A stretch of 64,000 bases of DNA from Cytobacillus gottheilii (GTDB lineage Bacteria > Bacillota > Bacilli > Bacillales > Cytobacillaceae), in assembly GCF_001636345.1 (NCBI RefSeq), contig NZ_KV440945.1:1394975-1458974 (forward strand), given 5' to 3'. Within the stretch, counting starts at the first letter, position 1; each line of letters opens with the position of its first letter. This document shows positions 1 through 64,000 of this stretch, one piece after another. A model generated the notes under the pieces. It searched no databases. It had not been told where the DNA came from and saw only the letters and a program-made list of their open reading frames with translations. The position numbers and the translations under genes are program-made.

Positions 1-442
1 CGCTTTTATTGTAGCGAGAATGTATTACGAGCCTCTTTCGGAAAAACTGACCCTATGGGTGCCTTATCCCAATTTCGGCAGTGATTCAACCATGCAAATG
101 TTTTTTGCTAATGATAATTTAGAAGATGCTTACTATCGTGCGATCGCATTTGCCATCATATTTTTCGCTGTAAAAGTACTATTGCAGATTATTGGAAGCA
201 TGCTTGATTTTGTTGCAAGCTTGCCAATTATTAAACAGCTTAATATTTGGGCAGGCGGCATTCTTGGTTTTATAGAAGTTTATCTTATCATGTTTATTAT
301 ATTATACATAGCCGCATTAGTACCAATTGCGGGAATGCAAACATATTTTAATGATTCATTTATGGTGGATTTAATTGTCAATCATACACCTGTATTATCA
401 GAGACAATTAAGGATATGTGGATCGAATATATGGCAGCCTAA
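1..442 (+). CDS. cvpA: CvpA-family membrane protein, 3' part
   Basis: The reading frame is open to the left edge, so the gene starts outside the window; the first in-frame ATG (position 20) is probably internal. Two long hydrophobic segments lie around the middle, with a short polar tail ending in YMAA. Sequence character and position immediately before polX and mutS2 match the CvpA/YshB family (colicin V production-type membrane proteins) as placed in B. subtilis. The biochemical role of the Bacillus protein is not established. A terminator hairpin begins at the stop codon. Confidence 0.75.
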   Translation, partial: AFIVARMYYEPLSEKLTLWVPYPNFGSDSTMQMFFANDNLEDAYYRAIAFAIIFFAVKVLLQIIGSMLDFVASLPIIKQLNIWAGGILGFIEVYLIMFIILYIAALVPIAGMQTYFNDSFMVDLIVNHTPVLSETIKDMWIEYMAA

Positions 443-471
443 CTTCTCTTTGCGGAGAAGTTTTCTTTTTG
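441..471 (+). terminator. Rho-independent terminator after cvpA
   Basis: AACTTCTC pairs with GAGAAGTT across a short loop and is followed by a T-rich run; the stem overlaps the cvpA stop codon. polX may therefore have its own promoter in the 90-bp gap, but I see no convincing -35/-10 pair there. Confidence 0.8.
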
Positions 472-564
472 ATTAAGGATGAAATGTTATAATCACTAAG
501 GATGTACTCTCCTGAATAATAGGAAATACTAAATAAATAGGATCTAAATAGGCAGGTGTGTAAA

Positions 565-2283
565 ATGATCATCAACAAAAAAGACGTTATAAAATTACTG
601 GAAACTATTGCAGTATATATGGAATTAAAAGGGGAAAATCCCTTTAAGACAGGGGCTTTCCGAAAGGCTTCTATTGCTTTGGAAAACAGTGACTTAAGTT
701 TGTCTGAAATGACAGATTATACGAGTCTTTCTGGCATAGGCAAAGGCACTGCAGCTGTTATAGAAGAATATGTACAGGAAGGAACATCCTCAGTGTTAAC
801 TGAGCTGAAGGAACAGGTGCCGCCTGGATTGATTCCTTTGCTGCATATTCAAGGTTTGGGCGGTAAAAAAATTGCAAAGCTCCATAAAGAGCTTGGAATT
901 ACAGATGCACAAGAATTAGAGCAGGCATGCAAGGAAAATCGTGTGCAGGGACTTACTGGATTTGGAGCGAAGACAGAGGAAAAGATTCTGGCCGCTTTAT
1001 TAAATGCCGGTACACAGCCGGATCGGCTGCCGCTTGCTTATATGCTTCCTGTAGCAGAAGCAATAGAGGATGCGCTGGGGAATATCCCGGAAGTATTAAG
1101 GTTCTCGAGAGCCGGCAGTCTCAGAAGAATGCGCGAAACCGTTAAAGACCTTGATTTTATTATTTCTGCAGATGATCGGACAGCCGTAAAAGAGCAGCTT
1201 CTTGGTCTTCCATCCATTAAAGAAGTAATCGCAGCGGGTGATACAAAGGTTTCAGTTGTTTTTGAGCATCAATATGATGTTTCCTGTGATTTTCGGATTG
1301 TTGCACCCAGTGAATTTGCGACTACCCTGCATCACTTCACTGGCTCTAAGGATCATAATGTAAGAATGAGGCAGCTTGCTAAGGAACGCGGAGAAAAGAT
1401 CAGTGAATATGGAGTAGAAAACGTTGAAACTGGAGAAGTAAAAACATTCTCATCAGAAAAAGAGTTTTATGCACATTTTAACTTGCCGCATTTTCCGCCG
1501 GAAATTCGAGAAGATGGCAAGGAGGTTGACTTGTTTACACAAGAAACGAAGTTAATTTCACTGGAAGATATTAAGGGCGATCTTCATATGCATTCGACGT
1601 GGAGCGATGGAGCGTTTACAATAGAAGAAATGATTGAGGCATGCCGAAAGCGCGGCTATCAATATATGGCCATTACGGATCATTCCCATTATCTGAAGGT
1701 AGCTAACGGTCTGACACCAGAACGGTTGCGCCAGCAAAGAGAAGAAATAAAAAGACTTAATGAAAAATATGATGATATCACCATTTTAGCAGGAGTTGAA
1801 ATGGATATCTTGCCGGACGGCACACTTGATTATGATGATGAACTGCTTGCTGACATGGATATTGTCATTGCTTCCATTCACTCATCCTTCTCACAGCCGA
1901 AGGAAAAAATAATGGACAGGCTAAAAAATGCACTGCAAAATGCTCATGTAGACATTATTGCCCATCCAACAGGCAGACTGATTGGAAAACGGGAAGGCTA
2001 TGAAGTAGATATAGATTTATTAATTCAATTAGCTAAAGAAACGAATACTGCACTTGAATTGAATGCCAACCCTAACAGACTTGACCTTGCTGCGGAGCAT
2101 ATAAAAAAGGCGCAGGAAGCGGGAGTTAAAATCGTCATTAATACAGATGCCCATAAAATCGATACGTTAGCTCATATGGAAATTGGTGTATCTGCAGCGA
2201 AAAAAGGATGGGTTCAGACAGCATCCGTTTTAAATGCAATGGAAACGCAGGATTTATTGGATTACTTAAAAACGAACGATTAA
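565..2283 (+). CDS. polX: DNA polymerase/3'-5' exonuclease PolX
   Basis: Bacterial family X DNA polymerase acting in base-excision and gap-filling repair. The 572-residue product has the family layout: helix-hairpin-helix segments (LSGIGKGT near 55, GLGGKKIAKL near 95), a nucleotidyltransferase palm (GSLRR...ETVKDLDFII, then a DFR motif), and a C-terminal PHP phosphoesterase domain starting at HMHSTWSDG (about residue 340) with further metal-binding His/Asp residues (ITDHSHY, IASIHSSF, IAHPTGR, INTDAH). ATG 565 is chosen over the in-frame GTG at 556 because an AGGTG SD sits 6 nt upstream and the resulting N-terminus matches Bacillus PolX. Length is normal (B. subtilis about 570). Confidence 0.95.
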   Translation: MIINKKDVIKLLETIAVYMELKGENPFKTGAFRKASIALENSDLSLSEMTDYTSLSGIGKGTAAVIEEYVQEGTSSVLTELKEQVPPGLIPLLHIQGLGGKKIAKLHKELGITDAQELEQACKENRVQGLTGFGAKTEEKILAALLNAGTQPDRLPLAYMLPVAEAIEDALGNIPEVLRFSRAGSLRRMRETVKDLDFIISADDRTAVKEQLLGLPSIKEVIAAGDTKVSVVFEHQYDVSCDFRIVAPSEFATTLHHFTGSKDHNVRMRQLAKERGEKISEYGVENVETGEVKTFSSEKEFYAHFNLPHFPPEIREDGKEVDLFTQETKLISLEDIKGDLHMHSTWSDGAFTIEEMIEACRKRGYQYMAITDHSHYLKVANGLTPERLRQQREEIKRLNEKYDDITILAGVEMDILPDGTLDYDDELLADMDIVIASIHSSFSQPKEKIMDRLKNALQNAHVDIIAHPTGRLIGKREGYEVDIDLLIQLAKETNTALELNANPNRLDLAAEHIKKAQEAGVKIVINTDAHKIDTLAHMEIGVSAAKKGWVQTASVLNAMETQDLLDYLKTND

Positions 2284-2317
2284 TATATTTTGAATCATAG
2301 AAAGGCGGGGAGATCCC

Positions 2318-2462
2318 TGCGTCAAGCCACTTCTGCTTTTCGAATTGTCTAGGTGCAGTGGCTAGCCCCTCGAGGTCATAAGTCAAGCCATTCAGAACAA
2401 CCTTCCGTCTGGCTTGCATTATGCTTGTCGGGGGTGAACGAGCCACTTTCGCTTTTCTATAA
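2318..2462 (+). repeat. Dispersed structured intergenic repeat, copy A
   Basis: A 145-bp stretch with nested complementary arms: AGTGGCT near 2355 pairs with AGCCACT near 2445, and inside it GCCCC pairs with GGGGG; ATAAG and TTATG-like words and GGCTTG/CAAGCC-like words lie further in. It ends in a CGCTTTTCT tail. A second related copy lies at 13621-13735, sharing a TGCAGTG...TTAGCC/CTAGCC start, CTTATGCTT(A/G)TCGGG and the CGCTTTTCT end. It is noncoding and resembles palindromic elements that recur between genes in many environmental Bacillus genomes. Confidence 0.6.
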
Positions 2463-2488
2463 ATCACATCCTCGAAGGAGGGGGAATT

Positions 2489-4846
2489 ATGCAAGAACGC
2501 GCTTTAAAGGTTTTGGAATTTAATAAAGTTAAGGATCAGCTGCTTGATTACGTATCATCTGAGGTCGGCAGAAGAAAAGCAGAGAGAATTCAGCCATCCA
2601 CCGACTATGAGACGGTTGTCCGTCTGCAGGAAGAAACAGATGAAGCTGCTACCGTGTTAAGAATTAAAGGCAATATTCCTTTAGGGGGAATTTTTGATAT
2701 AAAGCCTCATGCCAAGCGAGCAATAATCGGCGGGATGCTTAGCCCCCATGAGCTAATGCAGGTGGCATCGACCGTACATGCCAGCAGGCAAATGAAAAGG
2801 TTTATTCAAGAGTTTTCAGAAGAAGAAAACGACATTCCCATCTTAATGGCATATTCCGAAGAGATCATTGTATTAGCGGATTTGGAAACCTCTATCCGCA
2901 ATGCAATTGATGAAAATGGTGAGGTGCTGGACAGTGCGAGTGAAACACTGAGATCGCTTCGCGTCCAGCTTCGCGCAAGAGAAGCGCGTGTGAGGGAAAG
3001 ACTTGAAAGTATGATCAGGTCTTCTAATGCGCAAAAGATGCTGTCTGATGCGATCATTACGATCAGAAATGACCGCTTTGTTATTCCTGTTAAACAAGAA
3101 TATAGAGGCAACTACGGCGGGATTATTCATGATCAGAGTTCATCCGGCCAGACATTATTTATTGAACCTCAATCTGTTGTGCAATTAAATAATGAATTGC
3201 AAAGTATTAAAGTAAAAGAACAGCAGGAAATTGAAAAAATCTTAATTGCCCTTTCAGCATACACAAGTGAATTCAAAGAAGAGCTGGAAACGATTGTGGA
3301 TGTGCTTGCCCAAATTGATTTCATGTTTGCAAAAGCCAGATATGCTAAAAAGATTAAAGGCTCTAAGCCAAAAGTAAACGATGAGGGAAGAATTTCTCTC
3401 TTTAAAGCACGGCATCCGCTCATCCCAATAGACGAGGTAGTCGCGAATGATATTGCCATCGGTGATACATATACCTCTATTGTCATTACTGGACCAAATA
3501 CGGGCGGTAAAACGGTAACACTTAAAACAGTTGGATTATGTACATTAATGGCCCAGGCAGGTCTGCAAATCCCGGCTCTAGATGGATCAGAGATTGCTGT
3601 TTTTGATGCTGTTTATGCAGATATTGGGGACGAGCAGTCCATTGAGCAGAGTTTAAGTACATTTTCATCTCATATGGTTAATATTGTCGACATTCTTGAA
3701 AAGGCTCAATACAACAGCCTTGTTTTATTCGATGAATTAGGTGCTGGCACGGATCCGCAGGAAGGTGCAGCATTAGCGATTTCTATCTTAGACGAAGTGA
3801 ATAAACGCGGAACCCGTGTCATAGCGACAACTCATTATCCTGAATTAAAGGCATATGGCTATAATCGGGAAGGTGTCATTAATGCCAGTGTCGAATTTGA
3901 TATAGAAACATTAAGTCCGACCTATAAACTGCTTATTGGTGTTCCTGGCCGAAGCAATGCATTTGAAATTTCCAAACGGCTAGGCTTAAAAGAAGACGTT
4001 ATAAATGTGGCAAAGTCGTATATTAGTGCAGACAGCAACCAAGTCGAAAATATGATTGCATCCTTGGAGGAAAGCCGTAAACAAGCAGAAACAGATCGTG
4101 AAGAGGCCAATGAATTGCTCAAAAATGCAGATCTTCTGCATAAGGATCTTCAAAAGCAGATGGCTGAATATTATACTAAAAAAGAAACTCTTTATGAAAA
4201 GTCTGCAATAAAAGCAAATGAGATTGTTGAAAAAGCAAAGCAGGAAGCAGAGCAAATTATCCATGATCTGCGGAAAATGCAAATAGAAAAACAAGCAGAA
4301 GTGAAGGAGCATGAATTGATTGAAGCGAAGAAGCGTCTTTCAGAGGCAGCTCCGGCACTGAAAAAGAAACAAAGTCCGGAACGAAATGCCGACGGCAAAC
4401 GAAAGTTAACACCAGGTGATGAAGTGAAGGTGTTAACGTTTGGCCAAAAAGGACAGCTGCTTGAAAAATCAGGTGATAATGAATGGCATGTTCAAATCGG
4501 AATCCTGAAGATGAAAGTGGAAGAAAAAGACTTAGAATTTATTAAAAGCCCTAAAAAGACTGAAACAAAACCGCTTGCTACTGTTAAAGGCAAGGATTAC
4601 CATGTCAGTCTGGAACTTGATCTCCGCGGAGAACGATATGAGAATGCCCTTATGAGAGTCGAAAAATATATCGACGATGCTCTTCTTGCCAACTATCCGC
4701 GTGTATCAATCATTCATGGAAAAGGAACTGGTGCACTGCGGCAGGGGGTACAGGAATATTTACGCAATCATCGTTCTGTTAAAAAAATCCGCTTTGGAGA
4801 AGCGGGAGAAGGCGGTACTGGTGTAACCGTCGTGGAATTTAAGTAA
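2489..4846 (+). CDS. mutS2: Endonuclease MutS2 / ribosome-rescue factor
   Basis: The 785-residue product has the MutS2 layout: an N-terminal core and clamp, the MutS-type ATPase (Walker A GPNTGGKT near residue 335, Walker [14 protein letters not shown]), a long charged coiled coil (about 510-620), and a C-terminal Smr nuclease domain with [12 protein letters not shown] and [12 protein letters not shown]. MutS2 lacks the mismatch-recognition domain. In other bacteria it is linked to suppression of recombination and, in B. subtilis, to collided-ribosome splitting. ATG 2489 follows GGAGGGGG. A repeat element separates it from polX, and the DUF350 gene follows after 16 nt, so the two are probably co-transcribed. 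Confidence 0.95.
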
Positions 4847-4862
4847 GAGGGGGAAGTGAAAT

Positions 4863-5270
4863 ATGGAAGGTTTTTGGGAAAATGAGTTTATCCAAACCGC
4901 TGCCTACTATAGTGTTGTCGTCCTTTGTATGATTGTCTTTTTAGCTGTATTCGAACTTGTGACAAAGTACAGAAACTGGGAAGAAATAAAAAACGGCAAT
5001 ATCTCCGTAGCAATGGCCACGGGCGGGAAGATATTTGGTATTGCCAATGTGTTTAGACACTCCATTATGCATAACGATACGCTTTTTACGATGATTATAT
5101 GGGGAGTATTTGGATTTTTCCTATTGCTTGTCGCATATTTTATCTTTGAGTTTTTAACACCAAGATTTAATGTAGATGATGAGATTAAGAATAACAACAA
5201 AGCAGTTGGCTTTATTTCAATGGTCATCTCTATTGGTCTGTCATTTGTCATTGGAGCAAGTATCGGATAG
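4863..5270 (+). CDS. yshE: DUF350 family membrane protein (YshE-like)
   Basis: 135 residues with four predicted membrane segments (about 14-34, 50-62, 75-98, 112-134), the layout of DUF350. The second segment carries the family-like stretch ISVAMATGGKIFGIANVF. Function is unknown for the family. It lies 16 nt behind mutS2 with a good SD (AGAGGGGGAAGTG), as yshE does in B. subtilis, and is followed by a very small membrane-peptide gene. Confidence 0.85.
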   Translation: MEGFWENEFIQTAAYYSVVVLCMIVFLAVFELVTKYRNWEEIKNGNISVAMATGGKIFGIANVFRHSIMHNDTLFTMIIWGVFGFFLLLVAYFIFEFLTPRFNVDDEIKNNNKAVGFISMVISIGLSFVIGASIG

Positions 5271-5285
5271 AGGGAGAAGGGGAAA

Positions 5286-5369
5286 ATGGAGAAGCTTGCA
5301 AAAGTATTAATCGTGGTTAGCGCCCTTTTTGTGCTAGTTGGACTTGTATATATTCTTTTCATTGCCTAA
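5286..5369 (+). CDS. 27-residue single-pass membrane peptide
   Basis: ATG 5286 follows a strong SD (GGGAGAAGGGG) and opens a 27-codon frame beginning MEKLAKVLIVV and ending YILFIA-stop. After the charged start it is almost wholly hydrophobic, with one transmembrane span. It sits 15 nt after the DUF350 gene and just before a strong terminator, so it would be the last gene of the mutS2 transcript. I do not recognise a family. Support comes from the SD, the spacing and the membrane composition. Confidence 0.55.
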   Translation: MEKLAKVLIVVSALFVLVGLVYILFIA

Positions 5370-5373
5370 TGGT

Positions 5374-5422
5374 GATAACAAAAAAGAATTGCCCGTGTTA
5401 AGTGCAGTTCTTTTTTGTTATC
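5374..5422. terminator. Bidirectional-looking terminator
   Basis: A 19-bp stem (GATAACAAAAAAGAATTGC against GCAGTTCTTTTTTGTTATC, one wobble) with an 11-nt loop. A and T runs on opposite arms would allow termination on either strand. It closes the polX/mutS2 region. Confidence 0.85.
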
Positions 5423-5482
5423 CAATAGGCTTATATCTATAAGATGGCTGTTAACATCTCCTGCTTATAAACTACACCGTTT

Positions 5483-5538
5483 ATTCTAATTGTTTTGTTT
5501 AAAGCAGTATATTATAATGAGGTGAGAACAATTAGAAT
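5483..5538 (+). promoter_or_regulatory. lcfA promoter inside a widely spaced inverted repeat
   Basis: TTGTTT (5490-5495), a 17-bp spacer and TATAAT (5513-5518) make a good sigma-A promoter about 50 bp before lcfA. The arms ATTCTAATTGTT (5483-5494) and AACAATTAGAAT (5527-5538) form a perfect 12-bp inverted repeat; one arm overlaps the -35 and the other starts near +1. This looks like a repressor site, but it does not resemble the FadR consensus. Confidence 0.55.
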
Positions 5539-5569
5539 GTTCAAAATACTTAAAGAAAGGGGATCGCGT

Positions 5570-7273
5570 ATGACTGAGTATAAACCATGGCTTAACCTGT
5601 ATCCTGAAGAAATTCCTAAAGAACTCATCTATGAAAATCAGCCTGTCCAGGATTTTTTGAAAAATACAGCTGCAGAATTTCCTGAAAAAACGGCTGTTCA
5701 TTTTATGGGTAAGGAATTCACTTACTCATACATTTATGAAGCTGCACTTAAACTGGCCGGCTATCTGCAATCGATTGGGATTGAAAAAGACGATCGGGTA
5801 GCGGTTATGCTGCCGAATACTCCACAATCTGTGATCAGCTATTATGGAATCCTATTGGCTGGCGGGATCGTTGTTCCGACAAATCCGCTTTACATGGAAA
5901 GGGAGTTAGCGTATCAGCTGAAGGATTCAGGGGCAAAAGCAATCATTACAATGGACATTTTATTTCCGCGTGTGTCGAAAGTGAAACAGCAGACAGATCT
6001 TCAGCATATAATTGTAACCGCTATCAAAGATGCACTTCCATTTCCAAAAAATCTTATTTATCCCTTTATACAGAAGAAACAATACGGAATTGTGGTCAAT
6101 GTCAAGCATGAAGGAAATCATCATCTATGGACAGAAATACTAAAGCTGCCTTCTATTCCTGTAAGTGAGCAGGAGATTGACTTTGAGAATGACTTGGCTC
6201 TTTTGCAATATACAGGCGGAACGACCGGCTTTCCTAAAGGAGTTATGCTGACACATAGAAATTTAGTGGCGAATACGGCAATGTGCCGAGCTTGGCTGTA
6301 TAAGTGTGAAAGAGGGAAAGAAACTGTTCTTGGCATTTTGCCTTTCTTCCATGTTTATGGAATGACGACTGTCCTGCTGCTTTCCGTTTTAGAAGGCAAT
6401 AAAATGGTGTTAATGCCTAAGTTTGATGCAGGGGATACATTAAAAACCATTCAAAAGCAAAAACCTACTCTGTTCCCAGGTGCCCCAACGATTTATATTG
6501 GGCTATTAAACCACCCTGATATTGAAAAATATGATCTTTCATCCATTGATTCCTGTATTAGCGGCTCCGCTGCACTTCCGGTAGAGGTTCAGCAGAAATT
6601 TGAACAAATTACAGGCGGAAAACTAGTTGAAGGCTACGGCCTGACTGAATCATCACCTGTTACACATGCTAATTTTTTATGGGATATGCCGAGAATAAAA
6701 GGAAGTATTGGTGTGCCTTGGCCTAATACAGATGCTGTCATTTTTTCGATGGAGAATGGCGAAAAGCTGCCTCCAGGTGAGATCGGGGAAATAGCTGTTA
6801 AAGGTCCACAAGTAATGAAAGGCTATTGGAACCGTCCAGACGATACGGAGCAGACTTTAAGAGATGGCTGGCTTTTAACAGGAGATCTTGGCTATATGGA
6901 CGAAGAAGGATATTTTTATGTAGTGGATCGTAAAAAGGATATGATTATTGCTGGGGGCTTTAATATTTATCCCCGTGAAATAGAAGAAATCCTATACGAG
7001 CATCCAGCCGTTCAGGAAGCAGTTGTAGCAGGTATACCAGACCCTTATCGAGGTGAAACCGTTAAAGCCTATATCGTTTTAAAAGATGGCAACGATGTAA
7101 GCGAAGAAGACTTGAATGTATTTGTCCGTAAGCATTTGGCAGCCTTTAAAGTGCCAAGGGTATACGAGTTTAGAGAAGAATTGCCTAAAACAGCAGTAGG
7201 GAAAATCCTGCGCAGAGCATTAATTGATGAAGAGAAGAAGAAATTTACCGAAGATGAAGAAAAGCAAGCCTAG
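5570..7273 (+). CDS. lcfA: Long-chain fatty acid-CoA ligase
   Basis: Activates long-chain fatty acids to acyl-CoA with ATP, the entry step to beta-oxidation. The 567-residue protein is an ANL-superfamily enzyme with the P-loop-like motif YTGGTTGFPKG (about residue 214), GYGLTESSP (about 357), the TGD hinge LLTGDLGYMDEEG and the C-terminal catalytic-lysine motif KTAVGKILRR. ATG 5570 lies behind AAAGGGG; an upstream in-frame extension has no SD and would overlap the promoter. It is followed by its own weak hairpin and the fadR promoter, as in the B. subtilis lcfA-fadR-fadB-etfBA cluster. Confidence 0.95.
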   Translation: MTEYKPWLNLYPEEIPKELIYENQPVQDFLKNTAAEFPEKTAVHFMGKEFTYSYIYEAALKLAGYLQSIGIEKDDRVAVMLPNTPQSVISYYGILLAGGIVVPTNPLYMERELAYQLKDSGAKAIITMDILFPRVSKVKQQTDLQHIIVTAIKDALPFPKNLIYPFIQKKQYGIVVNVKHEGNHHLWTEILKLPSIPVSEQEIDFENDLALLQYTGGTTGFPKGVMLTHRNLVANTAMCRAWLYKCERGKETVLGILPFFHVYGMTTVLLLSVLEGNKMVLMPKFDAGDTLKTIQKQKPTLFPGAPTIYIGLLNHPDIEKYDLSSIDSCISGSAALPVEVQQKFEQITGGKLVEGYGLTESSPVTHANFLWDMPRIKGSIGVPWPNTDAVIFSMENGEKLPPGEIGEIAVKGPQVMKGYWNRPDDTEQTLRDGWLLTGDLGYMDEEGYFYVVDRKKDMIIAGGFNIYPREIEEILYEHPAVQEAVVAGIPDPYRGETVKAYIVLKDGNDVSEEDLNVFVRKHLAAFKVPRVYEFREELPKTAVGKILRRALIDEEKKKFTEDEEKQA

Positions 7274-7417
7274 ACGGTAAAATAATGAAAAAATGAAACA
7301 TTCCAGCTTTCATTTAAAAGGACCGGAATATTCGGCTCTTCTTTTTTGAATATTAAGGCTTGTCCATTCATAATTGTAAATGTCATAATAGGATAAAAGA
7401 AAAAAGTGGTTATTTTC

Positions 7418-7472
7418 TTGACAATATAACCTTCAATTACTATTATTAAATTATGAATGATGATTCATTCAT
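7418..7472 (+). promoter_or_regulatory. fadR promoter with FadR operator
   Basis: TTGACA (7418-7423), a 17-bp spacer and TATTAT (7441-7446) form a near-consensus sigma-A promoter. A palindrome with TGAATGA/TCATTCA arms at 7453-7472 covers the expected start of transcription and matches the known B. subtilis FadR operator (TGAATGA-N4-TCATTCA type). This implies that FadR represses its own operon and is released by long-chain acyl-CoA. Confidence 0.85.
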
Positions 7473-7598
7473 TAAATCTTTCTTTGTGTTCATTATTACA
7501 TTTAACAGCTCATACGAAGCACTGCAGAGTTGTGTTTATAGAATGAAAAGAGATCACGAGATAAGATGTAAGATGTGTCTTGAAGGGAGGGAAACGGA

Positions 7599-8183
7599 TT
7601 GAAAAAAGATAAACCAAAATATCGGCAAATCATCGATGCAGCAGTCGTTGTTATTGCTGAGAATGGCTACCACCAGGCACAGGTTTCCAAAATTGCAAAG
7701 CAGGCTGGTGTTGCTGATGGAACGATATACTTATATTTTAAGAATAAAGAAGATATTTTAATCTCTCTCTTTCAAGATAAGATGGGCCATTTTATTGAAA
7801 GAATTGAAGAGCAGATTGCAGGAAAAGAACGGGCTGTAGAGAAGTTATTAGTCATGGTCGAATCCCATTTTACAATGCTTTCTCAAGATCGGCATCTTGC
7901 TATCGTAACACAGTTAGAGCTAAGACAGTCTAATAAGGAGCTTCGCCTTAAGATCAATGAGGTGTTGAAGGGTTATTTATCTCTTGTTGATAAAATTCTT
8001 GTTGAAGGAAAAGAAAACGGTGAGTTTTCTGGAAATCTCGAAACAAGACTTGCGCGGCAAATGATATTTGGGACGATGGATGAAGTGGTGACAACCTGGG
8101 TGATGAATGATCAGAAGTATGATCTTCCCTCTTTGGCGCCATCTGTACATCAGCTGCTGATCAGCGGATGCAAGGCGGATTGA
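7599..8183 (+). CDS. fadR: TetR-family fatty-acid degradation repressor FadR
   Basis: 194 residues. The N-terminal TetR helix-turn-helix (about 10-55, including KIAKQAGVADGTIYLYFKNK) is virtually the B. subtilis FadR/YsiA sequence, and the C-terminal ligand domain keeps AIVTQLELRQSN, RLARQMIFGT and TTWVMNDQKYDL. The known relative represses beta-oxidation genes and is antagonised by long-chain acyl-CoA. The start is TTG 7599 behind GGGAGGG. It is the first gene of the fadR-fadB-etfB-etfA operon, under its own operator. Confidence 0.93.
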   Translation: MKKDKPKYRQIIDAAVVVIAENGYHQAQVSKIAKQAGVADGTIYLYFKNKEDILISLFQDKMGHFIERIEEQIAGKERAVEKLLVMVESHFTMLSQDRHLAIVTQLELRQSNKELRLKINEVLKGYLSLVDKILVEGKENGEFSGNLETRLARQMIFGTMDEVVTTWVMNDQKYDLPSLAPSVHQLLISGCKAD

Positions 8184-8214
8184 CCATCTAATAAGTAGAG
8201 AGGTGAATAAACCA

Positions 8215-8988
8215 ATGGAATACTTAAAGTGGAATCATCAAGATCATGTTGCGACTATTACAATCGACAGAGCACCAGCAAATGCACTATCATCAGACGT
8301 TTTAAAAGAATTCTCATCAGTACTGGATGAAATTGAAAAAGCAGATGATATTCGTGTTGTATTGATTCACGGAGAAGGAAGATTTTTCTCTGCTGGAGCC
8401 GATATAAAAGAGTTTACTTCAATCACTAGCGGAAGCGAGTTTGAAAAGCTTGGCCAATATGGTCAGGATCTGTTTGAAAAAATGGAGAGATTCCCGAAAC
8501 CATTAATTGCAGCCATTCATGGTGCAGCATTAGGCGGTGGGCTTGAGCTGGCAATGGGCTGTCACTTCCGACTTGTTTCAGACAATGCCAAGCTGGGACT
8601 GCCGGAGTTACAGCTGGGGTTAATACCCGGATTTGCAGGCACGCAAAGACTTCCGCACCTTGTCGGCAGAGCCAGAGCTGCTGAAATGCTTTTTACAAGC
8701 GATCCGATTACGGGGCTTGAAGCCGTTAAGTACGGACTGGCAAACCATGCCTATCCAGAAGCTGAACTGTTAGAAAATGCCTATAATTTAGCCAAAAAAA
8801 TCGCAAAGAAGAGCCCGCTTTCCATTAAGGCAACGATTGAGCTATTAAATTACACAAAATCAGATCAGTTTTATGAAGGTGTTAAAAAAGAAGCTGAGCT
8901 TTTTGGCGAAGTGTTTGCATCAAATGATGGCAAAGAGGGCATCTCGGCTTTTATTGAAAAGCGTGAGCCCAACTTTACAGGCAAATAA
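8215..8988 (+). CDS. fadB: Enoyl-CoA hydratase (crotonase family)
   Basis: Hydrates 2-enoyl-CoA in beta-oxidation. The 257-residue protein has crotonase motifs: the oxyanion-hole segments FSAGADIKEF (about 60-70) and HGAALGGGLELAMG (about 101-114), and LPELQLGLIPGFAGTQRLPHLVG with the usual catalytic Glu position. ATG 8215 is preferred: the GAGAGGTGA SD overlaps the alternative GTG 8203, leaving that start without spacing. It lies 20-30 nt after fadR in the same operon. Confidence 0.9.
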   Translation: MEYLKWNHQDHVATITIDRAPANALSSDVLKEFSSVLDEIEKADDIRVVLIHGEGRFFSAGADIKEFTSITSGSEFEKLGQYGQDLFEKMERFPKPLIAAIHGAALGGGLELAMGCHFRLVSDNAKLGLPELQLGLIPGFAGTQRLPHLVGRARAAEMLFTSDPITGLEAVKYGLANHAYPEAELLENAYNLAKKIAKKSPLSIKATIELLNYTKSDQFYEGVKKEAELFGEVFASNDGKEGISAFIEKREPNFTGK

Positions 8989-9009
8989 TGCAGCGAGTAG
9001 TAAATGATT

Positions 9010-9049
9010 AACTGAAGGTGAGCGGATGCTCAAAAGCCTTCAGTTTCAT
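9010..9049 (+). terminator. Intra-operon hairpin between fadB and etfB
   Basis: AACTGAAGG (9010-9018) pairs with CCTTCAGTT (9037-9045), followed by a short TCATTT. The T run is weak, so it is more likely an attenuating or RNA-stabilising hairpin than a full terminator. Confidence 0.5.
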
Positions 9050-9112
9050 TTAACATAAATTTTCCGAATCTTTAGAAGTGCAGAAATGATTTAATAATTT
9101 AGGAGGGACATT

Positions 9113-9886
9113 ATGAACATCTATGTTTTATTAAAAAGAACGTTTGATACTGAGGAAAAAATCACGATTTCTTCCGGAAAAATAAATGAAGATGGCGCTG
9201 AGTTTATTATCAATCCTTATGATGAGTATGCAGTGGAGGAAGCCATTCAAGTCCGCGATGCACATGGCGGAGAAGTAACGGTTGTTTCAGTTGGAAGTGA
9301 GGAAGGTGAAAAGCAGCTTCGTACTGCACTGGCGATGGGAGCCGATAAAGCGGTATTAATCAACACGGAAGACGATCTTGAAGAAGGAGATCAGTTTACT
9401 ACCTCAAAAATCTTGGCCGAATATTTAAAAGACAAGGAAGCAGATTTAATCCTGGCAGGAAATGTGGCAATTGACGGCGGATCTGGCCAGGTTGGACCGA
9501 GAGTGGCTGACCTCTTGGATATCCCCTATATTACAACCATAACGAAACTTGAAATTGATGGGACAAATGTAAGCGTTGTCCGAGATGTTGAAGGAGATTC
9601 CGAAGTGATTGAAACATCTCTTCCTTTATTGGTTACAGCTCAACAAGGCTTGAATGAACCTCGTTACCCTTCGCTGCCGGGGATTATGAAAGCGAAGAAA
9701 AAACCCCTGGATGAACTGGAGCTGGATGATTTAGATCTTGACGAGGATGACGTAGAGCCGAAAACAAAAACAATTGAAGTGTATCTGCCTCCTAAAAAAG
9801 AAGCCGGAAGAATTCTTGAAGGTGAACTGCAGGATCAAGTAAAGGAGCTTGTACAACTTCTTCATAACGAAGCAAAAGTCGTTTAA
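9113..9886 (+). CDS. etfB: Electron transfer flavoprotein beta subunit
   Basis: With EtfA it forms the heterodimer that takes electrons from acyl-CoA dehydrogenase and delivers them to the quinone pool. The 257-residue protein opens MNIYVLLKRTFDTEEKI and contains VAIDGGSGQVGPRVADLL and the C-terminal AKKKPL segment typical of the beta subunit. SD AGGAGG at about 9101. An acidic stretch (about residues 200-215, many D/E) lies near the C-terminal arm. etfA follows after 34 nt. Confidence 0.93.
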   Translation: MNIYVLLKRTFDTEEKITISSGKINEDGAEFIINPYDEYAVEEAIQVRDAHGGEVTVVSVGSEEGEKQLRTALAMGADKAVLINTEDDLEEGDQFTTSKILAEYLKDKEADLILAGNVAIDGGSGQVGPRVADLLDIPYITTITKLEIDGTNVSVVRDVEGDSEVIETSLPLLVTAQQGLNEPRYPSLPGIMKAKKKPLDELELDDLDLDEDDVEPKTKTIEVYLPPKKEAGRILEGELQDQVKELVQLLHNEAKVV

Positions 9887-9920
9887 TAAAACGTAAAATA
9901 AAACGCAGGAGGTTAACATA

Positions 9921-10898
9921 ATGAGCAGAAAAGTTTTGGTATTAGGTGAAGTAAGAGATCAATCTTTGCGTAATGTCACATTTGAAGCAATCGCCGCAGC
10001 AAAGCAGGCTGCAGAAGGCGGCGAAGTGGTCGGATTATTAATCGGTGATTCTGTAAGCGCTTTATCGGGTGAATTAATTCACTTTGGTGCAGACCGCGTA
10101 CTAACGGTTGAACACGACCTGCTTAAGCAATATACTTCTGACGGCTTTTCACAAGCATTAATGGCAGCTGTGGATGCTGAAAGTCCAGACGGTATTATCC
10201 TGGGGCATACTGCATTAGGAAAAGACCTTGCACCTAAGATCGCAGCAAAGCTTCAATCCGGATTAATCTCTGATGTTACGCAGATCGAAGAAGCAGGCGG
10301 AAATATTGTCTTTACACGGCCGATTTATTCAGGGAAAGCCTTTGAAAAGAAAATCGTAACAGACGGTCTTATCTTCGCAACGATTAGACCAAACAATATC
10401 GCTCCTCTTGAGAAGGATGAAACAAGATCAGGAGAGACATCAGCTTTATCTGTTGATATAAAAGATCTTCGCTCCATAATTAAAGAGGTTGTCCGCAAGG
10501 CAAGTGAAGGTGTAGATCTTTCAGAAGCAAAAGTGGTTATTGCAGGCGGCCGCGGAGTGAAAAGCGAAGATGGATTTGAGCCGCTAAAAGAGCTGGCACA
10601 GGTCCTAAACGGTGCCATTGGTGCATCACGCGGAGCTTGTGATGCAGAGTATTGTGATTATTCACTGCAAATTGGCCAGACAGGAAAAGTCGTAACACCT
10701 GATTTGTATATTGCCTGCGGAATTTCAGGAGCAATTCAGCATTTAGCGGGAATGTCGAACTCTAAAGTTATCGTCGCTATTAATAAAGATCCAGAAGCAA
10801 ATATTTTTAAAGTTGCAGATTATGGCATTGTAGGCGATCTTTTTGAAGTGGTGCCGATGCTGACAGAAGAATTTAAGAAGATCTTAGTAAACGCGTAA
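9921..10898 (+). CDS. etfA: Electron transfer flavoprotein alpha subunit
   Basis: FAD-binding partner of EtfB. The 325-residue protein has an N-terminal adenine nucleotide alpha-hydrolase-like fold and a C-terminal FAD domain beginning near residue 209 (AGGRGVKSEDGF), with GASRGACDA, QIGQTGKVVTPDLYIACGISGAIQHLAGM and INKDPEANIFKVADYGIVGDL, the signature of the family. SD AGGAGG precedes ATG 9921. Last gene of the fad operon, followed by a terminator. Confidence 0.95.
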   Translation: MSRKVLVLGEVRDQSLRNVTFEAIAAAKQAAEGGEVVGLLIGDSVSALSGELIHFGADRVLTVEHDLLKQYTSDGFSQALMAAVDAESPDGIILGHTALGKDLAPKIAAKLQSGLISDVTQIEEAGGNIVFTRPIYSGKAFEKKIVTDGLIFATIRPNNIAPLEKDETRSGETSALSVDIKDLRSIIKEVVRKASEGVDLSEAKVVIAGGRGVKSEDGFEPLKELAQVLNGAIGASRGACDAEYCDYSLQIGQTGKVVTPDLYIACGISGAIQHLAGMSNSKVIVAINKDPEANIFKVADYGIVGDLFEVVPMLTEEFKKILVNA

Positions 10899-10906
10899 CA
10901 ATCATT

Positions 10907-10966
10907 GAAACAGACGGAATCAACTGCTATTGAAGGAAGAGCAGCAGCTGTCTGTTTCTTTTTATT
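10907..10966 (+). terminator. Terminator of the fadR-etfA operon
   Basis: GAAACAGAC (10907-10915) pairs with GTCTGTTTC (10950-10958) and is followed by TTTTTATT; the internal AGCAGCAGCT adds pairing in the loop. The remaining gap to trxA (10967-11185) shows no gene with a credible start. Confidence 0.75.
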
Positions 10967-11185
10967 AAAATGTGGATCCAGCTCTCATGTTGCTTTGCAA
11001 TTGGAACGGAACGTGCGGGAATTCCAGCTTTGTTTTATGGAGATGCAAAGAAAATATTTGTTCGTGCAGAACAAAATAACATCTCAAAAAAAGAACCATG
11101 TCTGCGGAACAGCAATCATGAATATTCCCATGAATTTGAGGGTATAGTACCAACGAGCAAATTGTTCGCTTCATATGGTGTTAAA

Positions 11186-11194
11186 TGGTATACT
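11186..11194 (+). promoter_or_regulatory. Extended -10 promoter of trxA
   Basis: TGGTATACT carries the TGn extension plus a TATACT -10 (11189-11194), 45 bp before the trxA start codon. The upstream TTGTTC is at non-ideal spacing, which fits an extended -10 promoter. Confidence 0.5.
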
Positions 11195-11238
11195 CTCGAT
11201 ATGTTATGAATTAGTTGAATTGATTAGGAGGCATATAA

Positions 11239-11553
11239 ATGGCTATTACACATGCAACAGATCAAAACTTTACTGAAGAAACAGGTTCAGGTTTAGTACT
11301 TGCAGATTTCTGGGCTCCATGGTGCGGACCTTGTAAAATGATTGCTCCAGTTCTTGAAGAGCTTGACGGAGAAATGGGCGATAAAGTAAAGATCGTTAAA
11401 ATCGATGTAGATGAAAATCAAGAAACTGCTGGTAAATTCGGCGTTATGAGTATTCCTACATTAATCGTTCTTAAAGACGGTGAAGTAGTAGATAAAGTAG
11501 TTGGCTTCCAGCCAAAAGAAGCATTATCTGAGCTTCTTTCCAAGCATGCATAA
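11239..11553 (+). CDS. trxA: Thioredoxin
   Basis: General cytosolic disulfide reductase. 104 residues with the redox motif WCGPC (Cys29, Cys32) and the cis-proline segment SIPT. It starts at ATG 11239 behind AGGAGG. The flanks, etfA upstream and uvrC downstream, are the same as in B. subtilis. Confidence 0.97.
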
Positions 11554-11686
11554 TTAGCATATTTGGATTTGTACGTTTTAAAAAATCAGCTTCTTCAATC
11601 TGATCTGCCCTGCTGCAATGATGAAGAGTGCCTTTTACTATAATTATTGATGCAGAAAGCAGATAATGAGTGTAATGACAGTTGAT

Positions 11687-11717
11687 CCCCGGCTTCTTCC
11701 TGAAGGCCGGGGTTTTT
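11687..11717 (+). terminator. Terminator between trxA and uvrC
   Basis: CCCCGGC (11687-11693) pairs with GCCGGGG (11706-11712), followed by TTTTT. It lies 130 bp past trxA and only 28 bp before uvrC, so it may also throttle read-through into uvrC. Confidence 0.85.
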
Positions 11718-11744
11718 ACTTCCTTTTCGAGGATGTGTTTGACG

Positions 11745-13517
11745 ATGAATGACATCATTAAAAATAAATTAATGATTTTGCCTGCACAGCCAGGGTGCTA
11801 CTTAATGAAGGACAGGCAAGGCACTATTATTTATGTGGGCAAAGCGAAAGTATTAAAAAACAGAGTCCGGTCTTATTTTACTGGCTCACATGATGGAAAA
11901 ACGCTGCGCCTTGTTAACGAAATTGAGGACTTTGAATATATTGTCACTTCCTCCGATATGGAAGCGCTGATTCTTGAGCTCAATCTAATAAAAAAGCATG
12001 ATCCTAAATACAATGTCATGCTGAAGGATGATAAAACCTACCCATTTATTAAATTAACTGCTGAAAGACATCCGCGTCTTATTACGACGAGAAAAGTGAA
12101 AAAAGACAAAGGCAAATATTTTGGTCCATATCCAAATGTTCATGCTGCAAACGAAACAAAAAAGCTGCTCGATCGCATTTATCCGCTTCGGAAATGTGCT
12201 ACCTTACCTGACCGCGTATGCCTGTATTATCATTTAGGACAATGCCTGGCTCCATGTGTGAAGGAAGTGGATCAGCAGCAATATCGGACAATGACAGAGG
12301 AAATTACCCGTTTTTTAAATGGCGGTTATAAAGATATAAAGAAAGAACTTACAGAAAAAATGGCGGCTGCGGCTGAAGACCTTGATTTTGAGCGTGCAAA
12401 AGAGTATAGAGACAAAATCGCTCATATTGATGCAACGATGGAAAAGCAAAAAATGACAACGACTGACTTCACTGATCGTGATGTCTTTGGTTATGCTGTT
12501 GATAAAGGCTGGATGTGTGTACAAGTCTTTTTTATCCGCCAAGGCAAGCTGATTGAAAGGGATGTCTCCATGTTTCCCATTCATAACGAGCCTGAGGAAG
12601 AAATCCTTACGTTTCTCGGTCAATTTTACATGAAAGCAAATCATTTTAAGCCGAAGGAAATTTTAGCACCATCTTCTGTTAATGGCGAGATGGCAGAAAA
12701 GCTTCTTGGTGTAAAAGTATTAAATCCGCAGCGGGGACAAAAGAAAGATTTGGTTTCATTAGCTTATAAAAATGCCAAAATCGCGCTGCAGGAAAAGTTT
12801 TCTCTCATTGAGCGGGATGAAGACCGGACGATTAAGGCAGTGGAGAGTTTGGGCGAACAGCTTGGAATTTATACGCCGCATCGGATTGAAGCATTTGACA
12901 ACTCAAACATTCAAGGTGCAGATCCAGTATCTGCAATGATCGTTTTTATTGACGGAAAACCGGCGAAACGGGAGTACCGTAAATATAAAATTAAAACCGT
13001 TCAAGGCCCGGATGATTATGACTCCATGCGTGAGGCGGTTCGCAGAAGGTATACTCGAGTGTTAAAAGAAGAGCTGCCTCTACCGGATCTGCTTATTATT
13101 GATGGAGGAAAGGGTCATGTTGAAGCGGTCAGAGATGTTCTTGAAAATGAGCTGGGTCTTGATTTGCCGCTGGCAGGACTCGTAAAAGATGAAAAACACC
13201 GAACGTCGCAGCTGTTATTTGGGAATCCGCTGGAAATCGTTGCGCTTGCACGCAATAGCCAGGAATTTTATTTGCTGCAGCGAATTCAGGATGAGGTCCA
13301 TCGCTTTGCCATCACGTTCCATCGCCAGTTAAGAGGAAAAGGTACATTCCAATCTATGCTCGATGACATTGCTGGGATCGGTGAAAAGCGCAAAAAACAA
13401 CTGTTAAAGACATTTGGCTCAGTTAAAAAAATGAAGGAAGCTTCTGCAGATGACTTCCGCCAATTAGGAATTCCTGCTAATGTAGCAGAAGAACTCGTAA
13501 AGAAACTAAGTGAATAG
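11745..13517 (+). CDS. uvrC: Excinuclease ABC subunit C
   Basis: Makes the dual incisions in nucleotide-excision repair. The 590-residue protein has an N-terminal GIY-YIG nuclease ([22 protein letters not shown]), the Cys cluster [21 protein letters not shown], a UVR domain (about 197-232), the RNase H-like second nuclease ([28 protein letters not shown]) and a C-terminal HhH pair ([25 protein letters not shown]). ATG 11745 gives the usual N-terminus. TTG 11739 or ATG 11733 are also in frame, and TTG 11739 is better spaced from GAGG, so the exact start is uncertain by two to four codons. Confidence 0.95.
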
Positions 13518-13519
13518 CG

Positions 13520-13548
13520 TTGTCATCATATAGACAATATGCTATACT
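13520..13548 (+). promoter_or_regulatory. Sigma-A promoter, probably for the lysC leader
   Basis: TTGTCA (13520-13525), a 17-bp spacer and TATACT (13543-13548) lie directly after the uvrC stop. No other good promoter is visible before the lysine riboswitch, so the lysC leader RNA would run about 590 nt and carry the palindrome and dispersed repeat described separately. Confidence 0.65.
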
Positions 13549-13576
13549 TGGACCAACTTTCATATTCACTCACTTT

Positions 13577-13599
13577 TTTATACTTTCTGAAAGTATAAA
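13577..13599. repeat. 23-bp perfect palindrome
   Basis: TTTATACTTTC (13577-13587) and GAAAGTATAAA (13589-13599) are exact reverse complements around one central base. It lies about 20 bp into the transcript expected from the promoter at 13520-13548. It has no T tail, so it is not a terminator; an operator or an AU-rich leader hairpin are both possible. Confidence 0.6.
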
Positions 13600-13620
13600 T
13601 TTATAGACATAGAACAGTGA

Positions 13621-13735
13621 TTAGCTGCAGTGCTTAGCCATTTTTGGGTCTAAGCCGATCTGTGCAGAGGGCAAAACCTTCTACCCATTTCGGCTTATGC
13701 TTATCGGGCTTAGCAATGTGCTTCCGCTTTTCTTA
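13621..13735 (+). repeat. Dispersed structured intergenic repeat, copy B
   Basis: Related to the element at 2318-2462: it shares the GCAGTG..TTAGCC beginning, a central arm pair (TAAGCCGA against TCGGCTTA), CTTATGCTTATCGGG and the CGCTTTTCT end. It lies between the probable lysC promoter and the lysine riboswitch, so it would be transcribed as part of the lysC leader. Confidence 0.6.
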
Positions 13736-13740
13736 TCGTA

Positions 13741-13985
13741 AAGTGAAGGTAGAGGTGCAAGCTTCATCAGTAACAGCTTTGAGGAGAATGAGCTCCGACG
13801 ATTTGCTGTGAAAGGGAATGTTTGCCGAAGCAGGGGGAGACTCATCACTCGCCATGCTGGTCTTGCATTGAATAAATGCCGGATTGTCAAGACAGTAGTC
13901 TTGGAGAGCTATCTCACTGTGTGCACGTATTTTTTGTATACGTTTGACTACACAGCAATGAGATAATTCTCATTGCTTTTTTGTT
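13741..13985 (+). promoter_or_regulatory. Lysine riboswitch (L box) with terminator, controlling lysC
   Basis: The conserved L-box words occur in order: AGAGGTGC, GAGGAGAATGAGC, GTGAAAGGG, GCCGAAGC, ATGCTGGTCTTGCATTGAATAAATG (in two parts) and GGAGAGCTATCTC. The expression platform ends in a terminator stem AGCAATGAG..CTCATTGCT (13954-13976) followed by TTTTTTG; the ATCTCA of the aptamer's end can compete with it. By the known mechanism, lysine binding favours the terminator and lowers aspartokinase synthesis. The sequence closely follows the B. subtilis lysC leader. Confidence 0.95.
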
Positions 13986-14141
13986 TTGTCTGCATGTTTA
14001 CAGAAGAAATCGGGAATCGATTAACTAGCGATTTTTCATACAAAACTGCAAAAAAGAGAAAGATACAAAAATCATTCTTCTTATTGAGACAAAACAAAAT
14101 GGCAAAGGGAAATCATCATAGTCGGAAGGAAGGGTATTCAA

Positions 14142-15371
14142 ATGGGTTTAATTGTGCAAAAGTTTGGGGGAACTTCGGTCGGCAGCGTCGATAAAATTCA
14201 AAATGCTGCAAACCGGGTCATTGAAGAAAAAAATAGGGGTAACGATGTTGTCGTTGTGGTCTCAGCGATGGGAAAGACAACAGATCAGCTTGTTGGCATG
14301 GCAAAAGAAATTACGTCCTCCCCCAGTAAAAGAGAAATGGATATGCTCTTAACAACAGGGGAACAAGTGACGATCTCGCTGTTAAGCATGGCTTTAATTT
14401 CTAAAGGTCATCCGGCCGTTTCAATGACAGGCTGGCAAGCAGGTGTTGAGACAGAGGAAATTCATGGAAATGCAAGAATCTTAAATATTGATAGTGATAA
14501 AATTGAAAAGGAAATTCAGCAAGGCAAAATTGTGATTGTGGCCGGCTTTCAAGGCGCTACCTCAGAGGGAGAAATCACTACTCTGGGAAGGGGCGGTTCT
14601 GATACAACAGCCGTTGCACTTGCAGCAGCGCTAAAAGCTGATAAATGTGATATATATACAGACGTGACTGGGGTATTTACAACAGATCCCCGTTACATAA
14701 AGAATGCCCGCAAGCTTCTATCCGTTTCTTATGATGAAATGCTGGAACTTGCCAATTTAGGAGCCGGAGTTCTGCACCCAAGAGCGGTTGAATTCGCGAA
14801 AAACTACGGAGTTTCTTTAGAAGTAAGATCTAGCATGGAAAAAGAACAAGGAACAACGATTGAGGAGGAAGTTAAAATGGAGCAAAATTTAGTTGTACGC
14901 GGAGTTGCGTTTGAAGATGAAATCACAAGAGTATCTGTCATAGGGCTTCCAAGCAGCCTTGGCGGATTATCTACCATTTTCTCAGCACTAGCCAATGATC
15001 ATATCAATGTGGATATCATTATTCAGAGTATGACGGAAGGCGAAACTTCTTCGCTGTCTTTCTCCATTAAAAATGAAGATTTAACAGAGACTGTTAAGGT
15101 GCTTGAGAGAAATCGTGATCAGCTTCTATATGATCGAATCGAATGGGAATCTGGCTTAGCAAAAGTTTCAATCGTAGGCTCAGGCATGATCTCAAATCCA
15201 GGGGTAGCAGCAGAAATGTTTGATGTGCTTGCGCAGAACGAAATTTTAGTCAAAATGGTCAGCACATCTGAGATTAAAGTTTCAGCAGTCGTAGAACAAG
15301 TGAAAATGCTTCCTGCCGTTGAAGTGCTTCATGATGCATTTCAGCTATCTGCCAATTCAGTGAAAGCATAA
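14142..15371 (+). CDS. lysC: Aspartokinase II (lysine-sensitive), alpha subunit
   Basis: Phosphorylates aspartate in the first step to lysine, threonine and methionine. The 409-residue product has the amino-acid kinase start IVQKFGGTSVGS, the substrate motif TTLGRGGSDTTAVALAAAL, and two C-terminal ACT domains (about 265-400). The start ATG 14142 lies behind GGAAGGG. The lysine riboswitch controls it transcriptionally. An in-frame internal start gives the beta subunit, as known for B. subtilis aspartokinase II. A terminator follows. Confidence 0.95.
   Translation: MGLIVQKFGGTSVGSVDKIQNAANRVIEEKNRGNDVVVVVSAMGKTTDQLVGMAKEITSSPSKREMDMLLTTGEQVTISLLSMALISKGHPAVSMTGWQAGVETEEIHGNARILNIDSDKIEKEIQQGKIVIVAGFQGATSEGEITTLGRGGSDTTAVALAAALKADKCDIYTDVTGVFTTDPRYIKNARKLLSVSYDEMLELANLGAGVLHPRAVEFAKNYGVSLEVRSSMEKEQGTTIEEEVKMEQNLVVRGVAFEDEITRVSVIGLPSSLGGLSTIFSALANDHINVDIIIQSMTEGETSSLSFSIKNEDLTETVKVLERNRDQLLYDRIEWESGLAKVSIVGSGMISNPGVAAEMFDVLAQNEILVKMVSTSEIKVSAVVEQVKMLPAVEVLHDAFQLSANSVKA
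14877..15371 (+). CDS. lysC: Aspartokinase II beta subunit (internal in-frame start in lysC)
   Basis: ATG 14877 is preceded by a strong SD, TGAGGAGGA (14861-14869), and opens at MEQNLVVRGVAFEDEITRV, close to the known B. subtilis beta-subunit N-terminus. The product (164 residues) consists only of the regulatory ACT domains and would form the alpha2-beta2 enzyme. Translation from this site is inferred from the SD and from the characterised relative. Confidence 0.75.
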   Translation: MEQNLVVRGVAFEDEITRVSVIGLPSSLGGLSTIFSALANDHINVDIIIQSMTEGETSSLSFSIKNEDLTETVKVLERNRDQLLYDRIEWESGLAKVSIVGSGMISNPGVAAEMFDVLAQNEILVKMVSTSEIKVSAVVEQVKMLPAVEVLHDAFQLSANSVKA

Positions 15372-15384
15372 GAATAACACTAAA

Positions 15385-15424
15385 AAAGAAGAAGCTTCTT
15401 TTATTCGAGAGCTTCTTCTTTTCC
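15385..15424. terminator. Terminator between lysC and yslB
   Basis: AAAGAAGAAGC pairs with GCTTCTTCTTT with a T-rich tail; the A-rich left side would allow it to serve the convergent yslB as well. Confidence 0.8.
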
Positions 15425-15460
15425 TCATAATTCAGTATTGTACCGCAAATTATAGAAAAC

Positions 15461-15910
15461 TTAGATTGTATCCTTTTTATCCCACTTAACAGTAAAAAGA
15501 ACTTTTCCTTTTCTTTTCTTAGGATGTTCGAACGCTTCACATATGTACCCTTTTTGCTGTTCGATCTGTTCAGCAATAAAACCCGCTTCAAGCTGAAAGG
15601 CACAATCTTCATCGTTTTTACAGCGAGCGCTAATGATTGCGCTTGATAATTCTAAGTCCATCTCATTTTTTGATTCGTTCAAGAGCATTAGATTGCCCCA
15701 GCCTGCGCTGGAGAAAAAAGAAATCATTTCATCTATCGAAGCCAATGGGTATTTTCGTGCTAATCTTTTTCCTGCCCAATATAAAATACCGGGAGCTTCT
15801 TTGCCCAGTAAATCCTTAAGCAGCACTTCACGAATTAATTCATACCCAAATGCTGGCACAGTTTCATCATGAACGGTTAACGGTTTTTGCTCTGGTGTTT
15901 GATCAGTCAA
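15461..15910 (-). CDS. yslB: YslB family protein (DUF2507, V4R-like fold)
   Basis: 149 residues on the minus strand, starting with TTG behind GAGGGGAGA. Sequence features such as FGYELIREVLLKDLLG, ILYWAGKRLARKYP, FFSSAGWGNL and the C-terminal FQLEAGFIAEQIEQQKGYICEAFE match the DUF2507/YslB family found next to sdhC in Bacillus. The family is structurally related to V4R small-molecule-binding domains; its function is unknown. It is convergent with lysC and divergent from sdhC. Confidence 0.85.
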   Translation of the reverse strand: MTDQTPEQKPLTVHDETVPAFGYELIREVLLKDLLGKEAPGILYWAGKRLARKYPLASIDEMISFFSSAGWGNLMLLNESKNEMDLELSSAIISARCKNDEDCAFQLEAGFIAEQIEQQKGYICEAFEHPKKRKGKVLFTVKWDKKDTI

Positions 15911-16130
15911 TAATCTCCCCTCTTTCTATGAGACTATTATATACAATTTAGAACCCTTTTAGTCAAAGATACATGAAAAAAGCATATATTTGATAAGGGA
16001 AAATAATGCTATTTTAATATATTTCATCTTTTGAAAAAAATGAATGATAATTCAAGTGTGAACGTGTTTTTTCAATTTCAATATATTTATAAAATTTTAT
16101 TAATATTGAACAATTTGTGTATCCGTTTTC

Positions 16131-16159
16131 TTGACGCTCTTTTCTGTTGAGAGTAAAAT
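16131..16159 (+). promoter_or_regulatory. Sigma-A promoter of sdhCAB
   Basis: TTGACG (16131-16136), a 17-bp spacer and TAAAAT (16154-16159) lie about 100 bp before sdhC. The rest of the yslB-sdhC gap (15930-16130) is very A+T rich with no clear operator. Confidence 0.7.
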
Positions 16160-16260
16160 GGACTTGTCACATAATTGTAAGATATAAATTTTCATTTTTT
16201 ACTGATGTTAGGATATGAATAGATCCTGAGCATCACGTTACAAAACAGGGGGGATATTTT

Positions 16261-16869
16261 ATGGCGGGGAATCGAGAGTTTTTTTATCGCAGATTGCATT
16301 CATTGCTTGGTGTTATTCCGGTTGGATTGTTTTTAGTACAGCACTTGGTTGTGAATCATTTTGCAACTAAAGGTGAAGAAGCATTTAATGATGCGGCACA
16401 TTTTATGGAAAGTTTACCATTTAGGATTTTCCTAGAGTTGTTTATCATATTTTTGCCTCTTTTATTTCATGCAATCTATGGGCTTTATATCGCTTTTACA
16501 GCAAAGAACAATACTGTTAAGTACAGCTTTTTCCGTAACTGGATGTTTATGCTTCAAAGGGTAACCGGTGTTATTACACTGATCTTTGTTGTATGGCATG
16601 TATGGGAAACACGTATCGCAGCTGCATTTGGTGCAGAAGTAAACTATCAGATGATGGAGAATATTTTTGAGAATCCTTGGATGATCGCATTTTATATCGT
16701 CGGTGTTATCTCTGCTATTTTCCACTTTGCTAACGGTTTATGGAGCTTCTTTGTGAGCTGGGGAATTACAGTTACTCCAAGATCTCAATTAATCTCTACT
16801 TATGCAACACTAGGTATTTTCATTGCACTTTCAATTGTTGGTATTCGCGCGATTTTCGCATTCGTATAA
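16261..16869 (+). CDS. sdhC: Succinate dehydrogenase cytochrome b558 subunit
   Basis: The membrane anchor that carries haem and passes electrons from succinate to menaquinone. 202 residues with five hydrophobic helices and conserved His residues within or next to them (RRLHSLLG, VQHLVVNHF, LFHAIYGLY, VWHVWETR, IFHFANGLW), the two-haem pattern of Bacillus SdhC. ATG 16261 follows GGGGGG. First gene of sdhCAB. Confidence 0.95.
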   Translation: MAGNREFFYRRLHSLLGVIPVGLFLVQHLVVNHFATKGEEAFNDAAHFMESLPFRIFLELFIIFLPLLFHAIYGLYIAFTAKNNTVKYSFFRNWMFMLQRVTGVITLIFVVWHVWETRIAAAFGAEVNYQMMENIFENPWMIAFYIVGVISAIFHFANGLWSFFVSWGITVTPRSQLISTYATLGIFIALSIVGIRAIFAFV

Positions 16870-16916
16870 AATTATGCAACCTGTTGATATAAAGAAGCAA
16901 TAAGGGAGTGAGTCAC

Positions 16917-18677
16917 ATGGGTAAAGGAAAGGTTATCGTAGTTGGCGGCGGTTTGGCAGGCTTAATGGCCACAATCAAGGTTGCCGAAAAAGGACATCCA
17001 GTTGAATTATTTTCATTAGTTCCAGTAAAACGTTCTCACTCTGTTTGTGCCCAGGGCGGCATTAACGGAGCTGTTAATACAAAAGGTGAAGGAGACTCAC
17101 CTTGGGAGCATTTCGATGATACAGTATACGGCGGAGATTTCTTAGCAAACCAGCCGCCGGTGAAAGCTATGACAGAAGCAGCACCAGGAATTATTCATTT
17201 ACTAGACCGCATGGGTGTTATGTTTAACCGTACACCAGAAGGATTGCTTGACTTCCGCCGCTTTGGGGGAACACAGCATCACCGTACAGCATTTGCCGGG
17301 GCAACAACTGGTCAGCAATTATTATATGCACTTGATGAGCAAGTCCGCCGTCATGAGGTTTCCGGATTAGTTACAAAATATGAGGGCTGGGAATTCTTAG
17401 GCTCTATTATTGACGATGATGGGATATGCCGAGGCGTTGTTGCTCAAAACTTAACAACAATGGAAATTAAATCTTTTGCCGGCGATGCAGTTATCATGGC
17501 TACAGGCGGACCAGGGATTATCTTTGGAAAATCTACAAACTCAGTTATCAATACAGGTTCAGCTGCATCAATCGTATATCAGCAGGGCGCATACTATGCA
17601 AACGGAGAATTTATTCAAATTCACCCAACTGCCATCCCTGGTGATGACAAGCTGCGACTAATGAGTGAATCTGCCCGTGGTGAAGGTGGACGAGTATGGA
17701 CGTATAAAGATGGAAAGCCTTGGTATTTCCTTGAAGAAAAATATCCTGCTTATGGAAACCTTGTTCCTCGTGATATCGCAACACGTGAAATCTTTGATGT
17801 CTGTGTAAATCAAAAACTAGGAATCAATGGTGAGAACATGGTTTACTTGGATCTTTCACACAAAGATCCAAAAGAACTTGATATTAAGCTTGGTGGCATT
17901 ATCGAAATCTATGAAAAATTCATGGGTGATGATCCTCGTAAAGTACCAATGAAGATTTTCCCTGCTGTTCACTACTCAATGGGCGGATTATGGGTTGATT
18001 ATGATCAGATGACGAATATTCCTGGCTTGTTTGCAGCAGGTGAGTGTGACTATTCACAGCACGGTGCGAACCGTCTTGGCGCAAACTCCTTACTTTCTGC
18101 TATTTACGGCGGTATGGTTGCCGGTCCAAAAGCACTTGATTATATTAATGGTTTAGAAAAGACTGCAGAAGATATTTCTTCAACTGTGTTTGACCGTTTT
18201 GTTCAGCAGGAAGAAGAAAAATGGAACAGCATTATGTCTATGGATGGCACTGAAAATGCATATGTTCTTCATAAAGAGCTTGGAGAATGGATGACTGATA
18301 ACGTAACGGTTGTACGTCATAATGACCGCTTACTGAAAACAGATGAAAAAATTGTAGAGCTTTTAGAGCGCTATCAAAATATAAATATTAATGACACAGC
18401 AAAATGGAGCAACCAGGGAGCGATGTTTACCCGCCAGCTTCAAAACATGCTTCAGCTTGCACGTGTTATTACCATTGGAGCTTATAACCGTAATGAAAGC
18501 CGCGGAGCGCACTACAAGCCAGACTTCCCAGACCGTAATGATGAAGAATTCTTAAAAACAACAATGGCTAAATTTGTGGATGCAACAAGTGCACCAGCTT
18601 TCCATTATGAAGAAGTAGACACAGGTTTAATCACTCCGCGTAAACGCGATTATACGAAGAAGAAAGGTGGCAAATAA
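16917..18677 (+). CDS. sdhA: Succinate dehydrogenase flavoprotein subunit
   Basis: Oxidises succinate to fumarate using covalent FAD. 586 residues: N-terminal dinucleotide fold VIVVGGGLAGLMATIKV, the flavin-linking histidine in RSHSVCAQGG (His41), the substrate/catalytic region HPTAIPGDDKLRLMSESARGEGG, and the C-terminal GEC.YSQHGANRLGANSLL. ATG 16917 is preferred to GTG 16908 because the AAGGGAGTGAG SD overlaps the latter. It is 47 nt after sdhC. Confidence 0.97.
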   Translation: MGKGKVIVVGGGLAGLMATIKVAEKGHPVELFSLVPVKRSHSVCAQGGINGAVNTKGEGDSPWEHFDDTVYGGDFLANQPPVKAMTEAAPGIIHLLDRMGVMFNRTPEGLLDFRRFGGTQHHRTAFAGATTGQQLLYALDEQVRRHEVSGLVTKYEGWEFLGSIIDDDGICRGVVAQNLTTMEIKSFAGDAVIMATGGPGIIFGKSTNSVINTGSAASIVYQQGAYYANGEFIQIHPTAIPGDDKLRLMSESARGEGGRVWTYKDGKPWYFLEEKYPAYGNLVPRDIATREIFDVCVNQKLGINGENMVYLDLSHKDPKELDIKLGGIIEIYEKFMGDDPRKVPMKIFPAVHYSMGGLWVDYDQMTNIPGLFAAGECDYSQHGANRLGANSLLSAIYGGMVAGPKALDYINGLEKTAEDISSTVFDRFVQQEEEKWNSIMSMDGTENAYVLHKELGEWMTDNVTVVRHNDRLLKTDEKIVELLERYQNININDTAKWSNQGAMFTRQLQNMLQLARVITIGAYNRNESRGAHYKPDFPDRNDEEFLKTTMAKFVDATSAPAFHYEEVDTGLITPRKRDYTKKKGGK

Positions 18678-18679
18678 GC

Positions 18680-19447
18680 ATGCAAGAGACACAAGCTAAA
18701 ACAGTTACGTTTATTGTCAGCCGTCAGGATTCTCCTGATGCCACCCCGTATCAGGAAGAATTTAAGCTGGAATATCGTCCTAATATGAATGTCATCTCCG
18801 CGTTGATGGAAATCCGCCGGAACCCAGTTAACTCTAAAGGTGAAAGTACAACACCAATTAACTGGGATATGAACTGTCTGGAAGAAGTCTGCGGCGCATG
18901 TTCAATGGTCATTAATGGCAAGCCGCGTCAGTCTTGTACAGCCCTAGTGGATCAGCTGGAACAGCCGATTCGCTTAGAGCCAATGCGTACTTTCCCTGTA
19001 GTGCGTGACCTTCAGGTTGACCGCAGCAGAATGTTTGATTCATTGAAGAAGGTTAAAGCATGGATTCCAATTGATGGAACTTACGATCTTGGCCCAGGGC
19101 CGCGTATGCCTGAGAAAAAACGCCAATGGGCATATGAGCTATCAAAATGTATGACATGTGGTGTATGTTTAGAAGCATGTCCAAATGTAAACAGCAAATC
19201 TGATTTCATAGGACCAGCACCATTATCACAAGTGCGTTTATTCAATGCACATCCAACAGGAGAAATGAACAAAGCAGAACGCCTGGAGCAAATCATGGGC
19301 GATGGCGGACTTGCTAACTGCGGTAACTCCCAAAACTGTGTTCAATCTTGTCCAAAAGGTATTCCTTTAACAACATCAATCGCAGCCTTAAATCGTGATA
19401 CTACATTCCAATCATTCAAGAGCTTCTTCGGCAGTGACACGGTTTGA
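18680..19447 (+). CDS. sdhB: Succinate dehydrogenase iron-sulfur subunit
   Basis: Passes electrons from FAD to the membrane subunit. 255 residues with the [2Fe-2S] cysteines CLEEVCGACSM...SC and two further clusters in CMTCGVCLEACP and CGNSQNCVQSCPKG, the latter giving the [4Fe-4S]/[3Fe-4S] set. It starts 2 nt after the sdhA stop. Last gene of the operon, followed by a terminator. Confidence 0.97.
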   Translation: MQETQAKTVTFIVSRQDSPDATPYQEEFKLEYRPNMNVISALMEIRRNPVNSKGESTTPINWDMNCLEEVCGACSMVINGKPRQSCTALVDQLEQPIRLEPMRTFPVVRDLQVDRSRMFDSLKKVKAWIPIDGTYDLGPGPRMPEKKRQWAYELSKCMTCGVCLEACPNVNSKSDFIGPAPLSQVRLFNAHPTGEMNKAERLEQIMGDGGLANCGNSQNCVQSCPKGIPLTTSIAALNRDTTFQSFKSFFGSDTV

Positions 19448-19459
19448 TTCTGCAATTTG

Positions 19460-19490
19460 CCCTTCCCGTTTAATACGGGGAGGGTTTTTG
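19460..19490 (+). terminator. Terminator of sdhCAB
   Basis: CCCTTCCCG (19460-19468) pairs with CGGGGAGGG (19476-19484), followed by TTTTT. Confidence 0.92.
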
Positions 19491-19558
19491 GTTTTTATAA
19501 AGGCGTTTTGAGATGGAGGGGTAGGGGGGACAGTTTTGTAAATTAGAAAAGGGTAAGG

Positions 19559-19974
19559 GGTGTTGCGAAAGTTGATAAATGTACCTGTGTACTCCAGAAA
19601 AAGGTAATTTGTGTCGCGGAAACCTGATAAACACACCCGTAAAGTCCAGAAAAAGGAAAATGGTGTCGCGGAAACCTGATAAACACACCCGTAAAGTCTA
19701 GAAAAAGGAAAATGGTGTCGTGCAAACTAGATAAACACATCCGTAAAGTCCAGAAAAAGGAAATTGGTGTCGCGAAAATCCAATAAACACGCCCATAAAG
19801 TCCAGAAAAAGGAAATTAGTGTCGCGGAAATCCAATAAACACACCCATAAAGTCCAGAAAAAGGAAAATGGTGTCGTGCAAACTAGATAAACACACCCCT
19901 AAAGTCCAGAAAAAGGAAATTGGTGTCACAAAACCCCCAAATTACATCCCCCTAAACCCCAAAAAAAGGTATCT
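19559..19974. repeat. 52-bp tandem repeat array, about eight units
   Basis: The word GTGTCG or a variant recurs at 19559 (GTGTTG), 19611, 19663, 19715, 19767, 19819, 19871 and 19923 (GTGTCA), always exactly 52 bp apart. The core is GATAAACACACCCGTAAAGT followed by CCAGAAAAAGGAAA; the first and last units are most diverged. The array fills most of the 19491-20143 gap between sdhB and the 5'-nucleotidase gene. The period is not a multiple of three and the units shift frame, so it is not coding. There are no variable spacers, so it is not a CRISPR. Confidence 0.95.
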
Positions 19975-20143
19975 AAAGCCATCAAAACACCGCACCCAAG
20001 AAATCTCAGCAGTCAATATTATTTTTTATTCCTGCAACCCAATGAGTAACCAAAAAACGAACTCCCCACTCCCACTCCTATATAAATCATCAATTCGGGA
20101 ACTATATCCTTAAGCTGCTACAACCTAAGGAGATTTTAACGAA

Positions 20144-21748
20144 ATGAGAAAGAAAATGCTGTTGCTGTTCTTAACGACTCTTATACTCTGCACGCTGCCT
20201 CCCGCAAATACATCAGCAAAAACTAAGGAAGTATCTTTCACCATTATTCATACCAATGATACACACTCCCATCTTGAACAAATGCCTCGTCTTATTACTG
20301 CGATCAACAGTATTAGAGCTGAACATACAAATACTCTTCTTTTAAATGCCGGTGATGTTTTTATTGGTACTTTATATTTCTCTCAATTCAAAGGGCTTGC
20401 CTCCATCCCTTTTATGAACAAATTAAAATATGATGCAATGACATTTGGCAATCACGAATTTGACTTAAAGTCAGCGACATTGGCTGATTTTATTAAAAGA
20501 GCCAACTTTCCATTTGTGAGCAGCAATATTGATTTTAGCGCTGATCAGCTGCTTGAACCACTATTCGTCCGTAAGATAACAGCAAATCCACAACCAGGAA
20601 AAATTTATCCAGCGATTATTAAAAAGGTGGATGATGAGTTAATTGGAATCTTCGGACTAACAACAGAGGAAACACCTCTTATTTCCCAGCCAAACCAAGA
20701 TTTGATTTTTGAAGATGCACTGACAATGGCCCAAAAAACGACAGATCAATTAGAGCACTTAGGGGTCAATAAAATCATTGCTCTTTCTCACTTAGGATTT
20801 GAGGAAGACCAAAAACTTGCTTCAATGGTTAAGGGGATAGACATTATCGTTGGCGGACATTCGCATACCAAGCTTGAGGAGCCAACTGTCATATATAACG
20901 GAAAGGATCCTGTATTGATTGTGCAGGCGGGCGAAAATGCTGCTTATGTTGGTGAGCTCTCTGTTTCATTTACTGAAAAAGGATTGATCAAAAAATGGAA
21001 TGGCAGACTTTTAGACGTCCAAGCGAAGGATTCAAAAGGGAATTACATATATGAAGAGGATGCGTGGGCCAAAAAACAGTTAAGTGAAGCAGACCAAGAG
21101 CTTGTCGAGCTTCTTCAAGAAACTGTGGGGTATTCATTTATACCTTTAAACGGTGTCAGGGAAGATGTTCGCAGAGAAGAAACGAATCTAGGCAATCTTA
21201 TTGCAGACTCTATGTTAAAAAAAGCGAATGAGGTTGTTCCAACACAAATCGCCTTTCAAAACAGCGGCGGTATACGGGCCTCTATACCAGAGGGAAATGT
21301 TGTTATGCGAGATGTAATGGCTGCATTGCCTTTTTCAAACACATTATCGATTGTGGATATAACAGGATTAGAATTAAAAGAGATCTTAGAGCATAGTGTC
21401 TCGCAACTGGACGGGAATACAGGACGATTTTTACAAGTGTCAGGCATTCGGTTTACATTTAATCCCCAGATGCCTGCCGGAAAGAGAGTACTATCTGTTA
21501 GGGTGAATGATGGAGGTCATTATGAATTATTAAATCCATCAAAGATTTATACGGCCGCAGTTAATTCGTATCTTGCAGGCGGAGGAGAGGGGTATGCCAT
21601 TTTTAAGAGAAAGAAAGTGAACGAGAACATCATTGAAACGCCATTTCTGGATTATGAAATATTAGCGGAGTACCTAGAGGAGTATAGTCCTGTCTCACCC
21701 AGAACAGAAGGAAGGATCCAAAAAGTTTTTACTAACGATGAACTGTGA
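20144..21748 (+). CDS. Secreted 5'-nucleotidase / metallophosphoesterase (UshA family)
   Basis: 534 residues. A signal peptide (MRKKMLLLFLTTLILCTLPP...TSAKT) is followed by the binuclear-metal phosphoesterase domain with HTNDTHSH (36-43), NAGDVFIG, FGNHEFD (about 103) and GGHSH (about 237), then a 5'-nucleotidase C-terminal domain with RREETNLGNLIADSML, FQNSGGIRAS and NSYLAGGGEGY. It probably hydrolyses extracellular nucleotides or related phosphate esters to salvage phosphate and nucleosides; the substrate is not shown by sequence. It lacks an LPXTG anchor. It is not part of the conserved sdhB-ysmA neighbourhood and sits behind the repeat array, which suggests insertion. Confidence 0.88.
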   Translation: MRKKMLLLFLTTLILCTLPPANTSAKTKEVSFTIIHTNDTHSHLEQMPRLITAINSIRAEHTNTLLLNAGDVFIGTLYFSQFKGLASIPFMNKLKYDAMTFGNHEFDLKSATLADFIKRANFPFVSSNIDFSADQLLEPLFVRKITANPQPGKIYPAIIKKVDDELIGIFGLTTEETPLISQPNQDLIFEDALTMAQKTTDQLEHLGVNKIIALSHLGFEEDQKLASMVKGIDIIVGGHSHTKLEEPTVIYNGKDPVLIVQAGENAAYVGELSVSFTEKGLIKKWNGRLLDVQAKDSKGNYIYEEDAWAKKQLSEADQELVELLQETVGYSFIPLNGVREDVRREETNLGNLIADSMLKKANEVVPTQIAFQNSGGIRASIPEGNVVMRDVMAALPFSNTLSIVDITGLELKEILEHSVSQLDGNTGRFLQVSGIRFTFNPQMPAGKRVLSVRVNDGGHYELLNPSKIYTAAVNSYLAGGGEGYAIFKRKKVNENIIETPFLDYEILAEYLEEYSPVSPRTEGRIQKVFTNDEL

Positions 21749-21802
21749 AATTATGTTAAAATAGAAAAGTGAATAGTTATTCATTTTAAAAGGGGGATTA
21801 AG

Positions 21803-22276
21803 ATGAGGAACAAAACTTACATAAAAGATATTAGCCAATGGGAAAAGGAATTTTCTTTCTTCTATGAAACAAAAGTAAGATTTAATGAAACAGATATGTT
21901 TGGTCATTTGAATAATACGGTTCCTTTTGTTTATTTTGAATCAGCAAGAATTGAATTTTTTAAAAGTCTCGGCTTCATGCAGAATTGGCTGGAGCCAGAA
22001 GAAGAATGTATTCCTGTTGTTGCTGATCTGCAATGCGATTTTGTGCAACAGGTATTTTTTGATGAACAGCTGAAAATCTATGTAAAAGCTGCAGCAATCG
22101 GTGAATCCTCGGTGGATATTCACTATATGGGTAAAAATAATAAGGAAGACACCGTTCTGACCGGAAGAGGAACGATGGTGCAAATTTCGAAAAAAACGGG
22201 AAAAGGTGTTCCGTGGACAGAGGAAATACGGGAGATGCTTGCTGGAATGAAGCATGATCTTGTAAATGAAAAATAA
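21803..22276 (+). CDS. ysmA: Acyl-CoA thioesterase-like hotdog protein (YsmA)
   Basis: 157 residues. The stretch VRFNETDMFGHLNNTVPFVYFESARIEFF carries the 4-hydroxybenzoyl-CoA thioesterase-type signature (catalytic Asp in the ETDMFGHLNN motif). It lies directly before gerE, as ysmA does in B. subtilis. The substrate is unknown. SD AGGGGG precedes ATG 21803. Confidence 0.85.
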   Translation: MRNKTYIKDISQWEKEFSFFYETKVRFNETDMFGHLNNTVPFVYFESARIEFFKSLGFMQNWLEPEEECIPVVADLQCDFVQQVFFDEQLKIYVKAAAIGESSVDIHYMGKNNKEDTVLTGRGTMVQISKKTGKGVPWTEEIREMLAGMKHDLVNEK

Positions 22277-22540
22277 ATAGTAACTATACGTAAGCTTGTC
22301 ATAATACAGTGGCAGGCTCTTTTGTTGTTTTTAAAAGCTACACTAGTAACTAAGAAGAAAGGAATAACGTTTTTTCCACCAGTTCATGGTACCCCTTACT
22401 CCTTTTATACATATCATAAAAAAGGCGAAAAGCTACCAAGTAATAGGTCATTGCCGCGGGTGAATAGATCAAATAGATACAGTGGTTTATTGAAAGAAAA
22501 GTTCCCTAAAAATAAACCTTCTTTGATGGTTATTTGTAGT

Positions 22541-22569
22541 CACTTCATATCTGATATGTACATATGATA
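22541..22569 (+). promoter_or_regulatory. Sigma-K-type promoter of gerE
   Basis: A CAC element (22541-22543) lies 17 bp before CATATGATA (22561-22569), which fits the sigma-K -10 form CATANNNTA. B. subtilis gerE is known to be transcribed by sigma-K in the mother cell. The distance to the gerE start is about 65 bp. Confidence 0.6.
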
Positions 22570-22634
22570 TGGTGACTAAATATATACCCACCCCGCGATT
22601 CATAGCTGGCGAAAGGCAAGGAGGGTTACAATAC

Positions 22635-22859
22635 TTGAAGGAGAATGAATATACTCACAAGCCATTACTCACTAAACGCGAAAGAGAAGTATTCGAACTG
22701 TTAGTCCAAGATAAAACTACGCGTGAAATCGCTGGTGAATTATTTATAAGCGAAAAGACGGTTCGGAATCATATTTCGAATGCCATGCAAAAGCTTGGTG
22801 TAAAGGGGCGTTCACAAGCTGTTGTAGAGCTCCTTCGAATGGGAGAGCTAGAACTTTAA
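22635..22859 (+). CDS. gerE: Spore-coat transcription factor GerE
   Basis: LuxR-type helix-turn-helix regulator of late mother-cell genes and the spore coat. With TTG 22635 as start (GGAGGG SD at about 22620) the product is 74 residues, exactly the GerE length, and PLLTKREREVFELLVQDKTT onward is nearly identical to B. subtilis GerE. There is no receiver domain. An upstream in-frame ATG would add 22 unrelated residues and overlap the probable promoter. Confidence 0.96.
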   Translation: MKENEYTHKPLLTKREREVFELLVQDKTTREIAGELFISEKTVRNHISNAMQKLGVKGRSQAVVELLRMGELEL

Positions 22860-22864
22860 TCAAG

Positions 22865-22892
22865 ACCGGCAATTCGTCATCGGATTGCCGGT
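22865..22892 (+). terminator. Hairpin after gerE
   Basis: ACCGGCAAT (22865-22873) pairs perfectly with ATTGCCGGT (22884-22892); the following T tract is weak. The rest of the 22860-23105 gap holds no gene that I can support. Confidence 0.65.
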
Positions 22893-23105
22893 TATGATGT
22901 TTATGGACAGTTTTTCAGATACATAGAGATGTCCTCATCACTTAATCTGCATGATCCCATTATAAAACAGCTTCGAAATGCACTGCGAAATACAATTATT
23001 TTCTTCCATATAGGTATTCGTTCTTGAATTTTCTCTTAAAAAAAGCGAAAATTAATCTAATGGGGCGAAATATGGGTCTGTTAAAACTACATAGGAGTGT
23101 ATGGA

Positions 23106-23564
23106 ATGGAGCTTGAGGATTTAAAAGGAAACGGCGTAAACGACGTAGTTGCGAATATAGAAAAAGATTTGCGTTATATAGCTGGCATTGTGAAGCAAAA
23201 AGGCCGGGAAATCTTAAGTAATTATACCATTACCCCTCCACAGTTTATTGCTCTGCAATGGCTGCTTGAGGATGGAGATATGACAATTGGCGAGCTTTCT
23301 AATAAAATGTTCTTAGCGTTCAGTACAACAACGGATCTGGTTGATCGCATGGAGAAGAGCGAACTTGTGAAAAGAGTAAAAGATCCTAATGATCGCAGAG
23401 TTGTTCGTATTCATCTTCTCGAGGAAGGCGAAAGAATTATTGAAGAAGTGATTAGGAAGCGACAAGCCTATTTATTGGATCTGCTTAACCATTATTCGGA
23501 TGAAGAAGTGATGCAGTTAAGCAAAAATCTAAATCGATTACACCAAGATATGGCGAAAGAATGA
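23106..23564 (+). CDS. ysmB: MarR-family transcriptional regulator (YsmB)
   Basis: 152 residues with a winged helix-turn-helix: QFIALQWLLEDGDMTIGELSNKMFLAFSTTTDLVDRMEKSELVKRV, then the wing DPNDRRVVRIHLLEEG, typical of MarR. ATG 23106 with AGGAG 8 nt upstream is preferred to GTG 23097. The position between gerE and racE corresponds to B. subtilis ysmB. Ligand and targets are unknown. Confidence 0.88.
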   Translation: MELEDLKGNGVNDVVANIEKDLRYIAGIVKQKGREILSNYTITPPQFIALQWLLEDGDMTIGELSNKMFLAFSTTTDLVDRMEKSELVKRVKDPNDRRVVRIHLLEEGERIIEEVIRKRQAYLLDLLNHYSDEEVMQLSKNLNRLHQDMAKE

Positions 23565-23575
23565 GGCGGTAAGTT

Positions 23576-24376
23576 TTGAGGAATAGACCGATAGGGGTTA
23601 TTGATTCGGGAGTTGGCGGATTGACCGTGGCAAAGGAAATTATGCGACAGCTGCCAAACGAGAATATTATCTACCTTGGGGACACAGCACGCTGTCCATA
23701 TGGTCCGCGAACAGGTGCTGAAGTTAAAGAGTTCACATGGCAAATGACCCGATTTCTGCTTGAGAAAAATATGAAAATGCTGATCATTGCCTGCAATACG
23801 GCTACAGCAGTCGCATTAGAAGAAATCCGGGCAGAATTGCCAATCCCTGTGCTCGGCGTCATTGCTCCCGGAGCCAGAACAGCTATGAAAGTCACCAATA
23901 ACCATCGAATTGGTATTATTGGAACCGAGGGAACGATTAAAAGCAAGGCATATGAAAAGGCCATTAAAAAAATCTCCAGTAAATCGGAGGTATTTGGCTT
24001 AGCATGTCCCAAGTTTGTACCGCTGGTTGAAAGTGGAGAATACGAAGGTGAAATACCGAGAAAAATTGTAGCGGAAACATTGGCCCCGTTAAAAGATTAT
24101 CAGCTTGATACGCTTGTTTTAGGCTGCACCCATTATCCATTGCTGGAGCAATTGGTAAAAGAGTATATGGGAAAGTCAGTTAAAGTAATTAGTTCGGGGG
24201 AAGAAACAGCCAGAGAAGCGAGTACGATTCTGCATCATCTTGGCCAATTAATTGAAGGTGAGCAGAAGCCAATTTATCATTTCTTTACAACAGGGTCACC
24301 GGCAATTTTCTCCAAGATCTCATCTAAATGGCTGGAAATTGAGAAGCCAATTGTTGAGAAAGTACATCTATCATAA
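23576..24376 (+). CDS. racE: Glutamate racemase
   Basis: Makes D-glutamate for peptidoglycan (and for poly-gamma-glutamate where present). 266 residues with the family start [18 protein letters not shown] and the two catalytic cysteines in IIACNTATA (about 73) and LGCTHYPLL (about 184). The start is TTG 23576 with GAGGCGG upstream, 11 nt after the MarR gene. Confidence 0.96.
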
Positions 24377-24388
24377 TGAACAGAAAAC

Positions 24389-24429
24389 ACCTCTATCATG
24401 ATCCACTCATTTATAGAGGTTGTTTTTTT
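24389..24429 (+). terminator. Terminator after racE
   Basis: ACCTCTAT (24389-24396) pairs with ATAGAGGT (24413-24420), followed by TGTTTTTTT. Confidence 0.88.
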
Positions 24430-24474
24430 CTAAATAGGTCTAAAAAGTTGAAATGAAAAGAAAGGATGATTTGT

Positions 24475-26619
24475 TTGTTAACTGAAGCATATCAGCATCT
24501 GCAACAATACTTTGGCTACTCCACTTTCCGGGCTGGCCAGGAAGAGCTGATCAAGCGTGTTTTAAACAATGAACACACATTAGGCATACTTCCGACTGGA
24601 GGAGGAAAGTCCATCTGCTTTCAAATTCCTGCCTTAGTAAAGACGGGAACCACAATCGTCATTTCCCCGCTTATCTCCTTAATGAAGGATCAGGTTGATG
24701 CACTGACTGCTGCTGGAATCCCCGCTGCTTTTATTAACAGTTCCTTATCCAGAAATGAATATGAAGATACGGTTTATTCCCTGCGAAATGGAGATTACAA
24801 GCTTCTTTATGCAGCTCCTGAACGGTTTGAATCGCCTTCATTTATCGGACTGCTGAATTCAATTGATATCTCTATGATTGTTTTTGATGAAGCCCATTGT
24901 ATTTCGCAATGGGGACATGATTTCCGGCCAAGCTACCGGTCGATCATCCAGAATATTGAACAGCTTTCTTCCAGTCCGGTCATTATGGCATTGACAGCCA
25001 CAGCGACAAAGGAAGTGGAGCAGGATATTTGCCGTCTGCTTGATATTCGCGATGAAAATACGATCATTACAGGCTTTTCGCGTGATAACTTATCTTTTCA
25101 TATTATGAAAGGCGTCAATAAACGGGATTATATTGAAAGCTATGTCCGCAAGCATAAGAATCAATCTGGGATCATTTATACATCAAGCCGAAAAGAAGCG
25201 GATCAGCTGTATACATTTTTAAATGGCAAGAATGTTAAAACGGCAAAATATCATGCAGGGCTTTCTGAACAGGAGAGAAAAAACGAGCAAAACCGTTTTG
25301 TATATGATGAAGTGGAACTGATGGTTGCAACGAATGCTTTTGGAATGGGGATTGATAAATCGAATGTCCGCTATGTTATTCACTATAATATGCCTCGCAA
25401 TATTGAAGCGTATTATCAGGAAGCAGGGAGAGCCGGACGTGATGGCGAGGAAAGTGAATGTATCCTGCTGTTTGCACCGCAGGATATTCAGCTTCAGAAA
25501 TTCCTCATTGAAGAATCGAACCTTGATTACACGATGAAGGAACAGGAATATTTTAAATTAAAGCAAATGACTCATTATTGTCATACAGAAAAATGTCTGC
25601 AGTCATATATTGTTGAATACTTTGGCGATTCATCTGCAGAAAATTGCGGAAAATGCAGCAATTGTAAGGATCAGCGGGAAAGTGTCGACATTACCAGCGA
25701 AGCTCTCATGATCTTTTCATGTGTTAAGAGAATGGAAGAACGATTTGGAGTGACGTTAACAGCACAAGTGTTAAAAGGATCTTCTAATAAAAGAATAAAA
25801 GAATTAGGTTTTCAGAATCTATCAACCTATGGTTTATTAAAAAACCGCAAGGAAAAAGAAATTACAGACATCATTAATTTCCTGCTTGCAGGAGGCTATC
25901 TGCAGCTGACAGACGGTAAATATCCCGTCGTGAAACTATCAGCACAAGCACTTCCTGCTTTAAAAGGAGAAACGAACATTCATATGAAAATTGCATTGGC
26001 TCCAGAACGTGTGGAAGGTGCTGAAAATGAAGAGTTATTTACAAGACTGCGGGCGTTAAGGAAAGAGATTGCAGATCGTGAAAAAATACCTCCTTATGTT
26101 GTGTTTGCGGATACGGCTTTAAAGGAAATGTGCACATATTTTCCTCGAGATAAGGCTGAAATGCTGCAGGTTAAAGGTGTCGGACAAGCCAAATATGAAA
26201 AATACGGTGAAACTTTCTTAGGTGAGATTCAAAGCTTTTTACAAGATAATCCCGAAATTACACCAGTTCCTGCTGCTGTACCATCCAGTTCTTCAAGCCC
26301 TGTCAAAAGCAGTGGAGATACTGATGTTGCGAGTCATATCCTTTCATACAATATGTATATGGACAATATGTCTATAAAAGAGATTGCCAAAGAACGCAAC
26401 TTTTCATCGATGACTATTCAGAATCATATTTTCAAAGCTATAAAGGAAGGCAAGCCCATTGACTGGGACATGCTTTTTGATGAAGAACTAGAAAACGAGG
26501 TATTAGTTGCTGCCTCAAAAGTCGGTCATGAAAAGCTGAAGCCGATTAAAGAAGAGCTTGGTGAACTGGCGGATTACTTTACCATTAAGGCTGTTCTGAC
26601 AAAACATGATTTAGCTTAA
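24475..26619 (+). CDS. recQ: ATP-dependent DNA helicase RecQ
   Basis: 3'-5' helicase of recombination and repair. 714 residues: Walker A PTGGGKS (about 41), DEAHCISQWGHDFRP (about 137), motif V-VI GMGIDKSNVRYVIHYNMP and QEAGRAGRDG, an RQC zinc site (CHTEKC...CGKCSNC), an HRDC domain (about 520-590) and a C-terminal helix-turn-helix (SIKEIAKERNFSSMTIQNHI) with a following helical tail. TTG 24475 is chosen because AAGG lies 9 nt upstream; ATG 24466 abuts the SD. In B. subtilis racE is followed by gerM, so recQ is an added or moved gene here. Terminators flank it upstream. Confidence 0.93.
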   Translation: MLTEAYQHLQQYFGYSTFRAGQEELIKRVLNNEHTLGILPTGGGKSICFQIPALVKTGTTIVISPLISLMKDQVDALTAAGIPAAFINSSLSRNEYEDTVYSLRNGDYKLLYAAPERFESPSFIGLLNSIDISMIVFDEAHCISQWGHDFRPSYRSIIQNIEQLSSSPVIMALTATATKEVEQDICRLLDIRDENTIITGFSRDNLSFHIMKGVNKRDYIESYVRKHKNQSGIIYTSSRKEADQLYTFLNGKNVKTAKYHAGLSEQERKNEQNRFVYDEVELMVATNAFGMGIDKSNVRYVIHYNMPRNIEAYYQEAGRAGRDGEESECILLFAPQDIQLQKFLIEESNLDYTMKEQEYFKLKQMTHYCHTEKCLQSYIVEYFGDSSAENCGKCSNCKDQRESVDITSEALMIFSCVKRMEERFGVTLTAQVLKGSSNKRIKELGFQNLSTYGLLKNRKEKEITDIINFLLAGGYLQLTDGKYPVVKLSAQALPALKGETNIHMKIALAPERVEGAENEELFTRLRALRKEIADREKIPPYVVFADTALKEMCTYFPRDKAEMLQVKGVGQAKYEKYGETFLGEIQSFLQDNPEITPVPAAVPSSSSSPVKSSGDTDVASHILSYNMYMDNMSIKEIAKERNFSSMTIQNHIFKAIKEGKPIDWDMLFDEELENEVLVAASKVGHEKLKPIKEELGELADYFTIKAVLTKHDLA

Positions 26620-26738
26620 AAGCTTCTGTTTGTCCAAAATTGTCATAAAACAATTCAAGATTTTCTCTCCAAAGACGGTCTAAATTACAAATAGGCTCGT
26701 ATACATGTAGTACAAACTGTCTTAGGAGGGAAAATTTC

Positions 26739-27803
26739 ATGTCAATAAATAAAAAATGGACAATAGTATCAGCTGTGGTAGTGTCATCCGCATTATTAAC
26801 TGGGTGCGGCTTATTTGGCGGCGATGAGAAGGAACAGATCGATCCGCCGCAATCTGTAACATACACAGAGGATGGAGAAGTCATTACGGAAGAAACAGCT
26901 GGTGCAGGTGAAGAAGTGGAAGAAGTCAGTTCCCTTCAGACTGAACTATACCTAGTTGATAAAAATGGCTATGTTGTTCCGCAAACATTGCAGCTGCCTG
27001 AAACCAATTCAGTTGCAACACAGGCACTGGAATATTTAGTTGAAAATGGTTCTGTGACTGATCTGCTTCCAAATGATTTTAAAGCTGTATTGCCTGCAGA
27101 GACGAAAATGTCTGTGGATGTAAAAGATGGAGTAGCAACTGTTGATTTTTCGAAGGAGTTTAATAACTATCAGCCAGAGGATGAAATGAGAATCCTCGAT
27201 TCCATAACATGGACACTTACTCAATTTGATACGATTGATGAAGTGAAGCTGACGCTAAACGGCAATGAGATGACAGAAATGCCTGTTAATGGAACACCAA
27301 TTGGCGAGTCGCTTACAAGAGCGAGCGGCATTAATCTGGATGCAAGTGATGTTATTGATATTACAAATACGAAGCCAGTGACTGTTTATTACCTCGGAGG
27401 AGCAGAGGATAATTATTACTATGTTCCTGTTACAAAACGGATCAGCAATGAAACAAATGATAATGTAGTTGCAGTCGTAAATGAGCTTGCAGATGGGCCA
27501 AACTATGGTTCTAATCTGTTAATGGACATGAACAATGATGTACAGCTGCTGGATGAACCGAAAGTAGAAAATGGGACAGTGACATTAAACTTTAATGAAG
27601 CCATTTACAGTACCTTCGATGATGAAGAGAAAATGATCTCCCAGCATTTAATGAATGCATTGGTACTGTCCTTAACAGAACAAAAGGGTGTTGAAAGTGT
27701 CGCCATTACGGTGAATGGCGAAGCTGGTTTCTCAAATGAAAACGGCGAAATCATTACGGAACCTGTAACACGTCCAGAAAAAGTGAACACAGGTAGTTTT
27801 TAA
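26739..27803 (+). CDS. gerM: Spore germination/sporulation lipoprotein GerM
   Basis: 354 residues. Lipoprotein signal with lipobox LLTGC (Cys23), then two GerMN repeats (about 70-190 and 215-345) with related cores ATVDFSKEFNNY and VTLNFNEAI. B. subtilis GerM is made under sigma-E control and is needed for septal peptidoglycan degradation, SpoIIQ localisation and germination. An imperfect sigma-E-like -10 (TATACATG) lies near 26699. ATG follows AGGAGGG. It sits upstream of rph as in B. subtilis. Confidence 0.93.
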   Translation: MSINKKWTIVSAVVVSSALLTGCGLFGGDEKEQIDPPQSVTYTEDGEVITEETAGAGEEVEEVSSLQTELYLVDKNGYVVPQTLQLPETNSVATQALEYLVENGSVTDLLPNDFKAVLPAETKMSVDVKDGVATVDFSKEFNNYQPEDEMRILDSITWTLTQFDTIDEVKLTLNGNEMTEMPVNGTPIGESLTRASGINLDASDVIDITNTKPVTVYYLGGAEDNYYYVPVTKRISNETNDNVVAVVNELADGPNYGSNLLMDMNNDVQLLDEPKVENGTVTLNFNEAIYSTFDDEEKMISQHLMNALVLSLTEQKGVESVAITVNGEAGFSNENGEIITEPVTRPEKVNTGSF

Positions 27804-27836
27804 AAATGAGTTTTTGATATACTATATAGTAACAAT

Positions 27837-27869
27837 AAAAGAGGTAGGCAAATATTGCCGCCTCTTTTT
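27837..27869 (+). terminator. Terminator between gerM and rph
   Basis: AAAAGAGG..GGCAA pairs with TTGCC..CCTCTTTTT around a short loop, with the T run built into the right arm. Confidence 0.88.
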
Positions 27870-27917
27870 ATTGGATTCATACTAGTAGTGAAAATGACTT
27901 GAGGGGGAAATGTACCA

Positions 27918-28661
27918 TTGCGAAATGATGGACGACAACCGCTGCAATTGCGGCCTATACATATTGATACAAACTATTTAAAGCATCCGGAAGGCTCTGT
28001 GCTTATTACTGTTGGCGATACAAAAGTAATTTGTACAGCAAGTATTGATGAACGAGTGCCTCCGTTTTTACGAGGTCAAGGAAAAGGCTGGATTACAGCA
28101 GAATATTCCATGCTCCCGCGCGCAACCGATCAGCGCAATATTCGAGAATCTTCTAAAGGCAAAGTTTCCGGCCGGACAATGGAAATTCAGCGCTTAATCG
28201 GACGGGCTTTAAGAGCGGTTATTGATTTAGATGCGCTTGGAGAAAGAACAATCTGGCTGGATTGTGATGTCATCCAGGCGGACGGCGGGACAAGAACCGC
28301 ATCAATCACAGGTGCCTTTGTTGCCATGACGCAGGCGATTAACAAGCTACACAGCCAAAAGAAACTGTCAAAATTTCCTATCCATGACTTTCTGGCTGCC
28401 ACAAGTGTTGGTATTTTAACAAATGATCAAGCAGTCGTTGATCTGAATTATATTGAAGACTCTAGCGCAAAAGTGGATATGAATATTGTCATGACGGGAA
28501 ATGGGGAATTTGTTGAGCTTCAAGGAACAGGAGAAGAATCAACATTTTCATATAATCAGCTCCAGGAAATGTTAAAAGCAGGACAGGACGGTATCTCTGA
28601 GCTATTTGAACTGCAAAAAGAAGCTTTAGGGGAAGAGATAACAGGGAAGATTAAGAAATAA
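27918..28661 (+). CDS. rph: Ribonuclease PH
   Basis: Phosphorolytic 3'-5' exoribonuclease that trims tRNA 3' ends. 247 residues with [55 protein letters not shown] and [20 protein letters not shown], the invariant stretches of the family. The start is TTG 27918 with GAGGGGG 10 nt upstream, giving the usual N-terminus. First of rph-ysnA-ysnB. Confidence 0.96.
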
Positions 28662-28690
28662 GAAATAAACATAGAGGGAGAGAAGCAAGC

Positions 28691-29302
28691 ATGCAAGAAG
28701 TAATCATCGCAACCAAAAATGCAGGAAAAGCTAAAGAATTCAAACGCATGTTTTTGCCGCTTGGCTATGAAGTGAAAACCTTACTGGATTATCCTGAATT
28801 TGAGGATATTGAGGAAACGGGAAGTACATTTGAGGAAAATGCGATTTTAAAAGCAGAGGCAGTATCAAAAGCTCTTAATAAAATTGTCATTGCCGACGAT
28901 TCAGGACTTATGATCGATGCATTAGATGGCAGACCTGGAATCTATTCTGCACGCTATGCTGGAGAAGCGAAAAACGACGATGCCAACATGGATAAGGTCC
29001 TAGAGGAGTTAAAGGATGTTCCTGAAGCTGAGAGAACGAGCCGGTTTTACTGCGCTTTAGCCGTTGCAGTTCCAGGAAAAGAAACAGAGACAGTAGCGGG
29101 TACATGTGAAGGTTCCATTTTAACGGAAAAACGGGGAAGCTTTGGATTTGGCTATGATCCAATCTTTTTCTGCGCTGAAAAAGGAAAAGCCATGGCAGAA
29201 CTTGAGCCGGATGAAAAGAGTGAAATCAGCCACCGCGCGAATGCTTTAAGAAAGCTGGAGGACATGCTGCCAGTTCTTTTTCCAGGAGCTGATGGGAAAT
29301 GA
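28691..29302 (+). CDS. ysnA: XTP/dITP diphosphatase (RdgB/Ham1 family)
   Basis: Cleans the nucleotide pool by hydrolysing deaminated purine triphosphates. 203 residues with [17 protein letters not shown], the acidic site [34 protein letters not shown] and the C-terminal [15 protein letters not shown], all canonical. ATG follows GAGGGAGAGAAG. It overlaps ysnB by 4 nt, indicating translational coupling. Confidence 0.95.
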
Positions 29303-29814
29303 AAATCCTTATTTTAAGTGACAGCCATGGGCTAACGGATGAATTGGTGTCAATTATGGAACGTCATCAGGATTGTGCCATCATGATCCACTGTGGAGAT
29401 TCCGAGCTTGAGCCAAATCATCCAGCAATGAAAGGGTTCACTGCTGTCCGGGGAAACTGTGATTTTTATGGCGGCTACCCCGAGGAGATCATCAGCCTGG
29501 CAGATGGCTTAAAGGTTTTAACGGTACATGGTCATTTGCATTCGGTTAAGTCATCACTGATGAATCTGTCATACCGGGCACGAGAAAAAAGTGCCAATAT
29601 CGTTTGCTTTGGCCACTCACACCAGCTTGGTGCTGAAATGATTGATGATATTCTTTTTATCAACCCTGGCAGCATCTTAATGCCGCGGGGACGTGTGGAG
29701 AAAACATATGTCATCTTAACGATCGATCAATCAGTACTGCAGCTTGATGTGTATGAAACATATGGTGAGAAATTAGACGAGCTTTGTCGTAACTTCTCCC
29801 TTCCAAAAGAATAA
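29299..29814 (+). CDS. ysnB: YfcE-type metallophosphoesterase
   Basis: 171 residues. Phosphoesterase motifs SDSHG (8-12), [21 protein letters not shown] and FGHSHQLG place it in the MJ0936/YfcE family of small binuclear-metal phosphodiesterases. The physiological substrate is unknown. It overlaps ysnA by ATGA and a hairpin follows. Confidence 0.9.
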
Positions 29815-29833
29815 AGAATCGCATATAATAATT

Positions 29834-29870
29834 GAGGGAAGCAAACACTTCCCTCATAAAGAATTTTTTT
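29834..29870 (+). terminator. Terminator after ysnB
   Basis: GAGGGAAG (29834-29841) pairs with CTTCCCTC (29848-29855); a T run (ATTTTTTT) follows after a short gap. Confidence 0.75.
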
Positions 29871-29881
29871 CTAAAAAAATG

Positions 29882-29910
29882 TTGACTTTTAATTATTACT
29901 TTAATATAAT
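29882..29910 (+). promoter_or_regulatory. Strong sigma-A promoter of the split tRNA gene
   Basis: TTGACT (29882-29887), a 17-bp spacer and TATAAT (29905-29910), about 38 bp before the first tRNA base. Near-consensus, as expected for a stable-RNA gene. Confidence 0.85.
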
Positions 29911-29947
29911 AAATATTGTCCTCAAGAGGACGTTAACATTTAAATAT

Positions 29948-30309
29948 GTCCCAGTAGCTCAGCAGGATAGAGCAACGGCCTTCAAGAAATTAGGAGCCTC
30001 TATAAGGAAACAGAAACTTTTAGAGTGGACGACACTGTATCGGTGAAGCCTTAACAGATATGCTGATGGTAATACCGAGGAAACTTACGCCTAACCTTAG
30101 GATGAGAAATTCTGAATGACTAACACTGTTAGTGGTAAGAATTTTAAATAATGATCACTCTTGATCATCGTGAGGATCCGTAGAGACTATACGTGTCGCA
30201 CCTGAAATGGTGAAGATATAGTCCAGACCACAAACAAAACTTGTTTGGTGACGAAAGTCATAGTGGTAAGCTAAGCCGTCGGTCGGGAGTTCGAATCTCT
30301 CCTGGGACG
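29948..30309 (+). tRNA. tRNA-Arg(UCU) split by a group I intron
   Basis: The exons are 29948-29982 and 30271-30309. Joined, they give a full cloverleaf: acceptor GTCCCAG/CTGGGAC with discriminator G, D-arm TAGCTCAGCAGGATAGAGCA, anticodon stem ACGGC/GCCGT with loop CTTCTAA (anticodon TCT), and T-arm with GTTCGAATC. The ligated sequence is almost that of the ordinary Bacillus tRNA-Arg(UCU). CCA is not encoded. The break falls between U33 and the first anticodon base. A terminator follows at 30331. If this is the only UCU-reading gene, splicing would be essential for AGA decoding. Confidence 0.93.
29983..30270 (+). ncRNA. Self-splicing group I intron (288 nt, no internal ORF)
   Basis: The upstream exon ends in U and the intron ends in G, as the group I mechanism requires. 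The exon end GGCCTT can pair with AGGAGCC in the intron to form P1. The core is recognisable: P3 CGACAC (30030-30035) with GTGTCG (30193-30198); the R-like word GTAGAGACTATACG (30180-30193) and the S word AAGATATAGTCC (30213-30224), whose GACTA/TAGTC make P7; CACC/GGTG for P8; and CAAACA/TGTTTG for P9. A P-like GAGGAAACTT lies near 30077. There is no homing endonuclease frame inside. Confidence 0.92.
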
Positions 30310-30330
30310 TCATAAATTGTACAGAAAAAG

Positions 30331-30372
30331 GATGCTAACACAGATTAGAAATTGTGTTAGCATCTTTTTTTA
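30331..30372 (+). terminator. Terminator of the tRNA transcript
   Basis: GATGCTAACACA (30331-30342) pairs perfectly with TGTGTTAGCATC (30353-30364), followed by a run of T. It separates the tRNA from the endonuclease-like gene. Confidence 0.92.
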
Positions 30373-30494
30373 TTTTTCTTCAACATTCTTCACAACTTTG
30401 CATTCATACTTTTCTGCTTCAATCAATTTAAGGTTCTGCAAACAGTGATTCTTCTTCTTAGGTGCTGATTATCATTTAGAAGGGAGAGCTTACA

Positions 30495-30917
30495 ATGCAA
30501 CACCATACAAAAAACAAAGGAGATTTAGGTGTTTTAAAGGCACAAGTTGATCTTTATCAGAAAGGTTTTATGGTGATGTTACCTCTAACTGAACATGCTC
30601 CATTTGACTTGGTTATTTATAAAGATGGATCATTTAAGCGTGTTCAAGTTAAGTTTAGAAATATGAATCATAGAGGTAATCTTGAAGTAAGGTTTCGCTC
30701 ATCATATTATAAAAGTACAGGTGCCATCAGTAAACCAGTTGATAAGGAAGAGGTCGATATTTACTGCATTTATTGTCCTCAGACTGATGAATGTTACTAT
30801 CTTGATCCCAAGAATCTGAAGGAATCGGTTACTTTAAGGCTCACTCCTGCTAAAAATAATCAATCAAAGCTAGTAAAAATGGCTAGTGATTTTAGAGATT
30901 TACCATTAGGATATTGA
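30495..30917 (+). CDS. Group I intron-type PD-(D/E)XK homing endonuclease, free-standing
   Basis: 140 residues. The layout fits the small PD-(D/E)XK family typified by I-Ssp6803I, the enzyme encoded within a cyanobacterial tRNA-fMet group I intron: KNKGDLG...LYQKGF..MLPL, then FDLVIYKDGSFKRVQVKFR carrying Asp38 and the QVK form of the (D/E)XK pair (Gln51, Lys53), and later VDIYCIYCPQTDECYYLDP. It would cleave an intron-less or heterologous tRNA-type target to drive homing; this is inferred. The acidic residue often seen in the first helix (GE) is replaced by GV. The gene lies 185 bp after the tRNA and beyond its terminator, with its own SD (AGAAGGGAGAG), so it is not inside the intron. Confidence 0.8.
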   Translation: MQHHTKNKGDLGVLKAQVDLYQKGFMVMLPLTEHAPFDLVIYKDGSFKRVQVKFRNMNHRGNLEVRFRSSYYKSTGAISKPVDKEEVDIYCIYCPQTDECYYLDPKNLKESVTLRLTPAKNNQSKLVKMASDFRDLPLGY

Positions 30918-30954
30918 AATATACTTGCTGCTTTTGCTACCTCATTCCCAACAT

Positions 30955-30991
30955 AAAAAATGCATAACAAAAGACCGCCTCTCAGCGGTCT
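30955..30991 (-). terminator. Terminator of the STAS-domain gene
   Basis: Read on the minus strand, AGACCGC and GCGGTCT (30972-30991) form a stem followed by TTTTGTTATGCATTTTTT. Confidence 0.8.
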
Positions 30992-30998
30992 CTATTGT

Positions 30999-31811
30999 TT
31001 AAATATATTCCCTCAGCGTATCCTGAAGTGTTCCTCTTGTATCTGCATCTTTATCGAAGCGGATTCCCGCATGGACCATTCGTCTTACAAGGTCTGGGCG
31101 TAAACCAGTCAGTACTGCTTTGCATCCCATCATGGCAATACCTGCTAATATCTTCTCAAATTGATCTATAACATCCATTTCCATTTGGGCAACGCCTGAA
31201 AGATCCAGGATCAGAGTCTGGATCCGCGAGTTTGCAATTTCGTTTAGAACCTTTTCCTCAATGATCCGTACTCTATAGGAATCAATGTTTCCAATCAGAG
31301 GCAGAACAGAAACATGTTCTCTTACAGGAATGATCGGAACTGATAGATGTTCGACCATATTTCTTTGTTTTTGCAGCATTTCATCTTTGTAGGATGAATA
31401 GTTAAGAAAAAATGTATTGAGGAACTGGTCGATTCGATCGTTTATAAGCTTTTCTAATTCATAGAAATCATCTCGATCTATTGTCATTTGTTTAATAGCG
31501 TCCAGTTTATTTATAGATAGCCATAAGGTTCGTCTTATTGCCTGTACCCACTCTAATTTTAAGGAAAGGGTTAAAGAGTGAGATGCCCAAGCGATGCCTT
31601 CCTGTTTTGCAAAGGCGGTTAATTCCTCATCTCTTTGTTCAAGGACACAAGTGATGAGCTTCCTTGCATTTTTTAATAAATCGATATTTCCCGTATTTAA
31701 GATGTCTTTTATTTTCGTAGACACGTTTACAGCTTCAGATAACAGCTGCTCCTCAAACTTATTACCATTTTCTTGTATAAATAATTGTACTTCTTTACTG
31801 ATGTTGGACAT
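30999..31811 (-). CDS. STAS-domain protein related to RsbR stressosome subunits
   Basis: 270 residues. The N-terminal 150 are helical and variable, as in RsbR-type sensor domains. The C-terminal STAS domain (about 160-265) carries PLIGNIDSYRVRIIEEKVL, LILDLSGVAQMEMDVIDQF and MGCKAVLTGLRPDLVRRMVHAGI, matching the RsbR/YqhA pattern. RsbR relatives build the stressosome that controls sigma-B. Compared with RsbR from memory, the first phospho-site position is Ser (IDS), but the second Thr site appears to be Met, so regulation may differ. The start is ATG 31811 with GGTGG upstream. It stands alone on the minus strand. Confidence 0.75.
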   Translation of the reverse strand: MSNISKEVQLFIQENGNKFEEQLLSEAVNVSTKIKDILNTGNIDLLKNARKLITCVLEQRDEELTAFAKQEGIAWASHSLTLSLKLEWVQAIRRTLWLSINKLDAIKQMTIDRDDFYELEKLINDRIDQFLNTFFLNYSSYKDEMLQKQRNMVEHLSVPIIPVREHVSVLPLIGNIDSYRVRIIEEKVLNEIANSRIQTLILDLSGVAQMEMDVIDQFEKILAGIAMMGCKAVLTGLRPDLVRRMVHAGIRFDKDADTRGTLQDTLREYI

Positions 31812-32287
31812 TAATTCCACCGAAAGCTCTCCCCCAGTTCTTGTGCATAGAATAATAAAAAATTTAGGAACCTAAATTAAATGAAGTTTTTTGCTAATGT
31901 TAGTGTCTTTATAAAAGGATCCAGCCAATGCACTCCATTATGAAGGTAAAATTACTACTGCTTTACTATAAGATTGTTATTAGTTCTTTTCCATTTAATA
32001 TCATATGTAATTTGCCGGAAGTCCCTGGTTCAGATCCTTAGACAAAGATATAACATTATCTTTTACCCATATTATAAAAGTTAAAACATATTAATAACAA
32101 TATTACTGTGAAAATGTTAGAAACCTATTCCCTCGCTTTCCAAACTAGCATTTACAATTTGATTATACCAAATATTTGAATTATTAGACAATTATTCACA
32201 TTCTTTGTTTACTGATTAAACAGGAGCTTGATCAACATAGATAGAATAAGTATAAAGTTTATATTTAGTTGAAAGGGGACACATATC
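31812..32287. other. Gene-free intergenic region
   Basis: A 476-bp A+T-rich gap between the STAS gene and the nucleotidyltransferase gene, which are divergent. It should contain promoters for both. I see AAAGGGG just before 32288 as an SD but no strong -35/-10 pair, repeat or RNA gene. Confidence 0.5.
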
Positions 32288-32860
32288 ATGAAAACAGAAG
32301 AAGACATTCTTGAACTGATCCGGGAAGATCACTGGATGATGAATCTCCTAAAAGCTGTTCAATCCTTACAGTTGCCAGATTGGTGGATTTGTGCTGGATT
32401 TGTGCGCTCAAAAATATGGGATACCTTACATACCTACCAAGAGAGAACACCGCTGCCTGATATTGATGTAATCTACTATAATCCATCTAATATAGATGAA
32501 TCCGAAGAAAAAGAATTGGAGAGAAAGCTAAACCAGCTTGTTGCGGGAATACCTTGGTCTGTTAAGAACCAGGCCAGAATGCATGTGTTAAATGATATGC
32601 CGCCCTATACATCATCCACAGATGGCATCTCCAAGTTTCCTGAAACGGTAACAGCTTTAGGCGTTAAGTTAGATGAGAAAGACAATCTAGTATTAACTGC
32701 ACCTTGGGGGATTGAAGATGTCTTGAACTTAAAAGTAAGGCCAACTCCCTATTATTTGGAGGGGGAAGAGAGGGTGGCCATTTATAATAATCGAATGAGT
32801 AAGAAGAAATGGAATTCTATCTGGGAGAAGGTAGAGGTTTGTGCAATTGAATATAAATAA
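32288..32860 (+). CDS. Nucleotidyltransferase family protein (DUF925/NTP_transf_6-like)
   Basis: 190 residues. The segment WWICAGFVRSKIWDTLH...TPLPDIDVIYYNP has the G-F-V-R...D-I-D-V pattern of the YiaA/DUF925 nucleotidyltransferase-fold family, with QARMHVLN and the C-terminal WGIEDVLNLKVRPTPYY also typical. Substrate and function are unknown. ATG 32288 follows AAAGGGG. Its end overlaps the next gene by 20 nt, so the two are translationally coupled. Confidence 0.78.
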   Translation: MKTEEDILELIREDHWMMNLLKAVQSLQLPDWWICAGFVRSKIWDTLHTYQERTPLPDIDVIYYNPSNIDESEEKELERKLNQLVAGIPWSVKNQARMHVLNDMPPYTSSTDGISKFPETVTALGVKLDEKDNLVLTAPWGIEDVLNLKVRPTPYYLEGEERVAIYNNRMSKKKWNSIWEKVEVCAIEYK

Positions 32861-34044
32861 GTCTAATGTTTTTGAAAGAATAGCAGAAAACGCAAATTTA
32901 TATTGGCCCGAATTTCAATTGGTCGCAGTGGCTTTGTATGATCAGAATGGAGCGTATTTATACAACCATCCCAAATATTTATCTGCAGATAAGCCTTATT
33001 GTTTTTTAAAATGGAATGAGAAATTTAATGGGGCTAATACATTAATCTTATACGAAGGTTATCCTACTGCAATAGTAAACCTAAATTACTATAAGGAAAT
33101 GAACAGTGTTTATTCGATTATGGTACACGAGCTATTTCATGGGTTTCAATATCTTAAAGAAGAAAGCCGCTTTCCGGATGAGTTAGCAGGGATGAATTAT
33201 CCATTGCACAAGGAAAATATTGAATTGCGCAATAGAGAAAGGAGATATCTATATCAAGCAGGTATCTCAACAAGCAGAGAAGAAAAGATCGATAATATGA
33301 AGAGATTTGTTGAATTAAGGGAAAGCAGGCGTAAATTTATAGATCATTTTCTAGATTACGAGCTTTTCGTTGAGACAATAGAAGGACCAGCTTTTTATGT
33401 TGAATTTCAAGCTAATCTCCATATTAGTAATCATTCATACAGTAAATTATTAGAAACATTCAGCAAAGGATTATTGGAAAATAAGGAATCCTCTCAATTT
33501 CTCAGAAGAAGCTGCTATAGTTCTGGATTTGTCATTTGCTGTCTGCTGAATGAGTTTTTTTTCTGGTTGGAAAGATAAGTTCTTTACTGGCAATTCGACA
33601 CTATATGATATTTTAAAGCAAGAAGTTAAGCATGAATTTAAAGAGATTGACCATATCAATATCAGCAGCGAAACTCTTGCTATTATTGAAAATGTTAACA
33701 GAGACCGACTAGACATGTTCACACAATTTGAACATAAAGAAGGATATCATTTATACCTGTTTGGCGATATGGAAAGAGAAACATTTGACCCTATGAACAC
33801 TGTTGTCGGGAAACAGAGGGAACTGCATCAGAACTTTATAAACGTTCTCTTAAACGGAACGGAATATTTAATAAAACAGCCTGTCATTGCATACTATAAT
33901 TCTTTAAATAAACTTAATAAGCTTCATATTGTGCTGCCGGATAAACCAGTTAATAGGAATGGGAAAGTTACTATAATTGGTATTGGTGATATAAGAGGCA
34001 AATTATCTGAAGAAGATGGATCCTACTATTTTAGGGCAGAATGA
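32841..34044 (+). pseudogene. HExxH metalloprotease-like gene, frameshifted at a T8 tract
   Basis: Frame 1 (GTG 32841 to 33578, 245 residues) contains MVHELFHGFQYL (HExxH near 96-100) and a downstream Glu-rich segment (FVETIEGPAFYVEFQAN) that could supply the third zinc ligand. Frame 2 (to 34044) continues directly from FFSGWKDKFFTGNSTLYDILKQEV. The switch lies in the eight-T run at 33555-33562: removing one T gives an uninterrupted product of about 400 residues. The second frame's own ATG (33550) has no SD. It could be an inactivating mutation, a phase-variable tract or a sequencing error. Function is unknown; I recognise the protease motif but no named family. Confidence 0.7.
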
Positions 34045-34135
34045 GAGTAATTTTGAATGTTCTTGTAGGGAGGTGAAATTAAACGGCTAGTAAGAATTTA
34101 ATTCATAAGGATACAGTGACTGAAGGTTGCGCGTT

Positions 34136-34275
34136 AGCTAAGTGCCCGTCGTACCTCAAAAAGGAGCCTGAAGGGAACTTACCCACCAGCTAAGTGCCCG
34201 TCATACCACCAAAAGGGTCGTGAAGGGAACAAACGCGCCTCCTAAGTGCCCGCCCACCCCAAAAAGCAGCCTCAC
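34136..34275. repeat. Second 52-bp tandem array (about 2.7 units)
   Basis: CTAAGTGCCCG recurs at 34138, 34190 and 34242, exactly 52 bp apart. Each unit continues with a short gap, then CAAAAAGG or CCAAAAAG, and (in the first two) TGAAGGGAAC. The period and the order CCCGT, about 8 nt, AAAAAGG match the array at 19559-19974, although most other positions differ. It fills the space between the frameshifted gene and the convergent minus-strand gene. Confidence 0.85.
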
Positions 34276-34326
34276 ACGAATCAACACACCTATATAATAG
34301 TCCCTTCACCCTCAAATCTGATTCTT

Positions 34327-35082
34327 TTACATCTTTTCATACAACTTTAACACATCAGCTAATATCTCACGGTTATATCCCGTCCTCTCAAATATCCTCT
34401 CCACCCAATCTCCTATGCTTCCTAGTGTTGGATCAGGAAACAAACCGTCATTTGTGCTTAAGAAACTCTCCCAATTATAAAACTCCCAATGAGCGATTTC
34501 AGAATCATAAGGTACTCTGCATTCTATTAGCGGTTTTGAGCTAATCGTATTCTGGGAAAGTTCAGCAGCTTGTAAAAAGAAATCCATACCCACGGGTTTC
34601 GGGTCAAAGACTTGTTTAGACGTTTTTCCATTTGGGCGATGATAGAGGATTTGAAATGTATCATTGGCAGAGTGAACCTGCACTTGTGCGCCAGGAAAGA
34701 AACCAGACAGTCTTTCAGCTGTAAAATCCTCGTACTCCGAATCTATTAAAATCGGAGTAATCCATTGATCGCCTAAATCACAGTAGTATCTCTTTCCTTC
34801 CTCGCACACTGCGATGACAGCTGCATGAGCATCTTCTGTCATGAGCTGGTCGCCGATCGGATAGGCTTGTATACCATCTTTTTTAAATTCATCTAAAAGC
34901 CAGATTGCAAGATCAAAACAATTCCCTGACATCCCATATTGCTCTCTATGCTCTTTCATAAGAGAAAGTGCTCTTTGTTTTTTGCTGCTTGCACTGCTAT
35001 AAACCCAAATTTTTGTTAAAGTCTCCATAGGAAAGTCGTTAAATTTTTCCCATGTTGCTAGTATGCTTTGTGCTGCTTTCAT
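34327..35082 (-). CDS. Cys-His-Asp protein, NAT/transglutaminase-like
   Basis: 251 residues. SGNCFDLAIWLLDEF (Cys55), EDAHAAVIAV (His86) and YYCDLGDQWITP (Asp102) lie in the order and spacing of the catalytic triad of arylamine N-acetyltransferases and transglutaminase-like enzymes. The rest shows no recognisable motif. Function is unknown. The start at 35082 has GGAAGGTGAG just upstream; an in-frame upstream start would add seven residues. It stands alone, divergent from the ilv-leu operon. Confidence 0.65.
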   Translation of the reverse strand: MKAAQSILATWEKFNDFPMETLTKIWVYSSASSKKQRALSLMKEHREQYGMSGNCFDLAIWLLDEFKKDGIQAYPIGDQLMTEDAHAAVIAVCEEGKRYYCDLGDQWITPILIDSEYEDFTAERLSGFFPGAQVQVHSANDTFQILYHRPNGKTSKQVFDPKPVGMDFFLQAAELSQNTISSKPLIECRVPYDSEIAHWEFYNWESFLSTNDGLFPDPTLGSIGDWVERIFERTGYNREILADVLKLYEKM

Positions 35083-35256
35083 ATGCTCACCTTCCCTCTT
35101 CAAATAACAGATCTATATCTAACTAAAGACTACCACCCAGTCATTAGAAATAAAATATATTTTTGGTAATTATTGAGAAAACACTAGAGCATTCATTTCG
35201 AAAATATAAAATTTTTTCAAAAAATTTTGTCCAACAAGAATGGGAAGCTAACAACA

Positions 35257-35273
35257 ATGAAAGCGCATCCAAT
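35257..35273 (+). promoter_or_regulatory. cre site (CcpA) upstream of ilv-leu
   Basis: ATGAAAGCGCATCCAAT matches the catabolite-responsive element consensus WTGNAARCGNWWWCAWW at all but one position. It is centred about 87 bp before the expected transcription start. In B. subtilis CcpA activates ilv-leu from a similarly placed cre, linking branched-chain amino-acid synthesis to carbon status. Confidence 0.7.
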
Positions 35274-35289
35274 TAAATTGACTAATCAA

Positions 35290-35304
35290 AATTATCAAAT
35301 AATT
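35290..35304 (+). promoter_or_regulatory. Possible CodY box
   Basis: AATTATCAAATAATT has three mismatches to the CodY motif AATTTTCWGAAAATT and lies just before the -35 element. CodY is a known repressor of ilv-leu in Bacillus. The A+T richness of the region makes chance matches likely. Confidence 0.4.
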
Positions 35305-35316
35305 TAAAAAATGCTA

Positions 35317-35345
35317 TTGACGATGCTGGTAAATGCGGGTAAGAT
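35317..35345 (+). promoter_or_regulatory. Sigma-A promoter of the ilv-leu operon
   Basis: TTGACG (35317-35322), a 17-bp spacer and TAAGAT (35340-35345). The start of transcription would be near 35352, giving a leader of about 400 nt that includes the T-box. Confidence 0.75.
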
Positions 35346-35460
35346 AGTCCTCAATAAAACAAATTACACAAATAACACAAACACAGCAAGACGTTTTCAC
35401 TTTGAAAAACTGTCATTTTTTTAACCTAAAAATTTAACGGTTTAAAGTGTTGAATCGATA

Positions 35461-35735
35461 AAATCAATGATGAGGACAAGTAATTTTATGAACAGGATTT
35501 TACAGAGAGCCGGGGATGCTGAAATCCGGTAATCCAGCATAAAATGAACTCACCTCTGAGTGCGGGTCTGAACCTTTTAGTAAGACCTGCCGGGTAGCTG
35601 CACCCGTTATCAAACAAAATGAGAGCACGTATTATACGTGAATCAGGGTGGTACCGTGGAACAGGTTTTCAAGCCTTTTCATCCCTTGTTTTCCAGAAAT
35701 CTGGATAAAGGGATGAGAAGGCTTTTTATTTTTTT
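35461..35735 (+). promoter_or_regulatory. Leucine T-box riboswitch with terminator
   Basis: Stem I begins near GATGAGGACAAGTA; the specifier loop reads TGAACTCACC with a CTC (Leu) codon at 35549-35551. The T-box proper is AGGGTGGTACCGTGG (35645-35659); its TGGT would pair with the ACCA end of a tRNA with discriminator A, as tRNA-Leu has. The terminator stem AAGCCTTTTCATCCCTT/AAGGGATGAGAAGGCTT is followed by TTTTATTTTTTT. Uncharged tRNA-Leu should favour antitermination, as in B. subtilis ilv-leu. Confidence 0.95.
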
Positions 35736-35755
35736 AAAGAGGAGGATTTTCATTC

Positions 35756-37477
35756 ATGTTGCAGGGAGCTGCGTTACCCGAGGTTAAAGCGGAGAATACA
35801 CGGTCAATAACAGGTTCCGATTTGTTATTAGATGCCTTGGAAAGAGAGGGAGTTGAAGTCATATTTGGCTATCCTGGAGGAGCAGTGCTCCCCATCTATG
35901 ACAAGATTTATTCGTCAAAGATTCTGCATGTTTTACCGAGGCATGAGCAAGGAGGCATTCATGCAGCAGAAGGCTATGCAAGGATATCCGGCAAACCAGG
36001 CGTTGTTATTGCCACTTCTGGACCAGGTGCAACCAATATTGTGACTGGACTTGCAGATGCCATGATGGATTCACTGCCGCTAGTTGTATTCACCGGCCAG
36101 GTTGCTACAGGAGTTATTGGTACAGATGCTTTCCAGGAAGCAGATGTTTTAGGGATTACTACACCGATTACCAAGTATAACTACCAAGTTCGAAAAGCGG
36201 AGGACATACCTAAGATTGTAAAGGAAGCCTTTTACATTGCTTCCAGCGGCAGACCTGGTCCGGTTTTAATTGACATACCAAAAGATATCGCAGCTGCTCC
36301 AGCTGAAATGCAGGAAGAGGCAGAAATCCATCTTCCGGGTTATCAGCCAACCAAACATCCGAATTATTTGCAGATCAGAAAGCTGATTGAAGCAGTCAGC
36401 AAAGCAAAAAAGCCAGTTATATTAGCAGGGGCGGGCGTTCTTCATGCAAAAGCGATGCACGCATTAAAAGCCTACGCAGAGCAGCAGAAGCTTCCGGTTA
36501 TTCATACTTTGCTTGGCTTAGGCGGATTTCCGGCAGAACATCCTCTATTTATCGGCATGGCAGGCATGCATGGCTGTTATACGGCCAATATGGCACTATC
36601 ACAATGCGATTTGCTTATTAACATCGGTGCCCGCTTTGATGATCGGCTTACAGGTAACCTGAAGCATTTTGCTCCACATGCATCGGTTGCTCATATTGAT
36701 ATTGATCCGGCAGAGATTGGCAAAAATGTTGAAACGCTTATTCCGATTGTTGCAGATGCAAAAGAAGCACTGCAGGAACTTGTGAATGGAGAAGGCAAAC
36801 CGCCAGTCCATGATGAATGGATGAAACAGCTAGAGGAGTGGCAAGAAGAGTTTCCATACCATTATGACCAAACATCACTTGAGGTGAAGCCGCAAAAGGC
36901 AATGGAGCTTATACACTCTTTTACAAACGGAGAGGCGATTGTTGTCACAGATGTAGGGCAGCATCAAATGTGGGCAGCGCAATATTATCGATTTAACGAA
37001 GCGAATCGCTGGGTCACATCAGGAGGATTAGGAACAATGGGCTTCGGTTTGCCAGCAAGCATTGGGGCACAGCTCGCTGATCCAAAGCGGAATGTAATTG
37101 CGGTTCTTGGAGATGGCGGCTTTCAGATGTGTACGCAGGAATTAGCCGTTATTCGTGAGATGAACCTGCCAATTAAAATCGTTGTCTTGAATAACCAGGC
37201 TCTTGGAATGGTGCGCCAATGGCAGGAAATCTTTTATGATTCGCGTTTTTCACATAGTAAGTTTTCCTCACAGCCATCATTTGTAAAACTGGCAGAAGCC
37301 TATGACATAAAAGGGGTTTTAATTGATACAAAGGAACAAGCGGAAAATGAATTAAAACACCTATTAACATGTAACGAACCAGTATTAATCGATTTGCGGA
37401 TTGATCCAAATGAAAATGTATTTCCGATGATTGCTCCGGGTAAGGGGCTGCATGAAATGGAAGGTGTTAAACCGTGA
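35756..37477 (+). CDS. ilvB: Acetolactate synthase large subunit
   Basis: ThDP enzyme that condenses pyruvate (or pyruvate with 2-oxobutyrate), the first common step to Val, Leu and Ile. 573 residues: N-terminal [12 protein letters not shown] with the catalytic Glu in [20 protein letters not shown]-binding middle domain, and the ThDP motif [32 protein letters not shown] 35756 follows AGAGGAGGAT. ilvN overlaps by GTGA. Confidence 0.97.
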
Positions 37478-37989
37478 GAAGAATCATCTGCCTGACCGTA
37501 ATGAATCGGCCAGGGGTGCTTAATCGAGTGACCAACTTATTTTCGAAACGAAATTACAATATTGAAAGCATTTCTGTCGGCCACTCTGAACTTGAAGGCA
37601 TGTCCAGAATCACATGTGTCATACATGTCGAGGACGAAAAAGCGAGCGAACAGATTACTAAACAGCTTAATAAGCAAATTGATGTGATCAAGGTAACGGA
37701 TATTACAGACCAGTCTATTGTCGCAAGAGAATTGGCGTTAATAAAAGTGCAGTCAACTCCGCAGACAAGAAACGAGCTTTATTCGTTAATAGAACCTTTT
37801 CGAGCATCAGTTATTGATGTAAGTAAAGAAAGCATGGTCATTCAAATTACCGGCGAATCTGAAAAAATTGAAGCTTTTATAGAACTAATTAGTCCTTATG
37901 GGATTAAAGAGCTGGCAAGAACGGGCACAACCGCTTTCCCTCGAGGGACGCAAAGAAGTGCACCGCCGAAACAGGTATCGATTTTATAA
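37474..37989 (+). CDS. ilvN: Acetolactate synthase small (regulatory) subunit
   Basis: Also called ilvH. 171 residues with an N-terminal ACT domain ([32 protein letters not shown]) that mediates valine feedback, and a C-terminal domain with [24 protein letters not shown] start overlapping the ilvB stop by 4 nt, consistent with stoichiometric coupled translation. Confidence 0.96.
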
Positions 37990-38048
37990 AAATGTTCAAG
38001 CACTTTCTAAATATTTTAAAACCATAAAACAATAGAAGAGGAGAATGA

Positions 38049-40602
<2,554 letters not shown>

Positions 40603-40686
40603 ATTTCGCTTTCTAAGTGATTTTTGCTGAAGGATTATTGTTTAAATAACCTTTTATATACAAGGTCAGTATAGAAATCGCTGATT

Positions 40687-40730
40687 GGAGTGGTGCGGTG
40701 CTTCTGCAGCAGGAGGCTCACCACCGCTCC
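40687..40730 (+). promoter_or_regulatory. GC-rich hairpin in the leuA-leuB gap
   Basis: GGAGTGGTGCGGTG pairs with CACCACCGCTCC (about 12 bp with a small bulge and a wobble). There is no T run, so it is not a standard terminator. Lying in a 219-bp gap inside the operon, it could mark an mRNA processing or stability site. The gap shows no reading frame with an SD. Confidence 0.5.
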
Positions 40731-40821
40731 TCCTTAAAACGACCAGCATGAATTGGAATTTGAATTTTCATTTTATTTTTCACACAAAAAAGCCAAATGA
40801 ACAAAATCGGAGGGGTTAGTG

Positions 40822-41934
40822 ATGGAAAAACGGATCGTTGTTCTTCCAGGAGACGGAATTGGAAAAGAAGTGACAAAAGGAGCTGTTGAAGTTCTTCAGG
40901 CAGTTGGAGAACGCTTTGGACACCAGTTTCATTTCACATATGGAAGCATTGGCGGAGAAGCCATTGATACATATGGCACGCCTTTACCGGATGAAACCAT
41001 ACAACATTGTAAAGATAGCGATGCGGTTTTATTAGGTGCTGTTGGCGGTCCGAAATGGGATGTTCAGCCTCCACACCTTCGTCCAGAACGCGGTTTGCTG
41101 AAAATCAGAAAAGAACTGAACCTTTATGCAAATCTAAGGCCAACGAGCTATTATGATAGTCTTGCAGAGAATTCTCCATTAAAAAAGGAATATATCGAAA
41201 ATGTAGATTTGCTTTTTGTTCGAGAGCTGACAGGCGGGCTGTATTTTGGCAAACCAAGTGAGCGCGTGGAAAGAGACGGAAAAGAAGCGGTTGTTGATAC
41301 ATTATACTATCAAAAGTCTGAAATGCAGCGTGTCATTAAGCTTGCTTTTGAGCTTGCGGAGAAGCGCGATCAAAAAGTAACGTCAGTAGATAAAGCAAAT
41401 GTCTTAGAATCAAGCAGAATGTGGAGAGAAGTAGCTAATGAGATTTCTGAGCAGTTTCCGAATGTAGAACTGGAGCATATGCTGGTCGATAACGCAGCGA
41501 TGCAATTAGTCACAAATCCAAAGAGATTTGATGTTATTGTAACGGAAAATATGTTTGGCGATATTTTAAGTGATGAAGCTTCCGTTCTGACAGGATCATT
41601 GGGAATGTCGGCTTCTGCCAGTCTTTCAGAGGATGGTCCTTCTTTATATGAACCGATTCATGGCTCTGCTCCTGATATTGCAGGTCAAAATATTGCCAAT
41701 CCGCTTGCAGCCATTTTATCAGCAGCGATGATGCTGCGTTTATCTTTTGGAATGCAGGAGGAAGCAAAGGCGGTTGAAACGGCAGTCAACCAAGTGCTTG
41801 ATGCAGGCTATCGAACGAAAGATATCGGCAGATCTGTCAATAACTATGTATCTACTAGCGAAATGATTAATGAAGTTAAAGCGATGATTTTAGATCATGA
41901 AGCGATTATGCATATTATGGAGGCTTACTCTTAA
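40822..41934 (+). CDS. leuB: 3-isopropylmalate dehydrogenase
   Basis: NAD-dependent oxidative decarboxylation in leucine synthesis. 370 residues with [12 protein letters not shown], the substrate-binding Arg set [35 protein letters not shown], the metal-binding Asp segment [22 protein letters not shown] and the NAD motif [21 protein letters not shown] 40822 is spaced 6 nt from GGAGGGG; GTG 40819 abuts it. Confidence 0.96.
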
Positions 41935-41992
41935 TTATAGCCAATGCAGTTGTCAAAAAAATGAAGCACTCGTTTCGATAGGGGGGAACACA

Positions 41993-43408
41993 ATGGGTAA
42001 GTCAATTATTGAAAAGATATGGGATAAACATGTTGTATATGAAGAAGAGGGCAAGCCGGATTTATTATATATTGATTTACACCTTGTGCATGAGGTTACT
42101 TCACCGCAGGCCTTTTCAGGGCTAAGAATGAAAGGGAGAAAGGTGCGCAGACCGGATAAAACCTTTGCTACCATGGACCATAACGTTCCAACAGACAATC
42201 GTTCCGAAATTCAAGATAAAGTAGCGCTGAATCAGATGACGACATTAGAAAAAAATTGTCATGAATTTGGGATTCCGTTAGCAGGCATAGATAGTCCAGA
42301 TCAAGGGATCGTTCACGTCATTGGTCCGGAGCTTGGACTGACATTGCCAGGCAAAACGATTGTCTGCGGAGACAGCCACACTTCAACACATGGTGCTTTT
42401 GGTTCTATTGCTTTTGGTATTGGAACGAGTGAGGTTGAGCATGTACTGGCCACTCAAACCATATGGCGCGCTAAACCGAAAACACTGAAAATTGACATCA
42501 GCGGAACTCCTAATAAAGGAGTAACAGCGAAGGACATTATTTTATATATCCTTTCAAAGCATGGCTTTGATTTTGGAACAGGCTATATTATTGAATATTG
42601 TGGTGAGGCAATAAGATCCATGTCGATGGATGAAAGAATGACCATTTGTAATATGTCTATTGAAGGCGGGGCCAGGGCTGGCTTAGTGAGTCCTGACGAG
42701 ACGACTTTCTCCTATATAACAGGCAGAAAGTTTGCTCCCAAAGGCGAGGAATTGGCTAAGGCAGTTGCAGAATGGAGAGAGCTTGCTTCAGATGATGATG
42801 CGGTCTATGACAAGACGATTGAAATCCATGCAGAGGAAATTGCTCCAATGGTCAGCTGGGGGACGAATCCTGCAATGACTTCAAGAGTGCATGAAAGAAT
42901 TCCGTATCTTTCAGACTGCAAAAACGAGATTGAAAGAAAATCTCTGCAAAATGCCCTTTCTTATATGGGATTAACAGAGGGACAAAGAATAGATGATATT
43001 CACATACAGCATGTGTTTATCGGTTCTTGTACAAATTCCCGCCTCGAGGATTTAAGGCAGGCAGCTGAAATTGTGAAAGGCAAACAGGTGCATAGCAATG
43101 TTAGAGCATTGGTGGTTCCGGGCTCACAGCAGGTGAAGAAGCAAGCAGAAGAGGAAGGGTTGCACCGTATTTTTACGGAGGCAGGCTTCGAGTGGAGAGA
43201 ATCTGGCTGCAGTATGTGTTTAAGCATGAATAATGACATTGTTCCTGCTGGTGAGCATTGCGCATCAACATCGAACCGGAATTTTGAAGGCAGACAAGGA
43301 ACAGGTGCAAGAACACATCTTGTCAGCCCAATCATGGCTGCTGCGGCTGCCATATATGGAAAAATTACCGATGTATCAGCGATGATGCCGGAAGAAGCAG
43401 TTAAATAG
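41993..43408 (+). CDS. leuC: 3-isopropylmalate dehydratase large subunit
   Basis: Aconitase-family isomerase with LeuD. 471 residues with [61 protein letters not shown], and the three [4Fe-4S] cysteines in IGSCTNSR and [13 protein letters not shown] 41993 is behind GGGGGG; the longer upstream frame overlaps nothing useful and has a weaker start. Confidence 0.96.
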
Positions 43409-43419
43409 GGGGGAAAAGG

Positions 43420-44001
43420 ATGAGTGCATTCACAAAAATAACAGAAAAGGCGGCAGCTTTTGATCGCGCAAATGTCGACACAGATCAAATCATACCAAAG
43501 CAATTTCTTAAAAGAATTGAAAAAACAGGCTTTGGCCGCTTTTTGTTTAATGATTGGAGATATTCACCCGATGGTGAGCCAAACCCTCATTTTGAATTAA
43601 ATAGACCTGAGAACGCAGGTGCAAAAATATTAATTGCCAATGAAAATTTTGGCTGCGGCTCATCCAGAGAGCACGCGCCATGGGCATTATTAGATTATGG
43701 TTTTAAGGCAATCATTGCTCCTTCATTCGCAGATATTTTTTATCAGAACTCCTTAAAAAACGGATTGCTTCCAGTTACATTGGACGCAGAAAAAGTCGCA
43801 CAGCTGCTGCAAAAAGCAGAACATGAAAACTATGAACTTACCGTTGATTTAGAAAACGAAAGCATTTTTGACACCAGCGGGTTTAAAGCACATTTTTCAA
43901 TAGATCCTTATTGGAAAAAGATGCTCGTAAATGGCTGGGATGAGATTGAAATTACCATGCAATTAGATGAATACATTACTGTATATGAAAAGGCGCAGTA
44001 A
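43420..44001 (+). CDS. leuD: 3-isopropylmalate dehydratase small subunit
   Basis: 193 residues, the swivel domain partner of LeuC: DRANVDTDQIIPKQFLKRIEKTGFG, ENFGCGSSREHAPWALLDYGFKAIIAPSFADIFYQN. SD GGGGGGAAAAGG. Last gene of the ilv-leu operon. Confidence 0.96.
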   Translation: MSAFTKITEKAAAFDRANVDTDQIIPKQFLKRIEKTGFGRFLFNDWRYSPDGEPNPHFELNRPENAGAKILIANENFGCGSSREHAPWALLDYGFKAIIAPSFADIFYQNSLKNGLLPVTLDAEKVAQLLQKAEHENYELTVDLENESIFDTSGFKAHFSIDPYWKKMLVNGWDEIEITMQLDEYITVYEKAQ

Positions 44002-44006
44002 ATAGA

Positions 44007-44044
44007 AGGTCCATTACTATTAGGTGATGGATCTTTTTGTTTTT
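44007..44044 (+). terminator. Terminator of the ilv-leu operon
   Basis: AGGTCCATTAC pairs with GTGATGGATCT (two wobbles), followed by TTTTGTTTTTTT. Confidence 0.85.
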
Positions 44045-44097
44045 TTATTCTCACCATGCTAAACTAACTGCAAACCAATCATAAGGACGGTATAGAT

Positions 44098-45111
44098 ATG
44101 AAAAAACGGGAACAGAAAGATTCAGGTGAAAATATTATTCTCTTTCCCGGTCTTGAGAAGCGGCTTATAGAAAAAGGACTTGAGGCAGTCAAACTAAAAG
44201 ATTTCAAAAATGCGGTTCATTATCTAGAAGACGCCCTCAGTCTGGATCCTGATAATAGTGAAATACATATTGGTCTAGTCCTTGCCTATTTTGAGTCAGG
44301 TAACTTGCACAAATCAAAAAAATTGGCTGAAAGCATGCTGCAGAAAGACATAGGAAATTATATTGATATAATGGAGCTATACTTAATGATTCTCGTTCAG
44401 CTGGGGCAGTATGCTGAGATTATTACTGCGATTGAAGGCCTTTTGGAAGAGAAAGAGGTGCCAAAGGAAAAATACGAGCATTTTAGCACCATGCTTGCTT
44501 TTAGCAGAAAGCATGTCCATTTAGCTCCGATCGAGATAGAAGAAGAACATGAAGATATCAAGGAACATGAACCAATTAACTTTTTTGCTGTGCTAGATCA
44601 AAATGAGCAAATTCAGATAGCCGCAAAACTGGCTCAATCTAACATACGGAATCAGCTTGAAGGAATAGAAGAGTATTTGAGAGATCAGGACGGGCAATAT
44701 TTTTTTAAAACCATCCTGTTAAATGTCTTAGCAGAACATGGCTTTGAACGTTCTGTGCTGGTTAATAAGGGCGGAAAGCAGAAGCAGGTAATACCAGCCG
44801 ACATGCATAACTGGGATGATCAAAAGCAATACAATGAGATTATAGGGATTCTGGAAGCTGGCATTTCTCAGGAAGATCCTATTTTATATGAAAATACAAA
44901 AGAAATCATAAAGCGCCACTACTTTCTTCTCTATCCTTTTGAGGTTGAATCGATCTCTTCAAATGCACTGGCTGCTGCTTATCATAGACTAGTCACAAAC
45001 TACTTTGGAATAGAGATTTCATTAGAAGAATTAGAAGCTTTATATGAAGTGGAAGAGAGAGAGATTCAGGCTGCAAGTGAGCACATCTCTACACTAGAAG
45101 AAATTTCTTAG
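44098..45111 (+). CDS. ysoA: Tetratricopeptide-repeat protein (YsoA)
   Basis: 337 residues. The first 130 contain TPR helices (EKGLEAVKLKDFKNAVHYLEDALSLDPDNSEIHIGLVLAYFESGNLHKSKKLAESML, given here as parts of one repeat region between residues 20 and 78); the rest is helical and acidic with no known motif. Its position between leuD and tig matches ysoA of B. subtilis. The function is unknown; TPRs usually mediate protein contacts. Confidence 0.8.
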   Translation: MKKREQKDSGENIILFPGLEKRLIEKGLEAVKLKDFKNAVHYLEDALSLDPDNSEIHIGLVLAYFESGNLHKSKKLAESMLQKDIGNYIDIMELYLMILVQLGQYAEIITAIEGLLEEKEVPKEKYEHFSTMLAFSRKHVHLAPIEIEEEHEDIKEHEPINFFAVLDQNEQIQIAAKLAQSNIRNQLEGIEEYLRDQDGQYFFKTILLNVLAEHGFERSVLVNKGGKQKQVIPADMHNWDDQKQYNEIIGILEAGISQEDPILYENTKEIIKRHYFLLYPFEVESISSNALAAAYHRLVTNYFGIEISLEELEALYEVEEREIQAASEHISTLEEIS

Positions 45112-45131
45112 CGCAAAAATAAGGCTCAATC

Positions 45132-45159
45132 TTGAAAGCTATGCTCCGTGTGTTATAAT
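45132..45159 (+). promoter_or_regulatory. Sigma-A promoter of tig
   Basis: TTGAAA (45132-45137), a 16-bp spacer and TATAAT (45154-45159), with an untranslated leader of about 125 nt before the tig start. Confidence 0.7.
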
Positions 45160-45291
45160 ATAATGGTTGTATTACGCAGATAAGTAATTTTTAACAGTTA
45201 CTAGTGAATGAATAGTGGCTTGAAAACAAGACGTATTCATACCATTTCGTGAAAAATGAAATGATCATAGATTTTGGAGGGAACTAATTGT

Positions 45292-46578
45292 ATGTCAGCT
45301 AAATTTGAAAAGCTTGAAGGGAACCGTGGGGTTCTTACAATTGAAGTAGATGCAGAGAAAGTAAACGAAGGTTTAGACGCTGCATTTAAGAAAGTCGTTA
45401 AACAAATCAATGTACCAGGCTTCCGTAAAGGAAAAATGCCTCGTGGTATGTTTGAAAAGCGTTTTGGCGTAGAATCTCTTTATCAAGATGCTGTAGATTA
45501 TCTATTACCGGATGCATATGCAAATGCAATCGACGAAACTGGAATTGAGCCAGTGGATCGTCCGGAAATCGATGTTGAGCAAATTGAAAAAGGCAAAAAC
45601 TTAATCTTCAAAGCAACTGTTACAGTTAAGCCAGAAGTAAAATTAGGCGAATACAAAGGAATCGAAGTAGAAAAATTCGAAACTGAAGTGACAGAAGAAG
45701 ATGTAACAGCTGAACTTACTGCTATGCAGGAAAAACAAGCTGAGCTTGTTGTAAAAGAAGAAGGCAAAGCTGAAAACGGCGATACAGTTGTTATGGACTT
45801 CGAAGGCTTCGTTGATGGAGAAGCATTTGAAGGCGGCAAAGCTGAAAACTATTCTTTAGAATTAGGTTCAGGCCAATTTATTCCAGGATTTGAAGAGCAA
45901 TTGGTTGGTGCAGCTTCTGGAGAGTCTAAAGATGTTGAAGTTACTTTCCCTGAAGAATACCATGCAGCTGAACTTGCTGGAAAAAAAGCTACTTTTAAAG
46001 TAACTGTTCACGAAATTAAAGGTAAAGAGCTTCCTGCTCTAGATGATGAGTTTGCAAAAGATGCTGATGAAGAAGTTGAATCTTTAGATGCACTTAAAGA
46101 AAAAATCAAAACTCGTTTAGAAGACAGCAAAAAGCATGAAGCTGAGCACCATGTACGTGACACTGTTGTTGAAAAAGCAGCTGAAAATGCTGAAATCGAT
46201 GTTCCTTCTGCAATGGTTGACACTGAAGTTGACCGCATGCTTCAAGAATTCGAACAGCGTCTGCAAATGCAAGGCATGAATCTTGAGCTTTACTTCCAAT
46301 TCTCTGGTCAAGACGAAAGCGCATTGCGTGAGCAAATGAGCGAAGAAGCTGCAAAACGTGTTCGTGTAAACTTAACAGTTGAAGCGATCGCTAAAGCTGA
46401 AAACATTGAAGTAACAGAAGAAGAGATTTCTGCTGAGCTTGATAAAATGGCTGAAATGTACAACATGGGCGTAGACGCTATTACACAAGCACTTGGCGGT
46501 AACCTTGATGCATTAAAATCTGATCTTCAAATGAAAAAAGCAATCGATTTACTTGTAGAAAACAGCAAAACTGTATAA
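45292..46578 (+). CDS. tig: Trigger factor
   Basis: Ribosome-bound chaperone and peptidyl-prolyl isomerase. 428 residues: the ribosome-binding loop [19 protein letters not shown] (about 37-55), an FKBP-type domain with [17 protein letters not shown] and [12 protein letters not shown], and a helical C-terminal chaperone arm. ATG 45292 gives the normal [10 protein letters not shown] start behind GGAGGG; a TTG 18 nt upstream overlaps that SD. Confidence 0.96.
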
Positions 46579-46594
46579 TATAATAGATAAAAAT

Positions 46595-46624
46595 AAGGCG
46601 CGATTTTGATCGTGCCTTGTTTTG
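46595..46624 (+). terminator. Terminator of tig
   Basis: AAGGCGCGAT (46595-46604) pairs with ATCGTGCCTT (46609-46618), followed by GTTTTG. Confidence 0.85.
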
Positions 46625-46845
46625 TACTCCAAAGAAATACTACATAACTCTTGTATCTCCTTGCTCTGTGAAAAGACAAAAATGATAACGTATTACATAG
46701 AAACCATGTATTCTTGCAAAAGATACACTTATGGAAATCAGACACTATGGATATCCTTAAGAAAGTACATATTTTTTTCGTTTACCGAAAAGACCCGATT
46801 TGACTTACATGATGATAAAACCAATGCCGGTTTTCTTTGACTAAA

Positions 46846-46948
46846 GCAAGCATTAACAGCATAAGGTATGTGAAGCCTCTGGCTGTGCACCTGTCAAACG
46901 GCAAGTTTTATCTTTGGCAATCGCTTTATGGCGATCGCTTGTTTTTTC
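46846..46948 (+). other. Possible structured RNA or attenuator upstream of clpX
   Basis: A stretch with several short complementary arms ends in ATCGC/GCGAT (46920-46935) around TTTATG, extended by CAAG/CTTG arms, then GTTTTTT, like an intrinsic terminator. An upstream GCAAGC (about 46846) could pair with the GCTTGT before the T run. I match no known riboswitch class. The rest of the 46625-47350 gap has no supported gene; a TACAAT -10-like word at about 47037 could start the clpX transcript. Confidence 0.35.
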
Positions 46949-47350
46949 ATAACCAGCGAATCATATTTACTGAATGAAGTACATATTCTATTTTCAACCA
47001 TAAGCGTTATCATTTCCTGTCTGCTGTAAATATGTGTTACAATGCAGTACATACTTGTTTTGGGAAAAATTTAAAGTTACGTTTAAATGCCTAATATGAG
47101 AGGGAAAAGTAAGTAACATAAATATTTATGTGCTTATTTTAGATTACTCTTTTTTAGCAGCCGGAAAATTAGTTGGAGTAAGTCACGATGCTGTAATGGT
47201 ATATATTCTTTGACCATCTAAAGTGAGCAGCATTGCAGAGAGCCTATTCCATACATATATCTAATCTATTTTCGGGTCAGTCAACGGAACGTTCAGTGAA
47301 ATAGGATTCGCGGTTATATATCTTTTCAGTTTTTTTGAGGGGTGAAGGAA

Positions 47351-48616
47351 TTGTTTAAATTTAATGATGAAAAAGGACAGCTAAAGTGCTCCTTCTGTGG
47401 GAAAACACAGGACCAGGTCCGAAAGCTTGTTGCGGGACCAGGTGTTTATATTTGTGACGAATGTATTGAACTTTGCACGGAAATCGTGGAAGAGGAGTTA
47501 GGAACAGAAGAAGAAGTAGAATTTAAAGATGTTCCAAAGCCTTCTGAAATTCGTGAGATTTTAAATGAATATGTTATTGGGCAGGATCAAGCTAAGAAGT
47601 CACTTGCTGTAGCCGTTTATAATCACTATAAGCGCATCAATTCAAACAGCAAAATTGATGAAGTAGAGCTTGCAAAGAGTAATATTGCAATGATCGGACC
47701 GACTGGTAGCGGAAAAACATTGCTCGCACAAACTCTTGCGCGTATTTTGAACGTACCTTTTGCTATTGCAGACGCAACTTCTTTAACGGAGGCAGGTTAT
47801 GTTGGTGAGGATGTTGAAAACATTCTGCTAAAATTAATTCAATCTGCTGATTATGATGTTGAAAAAGCTGAAAAAGGCATCATTTATATTGATGAAATTG
47901 ATAAAGTGGCACGTAAATCTGAAAATCCGTCGATTACTCGCGATGTTTCAGGTGAGGGTGTTCAGCAGGCTTTACTGAAAATTCTTGAAGGCACTGTGGC
48001 AAGTGTTCCTCCACAGGGTGGAAGAAAGCATCCACATCAGGAATTCATCCAAATCGATACAACAAATATCTTATTCATTTGCGGCGGTGCATTTGATGGC
48101 ATTGAGCAAATCATTAAACGCCGCTTAGGTCAAAAGGTAATTGGGTTCGGTTCTGATAACAAGCAAAACGAGCTAGAGCAAAAAGAACTTCTTTCTAAGG
48201 TTCTTCCAGAAGACCTGTTGAAATTTGGATTAATTCCTGAGTTCATCGGCCGTCTTCCAGTTATTGCGAGCTTAACGCAGCTTGATGAAGAAGCACTAAT
48301 TGAAATCTTAACGAAACCAAAAAATGCTCTTGTAAAACAATATCAAAAAATGCTTGAGCTTGATGATGTTGAGCTTGATTTTGAAGATGAAGCTCTGATC
48401 GAAATCGCGAAAAAGGCAATCGAACGTAAAACAGGTGCACGTGGTCTTCGTTCTATTATTGAAGGCATTATGCTTGATGTTATGTTTGAACTTCCATCTC
48501 GTGATGATATTAAAAAATGCATCATTACGAAAGACACTGTTCTTGACACTGGGGCACCAAAGCTTGTTCTTGAAGATGGAACCATTGTTGAAGAAGAACG
48601 CAAAACTTCTGCATAA
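47351..48616 (+). CDS. clpX: ClpX, ATPase subunit of the ClpXP protease
   Basis: Unfolds substrates and feeds them to ClpP. 421 residues: N-terminal zinc-binding domain (CSFC and CDEC pairs), AAA+ Walker A GPTGSGKT (about 116), Walker [10 protein letters not shown], sensor regions, and the ClpP-docking IGF in [13 protein letters not shown] 47351 gives the canonical [16 protein letters not shown] start with GAGGGG 9 nt upstream; GTG 47342 would add three residues and overlap the SD. Confidence 0.96.
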
Positions 48617-48638
48617 GGATATAAATGCAACATTTCTG

Positions 48639-48671
48639 AGAAAAGTCGACTTCGGTTGGCTTTTCTTTTTT
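48639..48671 (+). terminator. Terminator of clpX
   Basis: AGAAAAGTCGAC and GTTGGCTTTTCT form a 12-bp stem capped by TTCG, followed by TTTTT. Confidence 0.92.
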
Positions 48672-48797
48672 GGGCTTTTTTTGAAAACTATTTGCTTTAC
48701 GGCTGGGCTAGTGCTTAGCAAACGCATGGGTCATAACAGGCATAGTACTAAGCTGGTTTTATATTTTTTCTAAAATGCAGAATTAGAAATTTCATAA

Positions 48798-49011
48798 ATA
48801 GGCGGAAGATTTCCGCTTAAATCGTAAAATCACTTAAAATGTACTTAAATAGACGGAGTAATTCCGACTAACTAACTGAAAAACATGAAAATGGGCGATT
48901 CTAATCAATATAGCCGGAAAATCTCCCCTTATTTTGCTTGAAAATAGGTCAATTTGTGAAATAAGGGTAAAACCTCCGCTTATTTCACTGGTTTCCCCTT
49001 AAATTAAGGGC
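48798..49011. repeat. Degenerate tandem array with short palindromic cores
   Basis: Four to five related units start near 48798, 48849, 48910, 48961 and 49002 (spacings about 51, 61, 51 and 41). Each begins with an ATAG- or ATAAG-like word and a G-rich/C-rich inverted pair, for example GGCGGA..TTCCGC, GACGGA..TTCCG and GGGTAAAACCTCC, followed by an A+T-rich tail. It is much more diverged than the 52-bp arrays. The whole 48672-49195 gap between clpX and lonB lacks genes. Confidence 0.6.
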
Positions 49012-49195
49012 AAAAAAAGTACCTATTCTCTATAGAGGGATTACTAAGAATATAAGAGCTGTTTTTATCAATCAAATAAAGAAATAAAGAACGTATACAA
49101 GTCCTTTCAACGGATTTTTCTTTTTCTGTTTATTCCAACCATGTCGGGGAGATACTAGCAGTTAACAGCTAGATTAAAATTCAGGAGGGAACGAC

Positions 49196-50863
49196 ATGAG
49201 TTGGACGGGGATTGCGTTATTTATTCAATTGTTTTTTGGGATTGTCATTGGGTTGTATTTTTGGAACTTGTTAAAAAGTCAGCGCACGCAAAAAGTATCC
49301 ATAGATCGCGAATCTAAAAAAGAAATGGATCAGTTAAAGAAGATGAGATCCATTTCGCTGACTGAGCCTTTAGCAGAAAAGGTGCGTCCTGCTACATTTG
49401 CTGATATTGTCGGCCAGGAGGACGGAATAAAAGCTTTAAAAGCAGCGCTATGCGGACCGAATCCTCAGCATGTCATTATCTATGGACCGCCTGGTGTCGG
49501 GAAAACAGCAGCTGCAAGATTAGTATTAGAAGAAGCAAAGAAGAATAATAAATCACCATTTAAAGCTTCATCCATATTTATAGAACTTGATGCAACAACA
49601 GCCAGATTTGATGAGCGCGGGATTGCCGATCCATTAATTGGATCTGTCCATGATCCGATTTATCAGGGAGCTGGCGCGATGGGGCAAGCTGGTATTCCTC
49701 AGCCAAAGCAAGGTGCAGTAACAAATGCACATGGCGGAGTTCTGTTCATTGATGAAATTGGAGAGCTTCATTCCATTCAAATGAATAAGCTTTTAAAAGT
49801 CTTGGAAGATCGAAAAGTATTTTTAGAAAGTGCCTATTATAATGAAGAAAACACCCAAATTCCATCGCATATTCACGATATTTTTAAGAACGGGCTTCCT
49901 GCGGATTTCCGTTTAATTGGAGCAACAACAAGGACACCGAGTGAAATCCCTGCTGCCATTCGCTCCCGCTGCATGGAAGTATTTTTCCGTGAGTTATCAG
50001 AGGAAGAAATTGAGTCAGTGGCATTGAAAGCTTCTGAAAAAGTAAAGTTATCAATCAGTAAGAAAGCATTAAGTACACTCGCATCCTACGCGAGAAATGG
50101 CAGAGAATCTGTTAATATGATTCAGATTGCAGCTGGATTAGCGATTACTGAAGAAAGAAATTACATAAAAGACGAAGATATCGAATGGGTTGTTCAATCC
50201 AGTCAGCTCACTCCAAGGATGGAACGGAAAATTGGTGAAAAAGCAGCTGTTGGACTTGTGAATGGGCTCGCTGTGCATGGTCCCAATAGCGGGGCACTGC
50301 TCGATATCGAGGTCACTGTGATTCCTGCCCATGATAAGGGCAGCATCAATATTACGGGTATTGTTGATGAAGAAAGCATTGGCGGACAAGGGAAGTCGAT
50401 TAGACGCAAAAGTATGGCGCGAGGTTCCATTGAAAATGTTTTAACGGTTTTAAGATCAATTGGTGTTCCGGCAGATGAGTATGACATTCATGTTAATTTT
50501 CCAGGCGGAGTGCCGATTGACGGCCCTTCAGCAGGAATTGCAATGGCAACGGGGATCTATTCGGCGATCTATAAGCTGCCAGTTGATCATACCATCGCAA
50601 TGACAGGAGAAATTAGTATTCATGGATTTGTAAAACCTGTTGGCGGTGTGTATCCAAAGATCAAGGCTGCGAAAAAAGCAGGAGCCTCCACAGTCATTAT
50701 CCCGCAGGAAAATCATCAAAGTATACTGCAGGAAATTGACGGCATAACCATTATTCCTGTCAGCCATTTAAGCGAAGTATTTAAAATTGCGATTCAAAAA
50801 GACGGCTATAAAGAACAATTATTATCCATGCCAATCGAACTGTCCAAGAAAGAAAGCATGTAA
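49196..50863 (+). CDS. lonB: ATP-dependent protease LonB
   Basis: 555 residues. An N-terminal membrane helix (about 5-25) replaces the usual Lon substrate domain. Then AAA+ with [12 protein letters not shown] (about 99) and VLFIDEIGEL, and the Lon protease domain with the catalytic Ser in DGPSAGIAMATG (about 444) and Lys in GGVYPKIKAAKKAG (about 487). In B. subtilis LonB is membrane-associated and made in the forespore under sigma-F. I see no convincing sigma-F promoter here. Confidence 0.95.
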   Translation: MSWTGIALFIQLFFGIVIGLYFWNLLKSQRTQKVSIDRESKKEMDQLKKMRSISLTEPLAEKVRPATFADIVGQEDGIKALKAALCGPNPQHVIIYGPPGVGKTAAARLVLEEAKKNNKSPFKASSIFIELDATTARFDERGIADPLIGSVHDPIYQGAGAMGQAGIPQPKQGAVTNAHGGVLFIDEIGELHSIQMNKLLKVLEDRKVFLESAYYNEENTQIPSHIHDIFKNGLPADFRLIGATTRTPSEIPAAIRSRCMEVFFRELSEEEIESVALKASEKVKLSISKKALSTLASYARNGRESVNMIQIAAGLAITEERNYIKDEDIEWVVQSSQLTPRMERKIGEKAAVGLVNGLAVHGPNSGALLDIEVTVIPAHDKGSINITGIVDEESIGGQGKSIRRKSMARGSIENVLTVLRSIGVPADEYDIHVNFPGGVPIDGPSAGIAMATGIYSAIYKLPVDHTIAMTGEISIHGFVKPVGGVYPKIKAAKKAGASTVIIPQENHQSILQEIDGITIIPVSHLSEVFKIAIQKDGYKEQLLSMPIELSKKESM

Positions 50864-50869
50864 TATCCC

Positions 50870-50895
50870 AGCTTGCAGTGTAAGAACTGCAAGCT
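50870..50895 (+). terminator. Hairpin after lonB
   Basis: AGCTTGCAGT and ACTGCAAGCT are perfect complements around a six-base loop; the following GATTTATT is a weak T run. The lonB-lonA gap (50896-51122) holds no gene. Confidence 0.7.
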
Positions 50896-51122
50896 GATTT
50901 ATTGTCTAATTGTCTTCTGTTTCTCCGAATGGAATAGGATAGAGAAGCTTGAGGAAAAATAACGGTACTAGAGGCATAATGAGCCTGTTCTTATTTGATA
51001 CTAAGGCAAGTACGTGAAGAAAGTGGCTAAACAGTCGACACTGCAAGGTAAATAAGATAGAATTGTACAAAGAAATCAGCAATTATTAGGGTTTTAGATT
51101 TGCATTTGGAGGTGCATGAGAA

Positions 51123-53450
51123 ATGACGAAAAAGGAAGAAATCATCGTCCCCCTCCTGCCGCTTAGAGGCTTGCTTGTATATCCGACAATGGTGCTTCAT
51201 TTAGATGTTGGCCGTGAAAAATCAGTACAAGCGCTTGAAAAAGCAATGGTAGATGACCATTTAATCTTCTTAACTACGCAGAAGGATATGTCTATAGATG
51301 ACCCTTCAGAAGACGATTTGTATCACATGGGTACACTGACAAAAGTGAAGCAGATGCTGAAGCTTCCCAATGGTACAATCCGCGTGTTAGTTGAAGGTCT
51401 CAAAAGAGCAGAAGTAATGGAATTTTATGATGAGGATGAATACTACTCCGTTAATGTTGAAGTTCATGAAGATCCCGAATCGAAGGATGTAGAGGATCAG
51501 GCATTAATGAGAACAATGCTTGAATACTTCGAGCAATACATAAAGGTATCGAAAAAGGTATCGGCAGAAACGTATTCATCCGTAACAGATATAGAAGAAC
51601 CAGGCAGGCTAGCAGATATTATTTCATCGCATTTGCCTTTAAAGCTTAAAGAGAAGCAGGATATTCTAGAAACACTTGATGTGAAAGCAAGAATGAATAC
51701 AGTGATTGAAATTATTCATAATGAAAAAGAAGTCCTTAACCTCGAAAAGAAAATTGGCCAGCGCGTAAAGAAATCAATGGAACGAACGCAAAAAGAGTAT
51801 TACCTGCGCGAACAAATGAAGGCCATTCAAAAAGAACTGGGCGATAAAGAAGGCAAGACAGGCGAAATAGCAGACCTGACTGATAAAATTGAGAAGGCAG
51901 GCATGCCGGAGCATATTCAGGAAACAGCATTAAAAGAGCTGGGAAGATACGAAAAAGTACCTTCAAGCTCAGCTGAAAGTGCAGTAATCCGCAATTATAT
52001 CGAATGGCTTATTTCTCTTCCATGGACAAACGCTACAAAAGATGATTTAAACATTCAAAAAGCTGAACGTGTTTTAAACGAAGAGCATTATGGCCTTGAA
52101 AAGGTAAAAGAGCGTGTCTTAGAATATTTGGCTGTTCAAAAGCTTACTAACTCATTAAAAGGCCCGATTCTTTGTTTAGCCGGACCTCCAGGAGTTGGTA
52201 AAACAAGTCTGGCCAAATCAATTGCAAGCTCGTTAAACCGCAATTTTGTGAGAATCTCACTGGGCGGGGTCCGTGATGAATCGGAAATCCGCGGTCATAG
52301 ACGTACGTACGTTGGAGCCATGCCAGGACGGATTATTCAAGGGATGAAAAAAGCCGGCACCATCAATCCAGTCTTTTTATTAGATGAGATTGATAAAATG
52401 TCCAGTGATTTTCGCGGAGATCCATCATCTGCCATGCTTGAAGTATTAGATCCTGAACAAAACCATAATTTCAGCGATCATTATATTGAAGAAACCTATG
52501 ACTTATCAAAAGTGATGTTCATTGCCACAGCAAATAATTTAAGCACAATTCCCGGTCCGCTCTTAGACCGTATGGAAATCATTACAATTGCCGGATATAC
52601 GGAACTGGAAAAAATCCATATTGCCAAGGATCACCTTCTTCCGAAACAGGTGAAGGAGCATGGTCTGACAAAAGGACAGCTGCAGATTCGCGAAGATGGC
52701 ATTCAAACGCTTGTCAGATACTATACGCGTGAAGCTGGGGTCCGGAGTTTAGAGCGCCAGCTTGCGACAATCGCCAGAAAAACAGCTAAAATCATTGTTT
52801 CTGGTGAAAAGAAAAAAGTTATTATCTCAAGCAAAAATGTCGAAGAATTTCTTGGTAAAGCCAAATTCCGTTATGGACAAGCAGAACTAGAGGATCAAGT
52901 AGGGGTTGCTACAGGACTAGCTTACACAACAGTAGGTGGAGACACCCTGCAAATTGAGGTCTCGCTTTCTCCTGGAAAAGGAAAACTTGTTTTAACAGGA
53001 AAGCTTGGAGACGTTATGAAGGAATCTGCTCAGGCAGCATTCAGCTATGTTCGCTCAAAAGCGGCTGAGCTTGATATTGATGAAAAATTTCATGAAAAAT
53101 ATGATATTCATATTCATGTTCCAGAAGGTGCTGTTCCTAAGGATGGACCATCTGCTGGGATTACCATCGCGACAGCACTTGTTTCAGCTCTTACTGGGAG
53201 ATCGATCCGCAAAGAGGTTGGCATGACAGGTGAGATTACGTTAAGGGGCCGTGTGCTTCCTATTGGCGGCTTGAAGGAGAAGTCGCTTAGTGCACATCGT
53301 GCGGGTTTAAGAAAGATCATCCTGCCAAAGGATAATGAAAAGGATATTGATGATATCCCTGAAAGTGTGAGAAGTGAACTTGATTTTGTGCTTGTTTCTC
53401 ATTTAGATGAAGTGCTGAAGCACGCATTGAATGGTGGTTTGCATTCATGA
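51123..53450 (+). CDS. lonA: ATP-dependent protease LonA
   Basis: Cytosolic quality-control and regulatory protease. 775 residues: Lon substrate-binding N-domain ([23 protein letters not shown]), coiled linker, AAA+ Walker [16 protein letters not shown] (about 354), and protease domain with the catalytic Ser in [13 protein letters not shown] (about 677) and Lys in [14 protein letters not shown] (about 719). SD GGAGGTG. It overlaps engB by 4 nt. Confidence 0.97.
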
Positions 53451-54037
53451 AGGTAGTATCATCAGAAATTGTTATCAGTGCCGTTAAACCCGATCAATAT
53501 CCTGAAAGTAATCTGCCTGAATTTGCACTGGCAGGGAGATCCAATGTCGGGAAATCATCATTTATTAATAAAATGCTAAACCGAAAAGCACTTGCCCGCA
53601 TTTCTTCTAAACCTGGAAAGACACAAACCTTGAATTTTTATTTAATCAATGAAATTCTTCACTTTGTGGATGTTCCGGGATACGGATACGCAAAAGTTTC
53701 CAAGAAAGAGCGGGAAGCTTGGGGCAAAATGATTGAAACATACTTAACATCAAGGGAGCAGCTCAAAGCTGTAGTCCTGATTGTCGATCTGCGTCATCCT
53801 CCTACAAACGATGATGTGATGATGTATGAATTTTTAAAGCATTATAATATTCCATGTGTAATCATTGCCACCAAAGCGGATAAGATTCCGAAATCAAAAT
53901 GGCAAAAGCATCTAAAGGTTACAAAAGAAACATTAGATCTGGACCCGCAAGATTCTGTTGTTCTATTTTCATCTGAAACCGGTCAAGGAAAAGATGAAGC
54001 ATGGTCAATCTTAAAAGGGTATATGAGACAGGGATAG
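53447..54037 (+). CDS. engB: Ribosome-biogenesis GTP-binding protein EngB (YsxC)
   Basis: Essential GTPase for assembly of the large ribosomal subunit in B. subtilis. 196 residues with G1 [13 protein letters not shown], the switch-I region [16 protein letters not shown]3 [12 protein letters not shown] and G4 [12 protein letters not shown]. It starts at an ATGA overlap with lonA, the conserved lonA-ysxC arrangement. Confidence 0.96.
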
Positions 54038-54043
54038 TTGGAT

Positions 54044-54082
54044 AAAGGAGTATGGCAAATTATTGCCTGCTCCTTTTTTTAT
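54044..54082 (+). terminator. Terminator after engB
   Basis: AAAGGAG..GGCAA pairs with TTGCC..CTCCTTT, followed by TTTTATTTT. Confidence 0.9.
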
Positions 54083-54154
54083 TTTCAGCAAACATTTTAA
54101 TGACATAATTGTTCAATCAGCCCGATAAAATTGAAATAAAAGGAGAGATTGTGT

Positions 54155-54445
54155 ATGTGGAAATCATTCTTTATTGGAATTGGATTGGGTTTGGCTTTTA
54201 TTATTTTAGCTTTTTTAACAGATCATTCTATGTTATTTAGCTATATAACAGGAGGTTTAGCTCTTATTGCTCTGCTGATCAGCGGTATTGCGACTAATCG
54301 CTGGAGTAAGGAAAAATCAAATGCAGGGTCAACAGATGTTATAAAAGTAAGTACCGAACCAGTTAGAAACAGCAAAAGTATGTATCGCCTCGCTCTATTC
54401 AGTGCCCCGCTTTTAATCACCACATTATTTCTATATTTTACTTAA
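54155..54445 (+). CDS. DUF5316-like small membrane protein
   Basis: 96 residues with two hydrophobic helices at the N-terminus (about 4-25 and 28-48), a polar linker and a third helix at the C-terminus (about 75-95). The start ATG 54155 lies 7 nt after AGGAGAG; an in-frame TTG two codons earlier is less well placed. Composition and layout suit the DUF5316 family of Bacillus. Function is unknown. It stands alone between engB and the ABC transporter. Confidence 0.6.
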   Translation: MWKSFFIGIGLGLAFIILAFLTDHSMLFSYITGGLALIALLISGIATNRWSKEKSNAGSTDVIKVSTEPVRNSKSMYRLALFSAPLLITTLFLYFT

Positions 54446-54643
54446 GAGAATACTAAGTTCATAAGAATACGGAAGGAAAACCACTTATATCCATGAATTA
54501 GTATCTGTGAAGTTAACAGAAACTGGCATAGAGTTAATTAAGGTGAATTATCACAAAATATGAATTTTGAGATAATTCTGTTTGATTGTTAAGGTTAAAG
54601 GGTAAGAATTTTAAGCAGAACAAAAAAAGGGGGAATAAGGAAA

Positions 54644-55426
54644 ATGCAAATCTTTAAAAAAGGCATCTACGGAATATTGCTTGTTATGATTCTTTCAGCA
54701 TGTGGTGCGGAAGAGGCGTCTTCTGGCGGAAAAGCATTAGTGGATGAAGGAAAATTTACATATGCTTCTTCTGGTGAATTTAATCCGTTTTCTGTAACAG
54801 AAGCAGATGGAACCATGACTGGGTTTGATATTGAAGTCGGAGAAGCTGTAGCAGAAGAACTTGGACTGGAACCGGTTCAGAAGAAAACAAAATTTGGCGG
54901 AATTGTAGAAGGTGTGAAAGCTGGCCGCTATGACGCAGCAGTTGCAAGTCATACGATCACAGAGGAACGACTAAAGGCAGTCGACTTTTCAATTCCGTAT
55001 TATTATTCAGGACCGCAAATCTTTGTGCGTCCAGATAGTTCAGTCGAAACACTTGAGGATCTGGCTGATTTAGAAGTGGCTGTTGCAAAAGGAACGACAT
55101 ATGCTGAAGAAGTTTTGCCTGTAACCGATAATGTTAAATACTATGATAGTGATGTAGTCGCTTTAGAAGCATTGAGTAAAGGGAAGCATGACGCGGTTGT
55201 GACAGACTTTATTACCGGCAAGGAAGCGATCGGATCTGGAATGACGATTGAAGGACGTGATTTGCTGGGTGTTGGCGAGCAGGCCATTGCAGTCAGCAAG
55301 GATAATCCTGAATTGCTGGAAGAAATAAATGCAGCGCTTGAGAAACTGCACGAAAATGGAACATTGAAGGAAATCAGTGAGAAATATATCGGTGAAGATA
55401 TTACAGTGAATCCTGAAGATGAATAA
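54644..55426 (+). CDS. Polar amino-acid ABC transporter, substrate-binding lipoprotein
   Basis: 260 residues. Lipobox LSAC with Cys20, then a family-3 (PBPb) binding domain: FNPFSVTEADGTMTGFDIEVGEAVAEELG, KAGRYDAAVASHTITEERLKAVDFSIPYYYSGPQIFV, AVAKGTTY and DAVVTDFITG. The ligand, an amino acid such as cystine, glutamine or arginine, cannot be fixed from this. Operon with the permease and ATPase genes that follow, separated from them by a hairpin. Confidence 0.88.
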   Translation: MQIFKKGIYGILLVMILSACGAEEASSGGKALVDEGKFTYASSGEFNPFSVTEADGTMTGFDIEVGEAVAEELGLEPVQKKTKFGGIVEGVKAGRYDAAVASHTITEERLKAVDFSIPYYYSGPQIFVRPDSSVETLEDLADLEVAVAKGTTYAEEVLPVTDNVKYYDSDVVALEALSKGKHDAVVTDFITGKEAIGSGMTIEGRDLLGVGEQAIAVSKDNPELLEEINAALEKLHENGTLKEISEKYIGEDITVNPEDE

Positions 55427-55434
55427 ACCATTTG

Positions 55435-55463
55435 AGGCGGATGTTCGAAAGCATCCGCCTTTT
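55435..55463 (+). terminator. Attenuating hairpin between binding protein and permease
   Basis: AGGCGGATG and CATCCGCCT are perfect complements followed by only TTTT. Partial termination here would yield more binding protein than permease, as is common in such operons. Confidence 0.7.
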
Positions 55464-55489
55464 ACAATGTTTTAAAGGAGGGAAAATGA

Positions 55490-56137
55490 ATGGATTGGTT
55501 AACAACGTTTATTGATACAGCACCGATCTTTTTAAAAGGGATGCTGCTTACGTTTCAGCTGACAGTTGTCTCGGTCATTATTGCCATTGCAGTCGGGCTG
55601 CTGTTTGCATTTTTAAAAATCTCCAAGATAAAAATACTTGAAGTAATTGCTGATGTATATATATTTGTCGTGCGCGGAACTCCGCTTGTTGTCCAAATCT
55701 TTATCTTTTATTTTGGTTTGACCTCGCTCAATATTTCAGATTTCTGGGCTGTTGTGCTCGGACTGGCCTTCCATAACGGTGCTTATATTGCTGAAATATT
55801 TAGAGGGGCTATTCAATCCATTGACAAAGGTCAAATGGAAGCCGGCAGATCACTTGGGATGACAAGGAGCCTGGCTATGCGGAGAATTATTCTTCCGCAG
55901 GCAAGCAGAAGGGCACTTCCTCCACTTGGAAACCAGTTCATTATTGCGTTAAAGGATTCTTCACTTGCATCCTTCATAGGAATGTATGAATTATTTAATG
56001 TTGCCACAACACAAGGTTCCATTTCCTATGACTATATGACTTATTTATTAATTGTTGCCGTCTACTACTTAGTACTTGTCTTGTTCTTCTCTATTATTGT
56101 CAGCTTAATTGAAAAAAGAATGTCCATAAGTGATTAA
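55490..56137 (+). CDS. Amino-acid ABC transporter permease
   Basis: 215 residues of the HisM/GlnP type: five hydrophobic helices, the early motif [18 protein letters not shown], and the ATPase-contact EAA loop [46 protein letters not shown]. The ATPase gene begins 13 nt later. Confidence 0.93.
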
Positions 56138-56150
56138 GGAGGTGTCTATA

Positions 56151-56888
56151 ATGACTAAGTCAATTATTGTTGAAGTAAACAAGCTGAATAAATCTTTTGG
56201 TGATCTCCATGTGTTAAAGGATATCGATTTGACTGTAAAGGAAAGTGATGTCGTTTGTTTAATTGGGGCAAGCGGATCTGGTAAGAGCACATTACTGCGC
56301 TGTTTAAACTTTCTTGAAATGAAGGACAGCGGCAGTATAAGTATTGAAAGTGAAGAGATAGATCAGCACACACATGATTTAAATGCAGTAAGACAAAAGG
56401 TAGGCATGGTCTTTCAGCATTTTCATCTTTTTCCGCATAAAACGGTTCTGGAGAATGTGATGGAAGCGCCATTACATGTGAAAAAGCAGCCAAAAGTGCA
56501 AGTGAAAAAAGAAGCACAGGAATTATTAAAAAAAGTTGGACTTTCAGATAAAGAGAATGTGTATCCTTCAAAGCTCTCAGGCGGTCAAAAACAGCGGGTT
56601 GCCATTGCCAGGGCTTTAGCAATGAAACCGGATATCATGCTCTTTGATGAACCGACTTCTGCGCTGGATCCAGAGCTGGTCGGTGAGGTTTTAACGACCA
56701 TGAAAGAGCTGGCGGAAGAAGGAATGACCATGGTCGTGGTCACACATGAAATGGGTTTTGCCAAGGAAGTTGCAGACTGGGCTGTCTATATGCATGACGG
56801 ACGAATTGTAGAAGTGGGCCATCCGGATGAACTTTTTACAGCGCCAAAGGAAGAAAGAACGAAAAACTTTTTAGATTCTGTATTGTAA
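56151..56888 (+). CDS. Amino-acid ABC transporter ATP-binding protein
   Basis: 245 residues: Walker [17 protein letters not shown]-loop [11 protein letters not shown], signature [17 protein letters not shown], Walker [17 protein letters not shown] and H-loop [13 protein letters not shown], the GlnQ type. ATG 56151 follows AAGGAGGTG; a longer frame starts within the permease gene and lacks an SD. Confidence 0.95.
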
Positions 56889-56903
56889 AAAGTGTTTAGA
56901 TAA

Positions 56904-56943
56904 AAAAGGACGGGGAAAGATAACGTAAACTCCCTGTCCTTTT
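56904..56943. terminator. Terminator between the ABC operon and the convergent membrane gene
   Basis: AAAAGGACGGGGA pairs with TCCCTGTCCTTTT; A and T runs on the two arms allow use from both sides. Confidence 0.8.
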
Positions 56944-56985
56944 GCATTTACAGTTTATGATTACTTGGTTTATAGCAGCTGAACA

Positions 56986-57468
56986 TTATTTCTTCTTAAT
57001 TAGGAGAAACAGCCCGGCAACCATTAATAGCAGCGGCCAAAATCTCCAAGCAGTTGAAACGCTGCTTGGTAAAATACCAAGCCATCCCAGTATAGTGTCG
57101 TAGAAAAGCAGGAGAACAGCAAGAATTAAAAAAAGGAACCCTTGAAAAAGACCTGCACCTGTCTTTAAATAACGAAGCAAAAAGGCTAAAGCGATGATTA
57201 AAATAAAGCTTCCAATATGGTCCGGCCAAATTTCCAATCTATTAACTATATGAAAATGCACCCCAAAACCAGTGAGAATGACTCCTGGGAGAATCGCTTC
57301 ATAATCTTTTGCTCCATAGCCCTGAATTAAAAAAGCAATGCCGACAATAATTAATAATGTTGGCCAAGAGTATAATGGCTGTAATAAAGAGATATTTAAC
57401 TGCTGCAGAAAAAAATAGGCTCCAAATCCGAGCAGAATCATCCCTGGAAAGAGACGCTGATTTCGCAT
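56986..57468 (-). CDS. LiaI/LiaF-type transmembrane protein
   Basis: 160 residues with about six to seven short hydrophobic segments in repeated pairs of the form LFPGMILLGFGAYFFLQQ, SWPTLLIIVGIAFLIQG, ILPGVILTGFGVHFH, FWPLLLMVAGLFLLIKKK. This W-P-x-L-L-I-x-x-G pattern is typical of LiaI-LiaF-like membrane domains. No soluble LiaF domain is present. Function is unknown. It occupies the place of ysxD between engB and hemA, but I cannot confirm homology to that gene. Confidence 0.6.
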   Translation of the reverse strand: MRNQRLFPGMILLGFGAYFFLQQLNISLLQPLYSWPTLLIIVGIAFLIQGYGAKDYEAILPGVILTGFGVHFHIVNRLEIWPDHIGSFILIIALAFLLRYLKTGAGLFQGFLFLILAVLLLFYDTILGWLGILPSSVSTAWRFWPLLLMVAGLFLLIKKK

Positions 57469-57775
57469 ATATTTTCACCACTTTCGGTCATGTTTACTTG
57501 AATATAAGTGTGATATTTGTTACTGTACATAAGGGAGTATTTCGATCTATTTATTATGTAAGCAAGATGCTGTTGATCTTGCTAGAAGCTATATAATTGG
57601 CTTCTTTACCATATTATCAGATTTTGTGCTGTTTGCACGGTAAATCTGTAACACTGCAAACATATATAGATAAACTTAAGTTCATAATCTGTTCACATGT
57701 TCGTGACGGATTTATGTCTAGAAGTGATATAATTAGAGTAGCGAACTATGTAATCATTCTGGGGGTGTCAATTTC
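57469..57775. promoter_or_regulatory. Divergent promoter region before hemA
   Basis: A 307-bp A+T-rich gap. TATAAT at 57728-57733 with GTGACG about 20 bp upstream is the best candidate hemA promoter. I see no clear PerR box (TTATAATNATTATAA), although hemA is PerR-controlled in B. subtilis. The short frames here lack SDs. Confidence 0.45.
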
Positions 57776-59122
57776 ATGCATATTTTAGTTGTTGGTCTTA
57801 ACTACAGAACTGCCCCTGTAGAGATACGAGAACGTTTAACATTCAATCCTGCGCAGCTTGGGGAAGCAATGCAGGCTTTGCAACAGAAAAAGAGCATTCT
57901 TGAAAACGTTGTTATTTCAACGTGTAATCGTACGGAAATATATGCGGTTGTCGACCAGATCCATACTGGCCGTTACTATATAAAAGAGTTTCTATCAGAA
58001 TGGTTCCAAATTGAGCAAAGTGAATTTTCTCCGTTCTTATTCATATATGAGCAAGAAGGGGCAATGGAACACTTATTTAAAGTATCATGCGGTCTTAATT
58101 CTATGGTGCTTGGCGAAACACAGATTCTTGGACAAGTGCGTTCAAGCTTTTTGCAGGCACAAGAAGAAAAAACGACAGGTACAATCTTTAATCAGCTATT
58201 TAAGCAGGCTGTCACATTAGGAAAAAGAGCACATTCTGAAACGGATATTGGAGCTAACGCGGTATCTGTCAGCTATGCAGCTGTTGAGCTGGCTAAGAAG
58301 ATCTTTGGCTCTCTTGAAAACAAGCATGTGCTGATTCTTGGTGCCGGTAAAATGGGTGAGCTTGCGATTCAGAACCTATATTCAAATGGAGCTAAGAAAG
58401 TTACGGTTATTAATAGAACATTTGAAAAAGCACAGAATCTTGCCAGCCGTTATGATGGACAAGCAAAATCGCTGCAGGAGCTGCAATGCGCTCTTGTTGA
58501 AGCGGATATACTAATTAGCTCTACCGGTGCTAAAGGATTTGTAGTTACGAAAGAGTTAATGGAAACCGTAGAAAGAATGCGCAAAGGCCAGCCGCTATTT
58601 ATGGTAGATATCGCTGTGCCGCGTGACCTTGATCCTTCTTTAACAGAGCTTGATAGTGTGTTCTTATATGATATTGATGATTTAGAAGGCATTGTTCAGG
58701 CTAACTTGGCTGAACGGGAAAAAGCAGCTGAAACGATTCAGCTTATGATTGAAGCTGAAATTGTTGACTTTAAGCAATGGCTAAACATGCTTGGAGTTGT
58801 GCCTGTTATTTCTGCTTTAAGAGAAAAGGCGTTGACGATTCAAGCAGAGACAATGATGAGCATCGAGAGAAAGATGCCGCATTTGAGCGATCGTGACAAA
58901 AAAGTATTGAATAAGCATACGAAAAGCATTATTAATCAGCTATTAAAAGATCCGATTCTTCAGGCGAAAGAATTAGCTGGACGCAAGGATGCAGAAGAGG
59001 CATTAGACCTTTTTGTGAAGATCTTTAATATAGAAGATATTGTTTCAGCCCATGAAAACGTGAAAACGGAACAGGCTAGTCAAACTCGGACTATAGTTCC
59101 GCAGCCTTCCTTACAAGTATAG
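57776..59122 (+). CDS. hemA: Glutamyl-tRNA reductase
   Basis: Reduces glutamyl-tRNA to glutamate-1-semialdehyde, the entry to haem synthesis by the C5 route. 448 residues: [21 protein letters not shown], the catalytic Cys in [12 protein letters not shown] (about Cys50), [16 protein letters not shown], the NADPH fold [18 protein letters not shown] and a C-terminal dimerisation helix. SD GGGGGTG. First of hemAXCDBL. Confidence 0.96.
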
Positions 59123-59134
59123 TGAGGTCTGGCC

Positions 59135-59968
59135 ATGTTTGACATCTATATGACGAGGCTGCATGAATTTACGGTTATTCTGTATGCTTTATGTGTACTC
59201 TTATATTTTATCGATTTTCTTCATAATAACCGGAAGGCGAACCGAGCTGCCTTCTGGTTACTTTCATTTGTATGGGTTTTACAAACGCTCTTTTTAATTC
59301 TATATATGTTCGAAACAGGCAGATTTCCTGTGCTGACGATCTTTGAAGGTTTATACTTTTACGCATGGGTGCTAATATCTCTGTCACTTGCCATTAATAC
59401 GTTGCTGCGTGTGGATTTTACTGTGTTTTTTACTAACATCATCGGTTTTATTTTTATGGCGATTCACACATTTGCTCCCGTACAATTTGAGTCAACCGTA
59501 CTCGCTGGCAGGTTAATGTCAGAGTTATTATTTATTCACATAACAGTAGCCATACTATCTTATGGAGCATTTGGCTTATCATTTGTGTTTTCGCTCCTTT
59601 ATTTAATTCAATATGATCTTTTAAAAAGAAAGAAATGGAATTCCCGCCTTGTGCGGTTATCTGATTTAGCGAAACTGGAACATATGTCATATGTATTGGC
59701 TGTGATTGGGGTTCCGTTATTGATGATTAGCCTTATACTTGGTGTACAATGGGCATATATAAAGCTTCCCGATATGTCCTGGCTTGATTCGAAAGTAGTT
59801 GGTTCATTTCTAGTGCTGATTCTATATAGCATCTATTTGTACCTTCGAGTAGGCAAGGGCTTCTATGGTAAGAAACTGGCTTATTGGAATGCTGCCGCTT
59901 TTCTAGTTGTATTAATTAACTTTTTCTTATTTGGAAAATTATCATCTTTCCATTTTTGGGATCAATAA
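59135..59968 (+). CDS. hemX: HemX, membrane protein of the haem operon (CcsA-like)
   Basis: 277 residues with about eight hydrophobic helices, related to cytochrome c assembly (CcsA/ResC) proteins: FEGLYFYAWVLISLSLAIN, HITVAILSYGAFGLSFVFSLLYLIQY. B. subtilis HemX lowers the amount of HemA. It begins 12 nt after hemA and precedes hemC. Confidence 0.92.
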   Translation: MFDIYMTRLHEFTVILYALCVLLYFIDFLHNNRKANRAAFWLLSFVWVLQTLFLILYMFETGRFPVLTIFEGLYFYAWVLISLSLAINTLLRVDFTVFFTNIIGFIFMAIHTFAPVQFESTVLAGRLMSELLFIHITVAILSYGAFGLSFVFSLLYLIQYDLLKRKKWNSRLVRLSDLAKLEHMSYVLAVIGVPLLMISLILGVQWAYIKLPDMSWLDSKVVGSFLVLILYSIYLYLRVGKGFYGKKLAYWNAAAFLVVLINFFLFGKLSSFHFWDQ

Positions 59969-60002
59969 CTGTCTAAGTACGATGTAAACATAGGAGGCCA
60001 TC

Positions 60003-60935
60003 ATGAGAAAAATTATCGTGGGTTCGCGAAGAAGTAAGCTGGCACTTACACAAACAAACTGGGTTATCGCTGAATTGAAAAAATTAAATCCCAGCTATGA
60101 GTTTGAAGTGAAGGAAATCGTGACAAAGGGAGATAAAATCCTGGATGTTACATTATCCAAAGTTGGTGGAAAAGGATTATTTGTAAAAGAAATTGAACAG
60201 GCTATGCTTGATAAAGAGATTGATATGGCTGTACATAGTATGAAAGATATGCCTGCCGTTTTGCCTGAAGGGCTCGTCATTGGCTGTATACCAAAACGGG
60301 AAGATCACCGTGACGCCTTAATTTCAAAAGGACATATTAAGCTTTCAGATTTAAAGCCTGGCTCTGTCATTGGTACAAGCAGCTTACGCCGTGGAGCGCA
60401 ACTGTTGGCAAGACGTCCGGATTTAGAAATCAAATGGATTAGAGGAAATATCGATACACGTCTTGCGAAGCTTGAGACGGAAGATTATGATGCCATTATT
60501 TTGGCTGCTGCTGGACTTGCACGCATGGGCTGGTCACAGGATGTTGTTACAGAGTTCTTAGACCCTGATCTTTGCCTGCCAGCTGTTGGACAAGGAGCAT
60601 TATCTATTGAATGCCGCGGAGAAGATGAAGAACTATTATCACTGCTTGAGAAGTTTGCATGTGAGGAGACAACCAAAACGGTTACGGCAGAAAGAGCGTT
60701 TCTCCACAATATGGAAGGCGGATGCCAGGTTCCAATTGCGGGCTATGCCACACTTAAAAATGATGGAGAAGTGGAGTTAACAGGACTTGTTTGTTCTCCT
60801 GATGGCACGACCATGCTGAAGGAAATGTCTGCTGGAGCTGATGCTGAGGCTGTAGGCATACAAACAGCATCCTCACTGACTGAAATGGGTGCAAAGGACT
60901 TAATTGACGAAGTAAAACGGGAGCTTGGAGAGTAA
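60003..60935 (+). CDS. hemC: Hydroxymethylbilane synthase (porphobilinogen deaminase)
   Basis: Links four porphobilinogens. 310 residues: [15 protein letters not shown], the catalytic [41 protein letters not shown] and the dipyrromethane-cofactor Cys in [11 protein letters not shown] (about 241). SD AGGAGG. Its stop overlaps the hemD start by one nucleotide (TAATG). Confidence 0.97.
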
Positions 60936-61717
60936 TGTCTGCTTCGTCCTCTCTGCTCGGCAAAAGCATGCTGATTCCCAGAGGAAAGCAGCATGCTAAA
61001 CCAGTTGCTGAATTGGTAAGAGATCTAGGGGGAATTCCGGTGGAAATTCCTCTCATCTCTTTTAAGCCGACCATAACACAGAAAGATGCTGCCAGATTAA
61101 ACGAAACATTACATACATATGACTGGCTGATTTTTACGAGCAATGTAACGGTGGAAACATTTTTTGCGCATGTGGATACAAAAAGTGAGCTGCTTCCGAA
61201 AATGGCAGTAATCGGCGACAAGACGAAGGAAGTACTGGAAGCTAAAGGGCTGAACGTTGACTTTGTGCCATCTCAATATGTTGCGGAAGGCTTTATAGAA
61301 GAGTTTTTGCCTTTAATTCAAAAGGGTGAGCACATTCTCATTCCAAAAGGAAATTTAGCAAGAGATGCGATCGCCTCTGCTTTACGCAGGAAAGAAGTAA
61401 TAGTGAAAGAAATCATCGTCTATAAAACCGATATGCCAGATGATAGCAAAGCGCTATTAAAAGAAAAACTGCTGGACCATCAGCTGGATATTATTCTTTT
61501 CACAAGTCCATCCACAGTTGATCATTTTATGGATGTTGTTCTTGAAAACGATCTGGCAGATCAAATAAAACGATGTATTATCGCCTGTATTGGACCGGTA
61601 TCAAAAGCCAGGGCGGAAACACATGGTTTGCATGTTCATGCAATCCCGGATCGATATACGGTGAAAGATATGCTAAATGAAATCATTCAGTATTTAAAAG
61701 AGATAGAAACAACATAA
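60935..61717 (+). CDS. hemD: Uroporphyrinogen-III synthase
   Basis: Closes and inverts the D ring of hydroxymethylbilane. 260 residues; the family is poorly conserved, but DWLIFTSNVTVETFF, LPKMAVIGDKTKEVLEAKG, YVAEGFIEEF, LIPKGNLARDAIASALR, LFTSPSTVDHF and CIGPVSKARAE fit HemD, as does the position between hemC and hemB. Confidence 0.93.
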   Translation: MSASSSLLGKSMLIPRGKQHAKPVAELVRDLGGIPVEIPLISFKPTITQKDAARLNETLHTYDWLIFTSNVTVETFFAHVDTKSELLPKMAVIGDKTKEVLEAKGLNVDFVPSQYVAEGFIEEFLPLIQKGEHILIPKGNLARDAIASALRRKEVIVKEIIVYKTDMPDDSKALLKEKLLDHQLDIILFTSPSTVDHFMDVVLENDLADQIKRCIIACIGPVSKARAETHGLHVHAIPDRYTVKDMLNEIIQYLKEIETT

Positions 61718-61735
61718 AACAAGGAGGATTCTATT

Positions 61736-62716
61736 ATGGACCTACAATTCAATCGTCACCGCAGACTTCGTAAGACAGCTAATATGAGAGCGCTTGTAAG
61801 AGAAAATAGACTGCATACAGATGATCTTATTTATCCAATCTTTGTTGCAGAAGGTCAGGATATTAAAAGAGAAATAACATCCATGCCTGGCATTTATAAC
61901 TTATCCTTGGACCACCTTCATGCTGAACTTGAAGAAGTAGTATCTTTAGGCATAAAATCGGTTCTGCTATTTGGGATTCCTGAAGAAAAGGATGCGTGCG
62001 GCACGCAGGCTTATCACGATCATGGCATTGTACAGGAAGCAACAAGATTAATTAAAGAAAGCTTCCCTGAGCTGATTGTTATTGCGGATACATGCCTATG
62101 TGAATTTACAGACCACGGCCATTGCGGTCTTGTGGAAAATGAAGAAGTTTTAAATGATGAGTCACTTGATTTGCTAGTGCAGACGGCTGTCAGTCAAGCA
62201 AAAGCAGGAGCTGATATCATTGCTCCATCCAATATGATGGATGGCTTTACAGCAGCAATTCGTGATGGATTGGATGAAGCAGGATTCGAAAATGTGCCGA
62301 TTATGTCCTATGCTGTTAAATATGCTTCAGCCTTTTACGGACCGTTCAGAGAAGCGGCTGACAGCACACCTCAATTCGGTGACCGCAAAGCCTATCAAAT
62401 GGATCCGGCAAACCGCCTTGAAGCAATTAGAGAAGCAGAGTCTGACTTGGTAGAAGGTGCCGACTTCCTTATTGTGAAGCCAGGGATGCCGTACTTGGAT
62501 ATTGTCCGCGATGTAAAGAACAATATCAATCTTCCGCTTGTCATTTATAATGTGAGCGGAGAATACTCCATGGTCAAAGCAGCCTCTCAAAACGGCTGGA
62601 TTGACGAAGAGCGAATTGTAATGGAAATGCTGACAGGCATGAAGAGAGCCGGCTGTGATCTGATCATTACGTATCATGCAAAAGATGCGGCAAGATGGCT
62701 GAAAAAGCAAAACTAA
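61736..62716 (+). CDS. hemB: Delta-aminolevulinic acid dehydratase (porphobilinogen synthase)
   Basis: Condenses two aminolevulinates. 326 residues: the metal-binding cysteine segment [14 protein letters not shown] (zinc type), the Schiff-base lysine regions [15 protein letters not shown] and [12 protein letters not shown], and [23 protein letters not shown]. Confidence 0.97.
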
Positions 62717-62758
62717 TAAAAAAACAATCTTTAACTAAAAAACGAAAAGAGGGATCGT

Positions 62759-64000
62759 ATGCGTTCTTATACTAAATCCATTCAAGCGTTTGAAGAAGCG
62801 AAAAAGCTATTGCCTGGCGGAGTTAACTCCCCTGTCCGTGCATTTAAATCTGTTAATATGGATCCAATCTTCATGGAGCGCGGAAAAGGATCAAAGATTT
62901 ATGATATTGACGGCAATGAATACATTGATTATGTCCTTTCGTGGGGACCGCTAATTTTAGGTCACAGTAATGACCGCGTGGTTGAAGCAATCAAAAAAGT
63001 GGCTGAAAACGGGACGAGCTTTGGGGCTCCAACAGAAATTGAAAATGAGCTTGCCAAGCTTGTCATCGAGCGTGTGCCATCGATTGAAATCGTGCGTATG
63101 GTTTCTTCTGGAACAGAGGCAACAATGAGTGCCCTTCGCCTGGCGAGAGGCTATACTGGCCGCAACATGATTATGAAATTTGAAGGCTGCTACCACGGTC
63201 ATGGTGATTCCTTGCTTATCAAGGCTGGTTCTGGTGTTGCCACGTTAGGACTGCCAGATAGTCCTGGTGTGCCTGAGGGTGTGGCTAAAAATACTATCAC
63301 AGTTCCTTACAATGACCTTGAGAGCGTAAAGCTGGCATTTAATCAATATGGAGATGATATTGCTGGTGTAATTGTTGAGCCAGTTGCCGGCAATATGGGT
63401 GTTGTGCCGCCACTGCCGGGATTCCTTGAAGGACTTCGTGAGATCACAGAGCAAAATGGAACACTTCTTATCTTTGATGAAGTGATGACAGGCTTCCGCG
63501 TAGATTATCAATGTGCACAAGGCTATTTTAACGTTACACCTGATATTACATGTTTAGGGAAAGTCATCGGCGGTGGACTGCCAGTTGGTGCATACGGCGG
63601 GAAAGCTGAAATTATGGAAAGAATTGCACCGAGCGGACCAATCTATCAGGCAGGTACCCTATCAGGAAATCCGCTTGCCATGACAGCAGGGCTTGAAACA
63701 TTAAGTCAGCTGACACCAGAAACTTATAAAGAATTTGGACGCAAAGCAGACATGCTGCAGTCAGGCTTAAAAGCAGCAGCAGAAAAATACGGAGTTCCGC
63801 ATACGATTAACCGCGCTGGTTCCATGGTTGGCATCTTTTTCACAAACGAAAAAGTAACAAACTATGATCAAGCGAAAACATCTGATTTGAACCTATTTGC
63901 TTCCTACTATCGTGAAATGGCAAATGAAGGGGTCTTCCTTCCGCCTTCACAGTTCGAAGGATTATTCCTCTCAACTGCACACAGTGACGAAGACATTCAA
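62759..64000 (+). CDS. hemL: Glutamate-1-semialdehyde 2,1-aminomutase, 5' part
   Basis: PLP enzyme making 5-aminolevulinate from glutamate-1-semialdehyde. About 414 codons are present and the gene runs off the right edge. Motifs: [67 protein letters not shown] and the PLP lysine in [17 protein letters not shown] (about 267). The start is ATG 62759 with AGAGGGAT upstream. Two unrelated minus-strand frames over it are shadows. Confidence 0.96.

Follow-up and report, generated by a model that had tools for sequence, protein, structure and literature searches.

Small group I introns occur in the anticodon loops of cyanobacterial and proteobacterial tRNA-Leu(UAA), tRNA-Arg(CCU) and tRNA-Ile(CAU), and the phage gene pairs mobE/nrdB and F-CphI/psbA are known cases of collaborative homing. 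In this arrangement, an ORF-less group I intron is accompanied by a free-standing homing endonuclease (HE) that targets the intron site, and, by the consensus given in the available part of a review, introns are invaded by HEs (PMC3984707). The tRNA-fMet intron of Synechocystis has I-Ssp6803I as its homing enzyme (PMC1995217). Putative group I introns have been described in the tRNA-Arg(TCT) genes of Beggiatoa (BOGUAY) and Candidatus Thiomargarita nelsonii, in a paper whose accessible sections report neither an endonuclease nor an insertion position (PMC4853749). The sections of literature searched describe no tRNA-Arg(UCU) intron in Bacillota and no HE of the present family outside its intron. 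The earlier note on this DNA named no described case in a Bacillus tRNA-Arg(UCU); introns in this isoacceptor are already published for the giant sulfur bacteria (PMC4853749, same sections).

The window, which is the whole stretch of 64,000 nucleotides analysed from Cytobacillus gottheilii, contains the following features around its tRNA-Arg(UCU) gene:

29882-29910, plus strand: predicted sigma-70-type promoter-like site TTGACT-17-TATAAT, with 11 of 12 consensus matches.
29948-29982, plus strand: exon 1 of tRNA-Arg(UCU), which ends at U34, with the same split in relatives.
29983-30270, plus strand: group I intron of 288 nt, which ends in G (RF00028, ARAGORN and alignment of 50 introns).
30271-30309, plus strand: exon 2 of tRNA-Arg(UCU), which starts at C35.
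30324-30371, plus strand: terminator-like stem with a T run, from a sequence scan.
30495-30917, plus strand: free-standing PD-(D/E)XK endonuclease of 140 aa, PF11645 (profile, structure model and homologs).

The account that we favour, and regard as likely, is that the sole tRNA-Arg(UCU) found in this genome is split by a self-splicing intron and that an escaped HE encoded beside it moves this intron in trans.

The tRNA-Arg(UCU) gene occupies 29948-30309, and its two exons join to a standard tRNA. ARAGORN without the intron option finds no tRNA within the 64-kb window; with introns allowed it calls tRNA-Arg(tct) with intron (37,288), in agreement with the coordinates and exons read by the earlier note, and after excision of 29983-30270 it calls tRNA-Arg(tct) as well. 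The rejoined gene is a Bacillus-type tRNA-Arg(UCU), as had been claimed. The promoter and terminator that the same reading placed around the gene stand as a promoter-like site and a terminator-like stem, both predicted, and the segment 29800-31000 holds seven promoter-like sites against a shuffle mean of 3.8.

Exon 1 has 35 nt (7+2+4+9+4+1+5+C32 U33 U34), therefore the break lies after U34, the first anticodon letter. C29983 and C30271 are identical, which leaves the split position ambiguous by one base within the C. gottheilii genome; in relatives (L063, L066 and many proteobacterial loci) the intron starts with T and exon 2 with C, and this fixes the split at U34|C35. The break directly after U33 given by the earlier note is thus off by one, and its intron coordinates, 29983-30270, are right despite the wrong base number. 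The sister locus L191 (genome G017, same genus), which has an empty site and 93.1% identity over the 983 nt up to exon 1, fits the split at U34|C35. A split one base earlier was considered and ruled out, as it alters the anticodon and the relatives put the break after U34.

Full-length matches to the intron are found in 9 of 201 genomes (its own and 200 relatives), with 77-100% identity and the window included, while the genus has 35 further genomes and all of them lack such a match; partial intron and exon matches from this search are those among the matches listed. All twelve congeneric loci fetched have an intronless tRNA-Arg(tct). Among 387 genomes of the order, 18 have an intron match at E <= 1e-20. 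A pattern scan with one genome per species, which demanded CTAAGCCGT and so missed tRNAs with another anticodon stem, finds 57 loci at the same site. By record titles these are 33 Bacillota, 23 proteobacterial metagenome-assembled genomes (MAGs; 17 Gammaproteobacteria, two Arenicellales, two Acidiferrobacterales and two labelled only Proteobacteria) and one Mollicutes MAG. A viral scan with the intron core pattern gives no match and one with a pattern from the S word to the exon gives two. Exon 1 was found in 56 of the 57 loci and in both viral loci, and the insertion site is always identical. The window intron is therefore one more member of a known intron type and not unique.

The class of the intron was examined in an alignment of 50 introns, the window's own and those from 49 among the 57 genome loci. 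Left out were seven loci with ORFs or long inserts, both viral loci, and L070, whose extracted stretch lacks exon 1. The structure scored was drawn by hand and comprises P1, P2, P3, P4, P5, P6, P7, P8, P9, P9a, P9b and P10, of which the following were placed in the window:

29977-29982 with guide 29994-29998, plus strand: P1 (U34.G29994, C31 bulged), paired in 50/50 and invariant.
29990-29993 with 30271-30274, plus strand: P10, with pairs 1-4 formed in 50/50, 49/50, 38/50 and 14/50.
29999-30024, plus strand: P2 hairpin, both-side changes in 7/8 pairs.
30030-30035 with 30193-30198, plus strand: 5' and 3' strands of P3, six pairs, four of them compensatory, 100% paired.
30040-30044 with 30074-30078, plus strand: P4, invariant (P4 and P5 together 30040-30078).
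Within 30040-30078, plus strand: P5, outer two pairs invariant, inner three covarying.
30079-30179, plus strand: P6, with a variable extension (30090-30168) that is the site of an endonuclease ORF in some relatives.
30185-30189 with 30219-30223, plus strand: P7 (region 30185-30223), invariant in 50/50, enclosing the P3 3' strand and P8.
30228-30266, plus strand: P9, P9a and P9b (GAAA loop), compensatory changes in 2/4, 4/4 and 4/4 pairs.

In this 62-pair group I structure 95.9% of the 3078 cells pair. Sliding the partners by one to three columns lowers the share to 33.5-43.6%, a comparison in which the drawn structure is favoured, as it was made with the same sequences in view. Both-side changes occur in 30 pairs, compared with a shuffle mean of 22.3, and none of 500 shuffles is as high. 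P3, which makes a pseudoknot with P7, has compensatory change in four of its six pairs. P2, P3, P5, P6, P8, P9, P9a and P9b covary, while P1, P4 and P7 are invariant and covariation therefore does not bear on them. U34.G stands at the 5' splice site in all 50 introns, and P10 is firm for two pairs only. The helices P1, P3, P7, P8 and P9 that the earlier note could draw are all in this structure, with P1 and P7 invariant; its S word, AAGATATAGTCC, lies at 30213-30224, and the final G that it read is the last base in 50/50 aligned introns.

The Rfam model RF00028 matches the intron with 29.8 bits and E 1.1e-5 in a 651-base stretch, and in the whole genome the window intron is the best of three matches (E 1.8e-5). 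The match does not reach the gathering score of 50 bits, which is a library cut-off and not a defining feature of the group I class, and the intron is missing from a default Rfam scan. On eight homologs, the model lists three at E <= 0.01 with 26.7-30.3 bits. The class was therefore tested independently by covariation. The earlier note had proposed this model as a check and its silence as the contrary sign; the model is indeed silent at the gathering score, and this is overruled by the covariation in 50 introns. By the comparison of the fifty aligned introns, 29983-30270 is a group I intron, and it is predicted to remove itself by self-splicing. As to subgroup IC3 features, P7.1/P7.2 are not seen between P7 and P8 in the window intron. 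The P6 extension (30090-30168 in the window) carries, by eye, a stem and an internal loop GAANG / GGTA in many ORF-less introns; the loop is common to Bacillota and Proteobacteria introns and is perhaps a tertiary contact. Because this intron family, which spans Bacillota and Proteobacteria, falls below the Rfam cut-off here and is missed by ARAGORN in its default mode, genomes seemingly without this tRNA may carry the intron. Group I introns are stated to lie outside what tRNAscan-SE was designed for (PMC8450103).

Apart from the gene itself, the 4.59-Mb genome has a single near match to the exons, a tRNA-Arg(CCU), and of 39 places in the genome with a loose UCU-arm pattern (30 and 9) none is a tRNA by ARAGORN. 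The gene at 29948-30309 is thus very probably the only tRNA-Arg(UCU) of the genome. AGA is the commonest arginine codon in the window (233 of 702 arginine codons in 49 non-overlapping ORFs) and is used in 45 of these ORFs. With AGA this common and a second tRNA-Arg(UCU) not found, the gene is expected to be essential and its intron to splice, so that splicing itself should be essential. These counts bear on the question of further copies raised by the earlier note, whose argument that the transcript must splice for AGA decoding unless a second copy exists holds to the extent that the copy is missing.

The ORF at 30495-30917 lies on the same strand, 185 nt past the tRNA and behind its terminator-like stem; it was overlooked in the earlier note. 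It belongs to PF11645 (PDDEXK_5, E 3e-37), and NCBIfam profiles give no match. The only sequence match in the PDB is 2ost, which is I-Ssp6803I (E 0.002). An AlphaFold model (pLDDT 77, pTM 0.70) finds the four 2ost chains first, with best E 1.4e-9 and TM 0.72, followed by SPARDA at 5.6e-4. Asp38, Gln51, Val52 and Lys53 are invariant in 39 aligned HE proteins, and the D..QxK residues presumably have the catalytic roles. By sequence and model, the protein has a predicted I-Ssp6803I-type fold with the D..QxK active-site motif and is a likely DNA-cutting enzyme. Among the best 120 of 1314 homologs, a number are annotated as group I intron-associated PD-(D/E)XK endonuclease, which means that annotators already know the family as such. 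It is this neighbouring HE gene that makes the tRNA-Arg(UCU) locus unusual. No ORF of at least 60 aa overlaps the window's own intron. A distant PDDEXK relative with about 30-32% identity is found at 2548-2949 of L046 (G170), a genome without the intron.

In relatives, the HE is found both inside and outside the intron. It is intact in P6 of a 625-634-nt intron in four loci, L057 (Exiguobacterium sp. s124), L062 (Paenactinomyces guangxiensis), L076 (Bacillus sp. FJAT-14578) and L093 (Priestia abyssalis), is broken in P6 of L085, and remains as fossil pieces in P6 of L077, L080 and L105. Outside the intron it occurs in six intron-bearing genomes, four intact and two broken. The intact genes, which follow the tRNA in the same orientation, are those of the window, L054 (Fredinandcohnia onubensis), L070 (Bacillus sp. 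HNG, in whose genome the intron is seen whole in L144) and L078 (Paenibacillus sp. BSR1-1), and the broken ones are in L109 (genome G160) and in G199. The HE was not found in 21 of the 33 Bacillota loci (by a separate HE search for L055, L056, L071 and L082). A putative free-standing HE near an ORF-less intron, which is the arrangement of collaborative homing, is present in the window, L054, L070 and L078.

Genome G199 has a tRNA with an ORF-less intron and, downstream, a second copy truncated at its 5' end. This copy runs from the P6 part of the intron through the HE and the 3' half of the intron to exon 2, with some 140 nt of the flank repeated behind it; the two copies align at 83% identity across 344 nt, from P6 through exon 2 and the flank, and at 89% across 46 nt. 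The broken HE of G160 starts at the same intron point as the G199 copy; an island stands between it and the tRNA, which is 11 kb away. A decayed repeat of the tRNA 3' flank follows the HE in L054 (14/14 bases, 0/2000 shuffles) and a flank repeat follows it in L070 (13/13 bases, 16/2000 shuffles; flank alone 39/2000). From the G199 copy, the G160 start and the L054 and L070 repeats, the exit of the HE would be, as we read it, a tandem duplication, after which the first copy lost its ORF and the second decayed around the HE. Behind the window's HE a flank repeat is not significant (44 and 61 of 2000 shuffles), and that of L078, with 0/2000 shuffles, lies within a terminator T run; neither has a convincing flank remnant, and the same origin of their HEs is therefore only inferred.

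The C-terminal HE motif DYRxVP is shared by the intron-borne ORF with the ribozyme core. Its ribozyme-coded codons were considered as proof of an intron past and dropped, as the motif is also in intronless phage copies. When RNA pairing of the ORF end was tested in ten cases, only L062 ranks low (20/1000). In the HE tree, the free-standing copies are not one clade against the intron-borne ones and the starred branches force at least two changes; the columns are too few to resolve the place of the window's copy.

Within the 387 genomes, an HE with at least 50% identity occurs in 7 of the 18 intron-bearing genomes and in none of the other 369 (Fisher p 1.3e-10, or 1.0e-9 if the distant match of G170 is counted). 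Of these seven, G000, G363 and G480 are intact, G490 is intact by its open frame, G160 and G199 are broken and G362 is a fossil. Neither a full-length intron match nor the HE occurs in the 35 other genomes of the genus, the HE search among relatives having matched G000, G160, G170 and G199; this and the empty site of the sister locus L191 are signs of mobility. Among the named genomes, 50 of 57 were examined and an HE match (E <= 1e-5) is present in seven and absent from 43, and no match at that threshold exists in the 23 proteobacterial intron genomes. The free-standing HEs of L054 and L070 differ with dN 0.10 and dS 1.50; across the 28 pairs of eight HE copies pN/pS is 0.08-0.36, with dS saturated in many.

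The account that we favour would run as follows. Self-splicing would restore tRNA-Arg(UCU), and the HE, formerly encoded in P6, would now act from its own gene; it is probably an escaped homing endonuclease which still moves the ORF-less intron in trans. It may have left the intron by the route seen in G199. It would cut the intronless anticodon region ACGGCCTTCTAAGCCGT, where 12 of 17 positions agree with their own reverse complement; I-Ssp6803I uses a similar pseudo-palindrome as its site. Repair of the cut would copy the intron, possibly together with the HE. A more particular proposal, that partial tandem duplication of the tRNA gene let the HE escape its own intron, which it now mobilises in slimmed form from next door, is tentative, with a chance that we put somewhat short of even. 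The same grade applies jointly to the reading that tRNA-Arg(UCU) in Bacillota presents the full series of HE inside, fossil inside, duplicated copy and clean free-standing gene.

Each alternative bears on part of this account, and more than one may hold, which is why the probabilities need not sum to one. It is improbable, though worth serious weight, that the intron is an ordinary ORF-less tRNA intron and the HE a leftover or unrelated gene at a busy tRNA integration site which moves nothing. Relatives do have varied inserts at the 3' ends of tRNA-Arg(UCU), 11 of the 18 genomes with the intron keep it with no HE match, and among the seven HEs of the 387 genomes three are broken or fossil; such a gene would, however, hardly be confined at 50% identity or more to intron-bearing genomes, nor be intact in four free-standing loci with low dN/dS between two of them. 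Far less credible is a degraded insertion without a working ribozyme in a tRNA pseudogene. The RF00028 score below the cut-off is in line with it, but no other UCU tRNA was found in the 39 places checked, AGA is as frequent as given above and the intron core is invariant or covarying across phyla.

Movement in the opposite direction, in which free-standing phage or chromosomal HEs invaded the P6 loop and the window shows the state before the invasion, with collaborative homing, also seems unlikely. It would explain why free-standing copies adjoin intronless phage tRNA-Arg(UCU) genes; it follows the review consensus, as given in the part available, of HEs invading introns (PMC3984707), and the HE tree leaves the direction unresolved. 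Against it, the outside copies of G199 and G160 keep intron P6 sequence on their 5' side, and that of G199 also keeps the intron 3' half, exon 2 and the flank. Two phage copies are, besides, 51% identical to the window HE, versus 59-66% for the seven unbroken Bacillota copies; the longer piece of the G199 HE has 61%.

Several further loci carry related elements. In the viral contig L110 (IMGVR_UViG_3300001533_001295, 6086-7771), a tRNA-Arg(UCU) and a tRNA-Leu(CAA) are both split by an intron in the anticodon loop, and these introns carry HNH-type ORFs, recognised by Pfam in the first and by eye in the second. The RF00028 score is 68.8 bits, over the cut-off, for the Leu intron and 30.4 bits for the Arg intron. 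All phage introns known in 2014 were in protein genes, according to the available part of the review of that year (PMC3984707). The viral contigs L171, L172, L173 and L174 have an HE-family gene just downstream of an intronless tRNA-Arg(UCU), at about 4.6-5.5 kb in L171, L172 and L174 and at 2.6-3.6 kb in L173. In L172-L174, by eye, this block apparently lies within a further tRNA gene, and a 12-bp helix encloses the tRNA. Rfam finds no RF00028 on L171 and L172.

Among the matches listed, L044 (G163, 4700-9700) and L045 (G095, 4200-8300) have intronless tRNA-Arg(UCU) exons and, 4-5 kb downstream, a copy of the intron 3' tail and exon 2. The cargo, labelled by eye, is a GIY-YIG-like and a helicase-like ORF in G163 and a RES-like cassette in G095, and each insert seems to bring along the tail of an intron that is absent from its present host. 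In L042 (G160, 2000-14500) an island of about 11 kb, with type I restriction-modification-like ORFs labelled by eye, sits between the intron-bearing tRNA and, among the matches listed, a second intron 3' tail with exon 2. In L191 (G017, 1359-2964), which comes from the sister species, a repeat of the tRNA-Arg 3' end delimits an insert of 1.6 kb, and this end of the tRNA may therefore be an integration hot spot. Elsewhere in the window, a lysine riboswitch (13742-13919) and a T-box leader (35458-35689) score above the Rfam cut-offs.

Compared with the cyanobacterial and proteobacterial tRNA introns, the window likewise has a small group I intron in an anticodon loop, but in another tRNA. The introns of Beggiatoa and Thiomargarita split the same tRNA-Arg(TCT) isoacceptor, and they belong to giant sulfur bacteria whereas the present genome is of Bacillus type; the likeness is one of description, taken from the accessible sections (PMC4853749). 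The Synechocystis sp. PCC 6803 tRNA-fMet system has a PD-(D/E)XK enzyme of the same fold and a tRNA intron of similar size, as its 655 bp and 150-aa ORF compare with 625-634 nt and about 137 aa in the ORF-bearing relatives (PMC1995217, in extract), but it differs in the tRNA, in the weak similarity of the enzyme (E 0.002) and in that the window's enzyme stands outside the intron. Nothing was seen in the sections of literature searched of an escaped-HE arrangement in Bacillota. If our account is true, these loci would form a natural series, in bacterial chromosomes, of an intron and its endonuclease coming apart, and the window would hold a homing unit of two genes whose target is the one tRNA found for a common codon. 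Phage collaborative homing has the same pair of ORF-less intron and free-standing HE, the targeting of the site being inferred here; the window differs in its bacterial chromosome, its tRNA host and its relatives with the HE inside the intron. The phage HE is thought to be moving into the intron, whereas G199 shows a copy coming out, and the escape would thus be the reverse of the route proposed, in the available part of the review, for introns acquiring endonucleases (PMC3984707).
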